Part shown: positions 1 through 64,000 of the stretch, in pieces
How positions within the stretch are numbered: position 1 is the first letter of the stretch
Layout of the letters: each line of letters starts with the position of its first letter
Assembly: GCA_029168955.1 (NCBI GenBank)
Contig: JAPDOI010000949.1
Location: 1 to 64,000 of the forward strand
DNA length: 64,000 nucleotides
Direction: 5' to 3'
Source: Aplectana chamaeleonis
Taxonomy: Eukaryota > Nematoda > Chromadorea > Rhabditida > Cosmocercidae
The notes under the pieces: model-generated
What the model was told of the DNA's origin: nothing
Databases searched by the model: none
The model's input: only the letters and a program-made list of their open reading frames with translations
Translations under genes and position numbers: made by a program

Positions 1-3000
1 TCTGATGACGTCATCGATACGTCGTGAAAAGTGCATCCGGCTTCTGATGACGTCATCGGGACGTCGTGGAAAGTGCATCTGGCTTCTGATGACGTCATCG
101 AGACGTCGTGAAAAGTGCATCCGGCTTCTGATGACGTCATCGGGACGTCGTGAAAAGTGCTTCTGGCTTCTGATGACGTCATCGGGACGTCGTGAAAAGT
201 GCATCTGGCTTCTGATGACATCAACGGGACTTTGTGAAAAGGGCATCTGGCTTCTGATGACGTCATCGGGACGTCGTGAAAAGTGCATCTGGCTTCTGAT
301 GACGTCATCGGGACGTCGTGAAAAGTGCATCTGGCTTCTGATGACGTCATCGGGATGTCGTGAAAAGTGCATCTGGCTTCTGATGACGTCATCGGGACGT
401 CGTGAAAAGTGCATCTGACTTCTATTGGCAATCATCGGGACGTCGTGAAAAATATCGAGCTTCTGATGACGTCATCGGGACGTCGTGAAAGTGCATCCTG
501 GCTTCTGATGACGTCATCGGGACGTCGTGAAAAGTGCATCTGGCCTTCTGATGACATCATCAGACGCGTCATCCCGAAAAAGATGCATCTGGCTTCTGAT
601 GACGTCATCGGGACGTCGTAGAAAGCCGCAGCTGGATTCACCGATGACGTCGTCGTCAAAGGACGTCGTGAAGAATGCATCTGGCTTCACAACTACAGTG
701 AATCGTCATCGGGACGTCGTGAAAAGTGCATCTGTAGCTTCTGATGACGTCATCGGGACGTCGTGAAAAGTGCATCTGGCTTCTGATGACGTCATCGGGA
801 CGTCGTGAAAAGTGCACTCAAGCTTCTGATGACGTCATCGGGACGTCGTGAAAAGTGCATCTGGCTTCTGATGACGTCATCGGGACGTCGTGAAAAGTGC
901 ATCTGGCTTCTGATGACGTCATCGGGACGTCGTGAAAAGTGCATCTGGCTTCTGATGACGCCATCGGGACGTCGTGAAAAGTGCATCTGGATTCTGATGA
1001 CGTCGTCGGGACGTCGTGAAAAGTGTATCTGGCTTCCGATGACGTCATCGGGACGTCGTGAAAAGTGCATCCGGCTTCTGATGACGTCATCGGGACGTCG
1101 TGAAAAGTGCATCTGGCTTCTGATGACGTCATCGGGACGGCGTGAAAAGTGCATCTGGCTTCTGATGACGTCATCGGGACGGCGTGAAAAGTGCATCCGG
1201 CTTCTGATGACGTCATCGGGACGTCGTGAAAAGTGCATCTGGCTTCTGATGACGTCATCGGGACGGCGTGAAAAGTGCATCTGGCTTCTGATGACGTCAT
1301 CGGGACGTCGTGAAAAGTGCATCTGGCTTCTGATGACGTCATCGGGACGTCGTGAAAAGTGCATCTGGCTTCTGATGACGTCATCGGGACGTCGTGAAAA
1401 GTGCATCTGGCTACCAGTGACGTCATCGGGACGTCGTGAAAGTGCATCTGGCCTGTGGCGTCCTCAGGACGTCGTGAAAGATGCATCTGGCTTCTGATGA
1501 CGTCAATGGGACGTCGTGAAGAGTGCATCTGGCTTCTGATGACGTCATCGGGACGTCGTGAAAAGTGCATCTGGCTTCTGATGACGTCATCGGGACGTCG
1601 TGAAAAGTGCATCTGGCTTCTGATGACGCCATCGGGACGTCGTGAAAAGTGCATCTGGCTTCTGATGACGTCATCGGGACGTCGTGAAAAGTGCATCTGG
1701 CTTCTGATGACGTCCTCGGGACGTCGTGAAAAGTGCATCTGGCTTCTGATGACATCAACGGGACGTCGTGAAAAGTGCATCTGGCTTCTGATGACGTCAT
1801 CGGGACGGCGTGAAAAGTGCATCTGGCTTCTGATGACGTCATCGGGACGGCGTGAAAAGTGCATCCGGCTTCTGATGACGTCATCGGGACGTTGTGAAAA
1901 GTGCATCTGGCTTCTGATGACGTCATCGGGACGGCGTGAAAAGTGCATCTGGCTTCTGATGACGTCATCGGGACGTCGTGAAAAGTGCATCTGGCTTCTG
2001 ATGACGTCATCGGGACGTCGTGAAAAGTGCATCTGGCTTCTGATGACGTCATCGGGACGTCGTGAAAAGTGCATCTCGCTTCTGATGACGTCATCGGGAC
2101 GTCGTGAAAAGTGCATCTGGCTTCTGATGACGTCATCGGGACGTCGTGAAGAAAAGTGCATCTGGCTTCTGATGACGTCATCGGACGTCGTGAAAAGTGC
2201 ATCTGGCTTCTGATGACGTCATCGGGACGTCGTGAAAAGCGCATCTGGCTTCTGATGACGTCGTCGGGACGTCGTGAAAAGTGCATCCGCATGGCTTCTG
2301 ATGACGTCATCGGGACGTCGTGAAAGTGCATCTGGCTTCTGATGACGTCATCGGGACGTCGTGAAAAAGTGCATCCTGACTTCTGATGACGTCATCGGGA
2401 CTTTGTGAAAAGTGCATCTGGCTTCTGATGACGTCATCGGGACGTCGTGAAAAGTGCATCTGGCTTCTGATGACGTCATCATCAGACGTCGTGAAAAGTG
2501 CATCTGGCCTGATTGACGTCATCGGGACGTCGCGTGACAAGTGCATCTGGCTTCTGATGACGTCATCGGGACGTCGTGAAAAGTGCATCTGGCTTCTGAT
2601 GACGTCATCGGGACGTCGTGAAAAGAAGGTGCATCTGGCTTCTGATGACGTCATCGGGACGTCGTGAAAGTGCATCTGGCTTCTGATGACGTCATCGGGA
2701 CGTCGTGAAAGGTGCATCTGGCTTCTGATGACGTCATCCGAACCAGGACGTCGTGAAAGTGCATCTGGCTTCTGATGACGTCACAGGTCGACTTTGTGAA
2801 AAGTGCATCTGGCTTCGGATGACGTCATCGGGACGTCGTGAAAAGTGCATCTGGCTTCTGATGACGTCATCGGGACGTCGTGAAAAGTGCATCTGGCTTC
2901 TGATGACGTCAACGGGACTTTGTGAAAGTGCATCTGGCTTCTGATGACGTCATCGGGACGTCGTGAAAAGTGCATCTGGCCATTTCTGATGACGTCATCG

Positions 3001-6000
3001 GGACGTCGTGAAAAGTGCATCTGGCTTCTGATGACGTCATCCGGGACGTCGTGAAAAGTGCATCTGGCTTCTGATGACGTCATCGGGACGTTGTGAAATG
3101 TGCATCTGGCTTCTGATGACGTCATCGGGACGTCGTGAAAAAGTGCATCTGGCTTCTGATGACGTCATCAGGACGTCGTGAAAAGTGCATCCTGGCTTCT
3201 GATGACGTCATCGGGACGTCGTGAAAAGTGCATCTGGCTTCTGATGACGTCATCGGGACGTCGTGAAAGTGCATCTGGCTTCTGATGACGTCAACGGGAC
3301 GTCGTGAAAAAGTGCATCTGGCTTCTGATGACGTCATCGGGACGTCGTGAAAAGTGCATCTGGCTTCTGATGACGTCATCGGGACGGCGTGAAAGTGCAT
3401 CCTGGCTTCTGATGACGTCACCATCGGGACTTTGTGAAAAGTGCATCCGGCTTCCGATGACGTCATCGGGACGTCGTGAGCAGTGCATCTGGCTTCTGAT
3501 GACGTCATCGGGACGTCGTGAAAGTGCATCTGGCTTCTGATGACGTCAACGGGACGTTTGAAAAGTGCATCTGGCTTCTGATGACGTCATCGGGACGTCG
3601 TGAAAAGTGCATCTGGCTTCTGATGACGTCATCGGGACGTCGTGAAAGAGCGTATCTGGCTTCTGATGACGTCATCGGGACGTCGTGAAAAGTGCACCTG
3701 GCTTCTGATGACGCTCATCAACACGTCATCGAAAAAGTGCATCTGGCTTCTGATGACGTCATCGGGACGTCGTGAAAAGTGCATCTGGCCTCTGATGACG
3801 TCATCGGGACGTCGTGAAAAGTGCATCTGGCTTCTGACGTCATCGGGACGTCGTGAAAAGTGCATCTGGCTTCTGATGACGTCATCGGGACGTCGTGAAA
3901 AGTGCATCTGGCTTCTGATGACGTCGTCGGGACGTCGTGAAAAAGCGTGCATCTGGCTTCTGATGACACTCAACGGGACTTTGTGAAAAGTGCATCTGGC
4001 TTCTGATGACGTCATCGGGACGTCGTGAAAGTGCATCTGGCTTCTGATGACGTCATCGGGACGTCGTGAAAAAGTGCATCTGGCTTCTGATGACGTCATC
4101 GGGACGTTGTGCGACAAGTGCATCTGGCTTCTGATGACGTCATCGGGACGTCGTGAAAAAGTGCATCCTGGCTTCTGATGACGTCATCGGGACGTCGTGA
4201 AAAGTGCATCTGGCTTCTGATGACGTCATCGGGACTTCGTGAAAAGTGCATCTGGCTTCTGATGACGTCATCCGGGACGTCGTGAAGAAGTGCATCTGGC
4301 TTCTGATGACGTCATCGGGACGTCGTGAAAGTGCATCTGGCTTCTGATGACGTCAACGGGACGTCGTGAAAAGTGCATCTCGGCTTCTGATGACGTCATC
4401 GGGACGTCGTGAAAAGAAGAAAGTGCATCTGGCTTCTGATGACGTCATCGGGACGTCGTGAAAGTGCATCTGGCTTCTGATGACGTCAACGGGACGTCGT
4501 GAAAAGTGCATCTGGCTTCTGATGACGTCATCGGGACGTTGTGTGACAAGTGCGTACCTGGCTTCTGATGACGTCATCGTGACGTCGTGAAAAGTGCATC
4601 TGGCTTCTGATGACGTCATCGTGGACGTCGTGAAAAAGTGCGGGATTCGGAAAAGTGCATCTGGCGACGTCATCGGGACGTCGTGAAAAGTGCATCTGGC
4701 TTCTGATGACGTCATCGGGACGTCGTGAAAAGTGCATCTGGCTTCTGATGACGTCATCGGGACGTCGTGTGAAAAGTGCATCTGGCTTCTGATGACGTCA
4801 TCGGGACGTCGAAAAAGTGCATCTGGCTTTTGATGACGTCATCGGGACGTCGTGAAAAAGTGCATCTGGCTTCTGATGACGTCATCGGGACGTCGTGAAA
4901 AGTGCATCTGGCGGCTGATGACGTCATCGGGACGTCGTGAAAAGTGCATCTGGCTTCTGATGACGTAATCGAGACGTCGTGAAAAGTGCATCTGGCTTCT
5001 GATGACGTCATCGGGACGTCGTGAGAAAGTGCATCTGGCTTCTGATGACGTCATCGGGACGTCGTGAAAGTGCATCTGGCTTCTGATGACGTCATCGGGA
5101 CGTCGTGAAAGTATCTTACTACTGATGACGTCATCGGGACGTCGTGAAAGTGCATCATCAGCTTCTGATGACGTCATCGGGACGTCGAAAAAGTGCATCT
5201 GGCTTCTGATGACGTCATCGGGACGTCGTGAAAAGTGCACCTGGTTTCTGATGACGTCATCGACGTCGTGAAAAGTGCATCTGGCTTCTGATGACGTCTT
5301 CGGGACGTCGGTGAAAAGTGCATCTGGCTTCTGATGACGTCATCGGGACGTCGTGAAAAGTGCATCTGGCTTCTGATGACGTCATCGGGACGTCGTGAAA
5401 AGTGCATCTGGCTTCTGATGACGTCAACGGGACTTTGTGAAAAGTGCACCTGGCTTCTGCTGAGGTCATCGGGACGTCGTGAAAAGTGCATCTGGCTTCT
5501 GATGACGTCATCGGGACATCGTGAAAAGTGCATCTGGCTTCTGATGACGTCAACGGGACTTGGTGAAAGTGCGCATCTGGCTTCTGATAACGTCATCGGG
5601 ACGTCGTGAAAAGTGCATCTGGCTTCTGATGACGTCATCGGGACGGCGTGAAAAGTGCATCTGGCTTCTGATGACGTCATCGGGACGTCGTGAAAAGTGC
5701 ATCCGGCTTCCTGATGACGTCATCGGGACGTCGTGAAAAGTGCATCTGGCTTCTGATGACGTCATCGTGACGTCGTGAAAAAGTGCATCTCGCTTCTGAT
5801 GACGTCATCGGGACGTCGTGAAAAAGTGCATCTGGCTTCTGATGACGTCATCGGGACGTCGTGAAAAGTGCATCTGGCTTCTGATGACGTCAACGGGACT
5901 TTGTGAAAACTGCATCTGGCTTCTGATGACGTCATCGGGACGTTGTGTGACAAGTGCATCTGGCTTCTGATGACGCTCATCGTGACGTCGTGAAAAGTGC

Positions 6001-9000
6001 ACCTGGCTTCTGATGACGTCCTCGGGACGTCGTGAAAAGTGCATCTGGCTTCTGATGACGTCATCGGGACGTCGTGAAAAGTGCATCTGGCTTCTGATGA
6101 CGTCATCGGGACGTCGTGAAAAGTGCATCTGGTTTGATGACGCCATCGGGGCGTCGTGAAAGTGCATCTGGCTCTGATGACGTCATCGGGACGTCGTGAA
6201 AAGTGCATCTCGCTTCTGATGACGTCATCGGGACGTCGTGAAAAGTGCATCTGGCTTCTGATGACGTCATCGGGACGTCGTGAAAGTGCATCTGGCTTCT
6301 GATGACGTCAACGGGACGTCTTGTGAAAACTGCATCTGGCTTCTGATGACGTCATCGGGACGTTGTGTGACAAGTGCATCTGGCTTCTGATGACGTCATC
6401 GTGACGTCGTGAAAAGTGCATCTGGCTTCTGATGACGTCATCGGGACGTCGAAAGTGCATCTTGATGACGTCATCGAGACGTCGTGAAAGTGCATCTGGC
6501 TTCTGATGACGTTATCGGGACGTCGTGAGAAGTGCATCTGGATTCTGGTGACGTCATCGGGACGTCGTAAAATTGCATCCGGCTTCTGATCACGTCATCG
6601 GGACGTCGTGAAAGTGCATCTACTTCTGATGACGTCATCGGGACGTCGTGAAAAGTGCATCTGGCTTCTGATGACGTCATCGGGACGTCGTGAAAAGTGC
6701 ATCTGGCTTCTGATGACGTCATCGGGACGTCGTGAAAGTGCATCTGGCTTCTGATGACGTCATCGGGACGTCGTGAAAAGTGCACCTGGCCTCTGATGAC
6801 GTCATCGGGACGTCGTGAAAAAGATGCATCGGTTTGACGTCTGACGTCTGCATTCAGCTACGGATGACGTCATCGGGACGTCGTGAAAAGTGCATCTGGC
6901 TTCTGATGACGTCATTGGGACGTCGTGAAGAGTGCATCTGGCTTCTGATGACGTCATCGGGACGTCGTGAAAAGTGCATAGGGCTCTGATGACGTCATCG
7001 GGACGTCGTGAAAAGTGCATCTGGCTTCTGATGACGTCATTGGGACGTCGTGAAGAGTGCATCTGGCTTCTGATGACGTCATCGGGACGTCGTGAAAAGT
7101 GCATCTCGCTTCTGATGACGTCATCGGGACGTCGTGAAAAGTGCATCTGGCTTCTGATGACGTCATCGGGACGTCGTGAAAAGTGCATCTGGCTTCTGAT
7201 GACGTCATCGGGACGTCGTGAAAAGTGCATCTGGCTTCTGATGACGTCATCGGGACGTCGTGAAAAGTGCATCTGGCTTCTGATGACGTCCTCGGGACGT
7301 CGTGAAAAGTGCATCTGGCTTCTGATGACATCAACGGGACTTTGTGAAAACTGCATCTGGCTTCTGATGACGTCATCGGGACGTCGTGAAAAGTGCATCT
7401 GGCTTCTGATGACGTCACCGTGACGTCGTGAAAACTGCATCTGGCTTCTGATGAAGTCATCGGGACGTCGCGAAAAGTGCATCTAGCTTCTGATGACGTC
7501 ATCGAGACGTCGTGAAAAGTGCATCTGGCTTCTGATGACGTCATCGGGACGCCGTGAAAAGTGCATCTGGCTTCTGATGACGTCATCGGGACGTCGTGAA
7601 AAGTGCATCTGGCTTCTGATGACGTCATCGGGACGTCGTGAAAAGTGCATCTGGCTTCTGATGACGTCATCGGGACGTCGTGAAAAGTGCATCTGGCTTC
7701 TGATGACGTCATCGGGACGTCGTGAAAAGTGCATCTGGCTTCTGATGACGTCATCGGGACGTCGTGAAAAGTGCATCTGGCTTCTGATGACGTCATCGGG
7801 ACGTCGTGAAAAGTGCATCTGGCTTCTGATGACGTCATCGGGACGTCGTGAAAAGTGCATCTGGCTTCTGATGACGTCATCGGGACGTCGTGAAAAGTGC
7901 ATCTGGCTTCTGATGACGTCATCGGGACGTCGTGAAAAGTGCATCTGGCTTCTGATGACGTCAACGGGACTTTGTGAAAAGTGCATCTGGCTTCTGATGA
8001 CGTCATCGGGACGTCGTGAAAAGTGCATCTGGCTTCTGATGACGTCATCGGGACGTCGTGAAAAGTGCATCTGGCTTCTGATGACGTCATCGGACGTCGT
8101 GAAAGTGCATCTGGCTTCTGATGACGTCATCGGGACGTCGTGAAAAGTGCATCTGGCTTCTGATGACGTCATCGGGACGTCGTGAAAGTGCATCTGGCTT
8201 CTGATGACGTCAACGGGACTTTGTGAAAAAGCTACGTCGAAAGTGCATCTGGCTTCTGATGACGTCATCGGGACGTCGTGAAAAGTGCATCTGGATTCTG
8301 ATGACGTCATCGGGACGTCGTGAAAAGTGCATCTGGCTTCTGATGACGTCATCGGACGTCGTGAAAGTGCATCTGGCTTCCTGATGACGTCATCTGGACG
8401 TCGTGAAAAGTGCATCTGGCTTCTGATGACGTCATCGGGACGTCGTGAAAAGTGCATGTGGCTTCTGATGACGTCATCGGGACGTCGTGAAAAGTGCATC
8501 TGGCTTCTGATGACGTCATCGAGACGTTGTAAAAAGTGAATCTGGCTTCTGATGACGTCATCGGGACGTCGTGAAAGTGCATGGGGCTTCTGATTACGTC
8601 ATCGGGACGTCGTGAAAAGTGCATCTGGCTTCTGATGACGTCATCGGGACGTCGTGAAAGTGCATCTGGCTTGTGATGACGTCATCGGGACGTCGTGAAA
8701 AGTGCATCTGGCTTCTGATGACGTCATCGGGACGTCGTAAAAAGTGCATCTGGCTTCTGATGACGTCATCGGGACGTCGTGAAAAGTGCATCTGGCTTCT
8801 GATGACGTCATCGGGACGTCGTGAAAAGTGCATTTGGCTTCTGATGACGTCATCGGGACGTCGAAGAAAGTGCATCTGGCTTCTGATGACGTCATCGGGA
8901 CGTCGTGAAAGTGCATCTGGCTTCTGATGACGTCATCGGGACGTCGTGAAAAAGTGCATCTGGCTTCTGATGACGTCATCGGGACGTCGTGAAAAGTGCA

Positions 9001-12000
9001 TCTCGCTTCTGATGACGTCATCGGGACGTCGTGAAAAGTGCATCTGGCTTCTGATGACGTCATCGGGACGTCGTGAAAAGTGCATCTGGCTTCTGATGAC
9101 GTCATCGACGTCGTGAAAGTGCATCTATTTCTGATGACGCCATCGGGACGTCGTGAAAAGTGCATCTGGCTTCTGATGACGTCATCGGGACGTCGTGAAA
9201 AGTGCATCTGGCTTCTGATGACGTCATCGGGACGTCGTGAAAAGTGCATCTGGCTTCTGATGACGTCATCGGGACGTAGTGAAAAGTGCATCTGGCTTCT
9301 GATGACGTCATCGGGACGTCGTGAAAAGTGCATCTGGCTTCTGATGACGTCATCGGGACGTCGTGAAAAGTGCATCTGGCTTCTGATGACGTCATCGGGA
9401 CGTCGTGAAAGTGCATCTGGCTTCTGATGACGTCATCGGGACGTCGTGAAAAAGTGCATCTGGCTTCTGATGACGTCATCGGGACGTCGTGAAAAGTGCA
9501 TCTGGCTTCTGATGACGTCATCGGGACGTCGTGAAAGTGCATCTGGCTTCTGATGACGTCATCGGGACGTCGTGAAAAGTGCATCTGGCTTCTGATGACG
9601 TCATCGGACGTCGTGAAAGTGCATCTGGCTTCTGATGACGTCATCGGGACGTCGTGAAAAGTGCATCTGGCTTCTGATGACGTCATCGGGACGTCGTGAA
9701 AAGTGCATCTGGCTTCTGATGACGTCATCGGGACGTCGTGAAAAGTGCATCTGGCTTCTGATGACGTCATCGGGACGTCGTGAAAAGTGCATCTGGCTTC
9801 TGATGACGTCATCGGGACGTCGTGAAAGTGCATCTGGCTTCTGATGACGTCATCGGGACGTCGTGAAAAAGTGCATCTGGCTTCTGATGACGTCATCGGG
9901 ACTTTCGTGAAAAAGTGCATCTGGCTTCTGATGACGTCATCGGGACGTCGTGAAAGTGCATCTGGCTTCTGATGACGTCATCGGGACGTCGTGAAAAGTG
10001 CATCTGGCTTCTGTTAGCGTCATCGGGGCGTCGTGAAAAGTGCATCTGTGTTCTGATGGCGTCATCGGTGACGTCGTGAAAAGTGCATCTGGCTTCTGAT
10101 GACGTCATCGGGACGTCGTGAAAAGTGCATCTGGCTTCTGATGACGTCATCGGAAGGACGTGAAAAGTGCATCTGGCTTCTGACGACGTCATCGGGACGC
10201 GTGAAAAGTGCATCTGGCTTCTGATGACGTCATCGGGACGTCGCGAAAAGTGCATCTGGCTTCTGATGACGTCATCGGGACGTCATGAAAAATGCATCTG
10301 GCTTCTGATGACGTCATCGGGACGTCGTGAAAAGTGCATCTGGCTTCTGATGACGTCATCGGGACGTCGTGAAAAGTGCATCTGGCTTCTGATGACGTCA
10401 TCGGGACGTCATGAAAAATGCATCTGGCTTCTGATGACGTCATCGGGACGCGTGAAAAAAGCATATGGCCTCTGATGACGTCATCGGGACGTCGTGAAAA
10501 GTGCATCTGGTTTCTGATGACGTCATCGGGACGTCGTGAAAAGTGCATCTGGCTTCTGACGACGTCATCGGGACGTCGTGAAAAGTGCATCTGGCTTCTG
10601 ATGACGTCATCGGGACGTCGTGAAAAGTGCATCTGGCTTCTGATGACGTCATCGGGACGTCGTGAAAAGTGCATCTGGCTTCTGATGGCGTCATCGAAAC
10701 GTTGGGAAAAGTGCATCTGGCTTCTGATGACGTCATCGGGACGTCGTGAAAAGTGCATCTGGCTTCTGATGACGTCATCGGGACGTCGTGAAAAGTGCAT
10801 CTGGCTTCTGATGACGTCATCGGGACGTCGTGAAAAGTGCATCTGGCTTCTGATGACGTCATCAGGACGTCGTGAATATGCCTCTGGCTTCTGATGACGT
10901 CATCGGGACGTCGTGAAAAGTGCATCTGGCTTCTGATGACGTCAACGGACGTCGTGAAAAGTGCATCTGGCTTCTGATGACGTCATCGGGACGTCGTGAA
11001 AAGTGCATCTGGTTTCTGATGACGTCATCGGGACGTCGTGAAAAGTGCATCTGGCTTCTGATGACGTCATCGGGACGTCGTGAAAAGTGCATCTGGCTTC
11101 TGATGACGTCATCGGGACGTCGTGAAAAGTGCATCTGGCTTCTGATGACGTCATCGGGACGTCGTGAAAGTGCATCTGGCTGATGACGTCAACGGGACTT
11201 TGTGAAAAGTGCATCTGGCTTCTGCTGACGTCATCGGGACGTCGTGAAAAGTGCATCTGGCTTCTGATGACGTCATCGGGACGTCGTGAAAAGTGCATCT
11301 GGCTTCTGATGACGTCAACGGGACTTTGTGAAAAGTGCATCTGGCTTCTGATGACGTCATCGGGACGTCGTGAAAAGTGCATCTGGCTTCTGATGACGTC
11401 ATCGGGACGTCGTGAAAAGTGCATCTGGCTTCTGATGACGTCATCGGGACGTCGTGAAAAGTGCATCTGGCTTCTGATGACGTCATCGGGACGTCGTGAA
11501 AAGTGCATCTGGCTTCTGACGACGTCATCGGGACGTCGTGAAAAGTGCATCTGGCTTCTGACGACGCCATCAGGACGTCGTGAAAAGTGGATCTGGCTTC
11601 TGATGACGTCATCGGGACGTCGTGAAAAGTGCATCTGGCTTCTGATGACGTCATCGGGACGTCGTGAAAAGTGCATCTGGCTTCTGACGACGTCATCGGG
11701 ACGTCGTGAAAAGTGCATCTGGCTTCTGATGACGTCATCGGGACGTAAAAAAAGTGCATCTGGCTTCTGATGACGTCATCGGGACGTCGTGAAAAGTGCA
11801 TCTGGCTTCTGATGACGTCATCGGGACGTCGTGAAAAGTGCATCTGGCTTCTGACGACGTCATCGGGACGTCGTGAAAAAAGCATATGGCCTCTGATGAC
11901 GTCATCGGGACGTCGTGAAAAGTGCATCTGGCTTCTGATGACGTCATCGGGACGTCGTGAAAAGTGCATCTGGCTTCTGATGACATCATCGGGTCGTCGT

Positions 12001-15000
12001 GAAAAGTGCATCTGGCTTCTGATGACGTCATCGGGTCGTCGTGAAAAGTGCATCTGGTTTCTGATGACGTCATCGGGACGTCGTGAAAGTGCATCTGGCT
12101 TCTGATGACGTCATCGGGACGTCGTGAAAAGTGCATCTGGCTTCTGATGACGTCATCGGGACGTCGTGAAAAGTGCATCTGGCTTCTGATGACGTCAACG
12201 GACTTTGTGAAAAGTGCATCTGGCTTCTGATGACGTCATCGGGACGTCGTGAAAGTGCATCTGGCTTCTGATGACGTCATCGGGACGTCGTGAAAAGTGC
12301 ATCTGGCTTCTGATGACGTCAAGGGACTTTGTGAAAAGTGCATCCGGCTTCTGATGACGTCATCGGGACGTCGTGAAAAGTGCATCTGGCTTCTGATGAC
12401 GTCATCGGGACGTCGTGAAAAGTGCATCTGGCTTCTGATGACGTCATCGGGACGTCGTGAAAAGTGCATCCGGCTTCTGATGACGTCATCGGGACGGTGT
12501 GAAAAGTGCATCTGGCTTCTGATGACGTCATCGGGACGTCGTGAAAAGTGCATCTGGCTTCTGATGACGTCATCGGGACGTCGTGAAAAGTGCATCTGGC
12601 TTCTGATGACGTCATCGGGACGTCGTGAAAAGTGCATCTGGCTTCTGATGGCGTCATCGGGACGTCGTGAAAAGTGCATCTGGCTTCTGATGACGTCATC
12701 GGGACGTCGTGAAAAGTGCATCTGGCTTCTGATGACGTCATCGGGACGTCGTGAAAAGTGCATCTGGCTTCTGATGACGTCATCGGGACGTCGTGAAAGT
12801 GCATCTGGCTTCTGATGACGTCATCGGGACGTCGTGAAAAGTGCATCTGGCTTCTGATGACGTCATCGGGACGTCGTGAAAAGTGCATCTGGCTTCTGAT
12901 GACGTCATCGGGACGTCGTGAAAAGTGCATCTGGCTTCTGATGACGTCATCGGGACGCCGTGAAAAGTGCATCTGGCTTCTGATGACGTCATCGGGACGT
13001 CGTGAAAAGTGCATCTGGCTTCTGATGACGTCATCGGGACGTCGTGAAAAGTGCATCTGGCTTCTGATGACGTCATCGGGACGTCGTGAAAAGTGCATCT
13101 GGCTTCTGATGACGTCATCGGGACGTCGTGAAAAGTGCATCTGGCTTCTGATGACGTCATCGGGACGTCGTGAAAAAGGCATCTGGCTTCTGATGACGTC
13201 ATCGGGACGTCGTGAAAAGTGCATCTGGCTTCTGATGACGTCATCGGGACGTCGTGAAAAGTGCATCTGGCTTCTGATGACGTCAACGGGACTTTGTGAA
13301 AAGTGCATCTGGCTTCTGATGACGTCATCGGGACGTCGTGAAAAGTGCATCTGGCTTCTGATGACGTCATCGGGACGTCGTGAAAAGTGCATCTGGCTTC
13401 TGATGACGTCATCGGGACGTCGTGAAAAGTGCATCTGGCTTCTGATGACGTCAACGGGACTTTGTGAAAACTGCATCTGGCTTCTGATGACGTCATCGGG
13501 ACGTTGTGTGACAAGTGCATCTGGCTTCTGATGACGTCATCGTGACGTCGTGAAAAGTGCATCTGGCTTCTGATGACGTCATCGGGACGTCGTGAAAAGT
13601 GCATCTGGCTTCTGATGACGTCATCGAGTCGTCGTGAAAAGTGCATCTGGCTTCTGATGACGTCATCGGGACGTCGTGAAAAGTGCATCTGGCTTCTGAT
13701 GACGTCATCGGGACGTACTGAAAAGTGCATCTGGCTTCTGATGACGTCAACGGGACTTTGTGACAAGTGCATCTGGCTTCTGATGACGTCATCGTGACGT
13801 CGTGAAAAATGCATCTGGCTTCTGATGACGTCATCGGGACGTCGTGAAAAGTGCATCTGGCTTCTGATGACGTCATCGGGACGTCGTGAAAAGTGCATCT
13901 GGCTTCTGATGACGTCATCGGGACGTCGTGAAAAGTGCATCTGGCTTCTGATGACGTCAACGGGACTTTGTGAAAAGTGCATCTGGCTTCTGATGACGTC
14001 ATCGGGACGTCGTGAAAAGTGCATCTGGCTTCTGATGACGTCAACGGGACTTTGTGAAAAGTGCATCTGGCTTCTAATAACGTCATCGGGACGTCGTGAA
14101 AAGTGCATCTGGCTTCTGATGACGTCATCGGGACGGCGTGAAAAGTGCATCTGGCTTCTGATGACGTCAACGGGACTTTGTGAAAAGTGCATCCGGCTTC
14201 TGATGACGTCATCGGGACGTCGTGAAAAGTGCATCTGGCTTCTGATGACGTCATCGGGACGTCGTGAAAAGTGCATCTGGCTTCTGATGACGTCATCGGG
14301 ACGTCGTGAAAAGTGCATCTCGCTTCTGATGACGTCATCGGGACGTCGTGAAAAGTGCATCTGGCTTCTGATGACGTCATCGGGACGTCGTGAAAAGTGC
14401 ATCTGGCTTCTGATGACGTCAACGGGACTTTGTGAAAACTGCATCTGGCTTCTGATGACGTCATCGGGACGTTGTGTGACAAGTGCATCTGGCTTCTGAT
14501 GACGTCATCGTGACGTCGTGAAAAGTGCATCTGGCTTCTGATGACGTCATCGGGACGTCGTGAAAAGTGCATCTGGCTTCTGATGACGTCATCGAGACGT
14601 CGTGAAAGTGCATCTGGCTTCTGATGACGTCATCGGGACGTCGTGAAAAGTGCATCTGGCTTCTGATGACGTCATCGGGACGTCGTGAAAGTGCATCTGG
14701 CTTCTGATGACGTCAACGGGACTTTGTGAAAGTGCATCTGGCTTCTGATGACGTCATCGGGACGTCGTGAAAAGTGCATCTGGCTTCTGATGACGTCATC
14801 GGGACGTCGTGAAAAGTGCATCTTGCTTCTGATGACGTCATCGGGACGTCGTGAAAAGTGCATCTGGTTCCTGATGACGTCATAGGGACGTCGTGAAAAG
14901 TGCATCTGGCTTCTGATGACGTCATCGGGACGTCGTGAAAAGTGCACCTGGCTTCTGATGACGTCATCGGGACGTCGTGAAAAGTGCATCTGGCTTCTGA

Positions 15001-17843
15001 TGACGTCATCAAGACGTCGTGAAAAGTGCATCTGGCTTCTGATGACGTCATCGGGACGTCGTGAAAAGTGCATCTGGCTTCTGATGACGTCATCGGGACG
15101 TCGTGAAAAGTGCATCTGGCTTCTGATGACGTCATCGGGACGTCGTGAAAAGTGCATCTGGCTTCTGATGACGTCCTCGGGACGTCGTGAAAAGTGCATC
15201 TGGCTTCTGATGACATCAACGGGACTTTGTGAAAAGTGCATCTGGCTTCTGATGACGTCATCGGGACGTCGTGAAAAGTGCATCTGGCTTCTGATGACGT
15301 CATCGGGACGTCGTGAAAAGTGCATCTGGCTTCTGATGACGTCATCGGGACGTCGTGAAAAGTGCATCTGGCTTCTGATGACGTCATCGGGACGTCGTGA
15401 AAAGTGCATCTGGCTTCTGATGACGTCATCGGGACGTCGTGAAAGTGCACCTGTCCTCTGATGACGTCATCAGGACGTCGTGAAAAGTGCATCTGGCTTC
15501 TGATGACGTCATCGGGACGTCGTGAAAAGTGCATCTGGCTTCTGATGACGTCATCGGGACGTCGTGAAAAGTGCATCTGGCTTCTGATGACGTAATCGGG
15601 ACGTCGTGAAAAGTGCATCTGGCTTCTGAAGACGTCATGGGGACGTCGTGAAAAGTGCACCTGGCTTCTGATGACGTCCTCGGGACGTCGTGAAAAGTGC
15701 ATCTAGCTTCTGATGACATCAACGGGACTTTGTGAAAAGTGCATCTGGCTTCTGATGACGTCATCGGGACGTCGTGAAAAGTGCATCTGGCTTCTGATGA
15801 CGTCATCGGGACGTCGTGAAAAGTGCATCTGGCTTCTGATGACGTCGTCGGGACGTCGTGAAAAGTGCATCTGGCTTCTGATGACGTCATCGGGACGTCG
15901 TGATAAGTGCATCTGGCTTCTGATGACGTCATCGGAACGTCGTGAAAAGTGCATCTGGCTTCTGATGACGTCAACGGGACTTTGTGAAAAGTGCATCTGG
16001 CTTCTGATGACGTCATCGGGACGTCGTGAAAAGTGCATCTGGCTTCTGATGACGTCATCGGGACGTCGTGAAAAGTGCATCTGGCTTCTGATGACGTCAA
16101 CGGGACTTTGTGAAAAGTGCATCTGGCTTCTGATGACGTCATCGGGACGTTGTGTGACAAGTGCATCTGGCTTCTGATGACGTCATCGTGACGTCGTGAA
16201 AAGTGCATCTGGCTTCTGATGACGTCATCGGGACGTCGTGAAAAGTGCATCTGGCTTCTGATGACGTCATCGAGTCGTCGTGAAAAGTGCATCTGGCTTC
16301 TGATGACGTCATCGGGACGTCGTGAAAAGTGCATCTGGCTTCTGATGACGTCATCGGGACGTCGTGAAAAGTGCATCTGGCTTCTGATGACGTCAACGGG
16401 ACTTTGTGAAAAGTGCATCTGGCTTCTGATGACGTCATCGGGACGTCGTGAAAAGTGCATCTGGCTTCTGATGACGTCATCGGGACGTCGTGAAAAGTGC
16501 ATCTGGCTTCTGATGACGTCATCGGGACGTCGTGAAAAGTGCATCTGGCTTCTGATGACGTCATCGGGACGTCGTGAAAAGTGCATCTGGCTTCTGATGA
16601 CGTCATCGGGACGTCGTGAAAAGTGCACCTGGCCTCTGATGACGTCATCGGGACGTCGTGAAAAGTGCATCTGGCTTCTGATGACGTCATCGGGACGTCG
16701 TGAAAAGTGCATCTGGCTTCTGATGACGTCATCGGGACGTCGTGAAAAGTGCATCTGGCTTCTGATGACGTCATCGGGACGTCGTGAAAAGTGCATCTGG
16801 CTTATGATGACGTCATCGGGACGTCGTGAAAAGTGCATCTGGCTTCTGATGACGTCTTCGGGACGTCGTGAAAAGTGCATCTAGCTTCTGATGACATCAA
16901 CGGGACTTTGTGAAAAGTGCATCTGGCTTCTGATGACGTCATCGGGACGTCGTGAAAAGTGCATCTGGCTTCTGATGACGTCATCGGGACGTCGTGAAAA
17001 GTGCATCTGGCTTCTGATGACGTCATCGGGACGTCGTGAAAAGTGCATCTGGCTTCTGATGACGTCATCGGGACGTCGTGAAAAGTGCATCTAGCTTCTG
17101 ATGACGTCATCGGGACGTCGTGAAAAGTGCACCTGTCCTCTGATGACGTCATCAGGACGTCGTGAAAAGTGCATCTGGCTTCTGATGACGTCATCGGGAC
17201 GTCGTGAAAAGTGCATCTGGCTTCTGATGACGTCATCGGGACGTCGTGAAAAGTGCATCTGGCTTCTGATGACGTAATCGGGACGTCGTGAAAAGTGCAT
17301 CTGGCTTCTGAAGACGTCATGGGGACGTCGTGAAAAGTGCACCTGGCTTCTGATGACGTCCTCGGGACGTCGTGAAAAGTGCATCTGGCTTCTGATGACA
17401 TCAACGGGACTTTGTGAAAAGTGCATCTGGCTTCTGATGACGTCATCGGGACGTCGTGAAAAGTGCATCTGGCTTCTGATGACGTCATCGGGACGTCGTG
17501 AAAAGTGCATCTGGCTTCTGATGACGTCATCGGGACGTCGTGAAAAGTGCATCTGGCTTCTGATGACGTCATCGGGACGTCGTGAAAAGTGCATCTGGCT
17601 TCTGATGACGTCATCGGGACGTCGTGAAAAGTGCACCTGGCCTCTGATGACGTCATCGGGACGTCGTGAAAAGTGCATCTGGCTTCTGATGACGTCATCG
17701 GGACGTCGTGAAAAGTGCATCTGGCTTCTGATGACGTCATCGGGACGTCGTGAAAAGTGCATCTGGCTTCTGATGACGTCATCGGGACGTCGTGAAAAGT
17801 GCATCTGGCTTATGATGACGTCATCGGGACGTCGTGAAGAGTG
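1..17843 (+). repeat. 42-bp satellite array (about 420 monomers)
   Basis: Head-to-tail array of a 42-bp monomer; a clean example is 7569-7610. Each monomer holds the 10-bp palindrome ATGACGTCAT, then a second GACGTC a few bases on, then GTGAAAAGTGCATCT. Recurrent variants are a CAACGGGACTTTGTG form, a form with GTTGTGTGACAAG (+2 bp) and 41-bp forms lacking one A in the GAAAAG run. Because 42 is a multiple of three and the consensus lacks stops in one forward and two reverse frames, it yields long open frames of 14-residue repeats; these are a by-product, with no start context, splice signals or non-repeat domain. The first 7 kb have many indels and odd monomers (for example around 6830-6870), while 7.4-17.8 kb is far more uniform. 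The array enters from the left window edge, so its true length is unknown. Confidence 0.97.
15449..17432 (+). repeat. Higher-order duplication inside the satellite
   Basis: A run of rare monomer variants at 15449-15730 (GCACCTGTCCTC, GTAATCGGG, GAAGACGTCATGGGG, GTCCTCGGG, then the CAACGGGACTTTG form) recurs in the same order at 17131-17410. The offset is 1682 bp, that is 40 monomers plus the 2-bp insertion carried by one variant monomer in between. This shows block duplication by unequal exchange rather than single-monomer spread. Confidence 0.8.
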
Positions 17844-18487
17844 GCACTACTCGCTTTCTACGAACACTCCTTATGAAGGTCAAAAACTAGTTCGCCGAAA
17901 TTCGCTGCAGTTTACAGCTCTCCTATGTTACTAACACCTACGTTACCAAGTAACCTCCACAAAACGACGCACGATTAGATTCCTGACCAGCAAAAGGCGT
18001 CACAGATCGATGCGTAGAACTGAGACAAAATGGGGTATAGGGACCCATTACCCCGAAAATTCGCCTGATGCAGTCAACGTGGCATAATTAGGCCTCGATG
18101 GAGCATGATCTTTCTTGATCATGAGCGGTTGTTTAGCTGCTAACCGATGTCCTCACCCACCCCAACATGCGGTTAGCGTAACCGTGTCATAACCCAGTTC
18201 TCCTCCGGTTAACGAGTGTATGAATCGCAGGTAAATGCTCTAGGTCGACCGGTTCAGCTAACTTACCGGAGGAAATGCAATGATGAATCATAACCTAGAA
18301 TACCCAACACGACAGAACAAATTCACGTTCAAGCTCCCTTCATTGTCAGCGGCTGGTTAGCCATTAACCGGTGCTTTCAACTAACCGCTTCTTTCAACCG
18401 GTCAGTTAGCGTGTGAAAAACTGATAACGGTTGCGATTAGCCGATAACGCTAACTTACCACCGAAAATGCTTTGATGAATCCGGCCT
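17844..18487 (+). mobile_element. Right terminal region of TIR transposon E
   Basis: Non-satellite DNA that starts where the 42-bp array stops and ends at a 16-bp terminal repeat reading AGGCCGGATTCATCAA on the minus strand. The region from about 18110 is packed with TAACCG/CGGTTA words, a subterminal repeat pattern typical of TIR transposons. A partial internal copy of the end lies near 18247-18295. It abuts CTG at 18488-18490, the 3-bp target duplication also found at the other end of E (23971-23973). A 3-bp duplication suggests a CACTA- or PIF/Harbinger-type element, but no transposase is visible, so the superfamily is open. Confidence 0.65.
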
Positions 18488-19421
18488 CTGGAGTACGCCG
18501 ACGACATTGTGTTATTCGCTGAAAACAACGCAAAACTGCAAAGGATTGTGAACCCCGTTTCGAAGTATGCCGCAGCCTATGGACTTCGTCTTCGTCCCGA
18601 CAAATGCAAGCAGATGTGGGTCTCTCAGAGGCCTTCAACGAGAGTTTGTGTGGACGGACAACGTATCGAACTGGTGGACGATTTCTGTTATTTGGGCTGT
18701 TTGCTGAAGAACGATGGTAGTTATGCAGCGGATATTCGACAACGATGTGCGAAAGCTACGTCTGCATTTAATTCTCTAACCAAGTGTTTGTGGTCTACCA
18801 CCATCGCGAAGGAAGTCAAGTTGCGCGTCTACCTATCCGCTATTCGCCCTATCATGATGTACAGATCGGAGACGTGGGCAGCACCGAAGACGCAGATGGA
18901 AAGGTAGGACTGCAGGGAGAGGAAGCTTTTTAGGCGTTTGCTTGGATATTTCTGGCCGCGTGTATGCCATAACGAAGACCTTTACAAGGAAATCGACGCA
19001 GTACATCAACGCTTGACACGAGGGAGGTGCCAGCATCTCCTAACGCCATCTCAAGCAGCAATGGAAAGTCGACTTCGACTGCTCGGGCATATACTAAGAA
19101 GAACGCCGGATCGTCTCGTACAACACGCTCTAAGAATGCTTCCAACTACTGTCTGGAAACGGCCACCTGGGCGTAGGCGAAAGTTCTGGACGGATGTGGT
19201 CAAAGAGGATTTGGAGTCACTCGGCATCGAAAGACAGTTCAGGCGCGATGTTTCGTTTCGCAGGAAATGGAATAGTGACAGCTGGATGGAATGTGTTCAA
19301 ATTGTGGCTCAAGACCGTGAAAAATGGACACTGCTGACTACTAGGACGGCACACCTCGGTGAAGATGCGGAATGACCGCGTCAGGCGAAAGCCAACCGAT
19401 TAAGTCAAGTAAGTCAATGAA
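18488..19421 (+). pseudogene. RTE-type retrotransposon, 3' half (RT palm to tail)
   Basis: Encodes the C-terminal part of a non-LTR reverse transcriptase. It opens right at the catalytic box (EYADDIVLFAE), followed by a thumb region, a YLGCLLKNDG motif typical of RTE-like proteins, and a tail rich in W, R and K ending with a stop near 19375. The 3' end has AAGTCAAGTAAGTCAATGA, like the short repeat tails of RTE elements. One in-frame TAG at 18905-18907 interrupts an otherwise open frame, so this copy is dead but not very old. The 5' half of the same kind of element lies inverted at 23971-26340, cut at exactly the same codon. A second copy at 56411-56968 shows the uninterrupted target sequence. 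Confidence 0.88.
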
Positions 19422-19639
19422 AGGTACATTATTATTCATACGCAGGTTTTTCAGAAAAACTAGCAAGTAAAAAGTATGCAAAGCAACTATACGAAAAAAC
19501 TTCTAGGAAGAATAACTAGTCACTTGGTCATCTCACTTGACCACGCCCATTTTTCGGCGCCGCAACGACTGCTCCGATTTCGATTTCGGAAGGAAGAAAA
19601 TTCTAGGTTGATGTACCTAATAGAAGGCGGTACGGAAAA

Positions 19640-19860
19640 ATGGGCGTGGCCTAGTGCAATTTTATCCGGTTTTATCCAAAAATTATCCGAATTTATCCAA
19701 AATTTTACCCGAATTATATCCGATATTTATCCGATTTTATCCGAATTTTCGACCCTTCGGATATTGGTCCGATTCAGGTAATGCGTTTTTTCGATTTTTC
19801 GGATATCGGATTATCCGAATCTCGGATATTCGAAAAGGAGCGAATCGGATACTAAGTATA
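19640..19860 (+). mobile_element. hAT-like element, right end (ATCCGA words)
   Basis: Subterminal array of ATTTATCCGA/TCGGAT words ending in AAGTATA, followed by the octamer GTTCACGA at 19861-19868. The mirror end lies at 26960-27152, where the same octamer follows in reverse complement (27153-27160). Reading inward, both ends begin TATACTT and soon reach TATCC. An 8-bp duplication fits the hAT superfamily. The stretch 19422-19639 shows no gene. Confidence 0.6.
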
Positions 19861-19868
19861 GTTCACGA

Positions 19869-20471
19869 TGTGTTTAGCATACGTTCCAACAAAAAGGGAA
19901 CAATAGGAAAGTCAAATTAGGAGAGTGTACAAGGAGTGAACAATATCTTCTCGAAGCGATAATTTTGGCCGACTCTTCTGAACAGCAAAAACAAACCGTT
20001 GCGGTGTTCGACACGGAAGCACATTGTGGTTCCGAAAGCGGTTCTGACTACGCGAGAACCATTAAAATGTATATGCATGTAAACCTAATACTTACCATCA
20101 AAACAGAAGATGATTTCAAAAAGACCTACACAGCTGGTTAGCTCCAGCTGTAAGGAGAAGCGAAACTATAGAATAGAAGTACAGCATCAAGCAAGAGTAT
20201 TCCCATAAATAAACTCTTCCTCGTAAAATTCCACAACGGTTTGTTTTCGCTGTTCAGAATAGTCGACCAAAATTATCGCTTTGAGAAGATATTGTTCACT
20301 TTTTGTACACTCTCCTCAATTGGCTTTCCTATTTTTCCCTTTTTGTTGGAACGTTTCTGACACGAACCAAACCTCTTTCGCTTGGAAGACCCCTTTTGGA
20401 TAGAATTGTTCACTTTTATCGATATTACGCAGTAATATTTCATGTGTGTAATTTATGCAAAACTAGCATAC
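19869..20471. other. Non-coding spacer, nothing recognised
   Basis: AT-rich unique-looking DNA outside the hAT-like end. I see no open frame with coding character, RNA gene or TIR here. In the inversion model it is the original flank of the nested insertion. Confidence 0.5.
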
Positions 20472-20953
20472 TTAAAGGCAGTGTTCACGATGAAAAAAGT
20501 TTTCGAAATTCCACTAGGATTGGGTAGTGGATGGACACTCTGTAACGTTAACGTCGAAAGAACGCATGAAAACGAGCCAGGAAGAGCCCCAAAAGAGCCC
20601 GAAGTTGCAACTTTGAGCGCATTGAAAACCCCAAAAGCGCATCACACGCCCACCGACGTGCTCGAGATCGTGAGATGAGCGATGATTTTCAATCATTAGC
20701 CCCGTTCTTCCCTTCATTCTCAGCTTCTCTCTTTACTCAGGTCAGCTGGCATAGATCGGCTGCAAAAGACGGAAGTTACAAGCCTCGGACAACTCGTCCA
20801 CCATGTTTTAATAGCTCAATCTTTGAGGGACCATACCTGCGTTTACAGAAGGTCTTGTGTGATTTCAGAGACACCATTGGAGTCAGCATGGGGCCGTTTT
20901 CAAGATAAGCGGAAAAACAGAAAAACGATTTTCATCGTGAACACTGCCTTTAA
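20472..20953 (+). mobile_element. TTAA MITE, family A1
   Basis: Both ends are TTAA followed by the inverted repeat AGGCAGTGTTCACGATGA, so it is a piggyBac-type (TTAA target) non-autonomous element of about 480 bp. It has no coding capacity of its own. A decayed copy in the opposite orientation is at 58808-59195, and the related family A2 (30450-30899) shares the same terminal repeat with a different interior. Confidence 0.8.
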
Positions 20954-21016
20954 TTACGCTTAGTTATTCGGTGCATACATAGGCTGCTAGAACACACCGA
21001 CTTCCCTTGTTCGTTT

Positions 21017-23623
21017 GAGAGTTATAATTACAGAAATCTACATTCGGCGAAATCGTTTCTGAAGGACATGAATAGTTCAATTCTCGATCCATTATCGGCG
21101 ATCCTTCCAAAAACTGCAGTGAACGCAAAGACTACGATTATTGTCAATATGTGTGCGAAAGGTTCATAAAGCCCAGCAGAAATAAAGACGACGCCTCGAT
21201 GACGTCATCAGAAGCCAGATGCACTTTTCGCGACGTTCCGATGACGTCAACAGAAGCCAGATGCACTTTTCATGACGTCCCGATGACGTCATCAGAAGCC
21301 AGATGCACTTTTCACGACGTCCCGATGACGTCATCAGAAGCCAGATGCACTTTTCACGACATCTCGATGACGTCATCAAAAGCCAGCTGCACTTTCACGA
21401 CGTCCCGATGACGTTATTAGAAGCCAGATGCACTTTTCACGACGTCCCGATAACGTCATCAGAAGCCAGATGCACTTTTCACGACGTCCCGATGACGTCA
21501 TCAGAAGCCAGATGAACTTGTCAAGACGTCCCGATGACATCATCAGAAGCCAGCTGCACTTTCCACGACGTCTCGATGACGTCATCAGAAGTCAGATGCA
21601 CTTTTTTTACGACGTCCCGATGACGTCATCAGAAGCCAGATGCACTTTTCACGACGTCCCGATGACGTCATCAGAAGCCAGATGCACTTTTCACGACGTC
21701 GCGATAACGTCATCAGAAGCCAGATGCACTTTTCACGACGTCAAATGACGTCATCAGAAGCCAGATGCACTTTTCACGACGTCCCGATGACGTCATCAGA
21801 AGCCAGATGCACTTTTCACGACCTCCCGATGACGTCATCAGAAGCCAGCTGCACTTTTCACGACGTCCCGATGACGTCATCAGAAGCCAGCTGCACTTTT
21901 CACGACGTCCCGATGACGTCATCAGAAGCCAGCTGCACTTTTCACGACGTCCCGATGACGTTATTAGAAGCCAGATGCACTTTTCACGACGTCCCGATGA
22001 CGTCATCAGAAGCCAGATGAACTTGTCAAGACGTCCCGATGACATCATCAGAAGCCAGCTGCACTTTCCACGACGTATCGATGACGTCATCAGAAGCCAG
22101 ATGCACTTTTCACGACGTCTCGATGACGTCATCATAAGCCAGATGCACTTTTCACGACGTCCCGATGACGTCATCAGAAGCCAGATGCACTTTTCACGAC
22201 GTCCCGATGACGTCATCAAACCAGATGCACTTTTCACGACGTCCCGATGACGTCATCAGAAGCCAGATGCACTTTCACGACGTCGATGACGTCATCAGAA
22301 GCCAGATGCACTTTTCGACGTCCGATGACGTCATCAGAAACCAGATGCACTTTTCACAAAGTCCGTTGATGTCATCAGAAGCTAGATGCACTTTTCACGA
22401 CGTCCCGAGGACGTCATCAAACCAGATGCACTTTCACGACGTCCCGATGACGTCATCAGGCCAGCCGCTGCACTTTCCACGACGTCTCGATGACGTCATC
22501 AGAACCAGATGCACTTTTACGACGTCTCGATGACGTCATCATAAGCCAGATGCACTTTTCGACGTCCGATGAGCGTCATCAGAACCAGATGCACTTTTCG
22601 ACGACGTCCCGATGACGTCATCAGAGCCAGATGAACTTGTCAATACGTCCTGATGACATCATCAGAAGCCAGCTGCACTTCCACGACGTCTCGATGACGT
22701 CATCAGAGCCAGATGCACTTTTTACGACGTCCGATGACGTCATCAGAAAGATGCACTTTTCACGACGTCCCGATGACGTCATCAGAGCCAGATGCACTTT
22801 CACGACGTCCCGATAACGTCGTGAAAGTGCAGCTGGCTTCTGATGACGTCATCGGGACGTCGTGAAAAGTGCAGCTTGCCTCTGATGACGTCATCGGGAC
22901 GTCGTGAAAAGTGCATCTGGCTTCTGATGACGTCATCGGGACGTCGTGAAAAGTGCATCTGGCTTCTGATGACGTTATCGGGACGTCGTGAAAACTGCAT
23001 CTGGCTTCTGATGACGTCATCGGGACGTCGTGAAAAGTGCATCTGGCTTCTGATGACGTCATCGGGACGTCGTAAAAAAAGTGCATCTGGCTTCTGATGA
23101 CGTCATCGAGACGTCGTGGAAAGTGCAGCTGGCTTCTGATGATGTCATCGGGACGTCTTGACAAGTTCATCTGGCTTCTGACGACGTCATCGGGACGTCG
23201 TGAAAAGTGCATCTGGCTTCTAATAACGTCATCGGGACGTCGTGAAAGTGCAGCTGGCTTCTGATGACGTCATCGAGATGTCGTGAAATGTGCATCTGGC
23301 TTCTGATGACGTCATCGAGACGTCGTGAAAAGTGCATCTGGCTTCTGATGACGTCATCGGGACGTCATGAAAAGTGCATCTGGCTTCTGTTGACGTCATC
23401 GGAACGTCGCGAAAAGTGCATCTGGCTTCTGATGACGTCATCGAGGCGTCGTCTTTATTTCTGCTGGGCTTTATGAATCTTTCGCACACATATTGACAAT
23501 AAGAATAGTCTTTGCGTTCACTGCAGTTTTTGGAAGGATCGCCGATAATGGATCGAGAATTGAACTATTCATGTCCTTCAGAAACGATTTCGCCGAATGT
23601 AGATTTCTGTAATTATAACTCTC
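21017..23623. repeat. Satellite palindrome with 180-bp unique arms
   Basis: Outer arms of about 180 bp (21017-21195 and 23444-23623) are inverted copies of one non-satellite sequence beginning GAGAGTTATAATTAC. Inside, the 42-bp satellite runs in reverse orientation from about 21196 to 22810 and forward from there to 23443. The variant monomers next to both arms come in the same order (CGCGACGTTCC, GTCAACAG, CATGACG, GACATCTCG, the short CAGCTGCACTTTCACG form, GTTATTAG), so this is a true inverted duplication. A block of about 12 monomers, marked by GATGAACTTGTCAAG, repeats at 21511, 22016 and 22630. These monomers often have CAGCTGGCTTC, rare in the main array, so they form a separate subfamily. 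The arms differ by scattered substitutions. Confidence 0.9.
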
Positions 23624-23970
23624 ATTATGACACCGCGTAAAACCGTGCGAACTCAATCAGTTTCTCGCCTGCCTAATCGGGCCGAAGATCGTCCAAAGAG
23701 CGATCTCAAACCTGATCACAGGTTCTATTAATTACAAACACGCATGCAACACGTTCAAATTCGACCGCTCACTCTCATTTTGCTATAAGATACTTATATA
23801 CCTATCTCCGATTGATATCAACAGATTCTGGTTGATGTCACTACATCTTATCTCAAATCCCATTTGGTGAATCGCAGTTAGGCTTAACCGCGGCGAAACT
23901 AGGTGGTTAAGCTCCGGTTTCGCTAACCGCGGTTACTCACTAACCGCGGTAAGATTGATGGATCCGGCCT
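23624..23970 (-). mobile_element. Left terminal region of TIR transposon E
   Basis: Ends at 23970 with AGGCCGGATCCATCAA on the minus strand, matching the other end of E (18472-18487) at 15 of 16 positions. Next to it are several CGCGGTTAG/TAACCG words, as at the other end. The flanking CAG at 23971-23973 is CTG on the minus strand, the same 3-bp target duplication. A 34-codon frame (plus strand, 23627-23731, start MTPRKTVRTQ, basic) lies here; nothing else supports it as a gene. Confidence 0.65.
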
Positions 23971-26340
23971 CAGGTCGACAAGGGATCGTCCTGATGGTGT
24001 TAGGATCACATCCGCAGGAAACTGTTCTGCAACTCTACGCATGATGTCATCAACGGCGAAGTTGAAAAGAAAAGGTCCTGCAACGGCTCCTTGCCTTACT
24101 CCTGTTTTCACCTCGAAAGCTGACTTAAATCCGACAGGTGTACGAACTGCTGCTGTTGTTCCTTTGTTCATGTCCTCGATTAACCGAACATACTTTTCCG
24201 GGACTCCATCTGCTCGCAGAGCATTGAGCAATCGATCACGATGAGGAGAGTCGAACACGGCTTTAAAGTCCAAAAAAAGCAAGCTGTAAAGGCTTCGAAT
24301 ACCGCTGCCACGATTCAATTACTCTTCTCACGACGAACACTTGGTCGATGGTCGATCTTCCAGGTCGAAAACCGGCTTGCACATCTCTGGTCGTTCCATC
24401 ACGATGTTTGATAAGTCGCTCGAGAATGATACGTTCCAAAACCTTGTACATGACACGAAGTAGAGAGATTCCTCTGTAGTTCTTAGGATCCGTGACGGAT
24501 AGCTTCTTGTGAAGAGGTACGATGATCGCATGTCTCCACGAATCGGGTATCCTTTCGCTCATCCTTATGGCACGGATGGTGTTGGTCAATTCACGAATCC
24601 CAGACGGAGAAAGAGCTTTCAGCATTTCAGCAGTGATGTTGTCATCTCCACCTGCCTTTCCATTCTTCATTTTCCGAACACAATCCAAAACTTCAGACTC
24701 AGTCGGCGGTTCCTCACTGACATCGTAATGTGCTCTCTGAACATGCCGGAGCTCAGGTACTGATGGCGCTGGACGATTCAGTAGTGAACTGAAGTAATCC
24801 TTCCATATTGGCAGCGTCGCATCACCAACTGCAACTCCATTGGTAGTGTTTAAGACAGGAGAACATCTCTTCATCTTCCCGCTATACTGTCGCAGCAACG
24901 TGTAGGCTTTCCTCGGATTCTTCTCCTCCCAAGCCTTCTCGAACTCCTTAGCTCTACACGTCCACTCTCGTTCGCGGTCACTTTGGAGCTGCCGACGCAA
25001 CTTCCTCCTCAGACGCTTCTCCTCCACGAAGTTTCCTGCAGTTCGGAGAGCACATACCTTGTTGTAAGTAAACGTCGTTTCCTCTGAGACGTAGGCGAAC
25101 TTCTTCCTAGGCTGTACAACCGGGAGTGCCTCTTTCGAAGCGTCCTGGATGCACTTGACAAAGAATCCGCGTCGCAAAGTTTCTACTTAGTCCGTACTCC
25201 GATGTGAATAGAAACGCGTTGTCGAAAATTCCTTCTGCATTCTTCATCTCTGAGACTTGTCATGTCAATTCTCTGGAGAGCCCCTCGCTTCCTCTTATGG
25301 ATCCTCGCAGTGAAGTTCAACAGAACAGGACGGTGATCCGAATCGAATGCGACATCCCACACAGCTCTAGATCTTCGAATGTCCGATACTGGAATATTCC
25401 TCGTCAGGACATAGTCGAGCTGTAATTTCAAAGTTGTCATCTTCCGCTTCCGCTGCTCTTCTGGAGATAGCTGGGTTGGTCCCTGTCACGTAAGCTGATG
25501 ATCCCTCTTAAATGTCGATGCAACAATAAGACCACTGCGTTCACAAAAGTCGACAAGGCGGTAGCCATTGTCCGATGTTTGCTGCACTGGGTAGAAGCAT
25601 TTACCGAGTACTTCGGATTCCTGATCAAGTCCCACTTTCGCATTTGCGTCAATTCCCACGACAACAGCATGTTGACGGGGTATCCTGGCCAGCAACGTAT
25701 ATTGAGTTCCTCATAAAACACATCCTTCGAATTGTCCTCGGCGGTTTCAGTGGGTGCATGAGCACTCACTATCACAGGTTGAATCCTCTGTGATCCCGCA
25801 GTCGTACGAATGCATTCCGGCACGACGTTGAACCAAACTCCTTGACCGTACCATTGAAATCCTTACTTACAACTATTGCACAGCCTCCCACTCTCCTATC
25901 GTCAGCGTTACCGCAGTAGATGGTGTACTCTCCGACGCTGATGACGGGTCTATCCTTGAGGCGGGTTTCCTGCAAAGCAGCAAACGGTGCATGGAAATAG
26001 CTCAGAAGTCTGGATAACGCAGTTTTTTGGATATCACTCGACAGCGATCGACAGTTCAGGGTGGCGAAATTGTGGCTTGTGGCCAAAGACTCCATGACTC
26101 CCTAGGTACGGATCCTAAGGTGTTATGGACCAGAGGCCTTAGTGTGCCGGACGGCGACACCTTTATGCAATGTGTGGGATACTTTCGCGATATAGTTGTG
26201 CACGCTATATCGCTCGAACGTTCCCTGTGTACACTCAAACGTCTGCTGGGTTCAGTAGAAGCAGGGGCACCAACGAGCAGGTACCAACAGACTTGTATAC
26301 ACACCCCCAATATGCATATATTAAAGTGCCTTTCATTAAT
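23971..26340 (-). pseudogene. RTE-type retrotransposon, 5' half (endonuclease and RT fingers/palm)
   Basis: Reading down the minus strand: a 5' region, then an AP-type endonuclease (ATLNCRSLSSD and QETR near 26070-25980; GIDANAKVG near 25650; SDHRPVLL near 25330), then a reverse transcriptase with PLHKK, NYRGISLL, QAGFRPGRST, LFLDFKAVFDS and RQGAVAGP. It stops at GRSLVDL, one residue before the YADD box. Several frameshifts break it, including near 25800, at about 25180 and in the A-run at 24272-24278, so it is dead. The missing 3' half is the plus-strand fragment at 18488-19421. The endonuclease nicks target DNA and the RT copies element RNA onto it; here only remnants remain. Confidence 0.9.
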
Positions 26341-26349
26341 ATGCACATA

Positions 26350-26834
26350 TTAAAGGCACAGTCCAACCTCAGAATCGATTTTTCGCTTTCTGCCTATCTT
26401 GGAGAAATTTTCACTCTGATCACGATGGTGTCTCCAGAATCGCTCAGAACCCACTACGAACGGAGTTACGGCTCTTCAAAAATTTCGATTTTGAACAGCT
26501 AGAAGTTCGCGGACGAGTTGTCTCGAGCCTGTATTTTCTCGTTGTTCGCAGCCATCGTTCTGAAGCAGGCCACAATATAAAGCCAGACCGAAAACAAATA
26601 GAAGAACATATGTAGGTTTTGAATAAAATCATTCGCGCGTCTCTTACCTATTGAGGTCGGAAACCTGGCAGTGATCGTTACCCATTTTTTTCTTTCAAGG
26701 GGCGTGGTCGACTTTTTCCTAGCTTTTTCTCGCTTATTTGAGCGAATTGAGATTTTGCGCTTGGCAGGGTTGCTACAGGCGGCGACCGGACCATAATATC
26801 AAAAATTACCTCTGAGGTTGGACTGTGATTTTAA
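26350..26834 (-). mobile_element. TTAA MITE, family A3
   Basis: Begins TTAA plus AGGCACAGTCCAACCTCAGA and ends with the inverse (TGAGGTTGGACTGTG) plus TTAA; the last few bases before the right TTAA are altered. Its interior matches the element at 30896-31382 in the opposite orientation, including a shared GAGACAACTCGTCC segment. No coding capacity. Confidence 0.75.
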
Positions 26835-26959
26835 GATTGAAGTTTGTATGTGAACATGCTGCAAATGCAATGAAGTACTACTGTTTGCTCAATTACGGAT
26901 GTTTTCATAGACTTGCCTTGAGCACCTGGTTTATTTTTCACCGTTTTGCCTCAACTTTG

Positions 26960-27152
26960 TTCTGAAAATATCCGAAGTATCCGACCGGATATATCCGAAT
27001 TATTGGAAATATTGCATTATCTGAATCGATCCATTATCCGAAAAATTGAAAAAGCGCAATAAACGGAATCGAGCCAATATCCGGAAAATTTAAAATCGGC
27101 ATTATCCGAATCGATCCCTTATCCGAAAAATTATTTTTGGATAACAAGTATA
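26960..27152 (-). mobile_element. hAT-like element, left end (ATCCGA words)
   Basis: Array of TATCCGAA/TCGGAT words ending in AAGTATA at 27152, then TCGTGAAC, which is the reverse complement of the octamer beside the other end (19861-19868). Word content and terminal TATACTT match the end at 19640-19860. It lies outside the 5' half of the RTE, as the other end lies outside the 3' half. Confidence 0.6.
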
Positions 27153-27299
27153 TCGTGAACCCGAAAAGAGAGAAAGTGTGCGCTAAGCAAAAACTGATTT
27201 CCACTCTCGTCATTGTTAAAGCTACTACTTCTCTCACAAGTGTTTATGTGTATGAAGCACGGTTAAAGAAGGTAGGCGAGCATATCAGCAGCCACTCTC

Positions 27300-27361
27300 T
27301 AAGTGGTTGGGTGGTGTAGCGCAATGTCGCGCCGATGCCATCAGCGTGGTCAGTGGTTCGA
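27300..27361 (+). other. tRNA-like / SINE-like segment
   Basis: Contains an A-box-like GGTGTAGCGCAATG and a B-box-like GGTTCGAAACC about 40 bases apart. The cloverleaf is not convincing, so a tRNA pseudogene or tRNA-derived SINE head is more likely than a working tRNA. Confidence 0.3.
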
Positions 27362-27558
27362 AACCGCAAACATACACTTTTTCACATGCATGTGGAAAAG
27401 TTCAAGACGTCAATCATCTCTGGTACGACATGATCAGCTTGGTTTGGTGCAAAGCGATGCATCGCTGTTGATGAACCAGAGCTCGGGGGTTCGCATCCGA
27501 GAGAACTCTAGTTTTGCGAACAAATATGTACCTATGTGGCGGTTCCCAGTCCGACTTA

Positions 27559-28639
27559 CAAGGGAAGTATAAAAAGCGTAGGTCGGATCTACGAAAACGA
27601 CTAGTATGGTTAGTATCTCTTCTGGCTCAATAGTAAAAATGCGCAGTATCCCGCCGCGAGCCGCAGGCTCAAAAAAGTTATGAGCATTTTTTAAGCCTGG
27701 CGAAAAGGCAAGGGTACCACCCATCAGGCATTTTTTTGAAGTTTCAAAAAATTTTCTCGGACTTAGCTCAAAAGTTGTATGTAGGGGTAATCTAGGATTG
27801 CGAATACGAATCTGGAGTCCATTTGTCGAAATTTTGAGGTTTACTGTAGGTTACGGTAGGTAACATGTCATTTAGGGGTCAAAACCCACCTTAGTATTTT
27901 GAAAATTGACAAACGGACGATAAATTCGTATTCTCCACCCCGAATAACCCCCGTATACAAATTTCGAGTAAAATCTGAGATTTTGACCAAACTACCGTAT
28001 ACCCACCGTAATCTAGCGTAATCTGCAAAAGATCGATAAACGGACTCCAGATTCGTGTTTAGCACTCCAGATAACCCTCAGAGAATGATTTTGAGACATA
28101 TCTATCGTAGAAAACCGGAAATCTCGAAAATGGCATTTTCCCTCGAAATTTTCCCCGGTTGGGAATCTTCAAACGAAATTAGCCGAAAACATTGGAAAAT
28201 CGACTAATTAACCACAGATTCGTGATCAGCGTCCCGAAAAACCTCCTAGGAAAATTTTAAGTCAAATCTGGAACATTTTTCTAAAACGCTTCCAGAGCCC
28301 TCAATTGGTAGAAATAAACGCCCAACCGAAAATCCGTACAAGTCCAAAACGCTGTCAGTCTGGACAAAGTACGGAAAATGTTCGTTCACCCAAAATTTGC
28401 TCAGGGTGGTAGTTTTGGGTGCTGAACACATTTATGAGGTCCGTTTCCGGATTTTCCGAAGAATAACGCGCTTTTTGGAAGGTACAAAAAGCACAAAAAA
28501 TGAGCTTTTTAAGCTTGTAACTTCTTGGAACCTGCAGCTCGGGGCGGGATACTGCGCAGTTTTACTATTGAGCCACAAGAGATACTAATGACACTAGTCG
28601 TTTTGGCAGATCCGACCTACGCTTTGTATACTTCCCTTG
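27559..28639. mobile_element. PIF/Harbinger-like TIR element (TTA target)
   Basis: Terminal repeats begin CAAGGGAAGTATA and stay similar for about 95-120 bp (through GCGCAGTATCCCGCC). Both sides carry TTA (27556-27558 and 28640-28642), the usual PIF/Harbinger duplication. The interior holds many TTACGGTAGG and AAAATCTGAGATTTT words and no transposase, so it is non-autonomous. Confidence 0.7.
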
Positions 28640-28848
28640 TTAGAGTTACACTGATGTTTCAGTCTACATTATCTCATCATTAGCGCGAGATGATCAAAGT
28701 TCTTAACCTCTCAGTTCTGGCTAGTTCACTACCACCCCTGGTTAAGACTTTCGGGATACAACTGTGGATGTATCAACTGTCGAGAAATTGACACTGAAAA
28801 TTTTTGAAAATGACCGTTGCAAAACTATACCACCTCAGGCAATTCACC

Positions 28849-28902
28849 GCCCCGAGCCGCACTAGATAGGGACACGAGCCGCCTGACAGGGCGGCTCGGG
28901 GC
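28849..28902. repeat. GC-rich hairpin
   Basis: GCCCCGAGCCGC and its perfect complement GCGGCTCGGGGC enclose 30 bases. It could be the core of a small fold-back MITE; function unknown. Confidence 0.6.
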
Positions 28903-29094
28903 GCCAAATTTGCCGATCTTCGGGCCACACCTGTTGCCGATCGGGCGCCTGCAGTTCGTCTCGATCTCGTATCCTGTTGTCATGGCAACTGCAGTTCGTA
29001 GTCCTAGGGATATCAGGAACCGCTGTAGCTCTCTCGTACAAGACCGTTCTTCGCTCGTTTCACTTCTTACTCCGCACCATTGGTTCGCCTACCT

Positions 29095-29207
29095 TTATAC
29101 CCCGGGTATAATGGCACATCTGGGTATAAGCTTCCGGACTTTGCTAAGCAAAGTCCGGAAGCTTATTCCCCTTAGCATTCTTATACCCGGAGTATACCCG
29201 TTGACGA
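29095..29207. repeat. Fold-back MITE-like palindrome
   Basis: Centre is a perfect palindrome built of AAGCTTCCGGACTTTGC and its complement around TAAG, flanked by inverted GGGTATAA/TTATACCC pairs. No coding content. The rest of 28903-30449 shows no gene beyond the word repeat listed next. Confidence 0.7.
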
Positions 29208-29723
29208 ATCCGGCTTCTGTAGAACATATTGCTGTTCCACTCCAAAAAGTGACCTTTCCAATGACAATATCGCGGCAAAAGCTATTCCAATTCCAGGGAT
29301 GTTTTTTTTTTCTGCCTGAATTTCAACTAGTGTGTCTTTCAGCCCTAATCAAGTAGTTATACTGGCCCTATCTATAGCCCCGTCATCGTAGTACCATGGA
29401 TAAATTTAGAAAACCTGCCAAAATGAATCATTAGAACTTTTTTATCGTATTCTCCGAGCGTTGCAAATAACAAACGGCATCCCTTACACAATTTGATGTA
29501 TGTTATCTCAGTATCAACTTTAGGAGCACTCCATATTTTTCAACTATTTACTAGGTTCAAAAACAAAAACAATCAACAGACAAATCAACAAAAACAATCA
29601 ACAGACAACTCAACAAATTAAAGTTAAATGGAGAAGTGTCTGGCGATAAATGATTTAATGACGGCGATGCTTCTTAACCCCGAGGGTCAAGAACATGTAT
29701 CGATGCCAGCTGCCACTATACTT

Positions 29724-29916
29724 TGTTCCGATTTCCGCATTCCGATTTCCGCAGTTTTTTGGCCTCGGAGTTCCGCTTCCCGATTTCCGAAAATTTGAAA
29801 CTTGTTTCGACTTCCGAAATTTTTATTTTGTTTCGATTTCCGAGTTTCGTTTTCCGAAATTTTAATTTTGTTTCGATTTCCGATTTCCGAAATTCAAAAT
29901 TCTTACTCCGCTCATC
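29724..29916. repeat. TTCCGATTTCCGA word array with hAT-like end
   Basis: About 190 bp of TTCCGA/TTTCCGAAA words ending CCGCTCATCCCTG, the reverse of a CAGGGATGAGCGG end like those at 35634 and 56410. The other end and a target duplication were not found, so it is a fragment. Confidence 0.5.
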
Positions 29917-30449
29917 CCTGACTAGGACTGAGAAAATGTCAAAGCCCAGGAATGCAAGGGAAAATCTACAGGTATTAGGGCATTCTATCTGATTAGGGCC
30001 TTTCGCGTTGCTGCAACATGCCGAGGAGCCGAGTCTGAGACCGGAATAACAGATTATGTTCTTTAGTCAGACAAAAACGCTTTTTGAAGGCCAATTTTTA
30101 GTTGTGATACAATCGATTGAAAATCGGTCTCTAATGACCGTTCTGGATCAGCTACAAAACTCGATTTGTTATATGGATACCGGACTAGCTTTTCTGCACT
30201 TCGCAGCAAAGCGAAAAGCCCTAATTAGCCCTTAAAGCTGCGTCTATAAATTTTTGGATACATTTTCAGTAGCGGACTGACAATTAAATGTAATTTGGGA
30301 GCCCTAAACTGCGCCTTGTGCCTTCAAGGCGTTAAAACAAGCTCCACCCTCCTATTGTAGCGCTCTTCGGTTTTATTCTGTTACATTTGTCTTCACTGCC
30401 GAAATACAATTATACCATCACCTTTTTCCGCCATCAAAAAGCATTTCCC

Positions 30450-30899
30450 TTAAAGGCAGCGTTCACGATGATCATCCTCGTTGACTTTCCACAGTGAAAT
30501 GATAGGCAAGAAGGATCCTAGGCTCCCAGTGTCGAAAAAACGGTAGAAAACGAGCCATGAGCGGCAAAATAACGGCTGCAAACAAGCGTTTTAGTGCCCC
30601 AGACACGCCTGGTGCCCCAGATCCACCCCTCGAAAAGAACAAATGAAGACTCAGATTACAGGAATGATCAAGTGAAGGAAGTGCTGATAAGTGAGCTGAT
30701 CGCTTCATTGCACTGATAGGTATCATCCTTCTAGCGGTCAATTCCTCCACGCTCAAAAATCAACGTAAACAAGAGTGGGCCTCTTTTTGCTCAAAAACGC
30801 GTCTTTCGTGTCCTTTTAAGCATGCCTTCCTATATAAGGCACCAGACCTTTCACCGTGGAGATATCGGAAGTGAAATTTATCATGAACACTACCTTTAA
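30450..30899 (+). mobile_element. TTAA MITE, family A2
   Basis: TTAA plus AGGCAGCGTTCACGATGAT at the left and ATCATGAACACTACCT plus TTAA at the right. The interior is shared with the truncated inverted copy at 63805-64000 (for example CTCCACGCTCAAAAATCAAC). It shares its right TTAA with the next element. Confidence 0.8.
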
Positions 30900-31382
30900 A
30901 GGCACAGTCCAAGCTCGTGGGTAAAATTTGATATTATGGTCCGGCCGCTCTGGGTATCAACCCTGCCAAATGCGGAATCTCAACTCTTCAGAATAAGCGA
31001 GAAAACCCGACCCGAGCACCCACTCCCTCCGCCCCTCAAATCAGCGCCCATTAGCTCCGCCCACTTCAGGGTTTTCGGTCTTAATAGGGACGAGACGCGC
31101 TACGGATTTTGATCAAAATCTACGTTTTTCTATTTGTTATCGGTCTAGCTTTATGATATGGTCTGCTACGGCGCAATGGCTGCGAACGACGGGTAAAAAC
31201 AGGCCTGAGACAACTCGTCCAAGAATTTTTCAACGTCCGAATTCGCAATATTTCAGAAGCCATAGCTCCGTTCTTAGTGGGTTCTGAGTGATTCTAGAGA
31301 CACCGTTGTGATCAGCGCGGAAATCTTTTCAAGTTTAGCAAGAAAGCTGGAAATCGATTCTGAGGTTCGACTGTGCCTTTAA
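30896..31382 (+). mobile_element. TTAA MITE, family A3 (second copy)
   Basis: Starts in the same TTAA that closes the preceding element and ends GACTGTGCCT plus TTAA. Interior matches 26350-26834 inverted. No coding capacity. The following 31383-31939 shows no gene. Confidence 0.75.
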
Positions 31383-32200
31383 CACGGAAAGATCACCGAA
31401 TATCTGTTACAATTTCAAAAATGTACAGCGCGGGGGGGGCGGCAAATGGCTGCTGCTCCATCTAAGGATCAGCTGCTCTAGATCACCTCAGTTTAAGTTG
31501 AAATCTAACCTCAACAGAATCCCGACTGACTTTGATGTGCTCGTGTAGTGTACGTAGAAAACACCGCAAGTAGAGAACGGGTAACAAGAATACTAGAAGC
31601 AGTAAGAATGAGGTAAAAAAATACGCTGAAATAACCATACGAAATGAATAAAAGGGAGGATCAAGCCACAAGTGATGAGGGAAGGACAAGAACGAATGAA
31701 TCAATGAACAAAGGTTGTGTTGTGTGCATAAGTGGAGGATGTAGACGTGTTCACGCGTGTTTCGTAATCAATAAGGTAGAGAACAGCTGTGGCCCTGATA
31801 GCAACAGAATACCAACAGGAGTTGCCATTTCAACACAAACACAGGTCCAGTTTCTTTGGGAACTGCAGTTGGTCAGCTGTTGCCGATGGCGGAAGTGGGA
31901 GGAGCCAGTTCGGCTCGGGGCCTCGTATCGCCTGAGACATAGCTGACGTCCTCGTGAAAATTTCAATTCTACAATTGTATCATATTTTTCATGGTAAGAG
32001 CCAACAGGCACATCAAGTTAATAGCCTACAGAACTGCCTTGGCCCAGCGCCACGTTGGAAAGTCTGTTTGGCGTATTGCAGACCAACTTTTTGGGGACGT
32101 GGCTCTCAATCTGCGCTCATTAACTCAGAGCGGTTCGTTTAGGCTACGCCACGGGCACCGATTGTCTGCTATAAACGTAAACACAACTCCCAAGGATATT

Positions 32201-32700
32201 TCATGAGTTTTCTATCGGTTTGAGGTACGGAGAAGAAGCGAGCGATTCAAGCAAATTGGCATGATTAGCCGGAAACCAAGCTTGCGTCTTCCTACTGACA
32301 AAAAGGGAAGGACAGAAAGGACAAAAGGTTAAAGCCCGCAGAAAGGACAAAAGGTTATGTTTGAACACTTCCCAATAATCTGTGGAGTTTATACTACATG
32401 ATGCAAGCACGTGGTTCAGCTCGTCTTCACAGCTGAACTCGCCATCACTTTTGGTGAGAAAGTCCTACTCATAAGGCTTTCTATCTCAAAGTTCCCATTC
32501 GAGGAAAAGTGCCGGTTCCTGAATAGATCCTTCACGAACCCTATTTTAGTCAAGTGTAAGCTTAATCTGGAAGGATCTGATGGATACACCAAGCATTGAA
32601 GAGACCTATGAAGAGAGAAGAAAGACATGAACTTGTCCTCTAGTGGAAACTGTGGAGGAGAGAGCTTTATGTGTTCGGCCGGATTCAAGTGATATGGCAA
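32201..32700 (-). pseudogene. Degenerate Tc-type transposase, left arm
   Basis: The minus strand gives NSTDYWEVFKHNLLSFLR, then AWFPANHANLL and PYLKPIEN, the order found in the C-terminal half of Tc1/mariner DDE transposases; the final PIEN carries the third catalytic acid. Upstream the frame shifts and is poorly conserved. Stops and frame changes show it is dead. It is paired with an inverted duplicate of its last part in the right arm. Confidence 0.5.
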
Positions 32701-32779
32701 GCTGGACCACTTGTTTTTACCATGGAATGTTAACTCGACAGACTCCTAGAGAGTGCTTCTCCTGTCTAAAGCGTATTCG

Positions 32780-33030
32780 TCTTCTCTTTTGTCAGCAGAA
32801 CGATGGCTTGGTTTCATGCCAATCCTGCCAATTGGCTTGAAATGGTAACCTTTTTTCCGTACCTCAAACCGAAGTAAAACTTGTGGGATGTTCTTGAGCG
32901 TTGTGTCTACGCTTATGGCAGACAGTACGAGCCCGTGCCTCAGTCTGAACTAGCCTTTTCGAGTGTTGGTTCTTACAGTAAAAAAAAATTATACAAAGGA
33001 TGTAGAATTGAAATTCTCACGAGGACGTCA
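32780..33030 (+). pseudogene. Degenerate Tc-type transposase C-terminus, right arm
   Basis: Reads AWFHANPANWLEM, PYLKPK, a TAA stop where the catalytic glutamate is expected, then NLWDVLERCVYAYGRQYEPV, the usual end of a Tc transposase. It aligns with the minus-strand copy in the left arm. Confidence 0.5.
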
Positions 33031-33036
33031 GCTATG

Positions 33037-34236
33037 CTGTACGATTTTCCAACGGCCATTTTCGACAATTTTCGCGGTCAGTTTCTTGAAAGCTGATCCA
33101 GTTCCCTGAGAAAATCGTACCTCGGGGTCTTCGAGGGTGATGCGTTGATTGGCATTTACCGTTTGTCCGCTGAAATCAATCGAAGTTCGGAACCACGAAA
33201 GCTGGGGTATGTCGCATAATTTTGCAACGCACTGTGTTTCTCCAAGACTCTCGAGCCTATTCTCATTGCTCTTTATCTTCTTTGTCAAACGCGCTTCGAC
33301 GAAAGCGATCCCGCAATAATATAGTTTTCGGAAGAAACTGACCTGAAAAAGGACTTGAATAATGGTTTCGATCATGAGGATGTTATCAGTGGTTGACGAA
33401 GCTACAATTCGATCGAGCTTTGCGGTATGTCGCTTAATTTCGTAACGCACTGCACTATAAAGCCTGCTCCTCTGCGCTTGGTAATTAGTTGATAGTGGTT
33501 CGATATCGTTACACATTGAGCTGTAGTCGGTCGACTTTTCTCAGACACTCCTCGCAACTGATGAGCTCCCAAAATGTGTGCATAGCTTATTTATTTGAAT
33601 TATCTACATCGTGAAAAACCTCGTGACTGCAAGCTCAGGGGTGGTAGTAATCTATCTGAAACGACGAGTTTTGAAATGATCGAAACTTGCATGTTTCCTG
33701 CGAGTTTCAACTTCGCATGGAAAAGGCGATGTTGAGCCGACGTAATGATGATTGGGTTCCGTAGTCCTAGCATTGCTCGGCCCTGCAATAACCTACCCTC
33801 CAAATATGGTGAGAAATGATTCCGTGCTTCCCATGCAGGGCTCCCTTTTTTTGAGGTAGCGGCTCAAAAACCTCATGGTTTCGAGCATGCTTGCGAGCTC
33901 GCTAAAACTGGCAGTATGCGCTGCATTTCGCGAGATGGACAGAGCACGATGAAATAGCGCAGAGATGGCAAAGACGCGAGACACTCCCAGTTTCGGGGAG
34001 AGAAAGTGGTGCGGAGGACTTTTTCGCCCATCATGCGAGGTCGTCGAAGACTATATGGGCGACAGCCAGCCGTCGACACCCGGCTGGCGGCAGTCTCCGC
34101 TCTGGTGGAGCCGTTCTCGCCGCACATCGATACCTTCCTAGATGATTGGTGATCGACTGAGGTCATGCATATAGATCACCGTTTGTTTGAGCGTGCAATT
34201 CAACAAGTAAAACAACTCTTGAGACTGTGAAACAAG
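33037..34236. other. Spacer, no recognised gene
   Basis: One minus-strand frame of 162 residues (33028-33516) runs into the preceding element and shows no domain I recognise. Two direct repeats of a GGTATGTCGC...CGCACTG sequence lie near 33204 and 33424. I do not call a gene here. Confidence 0.4.
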
Positions 34237-34599
34237 ATGTTTGGCTTCAGTAAAGCTCTGGGTGGCGGACGTTTAGGCCGATTGGGGTTGGACCGGGGCA
34301 GAGGCTCAGAGTGTAGAGGCAGTGGTAAGCTCGTCCCCACGCCGCTGTCACCGGGGCGCATTCGCGTGGCTGTAACAAAGCATCCACGACGCTTAGGCTC
34401 CGCCCATACGTGGCGAGAGCGTGCTATTACGCAAAATCGATGGTCATCGTGGGCACACGATTCGCTAGCCGCTTACAGGCGCTCCTTCTCGCGCGCCCGA
34501 GCCCGCTCGCTCTCGCGCGCGTGCGCCAGCACTACGAAGCAAGCAGCAAGTTTCAAGCTTACTGCTCCATCACAAAAGCAGGTGGCATTAAACCTGTAG
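34237..34599 (+). CDS. Uncharacterised 120-residue open frame
   Basis: Opens MFGFSKALGGGRLGRLGLDRGRG and is rich in R, S and A further on (RARARSLSRACAS). I do not recognise a domain, signal peptide or membrane segment. An inverted repeat, GGCGAGAGCG near 34412 and CGCTCTCGCC near 34803, overlaps its second half, which fits a mobile element as well as a gene. It may be a chance frame in GC-rich DNA. Confidence 0.2.
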   Translation: MFGFSKALGGGRLGRLGLDRGRGSECRGSGKLVPTPLSPGRIRVAVTKHPRRLGSAHTWRERAITQNRWSSWAHDSLAAYRRSFSRARARSLSRACASTTKQAASFKLTAPSQKQVALNL

Positions 34600-35625
34600 C
34601 AAAACTACTGCCCTTGTTTTTCATGATCCCACCACGGAATTCGAAAACCTTGGGAAATCATCAGCCGTTGCGACGACTCGAGCGATTGATCACCTGATCA
34701 AACTTTTTCAATCGAATCAACACGAGGTAGGGGGTGTTTGCCTGTGTCAATTTCCTGGCAGCGTTGAGGAGCGTTGAGAGACGCACAACAGCGGGAACGC
34801 CCGCTCTCGCCACGTATGGACGCTGCCTTAGACAAAGAACTCTTGATAAATCTCGCGCATTTATACATGGATTATCGAACTATGATTTGAATTTGTGACT
34901 GGTGAACCCTCTTCTTTATTGATATGCCAATTGAACAACCTTTTCTCGTCTAAAAAGATGGAACAACTGTTTTGAGAGTTCCGTGAGTACTTCGCGAGTG
35001 ATTTATGAAATGATGGGTGAATCAGTTCTTTCTTCTAAGTTACGTTAGTAACTGGGAGTTGAACGTCGATATGAAACTGTGTTGTAAAACTAGGAATATC
35101 AAAACACTAACCCATTTTATGTAAAAAAAAATTAACTTGGCCATGGTAACCGTTCTATTTCGGTGTACATCGATGCTCCTGAAGTGCGTTCTTAGAATTT
35201 CTTCATAGTCCTTACCGCACGCGCGGTAGGAGCGGAAGAGTATAAAAGTTTTTAGAGCGCGCACTGCCTATTCAGCGCCTCATTGGTCTTACTGCCGAAT
35301 GCTCCTCTTATCGGAATGGAATTTCGGTCAGACCAGCTCAAGAGCTAAGTGCCGTAATGCTGAAAAATACAAATTCAAGAAGGGGCAGGGGTGAAAATTT
35401 TTGGGGCAGAATGGAAACCACTTGCCGATTTTGGTCAGCATGGAAAGAAGTGTAGAAATAATAGCTAAAAAGTATGGAAATCGCGAAGAAAATTCAGTTT
35501 TCTCCGAAAGTTTTCAATTATATAAATGACTTTCCAACCCAACCTTTCACAGACGTGAAAAAATTTTTTCAAGTTATTTTTTTTTCGTGAAAATTCAGCT
35601 TTGGGTCATCGAAAGGAGAGAGGAT
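34600..35625. other. Spacer, no recognised feature
   Basis: AT-rich DNA with homopolymer runs; no coding, RNA or TIR signal that I can support. Confidence 0.45.
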
Positions 35626-36452
35626 GTACCTAGCAGGGATGTAAGGAACTTTCTGTTTTCTGCCCATTTTTGGCCATTTTTTTCTGTTTTTTTTTTGTAA
35701 AAATAGGCAAAATTTGGCAGAAAACAGAAAAAAACCGTGAACCGCGATTTGTAGCAGGATTGCCCTTGAGGCGAAAGGCCGGAATCATCAAAGGTACGCC
35801 AATAGATTGAGGGTTAATGTAACCTGGGTGTTCTACACTTCCCCTCGCACCAAACACTTTCATTCGCTATACTGTTATCTATGCTAGCGCATGTCGCGTG
35901 GTGGCAGGAAGCGCAGCTGCTCCCGATACTCGGTCGGATTCAATCCTTTTCCAAGATCAGCCGAACCTACTATCCCTCCGAGGTCCTTGAGTTGATACCA
36001 GATCCATGTGGGGGAGACGAACCGACTTACTGGGAAGTCAGCTCGCCAACAAGTCCCTAAATAACCCCAAAAAGAATTCAAGCCTTCACGAATACGACGA
36101 TGAATGCGCCGCGCGACCCAATGGAGATTGAAGAAACCGAGCTCTTATCATTATCTTATAGTGGTTACCATTATCAAGAGGTATGCCGTTGATGAATTCT
36201 TCGGAAGGTATGCGATGCAGTCAAATGACGCGAAAACTCTAATGGTATTGTATACTAACACTAATGAGCAATTAATCCTACTTAACGCCCGCTATTCATA
36301 GCGCACTGGCCCGGCGTCCGAATTTAACTACTTTTATTTACACGTAGGCACAGACTAAGAGTATCCCATCGCCACCGCCCTAATGGAGCGGCAAAAAGTT
36401 GTGCCCCAACTGTACCATACACGCAATTTCTGAACGCGTGTTTCATCTCATT

Positions 36453-38613
36453 GCAACGCAGGACGATTCAGAACTTTGAAAAGTTGAAGCGCGATAAAGT
36501 TGATGGTGGGGCTATGAAGCAGTTGATGAAACTCCCACACCGACCCCACCATGGTGGAGCGAGCGGCGCGTCAGGTCATTTATACTTGAGCGACACAGCC
36601 ACGCGTTACGCGGGTGACTTCCGCACACTGAGGAGTAGTACACAGTTCAAATCAGCAGTTATCCCAAAATCAGTGTAAAAAGATGTAACTAGGGAAAGGT
36701 AAACTCGCTGTCAATGTATCTACGTACATAATCCTTACACGTATCTCAGACTCTGCGGGGGGGGCAAGCGCCGGAAGCGGGGCCGAATGCATCATTGGGC
36801 CGGGTTGGGGCAGGGGCGGGCAGCCTGCCCTTGAAGAACTCTGTGAATCGTCAAATCAATCGTTCCCCAGCTGCCCCAGCTCGGAGCCAGGGGCAGCTAC
36901 AGCAGCGAAAAACTCAGCTGGGCCACTATTGATTATATGATCTACTGCCCTCGCACTGCGATCTTCAATGATGCCGACTGCTCTGCCCTTACCCCAACCC
37001 GGCGCGTGGATGCATCCAGCCCCAGGTGAGTGGTAAATCCTACGTAAAATGTGAAACATCTCATTTGCAACGCAGGACGATTCAGAACTTTGAAAAAGTT
37101 GAAGCGCGATAAAGTTGATGGTGGGGCTATGAAGCAGTTGATGAAACTCCACACCGACCCCACCATGGTGGAGCGAGCGGCGCGTCAGGTCATTTATACT
37201 TGAGCGACACAGACACGCGTTACGCGGGTGACTTCCGCACACTGAGGAGTAGTACACAGTTCAAATCAGCAGTTATACCAAAATCAGTGTAAAAAGATGT
37301 AACTAGGGAAGGGTAAACTCGCTGTCAATGTATCTACGTACATAATCCTTACACGTATCTCAGACTCTGCGGGGGGCAAGCGCCGGGAAGCGGGGCCGAA
37401 TGCATCATTGGGCCGGGTTGGGGCAGGGGCGGGCAGCCTGCCCTTGAAGAACTCTGTGAATCGTCAAATCAATCGTGCCCCAGCTGCCCCAGCTCGGAGC
37501 TCTGGGGCAGCTAAGCAGCAGCGAAAAACTCAGCTGGGCCACTATTGATTATATGATCTACCGCCCTGGCACTGCGATCTTCAATGATGCCGACTGCTCT
37601 GCCCTTACCCCAACCCGGCGCGTGGATGCATCCAGCCCCAGGTGGGGTAAATCCTACGTAAATGTGAAACATCTCATCGCAACGCAGGACGATTCAGAAC
37701 TTTGAAAAGTTGAAGCGCGATAAAGTTGATGGTGGGGCTATGAAGCAGTTGATGAAACTCCCACACCGACCTCACCATGGTGGAGCGAGCGGCGCGTCAG
37801 GTCATTTATACTTGAGCGACACAGACACGCGTTACGCGGGTGACTTCCGCACACTGAGGAGGAGTAGTACAGTTCAAATCAGCAGTTATACCAAAATCAG
37901 TGTAAAAGATGTAACTAGGGAAGGGTAAACTCGCTGTCAATGTATCTACGTACATAATCCTTACACGTATCTCAGACTCTGCGGGGGGAGGGGGGCAAGC
38001 GCCGGAAGCGGGGCCGAATGCATCATTGGGCCGGGTTGGGGCAGGGGCGGGCAGCCTGCCCTTGAAGAACTCTGTGAATCGTCAAATCAATCGTTCCCCA
38101 GCTGCCCCAGCTCGGAGCCAGGGGCAGCTACAGCAGCGAAAAACTCAGCTGGGCCACTATTGATTATATGATCTACTGCCCTCGCACTGCGATCTTCAAT
38201 GATGCCGACTGCTCTGCCCTTACCCCAACCCGGCGCGTGGATGCATCCAGCCCCAGGTGGGGGTAAATCCTACGTAAATGTGAAACATCTCATCGCAACG
38301 CAGGACGATTCAGAACTTTGAAAAGTTGAAGCGCGATAAAGTTGATGGTGGGGCTATGAAGCAGTTGATGAAACTCCCACACCGACCCCACCATGGTGGA
38401 GCGAGCGGCGCGTCAGGTCATTTATACTTGAGCGACACAGCCACGCGTTACGCGGGTGACTTCCGCACACTGAGGAGTAGTACACAGTTCAAATCAGCAG
38501 TTATCCCAAAATCAGTGTAAAAAGATGTAACTAGGGAAGGGTAAACTCGCTGTCAATGTATCTACGTACATAATTCTTACACGTATCTCAGACTCTGCGG
38601 GGGGGGGGCAAGC
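36453..38613 (+). repeat. 614-bp tandem repeat, three full units plus a partial fourth
   Basis: Units start GCAACGCAGGACGATTCAGA at about 36453, 37067, 37679 and 38295; the last stops about 318 bp in. Units are nearly identical. Each has an exon-like stretch after GCAACGCAG (frame QNFEKLKRDKVDGGAMKQL) that, only in the second unit, continues without an extra C into HTDPTMVERAARQVIYT and a stop; the others carry a one-base insertion in the CTCCCACACC run. This might be a captured gene fragment, but I cannot name it. The second part of each unit is the palindrome described separately. Confidence 0.9.
36784..37030. repeat. Imperfect 250-bp palindrome within each 614-bp unit
   Basis: GCATCATTGGGCCGGGTTGGGG at the left pairs with the inverse of CCCCAACCCGGCGCGTGGATGC at the right, and the centre is AGCTGCCCC/GGGGCAGCT. 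It looks like a fold-back MITE that was inside the unit before tandem expansion. Equivalent positions occur in the next two units, and one isolated copy is at 41359-41637. Confidence 0.7.
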
Positions 38614-38713
38614 GCCGGACAATAAAGCCCGTTTTGGACTTGGGGGAGCGACAGCAGAGACCTCCCCCGGGGGAGGCTTTAGGGGAAGCCCCTGCTCTCC
38701 TCCGGCGCTTGCC
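38607..38713. repeat. Small fold-back, GGCAAGCGCCGG ends
   Basis: GGCAAGCGCCGG and its complement CCGGCGCTTGCC bound 83 bases that contain CCTCCCCCGGGGGAGG. The same dodecamer follows poly-G at the end of every 614-bp unit and near 39089, so it marks a small repeat family. Confidence 0.6.
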
Positions 38714-39162
38714 CCTTCGAGAGGAAGAGACGGGAAAGATGGGGAGAAGTCGGAGAATGTAGTTTAGGACAATAGAGGCCAGAGAAGGCATGGTAGGCCA
38801 AACGCACGCACCGCCATTCACGTCAAGTTTTGTCCCGATTTGGCGTGATTTCTCCAGTGATCTATCACAAGCTCAACCGGTATAAAAGGCGCCTCACCTC
38901 ATAGAGAGCCGCATTCGGACCAACAGGGCCGGCCCTGGACGGGGACTTCAAGTCCTGTCAGAAAGGGATATTTTTGGAGGAGAGCGGCGACGCTTTCCGG
39001 GGAGAGGGTGACGTCACTGCTCCGGCGCCGTGACGTCAGTGCTCCGAGGCCGTGAAGTCACTGCTCCGGGGCAGGGACGGAAGGGGGGGGGGGCAAGCGC
39101 CGGTGCGGGGAGGGTTGCCCCTAGAGCTGCGCTAGCCCCCTCCAGCGTATGAGACGATTAGC

Positions 39163-39336
39163 TCCGTGACTTGTTTCCTCAAGAAAAAAAAACTTTTAAA
39201 TTCAAACCGCGGCTGGTACGGCGGTTTAAATCTCACCAGCGGCTGGCTGGTAATTATCAGCCAGCCGCTGGTAAAATTTAAACTGCCGCGGTTTGAGTTT
39301 AAATGTTTTCTTTTTCTTGAGGAAACAAGCCACGGA
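39163..39336. repeat. Near-perfect 174-bp palindrome
   Basis: TCCGTGACTTGTTTCCTCAA at one end matches the inverse at the other, and pairing continues through AACCGCGG to a centre of CCAGCGGCTGGCTGG/CCAGCCAGCCGCTGG around TAATTAT. It is a MITE-like fold-back able to form a long hairpin. Confidence 0.85.
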
Positions 39337-39721
39337 CCTAACTATACATATGGAGCTTCTGATCGAGTAATTAAGCTGCTGTTGTCTGGGGAAAGGAAGG
39401 GTAGAGAGAAAGTTGTGGTCTCCGCGCTGATGATCTGCGGCTTTTTGGGCGTCTGTGAGTATCACTCTGGCTATTTGTTGGGTTTTCGAAATTGTGCTAA
39501 AACATTTATAACCTAAAAATGTATAAAATTTTAATGCTGTGGAAAAACTTATATAGTGTACGCTGAACACTTTTTATTGATTTTTGAAAATTTTCTGTTT
39601 TCTGTTTCCTGTTTTCTGCCCATTTTGGAGATTTTTTTCTCTGCTTTCTGTTTTCTGTCACACTGGATTTTCTGTTTTCTGTTTCTACAAAAAAAATTTT
39701 CCGCACATCCCCGGTACCTAG

Positions 39722-40189
39722 CTCTCTCGAGATTCGACTGAGGATTTTGGCCGAGAAACAGACGAGAATCAGCCCACCAGGCTCCGCAGCGGATTCTGGT
39801 GGTATATTGCTTACCTGTTTCTCAGCTTTTCACGAAATAGCTCAAAAATAACTAGAAGTAACACAAATGACCGAGACACGGCCGACACACCGACACGCGA
39901 CGCGGCTGTCGCCAGCTCGCCGAGCCGAGGCCGCCAGCGGTAGGTCGGGGCCTCTGTAGACTTACTGTGTATAAGTAGAGTTCGCGCTATAATTTTAGTC
40001 TGATGAAAGGACAGGGCGGCGACGGTAGATCACCCCGCGCGAATCGAAACCCCATCCCCCGGTGAGGCCACCAACCCCGCACGCGTCAGACTAAACCGAA
40101 AACGGAAACCATAAATCAAACGTGGGTAGTAGAACCGATGAAGGTGTTGACTTATTGATCATGCCTCTGAAATGCGTCGTATACTTCCC
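39722..40189. other. Spacer with a 10-bp inverted repeat enclosing 82 nt
   Basis: TTTAGTCTGA (39994-40003) and TCAGACTAAA (40086-40095) enclose a GC-rich stretch with CCCCCGGTGAGG. It could form a closed RNA structure. No gene was found in the rest. Confidence 0.35.
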
Positions 40190-40380
40190 TGGAGAATATT
40201 GTTTCCCGGATATTTCTCGACAAATTCGCGACGATCTCATTTGGCGGCTGTATCGCGGCCAGCTTCATTTAGCGTCCAATTCGCGGCTATTTCTCGGCCT
40301 TACGTGGAATGCGGCCATTTCGCCACTATTCCTCGGCTATTACGCGGAATGCGGCCATTTAACGGCTATTTCTCGGCAAA
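40190..40380. repeat. CGGCTATTTCTCGGC word array
   Basis: Repeated words CGGCTATT, TCTCGGC and GGAATGCGGCCATTT over about 190 bp, like the simple-word subterminal arrays of the hAT-like elements here. No ends were identified. The stretch 40381-41358 has no gene I can support; a weak transposase-like segment near 41075-41220 is too short to call. Confidence 0.5.
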
Positions 40381-41358
40381 AACCCTTTGAGGAGGCAACC
40401 ATCTGCTGAACACTGGTTGCTGACAGCCGCTGTTGTCGCACGCAGAGCAAAGAAAAGTTAGAGCTTGATTTTTGCAGGAGATGCAAATGTAGATCTTCTC
40501 GTTTGGATTGACCCTTCGAAACGGGAAACTCTGAAGAGTGAAGACTTCCAGGAATGTCGTAGGCCAAAACGGGATGCCTTCCAAACTTGCTCGTTTAAAA
40601 TCTTGCTTGGAATTAAGGTGGTGCGGAAAGCATTCTCTTTGGTATTGGAGAATTTCCGGGAGGGCTCGTTCAATATTTCCCATCATTCATGATCCCGGCG
40701 CGCGCGTTACCTACTGTACTAGAACCGGAAATCGAAGCATACAGCTTTAATAACAAAATCGGCTTTGACATAGAAGTATATGAGTTTTCCACGTGACGTG
40801 AATAGCCCTTTCGAAGGTTGATTTCGTACTTCGATATCGGTAGACGCCTAGCGTTTCTCAATAAATTTGTTCAATATGCGTGATTAGATAAGGATAATCG
40901 CGATAGCTTTTAAAACCCGATAACACTGTTTTTGATAAAGAAAGCCACTATAATTATACGCTGATGCATTGATTTTGATTGTTGCTCAGCATTTTTCAGT
41001 ATGTTCTTTATCCGGATTACGTCCGTATACTACAACGCACATTCTGCTCTATAGCAGTCCTTTCTACTCTCATAAGCATCTCGAGAAGTGTTTCAAAGAA
41101 GGGAGCATAACTAGCGTTCAGCAACTGAGGAAGAATATTCAAAACGCAATCTCCATATGCGCGCTGAAGCAGCCAACGCTAAGGATGAGGCGTCGCGAAC
41201 GAGATGTGGCACCTGACTCTGCCGCTGAGTCTTTTCTCTGCGCTCTAGCCCATCGGCCTAAACGTCCCACACCCGTAAAGCTCTAGATATTACGGCATAC
41301 GTGAATCTATTGTATTGATGGAAACATTCATCAATTTTTTCCTAGGGGGTGGAACTCC

Positions 41359-41637
41359 AGGGGCCGAATGCATCATTGGGCCGGGTTGGGGCAGGGGCGG
41401 GCAGCCTGCCCTTGAAGAACTCTGTGAATCGTCAAATCAATCGTGCCCCAGCTGCCCCAGCTCGGAGCCTGGGGCAGCTACAGCAGCGAAAAACTCAGCT
41501 GGGCCACTATTGATTATATGATCTACTGCCCTCGCACTGCGATCTTCAATGATGCCGACTGCTCTGCCCTTACCCCAACCCGGCGCGTGGATGCATCCAG
41601 CCCCAGGTGGGGGTAAATCCTACGTAAATGTGAAACA
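41359..41637 (+). repeat. Isolated partial copy of the 614-bp unit
   Basis: Matches the palindromic part of the unit plus the following AAATCCTACGTAAATGTGAAACAT, but not the first half. It lies outside the hAT-like element at 35634-39713. Confidence 0.85.
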
Positions 41638-42064
41638 TTTTCCAATTTTTTAAGGAATGAATCCCGTTGTCCTAGCACGATTGCCTTTAGGCTGCGTCCT
41701 GGAACAGTGGTTGTCCTTAACTGCGGAACAGAATTTCGTTCCGGATTTTAGAAAATAACTTCCTAAAAATCCAATAAGAATGAAGAAACACATTGAAGCG
41801 ATTTCCCAGGTAAGCGAAAAAAACTTTTTTTGTTCGAACCAACAAAAAGCGAAAACTTTTGCTCCTGCGATCGTTCTGACGAACGAACAAAGTTGCAAAA
41901 AACACACAGAGGATTGTCCTAGCGTATATTTCAAACCAACCTGCTTAAGATTGGAAAACTTATATAATTGGACACTGATTTTTACGAGGATAAACTGTCT
42001 CCCAAAGCCCGCAGCTCACGAATTCTTTGGTCGGAAGATTTTCTCATTTTCAGTATGACGTTGT

Positions 42065-42348
42065 CATATACTGTGATTCTTTGGGCCAAATTCCGGTCTA
42101 GAATTTCGTCTCGACACGCTTTGCGGCCGCACGCGCCCGAGTTTCCAGCGCCGAAGCCGCCTCGATGTTGCTTTTTCATACCGTTTTCTCCAATTTTGTT
42201 TTGTTTCCAGTTTTCAAAACCCACTTAGAATTGACAGATCGGCGGCTGCGGCGCTGGAGACTCTTCCGACTCGAATGCTCGCGGCCGCAAAGCGTGCCGA
42301 GACGCAATTGCGGACCGGAATTCGGCCCAGAGAAGCACAGTATATCCT
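42065..42348. repeat. Fold-back MITE-like inverted repeat
   Basis: Left arm ATATACTGTGATTCTTTGGG and right arm inverse ATATACTGTGCTTCTCTGGG continue through CACGCTTTGCGGCCGC for about 95 bases each. Central spacer about 60 bp. It lies just downstream (minus strand) of the possible exons described next. Confidence 0.75.
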
Positions 42349-42398
42349 CGTGCAGGCGAGACTACATCTTCCACTTTAACGAGCCAATCAACAATTAC

Positions 42399-42497
42399 CT
42401 GCAACTTATCTTGATCTGGATGAAAGTTTAGATCGAGCACACGAACAGCATCACCAATCCTTCCCTGACGAATGGCGACCGGAACCGTGGTCGGAAT
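42399..42497 (-). CDS. Possible internal exon, 33 codons
   Basis: Open between an acceptor-like ACATCAG and a donor GTAATT; reads IPTTVPVAIRQ then GRIGDAVRVLDLNFHPDQ. The composition looks coding, and a length of exactly 99 bases keeps the frame. Its phase does not match the preceding candidate exon (42631-42710), so the model is provisional or the gene is broken. Confidence 0.35.
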
Positions 42498-42630
42498 CTG
42501 ATGTCAACGCAGGAATGACAAACAGCATTCCTGGAATGTGATACACTACATAGCTCCTGTTCAGAACGACAGAATCGATCTCTTACTCGAATGAGCTCTT
42601 CCAATTGTTTTTTTTTTTTCATAGACTTAC

Positions 42631-42710
42631 CTTGATTATTGAGGGATTTCGAGTATTTTACCATTGAACGACTCATCCTCTTGGAGAGTTCTGCATTCGC
42701 GGCCAGCTTT
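42631..42710 (-). CDS. Possible internal exon, KLAANAELSKRMSRS
   Basis: Ends at a good donor (CAAG then GTAAGT) and reads KLAANAELSKRMSRSMVK and YSKSLNNQ. The upstream acceptor is uncertain: GGGCAAG just before 42710 joins in phase with the preceding exon, while an alternative further upstream adds IFGKWAR. Family unknown. Confidence 0.35.
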
Positions 42711-42758
42711 CTTGCCCATTTCCCGAAAATCTAACTCTCACTAACCGTCGTCGAGATT

Positions 42759-43610
42759 TCACCTTTCAACTGTAGCATCAGACGAAAAATCCTCTCCCTC
42801 ATCCGTACAGGCACTCATGACAGAGTCAGATCGGGGCGGCCTATTTGCTGACGTCTTTTCAAGCAACTTGCGATTAGTATCATCGCTCAAGGGAGAGGCC
42901 GCTACAGATATTGTGGTGGGCGTGGCAGCTGTTACAGGCGCCAACCTAAATGCACCCTTTCCCGGCTCTTTGCCTGCCATCCCTGCAGTATTGCTCCGTA
43001 TTTGAATCTGGGGAGTGCTGGTAGCGAGAGTAAGTGTTTCAAAAATAACCACACCTCGACACAAAACGTGGGCTTCATGAATGTAATATAGAACTCGATG
43101 AAACGTGGCTGCTGACGCGTAATCGTCTTCACGTAGGATCTCCTGAAAAGCTCGATACTTCACTCCGAGTGAACTTTCGTTGTTAACTGCACCGGTGTAA
43201 TCACGAAATGATCGTTTCCTAAAAAATGGTGCCAGAGAAAAATGTGCATCCAGGACGTCGCCTCCACAATTGACATGGTTTTCCACATTGGCCACCAAGG
43301 AATCAAATTTTCCTTCATCCATAGAGTTGCGCCGTTTATTTCGCCGGTCGACGACATCAATTTGTTTAACTGTGTCGTCTGCATTCAGCTCGATTTCAAT
43401 GGAAAACTTTTTTTCAGTACTCTTTTCACGTCGGTATCCAGCTTGATCCTCAGAAGGGGGCCACGCGGCCCGCCGCGTTAGCCGTGGAGTGCCGAATTCC
43501 CTTCTCATCACTGCTATTTCCAACATTGGCTGTCTCTCCTCTCCTACTCCGTAGGGAAGCGAACAGTCATACGATCTTCCGGCAGAGTGATAACTGTAGA
43601 GCGCGTGCTC
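42759..43610 (-). CDS. Possible large exon of a host gene; weak resemblance to Mediator MED1
   Basis: Open from an acceptor-like CAAAAACAG (boundary at 43610) to a stop at 42759; the true exon probably ends at GTGAAATC just before that stop. It encodes EHALYSYHSAG, then FSIEIELNADDTVKQIDVV, MDEGKFDSLVANVENHV and GVKYRAFQEILREDD, and a Ser/Thr/Pro/Ala-rich tail. The order (a beta-strand pair, a short helix with FDSL, then a helix near YRAF) recalls the N-terminal MED1 domain of the Mediator complex, a nuclear transcription co-regulator, but this is from memory of the family and weak. An upstream donor GTAAGC after TCCATTTACG near 43692 may end a preceding exon. An internal acceptor-like TTTTTTAG near 43220 could hide a short intron. 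Confidence 0.35.
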   Translation of the reverse strand, partial: EHALYSYHSAGRSYDCSLPYGVGEERQPMLEIAVMRREFGTPRLTRRAAWPPSEDQAGYRREKSTEKKFSIEIELNADDTVKQIDVVDRRNKRRNSMDEGKFDSLVANVENHVNCGGDVLDAHFSLAPFFRKRSFRDYTGAVNNESSLGVKYRAFQEILREDDYASAATFHRVLYYIHEAHVLCRGVVIFETLTLATSTPQIQIRSNTAGMAGKEPGKGAFRLAPVTAATPTTISVAASPLSDDTNRKLLEKTSANRPPRSDSVMSACTDEGEDFSSDATVER

Positions 43611-43910
43611 CTGTTTTTGAAATCGTTATCCCACCGATCACCAATGCCAAATAAAGTCAGTTGTTTTGGGTCGTAATGGAAGGGGGCTTACCGTAAATGG
43701 AAAGATCTTCGGTTGCCACGCGGGTCCTCGAACTATCTAAATTCCAGATTTCCGACCACAAAACAAATACTAGGTAGGCCACACTGCAGATACGACGGAA
43801 TTTAGCCGCCTGTGCACTCCTCAAACTTGGGTAATTAAACTTCATAAACATAACAATAACAAAAATTAACGAACGAGCAATAAAAGCATCATACGAACAG
43901 TACTTCATAA

Positions 43911-45934
43911 AAAATGGGTGAGGCAGAATTAATGGATTTCACGCGGGAGCACTTTATGAGATTCAAATTCATGAGCCTAATATCAGGAAACTTCTCAACA
44001 AAAAAATACTACATACCAATTTTCTAACTAAAATACATGTCCCCTAACGAACCCTATTTTATCGGCCTCATCGGATTGGATGGGCAGCGTGGAACGAACG
44101 GCGGCGGGGTCAGACTGAACGGCAGCTACGCCAAACGGCAGCGGATGTGCAGGGTTTCGGGGGGACGGGTACGTCGAACGGCGGCGGTGGGGGTATGTTA
44201 ATCACCAGCAACCGATCGACCGCTGGTGGAAAAAAAGAAAATGGCTGGCCAGGCCAAGAGGAGAAGGAGGGAACCAAAACAAGTGGGGTCCGGTGGCGGC
44301 GACGACTCGAATGACCCGATGATTGTGCCGGCTCTTCAAATCGACAAAAAAGTTTCCGCACAATGATCCATTACGGGACCAGGCCCGCCTTCCGTTTAAA
44401 ATTTTTAGATCAAGACTACATCGATGCACCGATTGTATCGATTCATGTAATGTTTTTCACGAAAGCAGGCAGAAACAAAAAAAAAACTTGCCTATGTCTG
44501 TTCTTGTGTTTCGCGAGACTGCGGACAACTCATCGAACCTGACGCCGGGAAACGGTTTCGCGCGCTTTGAAATTCTTAGTTAAGTGGTTTTGCTCTCTGT
44601 TTCCTGTACCAAAATTCTTTAAAATTAAGAGAGGCCAATGCACGTGCTGGGATGTTAGAATCTTTCGCGATGAAGAATATGCAAAAATTCGTTGCCTGTT
44701 CCTACGGTAAAACGGACGCCGACAACTGTTATAGGACGTTGGCGTGGTAGCCCAATGGGTTGGCTGGCCCACGAGATTTTCACCCACTTCAAGACCGTTT
44801 TTCGTCCCACTTCCGTTTTAACTCTTTTTAGAGGGACTCAAGGTTTACGTTTTAGCCAAGAAACGGGCAGCTTTGTCATCGTGAACAGTGCCTTTAAGGG
44901 ATCAATCATCTTACTCGGAAGATTAATCACCTGGTCCCTTGTGATCAAGCGAGTCAAGTCAAGGAAAGTGGTTGGACGCGTCGCAAGTGACACTGGGTTG
45001 CTATGATTGCAAGACATGGGACCAATCCCTCACTTCGACTAGACCCAGAGATCCATGCGTTGACGCTCGCGCGGTAAAAGCCACGCCTACACCGCGCATA
45101 GAGCGCGCCGATTTTGATCGAGAAAGTCGGACTGTTTGTGGCTTTCTTTTTCTTGTTTTCTATCACCGACAGACTAAAACTGCTACGGTGCATCTTCTGA
45201 GCCTGGTGACAATCTGCAGTAGTGAATCTCCGAGACCATGGAAAAAAGATTCTGATAGAGCCGATGTTTTCACAATTGTATACCGATCGATTCACCGTAG
45301 TCAGTTACTATTGTATCGATTCTATGGCATCTCGTCCCCATAGCCGTTCACCCTCGACCCAGAAATCGAAAATTGCAAGCTAGGACTGAGGTGTGAAATC
45401 ACAGCGGGGACGAGATGCTCGGAAACGCTATTGTATCCATTTTTCGCGCGATGGAATGAATGAGCGGCATCTTGCACGAGGGTTTTTCGCCTACGAGCGT
45501 CAATCGATCGAAAAATTGAGATCACTTGTGTCTTTCGATTTTTGATTCTATATTTTGTATGAACTAAGACGACTACGGCGCATCTTTTGAGCCTAGTCTC
45601 TATCTGCCGGATCAGCGCTCACAGAAATAAAAAAAAGCTTAACAGGGCGCAATTTTGAAAATTCTGAATACGCCAATCAATTTCTCATAGTTGACTACGC
45701 GTAATGGAACTTTTTTTTGCCAGAAGAGCTCGTTTACATTGAGGATCTATGCGAAGGAATGTTCAAAAAATGCCCATTTTTGGAATTTTTTTACAACTTT
45801 CTAAAAAAGTTTTCGGAAAATTCTAGAAGCGAGCACCTGAGTTTTTTTTTGTGCTCTAGCGATACGAAATACGAAAACGGCAAGAAGAAATTTGTGTTCC
45901 GATCTATCTCGATGCTCACTTGGACAGCCTCATA
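43911..45934. other. Spacer, no gene recognised
   Basis: Holds GAACGGCGGC words (44090-44190), a TTAA-MITE-like right end (TCATCGTGAACAGTGCCT then TTAA, about 44879-44900), a direct repeat (GCATCTTCTGAGCCTGGT near 45190 and GCATCTTTTGAGCCTAGT near 45580) and an inverted pair GCATCTCGTCCCC/GGGGACGAGATGC (45328, 45405). No open frame looks like a gene. Confidence 0.5.
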
Positions 45935-47528
45935 CAGTGCGTTCAGAAAGTATAGGGACACCCCCGAAAATCAAGGTTTTCAAAATCATGTTATACTTGG
46001 CTATCAATACTGTTCATAAATGAATTCAACAAGGTGAAAAACCTCTATTTGTTTATTTCTATAACAGCTGAGCAATTTTACAAGAATTTATTTCAAATTT
46101 CAGATTTTTTCGCCGTTCAGAAAGTATAGGGACAAAACACAAAAACAAAAATTATTGAACAAAGAAAGAATTAAACATACAATCTAAAATGGGATAGCTG
46201 CACCACCATTAGCCATGAACTCAAAAATTCTCTTTGGCATAGAATTGATCAAATTGGCGATGACGTTTTCATCCAGATTGGCCCACGCTTCGAGGATAGC
46301 GACCTTCAGCTCATTTATCGTTCTGTACTGCTTATTGTTGGCATAAACCTGTCGCACAAGTATGCCCCAGATATTCTCTATCGGGTTACAATCTGGACTA
46401 TACGCGGGCCATTCCAACAAACGGATTCGATTGCGTAGAAACTAGGTTTTTGTAGACTTGGGGACATGTACCGCCGCGTTCTCTTGCTGGAAAGTGAAAC
46501 GCTGACGTCGTGTTCCGGACAAAAATGGCAGTAGATGTGTGCGAAGAGTTTCTTGATACTCCTCCGAGTTCATGCTACAAGAAGTGAAGGCCAATTCCAA
46601 AACACCTTCGCTACTGAATGCTCCCCAACACATCAGCGAGCCACCGCCGAAATTCCGTCTGCTGAAAATAAATGGATCCTTGCGCAGATCTCACCAGTAG
46701 GATCGAGCACCATCCGGTCCGTCAAGATTAAATTTCTTCTCGTCGGAAATGATAACCTAATTTTTTTTGCGTCATTTCTCGATTTTTTCCGAATTTTATG
46801 AGACTGCCTTGCCTTTGCCCAAACAGTTGCCATGTTCCTCTTTGCGAATTCAAGTCGAGCCTCTTTATGGTTTGCAGATAACGACGGAGCCTTCTTCATC
46901 ACTTGTCGGACAATGTTTTTATCGCCATTTATGGTGTTCCAGACTGTCGTTTTCGAAACACTGAGCGATAATTCAGACTTAATCTGGTTCAGCGACACTG
47001 TGCTGTTGGAGCAGAGCAAATTAATTCTCCGCGAATCTTGATTGCTGATCTTTTTCGGCCGTCCAGTACGTTTTGCAGTACCGTAAGAATCTGGATCTCG
47101 CAGGAACTGGTTGATACAGTTGACAGATCTTCCGAGCTGGGTAGCGATTCGACGTTGGCTCAACCCGGCAACGCTGAGCGCACGAATTTGAGCTTGTTCA
47201 GCAGCAGTTAGAGCAGTACCACGAGCCGTTTTAGGATTAACGATATCACATGCACTCATCTTGAGTTTATGTAGCGAACCTGCAACGGGAAATTTTGTTT
47301 GGATTAAAAAATCTGAATTTTCGAAGCGTGTCCCTATACTTTCTGAACGGCGAAAAATTCTAAAAGTTGAGATAAAATCTTACAAAATTTCACAAATGTT
47401 ATATAAATAATCAAACAGAGGTTTTCCATGATGCTGAATTCATTGATGAACAGTATTGATCACAAAACACAAAGTTTTATTGGAAGCCTCAATTTTCGGG
47501 GGTGTCCCTACACTTTCTGAACGCACTG
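45935..47528 (-). mobile_element. Tc3-like Tc1/mariner transposon, complete ends, dead transposase
   Basis: TA at 45933-45934 and 47529-47530. The TIRs are 200 bp each, starting CAGTGCGTTCAGAAAG, and each contains a second internal copy of GTTCAGAAAGTATAGGGACA at its inner edge (46111-46134, 47329-47352). This two-site layout resembles Tc3 of Caenorhabditis. Total length is 1594 bp, with the transposase gene on the minus strand. Confidence 0.93.
46184..47259 (-). pseudogene. Tc3-like DDE transposase, inactivated
   Basis: Starts MSACDIVNPKTARG, followed by a helix-turn-helix (AEQAQIRALSVAGLSQRRIA, then QFLRDPDSYGTAKR) and a second DNA-binding helix set (VSLNQIKSELSLSVSKTTVW). The catalytic part follows with SDEKKFNLDGPDG (first Asp), FTFQQENAAVHV (second position) and YSPDCNPIENIWG (third, Glu). 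Damage: a frameshift in the T-run at 46761-46768, a TGA at 46691-46693, a TAG at 46442-46444, and the second catalytic Asp replaced by Glu (codon 46481-46483). The enzyme would cut the TIR ends and join them to TA; this copy cannot make it, though the intact ends could be used in trans. Confidence 0.93.
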
Positions 47529-47699
47529 TATACCACATACTAGTATGTATACTAAAAACGTCAACAACAATCAGAGAAAAGCCACCTGCAATACGAAATC
47601 TTAGTGGCAGCACGGAGGATATTGGACATTAGAATTGAAAACAGCCTTGCGCACTTCAAAATACATGAATGAAAACAATGAGTAGATTCGCTCGTGTCA

Positions 47700-47790
47700 G
47701 AAATTGCATAGCAGGATTCGAACCCACAACCCATCGATGTCGCCGTTTCGTTGTCCGCCTTGTTATCCACTCGACAAATTCTTCGCTAGG
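47700..47790 (-). other. tRNA-derived SINE or tRNA pseudogene
   Basis: The minus strand has GAGTGGATAACAAGGCGG (A-box-like) and GGGTTCGAATCCTGC (good B-box) at tRNA-like spacing, but acceptor-stem pairing is not apparent. It lies just outside the Tc3-like element. Confidence 0.4.
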
Positions 47791-47959
47791 TCTAGGTGAT
47801 CTCGTGCAGACACCAATCACATACATACATACATATATCTATGTCATAGTTCAAACCAGCTCAATTCATGTTGGCTGAGATGTTCTAGCTTCGTTAATTT
47901 TGTTGTTTTTTTGGAATACCCCGAGGCAGACAGGTGATTGGGAAAACCGACTATCAATC

Positions 47960-48065
47960 AGGGCTGTTCGAAATCGTTCCGTTTCCGATTCCGTTTCCTC
48001 ATTTCCGGTGTTTTCGGGCTGTTCCGTTTCGCTTGTTTTTCTGACATTTTTCCCGGAAACAGAAG
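47960..48065 (+). repeat. GTTTCCG word array with CAGGGCTGTTCG end
   Basis: CAGGGCTGTTCGAAATCG followed by CCGTTTCCG words, another hAT-like end with simple subterminal words. A related word array is at 53712-53790. No second end or target duplication seen. Confidence 0.45.
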
Positions 48066-48222
48066 AGAAATTGCTACACGGGTAATAGTTGGGGGTCTGG
48101 GCAAGGGTGTTTGAAGGCATCATAACAGCTCAGCAGAAAAAAATTCTACCAGGAATCCTGGAAATTCCGGTACTTTACCACTCCTTTCTGGCGGAATTCC
48201 TCCCAAAAGGATTCGTAATTTA

Positions 48223-48698
48223 AGCCTAGTTTTGACTGCATCGCTGCTATTTTTTATCGCAGCGATTTTGCACCCGCTGCTGTAGCGACGTAGCAGCGGC
48301 AGCGATTCTGTTCATAGTGCATATACTCACGGATGGTCTAAGAAATTCAATCAATCAATGAAATTAGTGGCTGTTATTCATCAATAACGCGTTTCGACTC
48401 GAAAACACTGATCTTGTCATGTCAAATGGTCAACTTTCACTGGACGAAACGTGTCATTCGGTGGCAATCGCTCCATCGCTGCCATTTTGGCCGCGATGGA
48501 GCGATGGTCAGCGACCATTGAGAATCGCTCTTGGAACAGCGATGCAGTAAAACATAGGATTTCGTCGCCGCGACCCAGCGATGTAGGACGTTTGCCACGA
48601 AGCGATAACAACTGGAGCGGCTTTCCATTACGCGCGATGAAAAAGGAACAGTTGTCTCTCGCATGGCCGCAGCGACCACCTGCAGTCAAAACTAGGCT
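48223..48698. mobile_element. PIF/Harbinger-like MITE, perfect 18-bp TIRs
   Basis: Perfect inverted ends AGCCTAGTTTTGACTGCA with TTA on both sides (48220-48222, 48699-48701). The interior has repeated ATCGCTGC/AGCGATGG words and no transposase. Its flanks, CGTAATTT and CTCGTAATTTGG, belong to an older word repeat (TTCTGG/GGTAGAAATTTC, about 48130-48775), so it is nested. Confidence 0.85.
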
Positions 48699-48775
48699 TT
48701 ACTCGTAATTTGGTAGAAATTTCTCGTAATCTGCTAGAAATCCCCAGTATTCTGCCAGAATTTATACCTATACCG

Positions 48776-49802
48776 GGAGCTGTTGATACGAATTATAAAA
48801 TCTCAATACTACATACAGTCATACCCATGTACAACTGCATGTACAAACCAAAATTTTCGGGCTTTCACCCACCTGTCCGCTAGGACAGTAGAGGAGCCCA
48901 TCGAACAGAGTATCAGGCTGTTTATCAATCCCATCTATCACCTGCGAACTTGAAGTAACGAGCCAACTTTTAACAAGGGCAAACGGCGCAGCGTATATGC
49001 TGTGGGTCAACAAAGTCATTCAACATGGGCAATCAGCGGCCCTGTCCAATAGTAGTGCCCTATCAATGGGGCCGTTTCAGAAACTAAAGTGAAAGAGGAT
49101 ATCTTACAATAAGGAGTCCGGGGAATTCGTTATCGTATTATACCTCACCCTAGTTCATAATTACTAACTAGTTAGTGGTTTAAAGTCATTGTACCTGAAC
49201 CTTCGTTCTGACTTGGTTTTTTTTTCTTGAAGTTTCAACACGATTTTTTCTGATGTGGCAACGTCAGACCTACACCCTCAAACAGAAATCTGGAAAATGT
49301 CTGCATCACAAACCCAGTCTTAACTTAACCTCAACATCAGCGCCTAGGTGAAGCTTCTCGAGAATGTAGTAGAACATGGGGCGAAGAACCCTGGGAATCC
49401 CGATTCTAAAAGAACATAAATCTTTAGGGAATTTTTCTCGAACAAAACCGAGACAGGTCTTTGCAAAAACATTTGGTTACCAAAATTTATCACCGAAGCT
49501 AGTGTTTTCTAAGAAATACTTTCATGAAATTTTGTTTGTTTTTCAGAATTTGCGAACCATTTTCGCAAATTGTATACTACAGCAGTTTTTGCATTATGGA
49601 GCAGAATCTAGCTATAAAAATTTTATGTGAGGCATTATGATATATTCTCCCTTTATTGGACTCTGAGTTGGCGATAAAAACGATTTTTGAGCTCTCCTCA
49701 TGAAAATGGTGGATGGTAGTTACAAGAGTAAAATTAAGTGAGAAGTAAATTTTTTAGGAAAAACGCACAAAAACAAGTTAGGACTGTTAGTCAAAGAAGC
49801 TG
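48776..49802. other. Spacer, nothing recognised
   Basis: No coding frame, RNA gene or terminal repeat that I can support. Confidence 0.45.
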
Positions 49803-49810
49803 GTGTTCAC

Positions 49811-51362
49811 TATACTTCGGCGACTTGAAAATTATTTCGAATAATCGAGTTATCGACTAAGTCGATTTTTGAAAATTTCGAATAATCGAGTTTTCGACTA
49901 AGTCGATTTTTGAAAATTTCGAATAATCGAGTTTTCGACTAAGTCGATTTTTGAAAATTTCGAATAATCGAGTTTTCGACTAAGTCGATTTTTCAAAATT
50001 TCGAATAATCGAGTTTTCGACTAACTCGATTTTTCAAAATTTCGAATAATCGAGTAGTCGAATTGACTCGATTTTTCGAATAATCGAATGGTCATGTTTT
50101 TGACTAACTCAATTTTTCCAATTTTCAAGTCGAGATGAGTTTCTGAAGCACCCCATCTCGACTATTTTGAGCATACCACATTCTGCTGCTTCATGACATT
50201 GATTAAAAGTATATCTGGCAATGAAAAACGCCATCTTCACACAGTAAGACGGCCGGAACCGATACTCGTGTATTAATGTCGATTAGCAATATCAATCGAA
50301 GAAATTCTAAAAGCTTTAGAAAACCAAACAAATTTCACTATAGGAGATAAATACGGTACATCGAGATCATTTAATGGATGAACAATCAGAATTCATCTTT
50401 GCAGACGATAATCATGGAAAAAGCCGGAGCTGAGTGTAACAATAATAAGCCAGGGCGAGTCGTAGTCTGCCTCTAGATCATCCAAACTCATAGTGGACTC
50501 TCCGTCATCATATTCAGCCTCTTCGGCTAGACTTTAGCCGTTTTCCTCGTCTTTTTGGCCTTCATGGCCTTTTTCGTCTTCTTGCCCGATTTTTTCGACG
50601 GGGGGCGCAGCTTCTCCGTATCTGCGAAGCTGTGCTTCTGTTGCAACAATAGAAGCTGTTAGTCTTCTGGATCTCCCACCTTTTTTCTAAGAGAAAGGAG
50701 GATAGAGCCAAGCATCAAAAACAAGATTGAAAACCAAATGTTTCGGTTGCACTGCGACGTTCCGCTGGTCCCAATGCATTGAAGCCTCTTGCATGCCTTT
50801 TTTCTCGAGCAAGGTGAAATAATTGACCGTCATGTATTAATTTCCAGGCTATCGCGACCGTCTTGTTACCTCTGATGAGTTTGTCGGTATGCTCACACCT
50901 GAGGATTGAGGAATTTTGGCGTAAATGAATGCCAGCAATGAGTGAAAAAGATGGTCGTGAGCCGTACGAGAACATTCGAGAACTATGAGCAAATAACAAC
51001 TGGCGGCAAATTAGGTGCATGGTCTGCAACTGCATTTTGAAACAGTTTAACTGACGGAAAACTTCTTTGACTCGAAACAGTCGACTATCGAATTTATTCG
51101 ACTGTTCGGGTCTATCGAATAATCGAGTCCGCGACTAAGTCGATTTTTGGAAATTGCGAGTAATCGAGTTTTCGACTAAGTTGATTTTTGAAAATTTCGA
51201 ATAATCGAGTTTTCGACTAACTCGATTTTCAGGAATTTCGAATAATCGAGTTTTCGACTAATTAGGTTTTTCAAAATTTCGAATAATCGAGTAGTCGAAA
51301 GACTCGATGTCGACTGTTTCAGTCGATACCAAGACTCGATGACTCGACTCGACATAAGTATA
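49811..51362. mobile_element. hAT-like element with TATACTT ends
   Basis: Ends TATACTTCGG and, inverted, TATACTTATG; flanking octamers GTGTTCAC (49803-49810) and GTGTCCAC (51363-51370) match at 7 of 8. Subterminal tandem arrays of about 41 bp built from TCGAATAATCGAG and TCGACTAAGTCGA run at 49828-50100 and 51110-51300, in the same orientation. No transposase domain was recognised in the interior. Confidence 0.75.
50527..50655 (-). CDS. Possible lysine-rich terminal exon
   Basis: Begins after an acceptor-like GACTAACAG and reads LLLQQKHSFADTEKLRPPS, then KKSGKKTKKAMKAKKTRKTA and a stop. The basic tail resembles histone H1 or ribosomal-protein tails, but low-complexity basic runs are common. 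It sits inside the hAT-like element and might be captured cargo. No upstream exon was identified. Confidence 0.25.
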   Translation of the reverse strand, partial: LLLLQQKHSFADTEKLRPPSKKSGKKTKKAMKAKKTRKTAKV

Positions 51363-51370
51363 GTGTCCAC

Positions 51371-52559
51371 ACGCTCCTTTAATTAACGAGATTTTCATGA
51401 ATGCTTAATCATCCGTGATTTATTTTGCTCCTGAAGTCTCTTAAAGTGCCCAGCAATTACTTTAGAAGCGAAATGGAAGACGGAAAAACAGGCATTTATG
51501 GGAATCTCGATAATTGGGGGCGGGCGGACAGCAAGCAAAAATGTGTTCCTAATCGTTTTTTCTCCGACTTTTTTTTACTTTTGTAATGTCCATATCTACT
51601 TTCTCACGTAGACAGCACAAAAACCATTTTTTTTTCGCGAACCCTGCCTTTGAGTCATTTATCAATCGTCTTTCCAGAGAACATTTTTTTGCCTCTGAAA
51701 AGTTTAAAAAATTTTTTAAGATTTAAAAAAAACACATAATACAAACAAATCTGCTCGTAAAACCTAAGTTTAAATCAACAAAATCACGGATCCAATCTTG
51801 GGTTGAAATCATTTATCGGGAAAAAACTTGTGAAATGAACAGAAACTTTTCTTTTCGAAAAAAGCAGGTTGTTAAATTCTCGACATCCTATTAAACGCTT
51901 TCAATAATGTTTTCCTGAGGCGAGATGCTTTCAGTTTTGTAAAGGCGTCACAGATAGTAAGCTTGACGGTGGTGGGTGTAGGTATAATCGTTCTCTAGAC
52001 GGCGGGCGGCCGCGTCGAGTCCGGGGTTGCGCGTGTCGAGCGCGTGGGTGGCGCCGTCATGGAAAAAAACTATGGATATGGCACAGCTTTTTATTTTCCC
52101 TCGGCCAGCACTCCTTCCTCATCTCTCTTTTACCGTTCTTTCCTTTCCATCCTCTTTTCTCACATTTTTATATATCGGAAATATTTTCTAAAATTTGGGG
52201 TATTTTCGTTTATCTTACACTTTTTGGACATTTGTTCATTTCTAACTGAGTTGTGTTCCGATGAAAACAAACTTCCGATTAAAAATTTAAAAAATGAATT
52301 CGAATTTATAAAAACAGACCTAAAAAACACGTTAAAAATGCCATCAAAGTTTCCAAATTTTAAGTCCTGTGTAACCTCATAAAGCATAATAGATAAAATT
52401 ATGATTCAACAAACCAACCATGAAATCCTGCACGCCTGTTCTGATATTCTGCACACTTCATGTGAGGTCCTGCACATTTCCTGTGAACATCTGCGTACTT
52501 TCTGTGAGCTCCTTCACTTTCTGTGAGTTTTATGCAGCTCGTTTTGGACAAATTTAAAA
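51371..52559. other. Spacer, no gene recognised
   Basis: AT-rich, with TTTTTT runs and a short frame at 52044-52382 of low-complexity F/S/K composition that I do not accept as coding. Confidence 0.45.
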
Positions 52560-52798
52560 TATAAGGGGAACGTTAACACTAGTCGGTTGAAAAAAATCAC
52601 TCTACCAGAATTTTTTGAATTTACGTTGAAATTCGAGAGAATTCTGGTACAACTTGTGGTAATTTATTCGAATTCTGGCAAAATTTCTGTCAGTTCGGTA
52701 TCCAGACGTAATTCTGTGGTAAAAAGCAGCATTTACCACCTGGTAGCGGCAATTCTCCCGTAAATCAGCGGTAAAACGCCAGAAAATTTTCTGCTGAG
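52560..52798. repeat. AATTCTGG word array, CTCAGCAGAAAA end
   Basis: Words AATTCTGGTA and GGTAAAA over about 230 bp, ending in TTTTCTGCTGAG. The inverse end (CTCAGCAGAAAA) occurs at 48129, but flanking bases do not match, so the two are separate copies. Confidence 0.45.
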
Positions 52799-54870
52799 AG
52801 GCTAAGAATCACTTTCGACCTTTTGTGTTCAATAGAATATCTGAGCCTGGCTGAGATCCTCGATAAAGGTCCGGGTTCTGAAGTTGCGCCCCCTAAAATA
52901 ATGACACAAAGTAGGCGTGACAGGAATCTGACCGCTCTTTGGGGATTTTTTAAACAGCTTTTTCTACAAAAATGAATGACTTTGGTGGGGCTTCCCGCTA
53001 TAGTAGTTTTACATATACGTTTGTCTACCTTCATTGTAGCAATAAGAATCGAGGCAGGGTTTTTGCACGTAAAATGTGAAAAGTCTTCAGTGAGCTGTCG
53101 ATTTCGTTTATCACCAGCAGTGGAGCGGTGAAGTACTACTCGTGAGAAGGAGGTTTCAACGAAAAAGCGACCGCTCCCTGTTGTTGCGGAAGTCGAAAAC
53201 AGGAGCTTACTTGAAATGAACCAGAGCCTACAGCTTGTGCTTCAGCAAGAAGTCTGGGCGGAGACAGGTGGAGGTGGCCACTGGCAGCGGCACTGCGCGT
53301 TAAAGGCAGATTCTGAGTGATTTTTCCTAATCTCGATGAGGAATTTTCTTTTATTTTTTGAATTCGATCGCGGGGTATTCGCGCCGGTAAGCAATTGAGG
53401 TTAAAAAAATCTGAAACGCCGGCGGTGACAATCTGTAGACTGATATCTTATCAGCCTTGAACACGCCAGCTTTCAGCTACACCTGGTACATTCTGGACTC
53501 CTTTCTGTGAACAGGCTGCACAGTGTTTCGAAGAGGCAGCTACATACATGTACTGGGAAATTTTTGAAACTGCCTTGGCAAAATTTTCAGAAGCGAGGAT
53601 GCGGCCTCAGCGTTTTGTTGTAGTTTGAATAATAAACCATTGGTTATCGATTGAGAGCTGCAAGCAATGAGCAGCGACGAAACGCGCGAATGAGACAACC
53701 CGTAATTTTTGGTCTCTTCCGTTACCGTTTCCAAAGTTCCGTTTCCGGCGTTTTTTCGCCTTTTTTCTTCCGTTTCCGTTACCCTAGAAAAGTGTTCCGC
53801 AGAGCCTTGCTATCAATGCTGTGTCTCATACTTGCAACTATCGAAATACAATTTGTATAAACCCCCTATAAACCCTCGGCATAGGTAAAGGAAGCCCTAC
53901 TTAGTGCGGCACACTCCTCTCTAGGGGACTGTCAATATCTAGATACTTCGTTTACTCTATTTCTATTAGACGAAGAGGCGTTCAATTTGAAAACGATTTG
54001 AATTGTTCAGATTCACGCTCAATCCGCTTATATTTGCCAGGGAGGAGAAAGAAGCTAGAAGGCAGTCATTGGCTCAATTGAAATTGAGTTACTACCCAAA
54101 GCACTTGAGTCGTGAGTTTTTCATTTTGCATGCTTTTAACAAGGATTCCAGTCATGACCCACTAAGAGGAAGCCTTCCTCATCGTGGGACATGGGGAATC
54201 TTCTTAAGGTCCGAAAATTGTCCTTCAAAATCACCTCCCAGGAGGGGGTCTTGCAAGGCCAACTGCCCTTCTGTATGATACGAGGCGATGGCAAATAAAA
54301 TTCTGCCGCAATTTTATGTAGCCTGTGTTAACTAGATGTATCAAGTAATGATCTACGCATTTGACCGATGTGTGCCAGCACATCGATCAAATGCGTATAT
54401 CATTAGGCAGCAGACAAGCTCGAAATAGTTGTTGAGATAACTACGCTACTTGGGTCGTATGGCCCCTAGTAGAACGCTCACGCCAATGGAAGCATCAGAA
54501 ACGAGTGAAAACTACTAAATTTGAGTCGAAAATTTTCGTCAGCCACGCCCATGAGCTTTCAACCCCGCCCCCTCAATATACGAATACGGTCACTTCGGCT
54601 CGTTTTTGAAGCTTCCATCGAGGTGAGCGTCCTAGTTCAGGCTGTAAGAGTCTATCGGATTCGCTATCCCAACCGTTTTATCGTTAATATTAGCTATTTC
54701 AACTGCTCGGGCAAAACTCGTCCAATATTATCCCATAACAAAAACAGCCGTTGTATCTGTATTTGCATGCAGTTTTCGTCGGTTTTTTTTGTTAGTTTCC
54801 CATAGTACTAGCTTCAAACCTTCGATTTATGACATAAAATTGATACCAAATTCTGAGTGTTTGCTGCCTC
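52799..54870. other. Spacer with a GTTCCGTTTCCG word patch
   Basis: Apart from the word array at 53712-53790 I see no gene, RNA or TIR pair. The 91-codon frame near 54003-54278 has no recognisable domain. Confidence 0.4.
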
Positions 54871-55399
54871 CAACCTGTGATAGTGAGTGCTCATGCACCC
54901 ACTGAAACCGCCGAGGACAATTCGTAGGATGTGTTTTATGAGGAACTCAATATGTTGCTGGCCAGGATACCTTGTCAACATGCTGTTGTCGTGGGAATTC
55001 ACGCAAATGCGAAAGTGGGACTTGATCAGGAATCCGAAGTACTCGGTAAATGCTTCTACCCAGTGCAGCAAACATCGGACAATGGCTACCGCCTTGTCGA
55101 CTTTTGTGAACGCAGTGGTCTTATTGTTGCATCGACATTTAAGAGGAATCATCGCCGCCATCAGCTTACGTGACAGGGACCAACCCAGCTATCTCCAGAA
55201 GAGCAGCGGATGCGGAAGATGACAACTTTGAAACTACAGCTCGACTATGTCCTGACGAGGAATATTCCAGTATCGGACATTCGAAGATCTAGAGCTGTGT
55301 GGGATGTCGCATTCGATTCGGATCACCGTCCTGTTCTGTTGAACTTCACTGCGAGGATCCATAAGAGGAAGCGAGGGGCTCTCCAGAGAATTGACATGA
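54871..55399 (+). pseudogene. RTE-type endonuclease fragment, second copy
   Basis: Matches the endonuclease of the minus-strand RTE at about 25260-25790. It reads GIHANAKVG where the other copy has GIDANAKVG, so the acidic residue of the GDxN-type motif is lost (codon 55000-55002), and it is frameshifted near 54960. SDHRPVLL is retained. Similarity stops after RIDMT at 55399. The next expected 1.2 kb (RT fingers and palm) is missing; about 1 kb of unrelated DNA follows before the RT resumes. Confidence 0.88.
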
Positions 55400-56309
55400 C
55401 TTGAACATGGTGTGCCCCCCCCCGCCCGCCCACCCACTCCCTCGGTAGCCACAGGGGAAGTGGGTGGGGCGAGCACACACCAAATTCAAGTTTGGTACCG
55501 TGTAGAGCGATTTATTGCTCGCTTTTAGCCGACATTGTTGTAATGGGCCTCGTGCCGGCTTGCAGGCCGAATACACAGAAAGGGAAGCGTCCACGAGCAG
55601 TCCGGCTGACCAAACGCCGGACTGCTCTCGCCGGACTGACTGTACGCGGCGCTCCAGACGTGAGTGCAGCGGCTTTCCGTCGCGCGCGGCGTACCCGTCA
55701 AACTCTCACCAGATGTCTTTTCTTCTATGTGTTCGATCAACGTGCCTCTCGGAGCTCTTGATTTCCGGGGGAAAATTAAAAGCTACTTTTTTCGTGAGCA
55801 CTGCATTCAGCTAGACTAGTCTCACTTCACTCCCGTAGCCTCACAAGGGAAACCATTCAATCGTAGTTTGAAGTGAGAGGAATAAAAATCTTGAGTTAGC
55901 TGCCCGCCCCCGGATTGACTAGGCTGGGTCACGCTGACCGCAATCCCCTTTCAGAGTAGGTAAATCCTTTGCGGGTCAATCACACTCTGCACTGCTCAAA
56001 CAAGACGCCCAACCGTTGGATCTCTAGCACTGATTTGTACGGAAACTTCGATTAGGGGTAAGGAAATCAATAGAATTTTCTCCGTCGAGGGATAGGCTGA
56101 AGCCTTTTTGAACTTGTGAGGGAATCCTATACAGATCACATACATAACAGCACTACTGGCGTTTTCTGATCACCTGAGGCTTTCGAGTAGCTTTGATATA
56201 TGGGATTTTTCCTTTCTGTAAAGGCTAGTGAAACGCCAGGCACATAATAACTGCCAGATATTGCATGGAATACCACACGACTAAATAAATGTTGGTGTGT
56301 TATAGCACA
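55400..56309. other. Unrelated insert between RTE pieces
   Basis: Starts with a GC-rich CCCCCCCCCGCCCGCCCACC stretch, then unassigned DNA. No gene recognised. Confidence 0.45.
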
Positions 56310-56410
56310 AAACAGATTTTGCCGTTTTGCCGTTTGCCGGTCATCTTTGGGGTTTGCCGTTGCCGTTGCCGTTTGCCGAAATTTCAGTTTTTTTTTGCCG
56401 CACACCCCTG
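56310..56410 (+). mobile_element. hAT-like right end, TTGCCG words
   Basis: Array of TTTGCCGTT words ending TTGCCGCACACCCCTG, the inverse of CAGGGGTGTGCGGCAA. It directly abuts RTE sequence starting ATCAGGAC, which would be the 8-bp target duplication. The left end was not found within 54.9-56.3 kb, so it was probably deleted with the missing RTE part. Confidence 0.55.
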
Positions 56411-56968
56411 ATCAGGACGCTCCCTTGTCGACCTGGAGTACGCCGACGACATTGTGTTATTCGCTGAAAACAACGCAAAACTGCAAAGGATTGTGAACCT
56501 CGTTTCGAAGTATGCCGCAGCCTATGGACTTCGTCTTCGTCCCGACAAATGCAAGCAGATAAGGGTCTCTCAGAGGCCTTCAACGGGAGTTTGTGTGGAC
56601 GGACAACGTATCGAACTGGTGGACGATTTCTGTTATTTGGGCTGTTTGCTGAAGAACGATGGTAGTTATGCAGCGGATATTCGACAACGATGTGCGAAAG
56701 CTACGTCTGCATTCAATTCTCTAACCAAGTGTTTGTGGTCTACCCCCATCGCGAAGGAAGTTAAGTTGCGCGTCTACTTATCCGCTATTCGCCCTATCAT
56801 GATGTACGGATCGGGGACGTGGGCAGCACCGAACACGCAGATGGAAAGGTTGGATTGCACGGAGAGGAAGCTGTTTAGACGTTTGCTCGGATATTTCTGG
56901 CCGCAGATGTGCCACAACGAAGATTTCTACAACAAGATTGACGCCTTACATCAACGTTTGACACGAGG
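56411..56968 (+). pseudogene. RTE-type reverse transcriptase fragment, second copy
   Basis: Opens at SGRSLVDLEYADDIVLFAE, thus spanning the junction that is broken in the copies at 18488 and 23971, and runs in one frame to about residue 176, ending where similarity stops after TRG. It keeps the codon that is TAG in the other plus-strand copy. The 3' tail is missing. Confidence 0.9.
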
Positions 56969-57626
56969 TGATCATGGAGCGTGAGGCAAGAATGAAGGAG
57001 GGATCTCATCTGGCAGAATTGGTGAGGGAAACCCTTAGTAGAACAGAAATAGCGCTCACACTCTATCACACCGCTCACACTCTATGTTGGCCGATAAAGG
57101 ACTAATTTATGAGATATTTTCACTTCCGAATGAACGGTTTTGGACACACAACGAAATACAAACAAATTTATTGTAATACAAACTAATAACAAAGCAATAA
57201 ATGGGATCACTAGATAAAACTATGAAGGAGATGGCAAGTCCACGGAGTGATGGATAGAGTTGTACCAGGAGAACTTCCCAAGAGAACGGACTAGTCACCT
57301 AAATCACGGACCTCCCAAACCACTAAGGTTCGCTACTCTACTTTCTCGCCACACAGGCAAGGTGTCTAGGAATCCCCCCAAATACACTGGGCAGGAAAAC
57401 GAAATCCACAGAGGATGAGTAAAACAAAAGAGAGTCCTTCTATTCTCACTAAAGTTTCTTTTATAGCGCCTCCTTTCGCGCTCATAATCTCTGATTGGCA
57501 AGACGGCCCGCCCCTGGACTGTCACCACGCGATCACTTGCCGTGTCTTTGCTCTATACTATCTCATGACCTAAAAGGTCCTTCTCTTGAAGGGTCTCCTG
57601 AATTCAGTGTTTTCGTTCTCCATGGG
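56969..57626. other. Spacer, no gene recognised
   Basis: No supported coding or RNA feature. Confidence 0.45.
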
Positions 57627-58160
57627 TCTACCTGACAAAGTAACTTACATTTATATTACATGTAACATACACTTATGTTACATGTAACTTAAATTTATAT
57701 TACAAAACAGTTACACTTATGTTACATGTAACTTACACTTATATTTTCACTGTGGGTGGCCGTAGCATGACGCAGACGACACGCGACGCAGAGAGCGCGT
57801 CCCGGACCACACAATACGCAAAAAAACGCTGTGCGGGGCCGTCCCTGCTGGTATGGGGTCAAGTACCTGAAACTTGGGTAACTGAACCAACAGCAACGCC
57901 AGTCGTAAGCCTGATCCCGCGAGTGCGTCGTACATCCCCCTTGGAAATTTCTTGTCGGCCGATTTAAGTTACTTGCGACTTATATTGTGCCATTTAAGTT
58001 ACATGTAACATATCGGAGGCGCACCGCACGCAGTATCCAGCCGATTTGTTACATGTAACTTAAATGACATGAGATTAGTCGCATGTAACTTACATCGGCT
58101 CAGATATGTAAATGTAAAAGTAACTTGTTTTCGGCCTTTCATGTCACAAGTAACTTGTTT
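57627..58160. repeat. Element with GTTACATGTAAC word arrays at both sides
   Basis: Arrays of TTACATGTAACTTA words at 57640-57740 and 57965-58155 bracket about 220 bp of unrelated DNA, the same layout as the hAT-like elements here. Exact ends and target duplication are unclear. The stretch 58161-58807 shows no gene. Confidence 0.55.
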
Positions 58161-58807
58161 TCATTTTCCTGAGTGGACGCTGCCTAAATACGCTAGCTGT
58201 TGATCGATATGGGCATTTTTTAGGCGTTTGCTGTTGATAATTGCTTTCTTTTTCGTTCCTCTGTGTGCACGTGATGCACATTATCCTTTTCCTTCCGAAC
58301 TTGCTCCTTTAGACTGCTTCAACAGATTTCTGAGTTTTTTCATCCATTCACTTTGAATTCCTAATCTATTCTATAACACTATACATATGTGTTTACTACC
58401 TTTGCAATGAAAAAATATATTGAATTTAGGATAACGTAAAACTAAAGAGTTCATTCAGATCGTCATTCAAAAGTTGATTTAAGTTTATCAGTACATTGTT
58501 GGAATGAAGAAGAGCTGCGGTTTAGTCAAGTAAACTTATTACCAGTGAAATTTTATTGAATGACTCCATTCCATTCATTTAAAGGGAGCACTTCCGATAT
58601 CGAATTTACTTTCGTCGTCGAAGTATGTACGCATTTTAACGCTCGGAAATTCAAGCGAAAGTCTTCCTTGAATTGTGACAACGCTTTTACAACTTGAATA
58701 TTTTTTTCCATTTCATAGTCAACGCAATCATTTTCTCGACTTTTCTGCGCTTAATAGCTAACAAACATTTTAAAAAAATTCATATTTTTTGTTGAAGCCA
58801 GTCTTCA

Positions 58808-59195
58808 AAATAAAATTCGTTTTTCTGTTTTTCCACCTATCTTGAAAACGGCCCATGCTGATTCCAATGATCTCTCTGAAATCGTACAAGACCTTTTGGG
58901 AACGGAGTTATGGTCCCTCAAAAATTGAGCTAAGGAAACATGGTGGATGAGTTGTCCGAGGCTTGTGACTTCCGTCTTCTGCAGCCGATGTATGCGAGCT
59001 GACCTGATTGAAGAGAGAAGTCGAGAATGAAGGGAAGAATGGGGCCAATGATTGGAAATCATCGCTCATCTCACGATCTCGAGCATTTCTTTGTTCACGT
59101 GGGTGGGCGTGTGTTGCGCTTTTGGGGTTTGCCTTGCACTCGAAGTGGCAACTTCGGGCTCTTTTGGAGCTTTTCCTTGCTCGTTTTCATCCTTC
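58808..59195 (-). mobile_element. Decayed TTAA MITE, family A1
   Basis: Interior matches 20490-20930 inverted (for example CCACCATGTTT, GACGGAAGT and GATCTCGAG segments), but both terminal repeats are eroded. Confidence 0.75.
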
Positions 59196-59256
59196 AGATC
59201 TATAGAAATGTAATATTTGTTTTGTTTCATTCTTCACGTAATCGTATAGTGTATTC

Positions 59257-61712
59257 TATACTTCGGACCGAATTATATTATTCTGAAATATTCGAATGAT
59301 TTTTCGAATTTCGAATCATTAAAAATTCGAAAATTTTGGTTTTCGAATAATATTCGAAATTCGAATATTTCGAAAACGGGCTCTCGAATAATATTATAAA
59401 TTTGAGTACTTCGTAAAAGCGGTTTCAAATAATAATAGAAATTCGAATATTTGAAAAACAGACTTTCGAAAACCATCCGAAATTCGAATATTTTAAAAAC
59501 AGGCTTTCAAATATTATTCTAAATTCGAATATTTTGAAGAGCATATTCGAATTTTTGAAATTCAAATGATCGAAATGCACAATCATCATTTCATTAGAAG
59601 CCCTTTTTCTGATCAATCTTTTAAAGCACACTCTATCAAAGCACCATCTTGACCTACTCACCGCACGCCCGAATCGGGGCTCTCACTCGCTTGGATCGTG
59701 TAAAATATTGCGTCACCGCACAAGGTGCTCGGTGGGATCGGCTGGCTTGAACGGCCAGCCAACGCAAACCGTTTTTCTCTCGTTTTCGCATTTATTATGT
59801 AGCTGTCAGGCAGATACATATGGACAGTAGCAGGGTTTTAGCTTCCAAACCAGAGAAACAGTTACTTGAAATACGGACGGGGGCGATTGAGCTCACTAAT
59901 CTACAATGACTACTCTAAAAACATTAGCTAGGAGTGGTCTTCGCGGCTGGAGAGGTTTGGTTGTGCTCAGGCCTTGTGAATTACGATTTGCGAATTACGA
60001 TGAATTTGGAAATTTACGAAATTACAAAATTCAGTTACGCACAGCTGTGCTCGGCGTGGCACGATCGATATTATAGGATCGCGCTACGCCGCGCCTCTCG
60101 CCGGCGGGAGTATAAACGTCGCCTAAGGTCAATGGTATACATTGTCGCTGTCATGAGCGACAGTCATGAGATTTAGCACAAATGCGGGACCAGCGTCGGA
60201 GCAATGGCACTGGCCGTCGTAGAAACAGTTGTCGCGTGTCCTTTGCAGCGACGTGTGGTGGAGGGCTGACATACTGCAAATGTGCCGATGCCTGTCGTTG
60301 CCCCTGTCGCTGTCGCTGTGGAATAGCGGTATAGAGCTTCGGAGAACCGATCGGCTCCTAACGTTAAAACATGCCTGTTGAAGTGACAGAACATTTTCAC
60401 CTGCAATTAACTGTCTGAACACGTTTGATCGATACGTATGATTAGTTTAGGGGCAGAGCGGTTTCCCGAAGCTCCATACTCGCACTCGTCGCTGTGCAAC
60501 GCACTGCGACAGCGACAGATTTGAAGGGCGGGAGGCGGTCGCTGTCGCTGTGCAGAGCGACGCGACCTCGTGTAGCAAAACTATACACTGGCCTAACGCC
60601 CTTTTTATACCTTTGCTACCGCGTCAAATGCCGCTCCTAAAGAAAATAATGAAACGCGACGGTGGCGGAGAAAAGTTCTAAGCCATTATTACCGTTACAG
60701 CGGCGTTTGCTTCGCTTTACTTTCTCGTTACCGGTGCCGATCGCGAATCGATTTCACCAGCATTCTCATATGGAAAGAAGCTAGTTGCCAACTTCCGGCT
60801 CATTTTCTAGTAATTCAAAACACTGGCTTCATTGTAGCTCAAAATCGGCATTTTCCACGGTGGCAAAACGGCAAAAGTGTGTAAGGGTTTCAAGCTCGCG
60901 TGTTCAGCCCTGCCCACCACCTGAAGTCGTGCAAGCTCGGCGGCAGCCAATTTGCCTAGGCCGCGCCGTGGCGTAGTAGTAGGTCTTGAGAGCGGCGCTA
61001 GGGTCTCGGCGCTTGGGTGCGATAAAGCACTTCCCCAGAAAGGGATAGTGGTGGTCAAGTCTCGCCTGAGGCCAAGCGTCTGGTGCTAAAAGCGCGTGAC
61101 GCGCTTGCGGAGACTATGAATACTCCAGCGGCGGCGCTATGGCGGAGCGGATTAAAATGGGCCCTAACTTTGCCGAGCAAGCAAAATCTGTACACGCGAT
61201 CACTATCATAGTAGCAGAAGATAGCACTAAAATTAATAATTATTAACCAAAATGAAATTGAAGACGGATTAATAATGGAAATCAGGCGTCAGACTATTCA
61301 TACATCCACGCCACGCCCGCGCGTGCCGTATGAATAGCGCCTAGCATTGTGGTAGGCTCTATTAACCAGTTCCGACACAATCCAACCCCAGGGACAGATT
61401 CTGCGGCCATCCTGGTTGAAAATAGTTTGAGATTAAGAGTAAGTGTAACCGATGAATATTTCTGCAAAGTGTTAGTCACAGTAAATGACATCTCAAAACT
61501 AATTTTTAAAATCGAAGCTATCATTTGTGAATTCGAAAAAATTCATCCGAAAAATCGAAAAAGTATTCGAAAATTCGAAGATTTTGATTTTCGAATATAT
61601 TCGAAAATTCAAAATTCGAAAAAGTTGATTTTCGAATATATTCGAAATTTTGAAATTCGAAAAAATAATTTTTGAATATATTCGACAATTTTTACAGTTT
61701 TGCCCAAGTATA
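59257..61712. mobile_element. hAT-like element with TATACTT ends, exact 8-bp duplication
   Basis: GTGTATTC flanks both sides (59249-59256 and 61713-61720). Ends TATACTTCGG and, inverted, TATACTTGGG. Subterminal arrays of TTCGAA/AATATTCGAA words lie at 59280-59580 and 61535-61700. The 2-kb interior has TGTCGCTGTCGC words (60130-60560) and GC-rich DNA, with no transposase recognised. Confidence 0.8.
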
Positions 61713-61773
61713 GTGTATTCCATCCACTTCCCCTCAGTTGTAGTGTATCAATTTTTGATCAGTCTTTTTTATG

Positions 61774-62177
61774 ATGGCTGACAGAAAATTGTGCCAGATG
61801 ACTGATGGACAGCCGGCCTCTTTTGACGGAATTCGAAACATTCGACCTCATCTATCTTCCCAATAAGGCGTTTTTAACCGAAACAAACTCTCCTACGTTC
61901 CTAGGTGAGCCCAAAAAAATCATTCGAACCGAAAAACGGTGAGTGGTTTTCAGCGCGTACGATGCCTTTGAAGACAGTGTTCACGATAATCCTCGATCTT
62001 GAGATTAATTGCTGATTCGATTGTTTGGCCCCGGGTAGAACTACCCACCGTTTTTTGGGTTTGAATGATTGGCTGGGCCACGTGCCATTGTGAAGATATA
62101 CGATGTCGAACGTCTCAAATTCCGTCAAAAGAGGCCGCCACTCCGACATTCATCTGGTAAAACTTGCTGACAGCCAT
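61774..62177. mobile_element. Fold-back MITE, ATGGCTGACAG ends
   Basis: Ends ATGGCTGACAG and CTGACAGCCAT, with inverted pairing continuing through CCAGATGA and the GGCCTCTTTTGACGGAATT segment. The interior includes CAGTGTTCACGATAAT (61974), an old A-family MITE end. Confidence 0.7.
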
Positions 62178-62237
62178 TGTATAACTAACTGACCAGCAAT
62201 TGATGCAACGCAAATGGGGAGAAGTTGCTGGGATATA

Positions 62238-63072
62238 CAGTAGCGGTCATAAATCTATTGACATGGTCTTTTCACAGATAATGTTTTCATACATATCTTG
62301 GCTTTGCCTTAGCGAAACTTGATGACACTTTAGTGCGTTACTGGACATCACAACCCGTGCTTTAAACTTACACAATCAAACATGGAATTTATTTATCATT
62401 TTATTGTATTATTTCAAATTAAGAGCATTCCCACCAAACATGGTTATTACAATTCCAGATCCGTGGCAGTTATTCACCATTTGAAGATCTTCTGGACCGT
62501 TGGATAACCTTGTGAGAAAATAGTCTTTATCAGTGTTTTTCTGAAAATTGAAAATTGAACAGATTGTAGTTAATTTTTGGAAATTAACCCCTATAAAACT
62601 ATTCGCCCCAGAACCATTTCACAGTATGTGCTTTATAAGCTTTGACAAAGTACAATTGGTACATAAATTTTGCTCTTTCTCGATAACGTCAAAGAGAGGT
62701 ACTTAATAGGTGCAATATCGCACAATTTTTATTTCGAGTTCATTTTTAAAAACATATTGATAGAGATTCACGTTTTACAAGTTTATACAACGTCCGAAAA
62801 CCTTCGATTGGCGAACAACTGCTACGGGTTTGGAGTTGTAACAGCCATGTTTTGAAAGAATAGTCTTAATTTTAAATATTACCAGGAAATCATAAATAAA
62901 TGCCATATTCAAAAACTTACGCTCAAAAACCTATTTCGTGTATGTGTAAAGCAAGAGTCGCGATGCCCCATAGCATAGTGAAGTTTCATCAATTTTCGCT
63001 AAGGAGAAGCCAAGATATGTTAAAAGCATTATTCGAGAAAAGGCCATGTCAATAGATTTATGATCGCTACTG
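62238..63072. mobile_element. Mariner-type non-autonomous element with long TIRs
   Basis: TA at 62236-62237 and 63073-63074; ends CAGTAGCGGTCATAAATCTA and its inverse. Similarity continues inward for about 170 bp (CATATCTTGGCTT, CTTAGCGAAA). The interior is AT-rich with no transposase. Confidence 0.85.
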
Positions 63073-63074
63073 TA

Positions 63075-63370
63075 TGCATTACACGATTACGTGAAGAGTG
63101 ACTTTCCTACGCACATGGCTTACCTTTTCCTTCCCAACGAATCATCTGAAAGAAAGGTGAACTTCATTTGATCGAGAGATCATGGGTCAACACAGCGATT
63201 CCTAGCGATCGACTCTTCCTTCCTCAAAAGCCGGTTGAGAGAATTTCGGTAAGCAACAGTAGTTTTCAGTGATTTTTTCGCAGTTTTTTCATCCTAGCTG
63301 TCATATAGGGTACTAGAGCTCCCATTATGTGTGAAAAACTCGAAAACGAAATCCAACATAAACGATGCTT
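63075..63370. other. Spacer, nothing recognised
   Basis: No supported feature. Confidence 0.4.
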
Positions 63371-63804
63371 TTAAAGGCAGGTTTCTGGTCAAATAGGGCT
63401 CGAACCTCTCGATTTCCGGTGAAAATTCGGAGACTGATTTTATCGCGGACACTGCCTTTAATTCTCACTGTAACTGTTCGTTGGGACAATGAAATCTTTT
63501 GTGGAACCGTCTTTTGCAACTCTCTACTCTCTGCTGCTTCGTACTTTCTTTCAGACCCAAACTATTACTGTGTTGCCTAAAATATTCTTTCATTTTCGAT
63601 TAGCTCCATTTCACCGGTGACAACCACCGTGAACATGTTCATCCAATCGGACAACTAGTCCAGGCCAGAGAATAATGTCACTGAATTATGACGTTTTAGT
63701 GCGTTTCTCGCTGTTTCTTCGTAATTTTGGTGACACTTGGTTGCCAACGCATTATTTTGAGTGGAAAACTCGGGAACGAAAATCATCGTGAACACTACCT
63801 TTAG
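63371..63804. mobile_element. TTAA MITE ends, nested or deleted A-family copies
   Basis: TTAA plus AGGCAG at 63371, GACACTGCCT plus TTAA at 63452-63461, and ATCGTGAACACTACCT at 63785-63800 followed by TTAG. Either a 91-bp deletion copy lies beside a second element, or one 430-bp element contains an internal end. Confidence 0.5.
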
Positions 63805-64000
63805 AGGCAGTGTTCACGATAAATTTCTTTTCCAATATCTCCACGGTTTACAGAAGGTCTGGTGCTCTATCTAGCGAAGCACGCTTGAAAAGGACGCGAA
63901 AGGCGCGTTTCTGAGCTAAGATAGGTTCTCCCTTGTTTACGTTGATTTTTGAGCGTGGAGGAATTGGGCGCTAGAAGGATGATACCTATCAGTGCAATGA
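63805..64000 (-). mobile_element. TTAA MITE, family A2, cut by window edge
   Basis: Starts AGGCAGTGTTCACGATAAAT immediately after the preceding element and matches 30722-30895 inverted. It continues beyond the window. Confidence 0.8.

Follow-up and report, generated by a model that had tools for sequence, protein, structure and literature searches.

How did the two halves of what appears to be a single retrotransposon come to lie in opposite orientation in the genome of the nematode Aplectana chamaeleonis, each of them adjoining the same terminal repeat and with satellite DNA between them? The stretch analysed here, referred to below as the window, comprises the first 64 kb of contig C2037 (248,465 bp), which starts at window position 1; searches for copies of its repeats covered the assembly of 1,036,593,504 bases (1.04 Gb) in 2087 contigs. 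A sequence-only reading had proposed nested insertions, in which a hAT-like element holds an RTE retrotransposon that in turn holds a TIR element (E), all split by an inversion with one breakpoint inside E. The presence of nested elements in split, opposite halves is confirmed and now stands on stronger evidence, and both the nesting and the inversion with a breakpoint inside E are borne out, among other things by uninverted paralogues. We consider it likely (probability about 0.7) that breaks occurred in E and in the satellite of a second element, K, and that about 5 kb was inverted, one end having folded back on the self-complementary satellite before rejoining. The kind of genome rearrangement is an ordinary one, of which this locus is a well-documented case. 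A literature search by titles did not find a description of it, and one may still exist in print. The features are as follows.

1..17843, plus strand: array A, about 424 units of a 42-bp satellite in one polarity, within which the contig starts (tandem repeat scan)
17844..18487, plus strand: E half a, the right end of E with its TIR; its left edge is the junction satellite/E (39 other scored copies)
18488..18490, plus strand: CTG, one copy of the 3-bp target-site duplication of E (adjoins the TIR)
18488..19415, plus strand: RTE-like retrotransposon, 3' half (copies elsewhere in the assembly and a second copy in the window)
19416..19440, plus strand: RTE target-site duplication, 3' copy (compared with the empty site)
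19441..19860, plus strand: outer TIR element, right part (shared end in copies; collinear paralogues)
19861..19868, plus strand: GTTCACGA, 8-bp target-site duplication of the outer element, right copy (GTTCACAC at this place in C177 and C1315)
19881..21187, plus strand: K element, left part, containing 21017 and lacking about 50 bp of the 5' end (other copies)
21188..22818, minus strand: K minisatellite, arm L, in reverse polarity (tandem repeat scan)
22208..22817, no strand assigned: error-like tract within arm L, adjoining the polarity switch from the left (deletion rate)
22819..23624, minus strand: arm R, an inverted copy of 21018-21863; its right edge is the junction K copy/E (alignment and variants)
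23625..23970, minus strand: E half b, the left end of E with its TIR, inverted (nearest relatives common to half a)
23971..23973, minus strand: CTG (CAG on the plus strand), the other copy of the 3-bp duplication of E (adjoins the TIR)
23971..26310, minus strand: RTE-like retrotransposon, 5' half with reverse transcriptase, inverted (RVT_1 domain and copies)
26311..26337, minus strand: RTE target-site duplication, 5' copy (compared with the empty site)
26350..26834, no strand assigned: element F, a small TIR element nested in the outer element (C177 and C1315 lack it)
26835..27152, minus strand: outer TIR element, left part, inverted (collinear paralogues)
27153..27160, minus strand: GTTCACGA, 8-bp target-site duplication of the outer element, left copy (same octamer in C177 and C1315)
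27161..28742, minus strand: flank of the outer element common to C177 and C1315, except 27559-28639 (alignment)

The two RTE halves are indeed opposite in orientation and cut at the same base, at 18488 (plus strand) and 23971 (minus strand); GTCGACCTGGAGTACG occurs once in the window, at 56427 (plus strand). Each half was compared with 39 other scored copies, the 3' half matching at 98% (scored among 1745 first-look candidates) and the 5' half at 95-98% (among 5294). Against the second RTE copy in the window (56433-56968 for the 3' half), the 3' half is 94.0% and the 5' half 96.6% identical, a difference that is not significant (Fisher's test, p = 0.059). The 5' end, earlier placed at 26340, lies instead near 26310, with 5/39 other scored copies beginning at 26310-26312. 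The reverse transcriptase domain (PF00078, RVT_1) is found in 24263-25186 (minus strand) and in the second copy at 56412-56984 (plus strand). The best protein matches of the window enzyme are unnamed reverse transcriptases of the hookworm Necator americanus (74% identity for the top match), a species name carried by all 120 matches listed (of 323). The clade label comes from the sequence-only reading, and we refer to the element as RTE-like. Its target-site duplication of about 26 bp, judged against the empty site in two paralogous loci, C177 and C1315, shows several differences between the copies: the best ungapped 20-mer is identical at 17/20 positions, whereas 400 pairs of 66-mers drawn at random from the window never gave more than 15. 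For an RTE with copies that are 95-98% similar, one would expect fewer than three differences in 20; this excess counts against the inversion, and both copies may therefore have changed after the insertion.

Both RTE cuts adjoin the same 16-bp inverted terminal repeat (AGGCCGGAT[T/C]CATCAA) and the same CTG, as had been noticed earlier. A constant TIR and a target-site duplication of fixed length characterize E as one family of TIR elements. An exact 3-bp duplication (CAG, CTG or CCG) accompanies 15 of the 20 E-type TIR pairs in fetched loci and is lacking in the other 5, and none of the 20 matches over 4 bp, in a count that left out three loci of the window itself and took most of its loci from a search pattern already fixing the C after the TIR. 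E half a is 90-95% identical to its 39 other scored copies, mostly across the full 644 bp, its nearest relatives being C4 (95%), C1160 (94%) and C1705 (94%). Those of E half b are C4, C1705 and C1160, all at 97%; under independent ranking, the chance that the two halves share their three nearest relatives is 1 in 9139, and we count this agreement in favour of the inversion. In all three relatives the E halves are collinear, within elements of 4.8-5.5 kb and with 3.8-4.5 kb between the halves, and four further copies that were fetched have 558 to 3375 bp in this place. This interior (0.6-4.5 kb in relatives) is missing from the window, where there are weak matches only, e.g. at 61099-61280. The satellite at the left edge of E half a is absent in 29/29 other fetched copies.

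All of these families are repetitive (a first look gave 1745 candidates for one RTE half and 5294 for the other), and one could imagine that independent fragments of RTE, E and the outer element became neighbours by chance. This is extremely improbable, given that the cut base is identical, that duplications match at all three levels of the nest, that the E halves have their three nearest relatives in common and that paralogues are collinear; we reject it on account of the shared relatives of E and the collinear paralogue in C177.

Outside both ends of the outer element lies GTTCACGA, and in the uninverted order these ends read GTTCACGA-TATACTTGTTATCC ... GGATACTAAGTATA-GTTCACGA, a direct 8-bp duplication. 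To this extent the earlier claim about the octamer stands, but its odds of 1 in 65,000 for chance agreement ignore the local base rate; of the 9 occurrences of GTTCACGA in the window, 7 fall within the TIR of another repeat. Among the 39 other scored copies of the right part (of 2784 first-look candidates), 24 end at 19858-19862, and GTTCACGA stands directly outside this common end; as for the remaining copies, 7 reach the end of the query, 5 stop 3-16 bp beyond and 3 stop earlier. The TIRs of hAT elements start like CAGRG. The outer element has the 8-bp duplication expected from its earlier assignment to hAT, but its TIR starts with TATACTT, and the name is not established. Element F, inside it, is 73.9% identical to 30896-31382 reversed.

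The right flank is shared by 7 copies of the right part, from which three loci, C177, C1315 and C847, were fetched. In the 1501-bp stretch of C177, window 27558-26835 reversed aligns at positions 98-729 (92.4% identity over aligned bases) and window 19416-19881 forward aligns at 746-1253 (91.1%), so that 16 bp separate the left part of the outer element (reversed) from its right part (forward); the opposite orientations yield only scraps, with scores of 37 and 39 vs 892 and 605. The order in C1315 is that of C177. Neither of these two loci has F, RTE or E between the outer-element parts, the empty RTE site being found there instead. We count this adjoining of the two parts around an empty site in favour of the inversion, together with the fact that the target-site duplications of the three elements match only in the uninverted order. 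The octamers of C177 and C1315 are GTTCACGA on the left and GTTCACAC on the right. Both loci also carry window 28640-28742 and lack 27559-28639, which indicates that the latter stretch is a further insertion. The two outer-element parts stand in this order in C847 as well. Neither its left flank nor its left octamer matches, and the mismatch of the octamer counts against the inversion. So does a pattern search for the right end of K beside the right flank of the host, which gave 0 matches. An empty-site query composed from the two outer flanks matched K loci, through its K part only.

The sequence 19881-21187 and the 42-bp satellite belong to one dispersed family, K, which in other copies starts about 50 bp to the left of window position 19881. 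Position 21017 had been taken for a breakpoint; this does not hold, since 26/28 other copies of 21018-21187 share the sequence to the left of 21018. All 28 lead into the 42-bp satellite, which keeps a single polarity throughout the visible stretch (up to 1500 bp); each of its units contains a perfect 12-bp palindrome. Where the far end of the satellite is in view, a right end of about 350 bp is common to 6/11 copies and lacking in 5/11.

The inverted arms of tandem repeats on either side of the polarity switch could also suggest that 21016-23624 is a foldback transposon with satellite arms, which was inserted as such and later recombined. This appears very unlikely: the 26 copies that read through 21017 do so within a longer element, both polarities are found together in 0/28 of the other copies (up to 1500 bp visible), and a target-site duplication at 21016/23624 was not seen. 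The segment as a foldback transposon with ends of its own was accordingly rejected, as other K copies show one polarity only within that range and 26/28 read through 21017.

When arm R is reversed and aligned to 21018-21863, 9 of the 797 aligned bases are mismatched and 56 bases fall in gaps; the arm contains both satellite and the unique segment of K. The satellite variants connect it with arm L. Variant v1 is present in 3/38 monomers of L and 1/15 of R, as compared with 0/416 in array A and 0/603 in 28 other K loci (p = 5e-6); variant v2 is present in 6 monomers of L, 3 of R, none of A and 3 in the 28 other K loci. The unique K segment is 98% identical between L and R (4 substitutions in 172 positions, three of them adjacent), whereas its best other scored copy reaches 91% (40 scored of 140 candidates). 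The private variants and the identity of the unique segment show that R was copied from L, and the substitutions that separate the two in this segment rule out that R is a second reading of the same molecule. Since R carries v1, which is absent from A and from the other K loci, we count it in favour of the inversion. The polarity of A is also that predicted by the inversion, provided that A is the rest of the K array. A and L differ in their variants, v4 being private to A (25/416 monomers vs 0/656 elsewhere), so the two need not be one array, and the contig starts inside A, so its far side is unseen; both points count against the inversion.

The assembly places junctions at 17843/17844 (satellite/E), at about 22818 (satellite polarity switch) and at 23624/23625 (K copy/E). 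Neither the first nor the last occurs anywhere else in the assembly, with up to 2 mismatches allowed. By reading the letters, the two sides of the polarity switch overlap by ACGTC (5 bp), and no overlap was seen at the other two junctions. Deletions number 4.4-4.9 per 100 bases in the 610-bp tract to the left of the switch. The remaining blocks of L and R have 0-0.5, and array A ranges from 0 to 2.4. The tract aligns slightly better to array A (scores 936 and 963) than to L (907) or R (784), which counts against the inversion even though the tract holds both v1 and v2. Its richness in deletions, as a poor join would give, counts against it as well.

The main rival to the inversion is that there was none and that the assembly falsely joined the K satellite, near 22818, to satellite beside E half b. 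The true order would then be E half b, K copy, satellite, E half a, RTE 3' half, outer element and K. The error-like tract ends exactly at the polarity switch, the contig itself also begins in K-type 42-bp satellite, and arrays that are longer than the reads and consist of units with a 12-bp palindrome invite false joins. A chimera of this kind would however save no event, as a polarity switch in the satellite of E and a copy of the K edge beside E half b would still be needed; the junctions 17843/17844 and 23624/23625 remain, and v1 and v2, typical of L, are present in the sequence up to the switch. In addition, nanopore sequencing has been reported to perform poorly near the junction of genuine inverted duplicates (PMC7229812), and nanopore may not be the technology used here. 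The tract fits unpolished sequence at a false join, and also a real inverted duplicate read by nanopore. On balance, we regard a false join as rather unlikely, with the caution that self-complementary satellite, in which the seam is located, is where assemblies from long reads can be trusted least.

Inversion with fold-back would account for the locus in the following way. Originally, the host sequence would have contained the outer TIR element (8-bp duplication) holding F and the RTE (about 26-bp duplication), with E (3-bp duplication) inside the RTE, and K with its 42-bp minisatellite would have followed the outer element after 12 bp. E and the K minisatellite would each have been broken internally, freeing about 5 kb, namely E half a, the RTE 3' half, the right part of the outer element and the left part of K. 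This piece would then have been rejoined in inverted orientation, with E half a now meeting the distal satellite (array A) and the end in K meeting E half b. That second joint may have been preceded by a fold-back of the K end on its self-complementary satellite, at the overlap ACGTC, and by the reverse copying of about 806 bp that produced arm R; the interior of E would have been lost. We infer the breaks, the inversion as one event, the identity of A as the rest of the K array, the fold-back synthesis and the end joining. The original proposal that a single inversion explains everything succeeds for the order of the elements and falls short elsewhere: a plain inversion gives the order and orientation of all pieces but not arm R (22819-23624), which fold-back copying does give, and the lost interior of E needs a deletion. 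The layers of the nest agree in rough age, with divergences of 8-9% for the outer element (vs its C177 relative), 2-5% for the RTE (vs other copies) and about 1% in substitutions between L and R, the last figure being soft given gene conversion in satellites.

Fold-back inverted duplication follows from a broken end and leaves an inverted copy beside a spacer, with a short overlap, joined to another broken end. What sets the present case apart is its position within a minisatellite whose units are palindromic, with an inversion beside it. It is doubtful, if conceivable, that K-type elements are recurrent makers of such fold-back inversions, in which a broken array would snap back, duplicate its edge and capture another broken end; if they were, small inversions would accumulate wherever K has landed in this genome.

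Among known systems, a report on Atlantic cod (PMC12368964) describes megabase inversions with breakpoints in transposable elements that have inverted repeats, and proposes ectopic recombination between copies. The breakpoints here likewise lie within transposable elements, but the inversion is of about 5 kb, with breaks in one E and one satellite and no homologous E at the second breakpoint. The palindromic arms of tandem repeats are reminiscent of Tetris (PMC4079207), a Drosophila virilis foldback transposon from which a satellite arose, except that here the palindrome occurs at one locus and is absent in 28 other K copies. The locus lets one read, layer by layer, how nested transposons and a mobile minisatellite reshape a nematode chromosome, and shows that paralogous empty sites within one assembly can back an inversion call without population data.

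Helentrons end in a hairpin. The K right end, in 5 copies, has the hairpin CCAGCCGC-GCGGCTGG, within the right-end segment that is common to 6/11 copies. In anatomy, K may be likened to the satellite-carrying Helentrons, such as the non-autonomous elements of the Pacific oyster, dispersed elements that bear satellite-like arrays (PMC7492417); in K, the array is also the site of a rearrangement.

Additional repeats and insertions in the window
1-17843, array A, a 42-bp satellite of approximately 424 units occupying the initial 17.8 kb of the contig
27559-28639, insertion with inverted ends in the flank of the outer TIR element
36444-38619, tandem repeat with a unit of approximately 613 bp and 96-98% identity between units
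46633-47379, (-) strand, Tc3-type transposase fragment (PF11427, PF21517, PF01498)
54871-56968, second RTE copy

Array A contains private monomer variants (v4) which, according to the variant count, are absent from both satellite arms (L and R) of K, the dispersed element family with a 42-bp minisatellite, and from 28 other K loci. Deletions relative to the satellite consensus are likewise elevated at 5881-7560 (2.1-2.4 per 100), perhaps as a result of a low-coverage consensus close to the contig start.

The inverted ends of the insertion in the outer element's flank (27555-27680 versus 28518-28643) match at 88.9%, and comparison with the two paralogous loci that carry the outer element uninterrupted, C177 and C1315, showed that the insertion is present in neither. 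No alignment to the first RTE copy is obtained for the central part of the second one (55400 to the junction near 56410), which means that the second copy has itself been interrupted or rearranged.

Seven occurrences of the octamer GTTCACGA in the window (at 20483, 20935, 30461, 44879, 61979, 63786 and 63812) each lie within a TIR-like terminus, (A)AAGGCAGTGTTCACGAT, of a different repeat family. An extra partial copy of the ~613-bp unit is found at 41360-41638. Overlapping self-matches revealed an internal repeat of ~90 bp, varying in copy number, inside four other copies of the TIR element E (L010, L015, L020 and L021).
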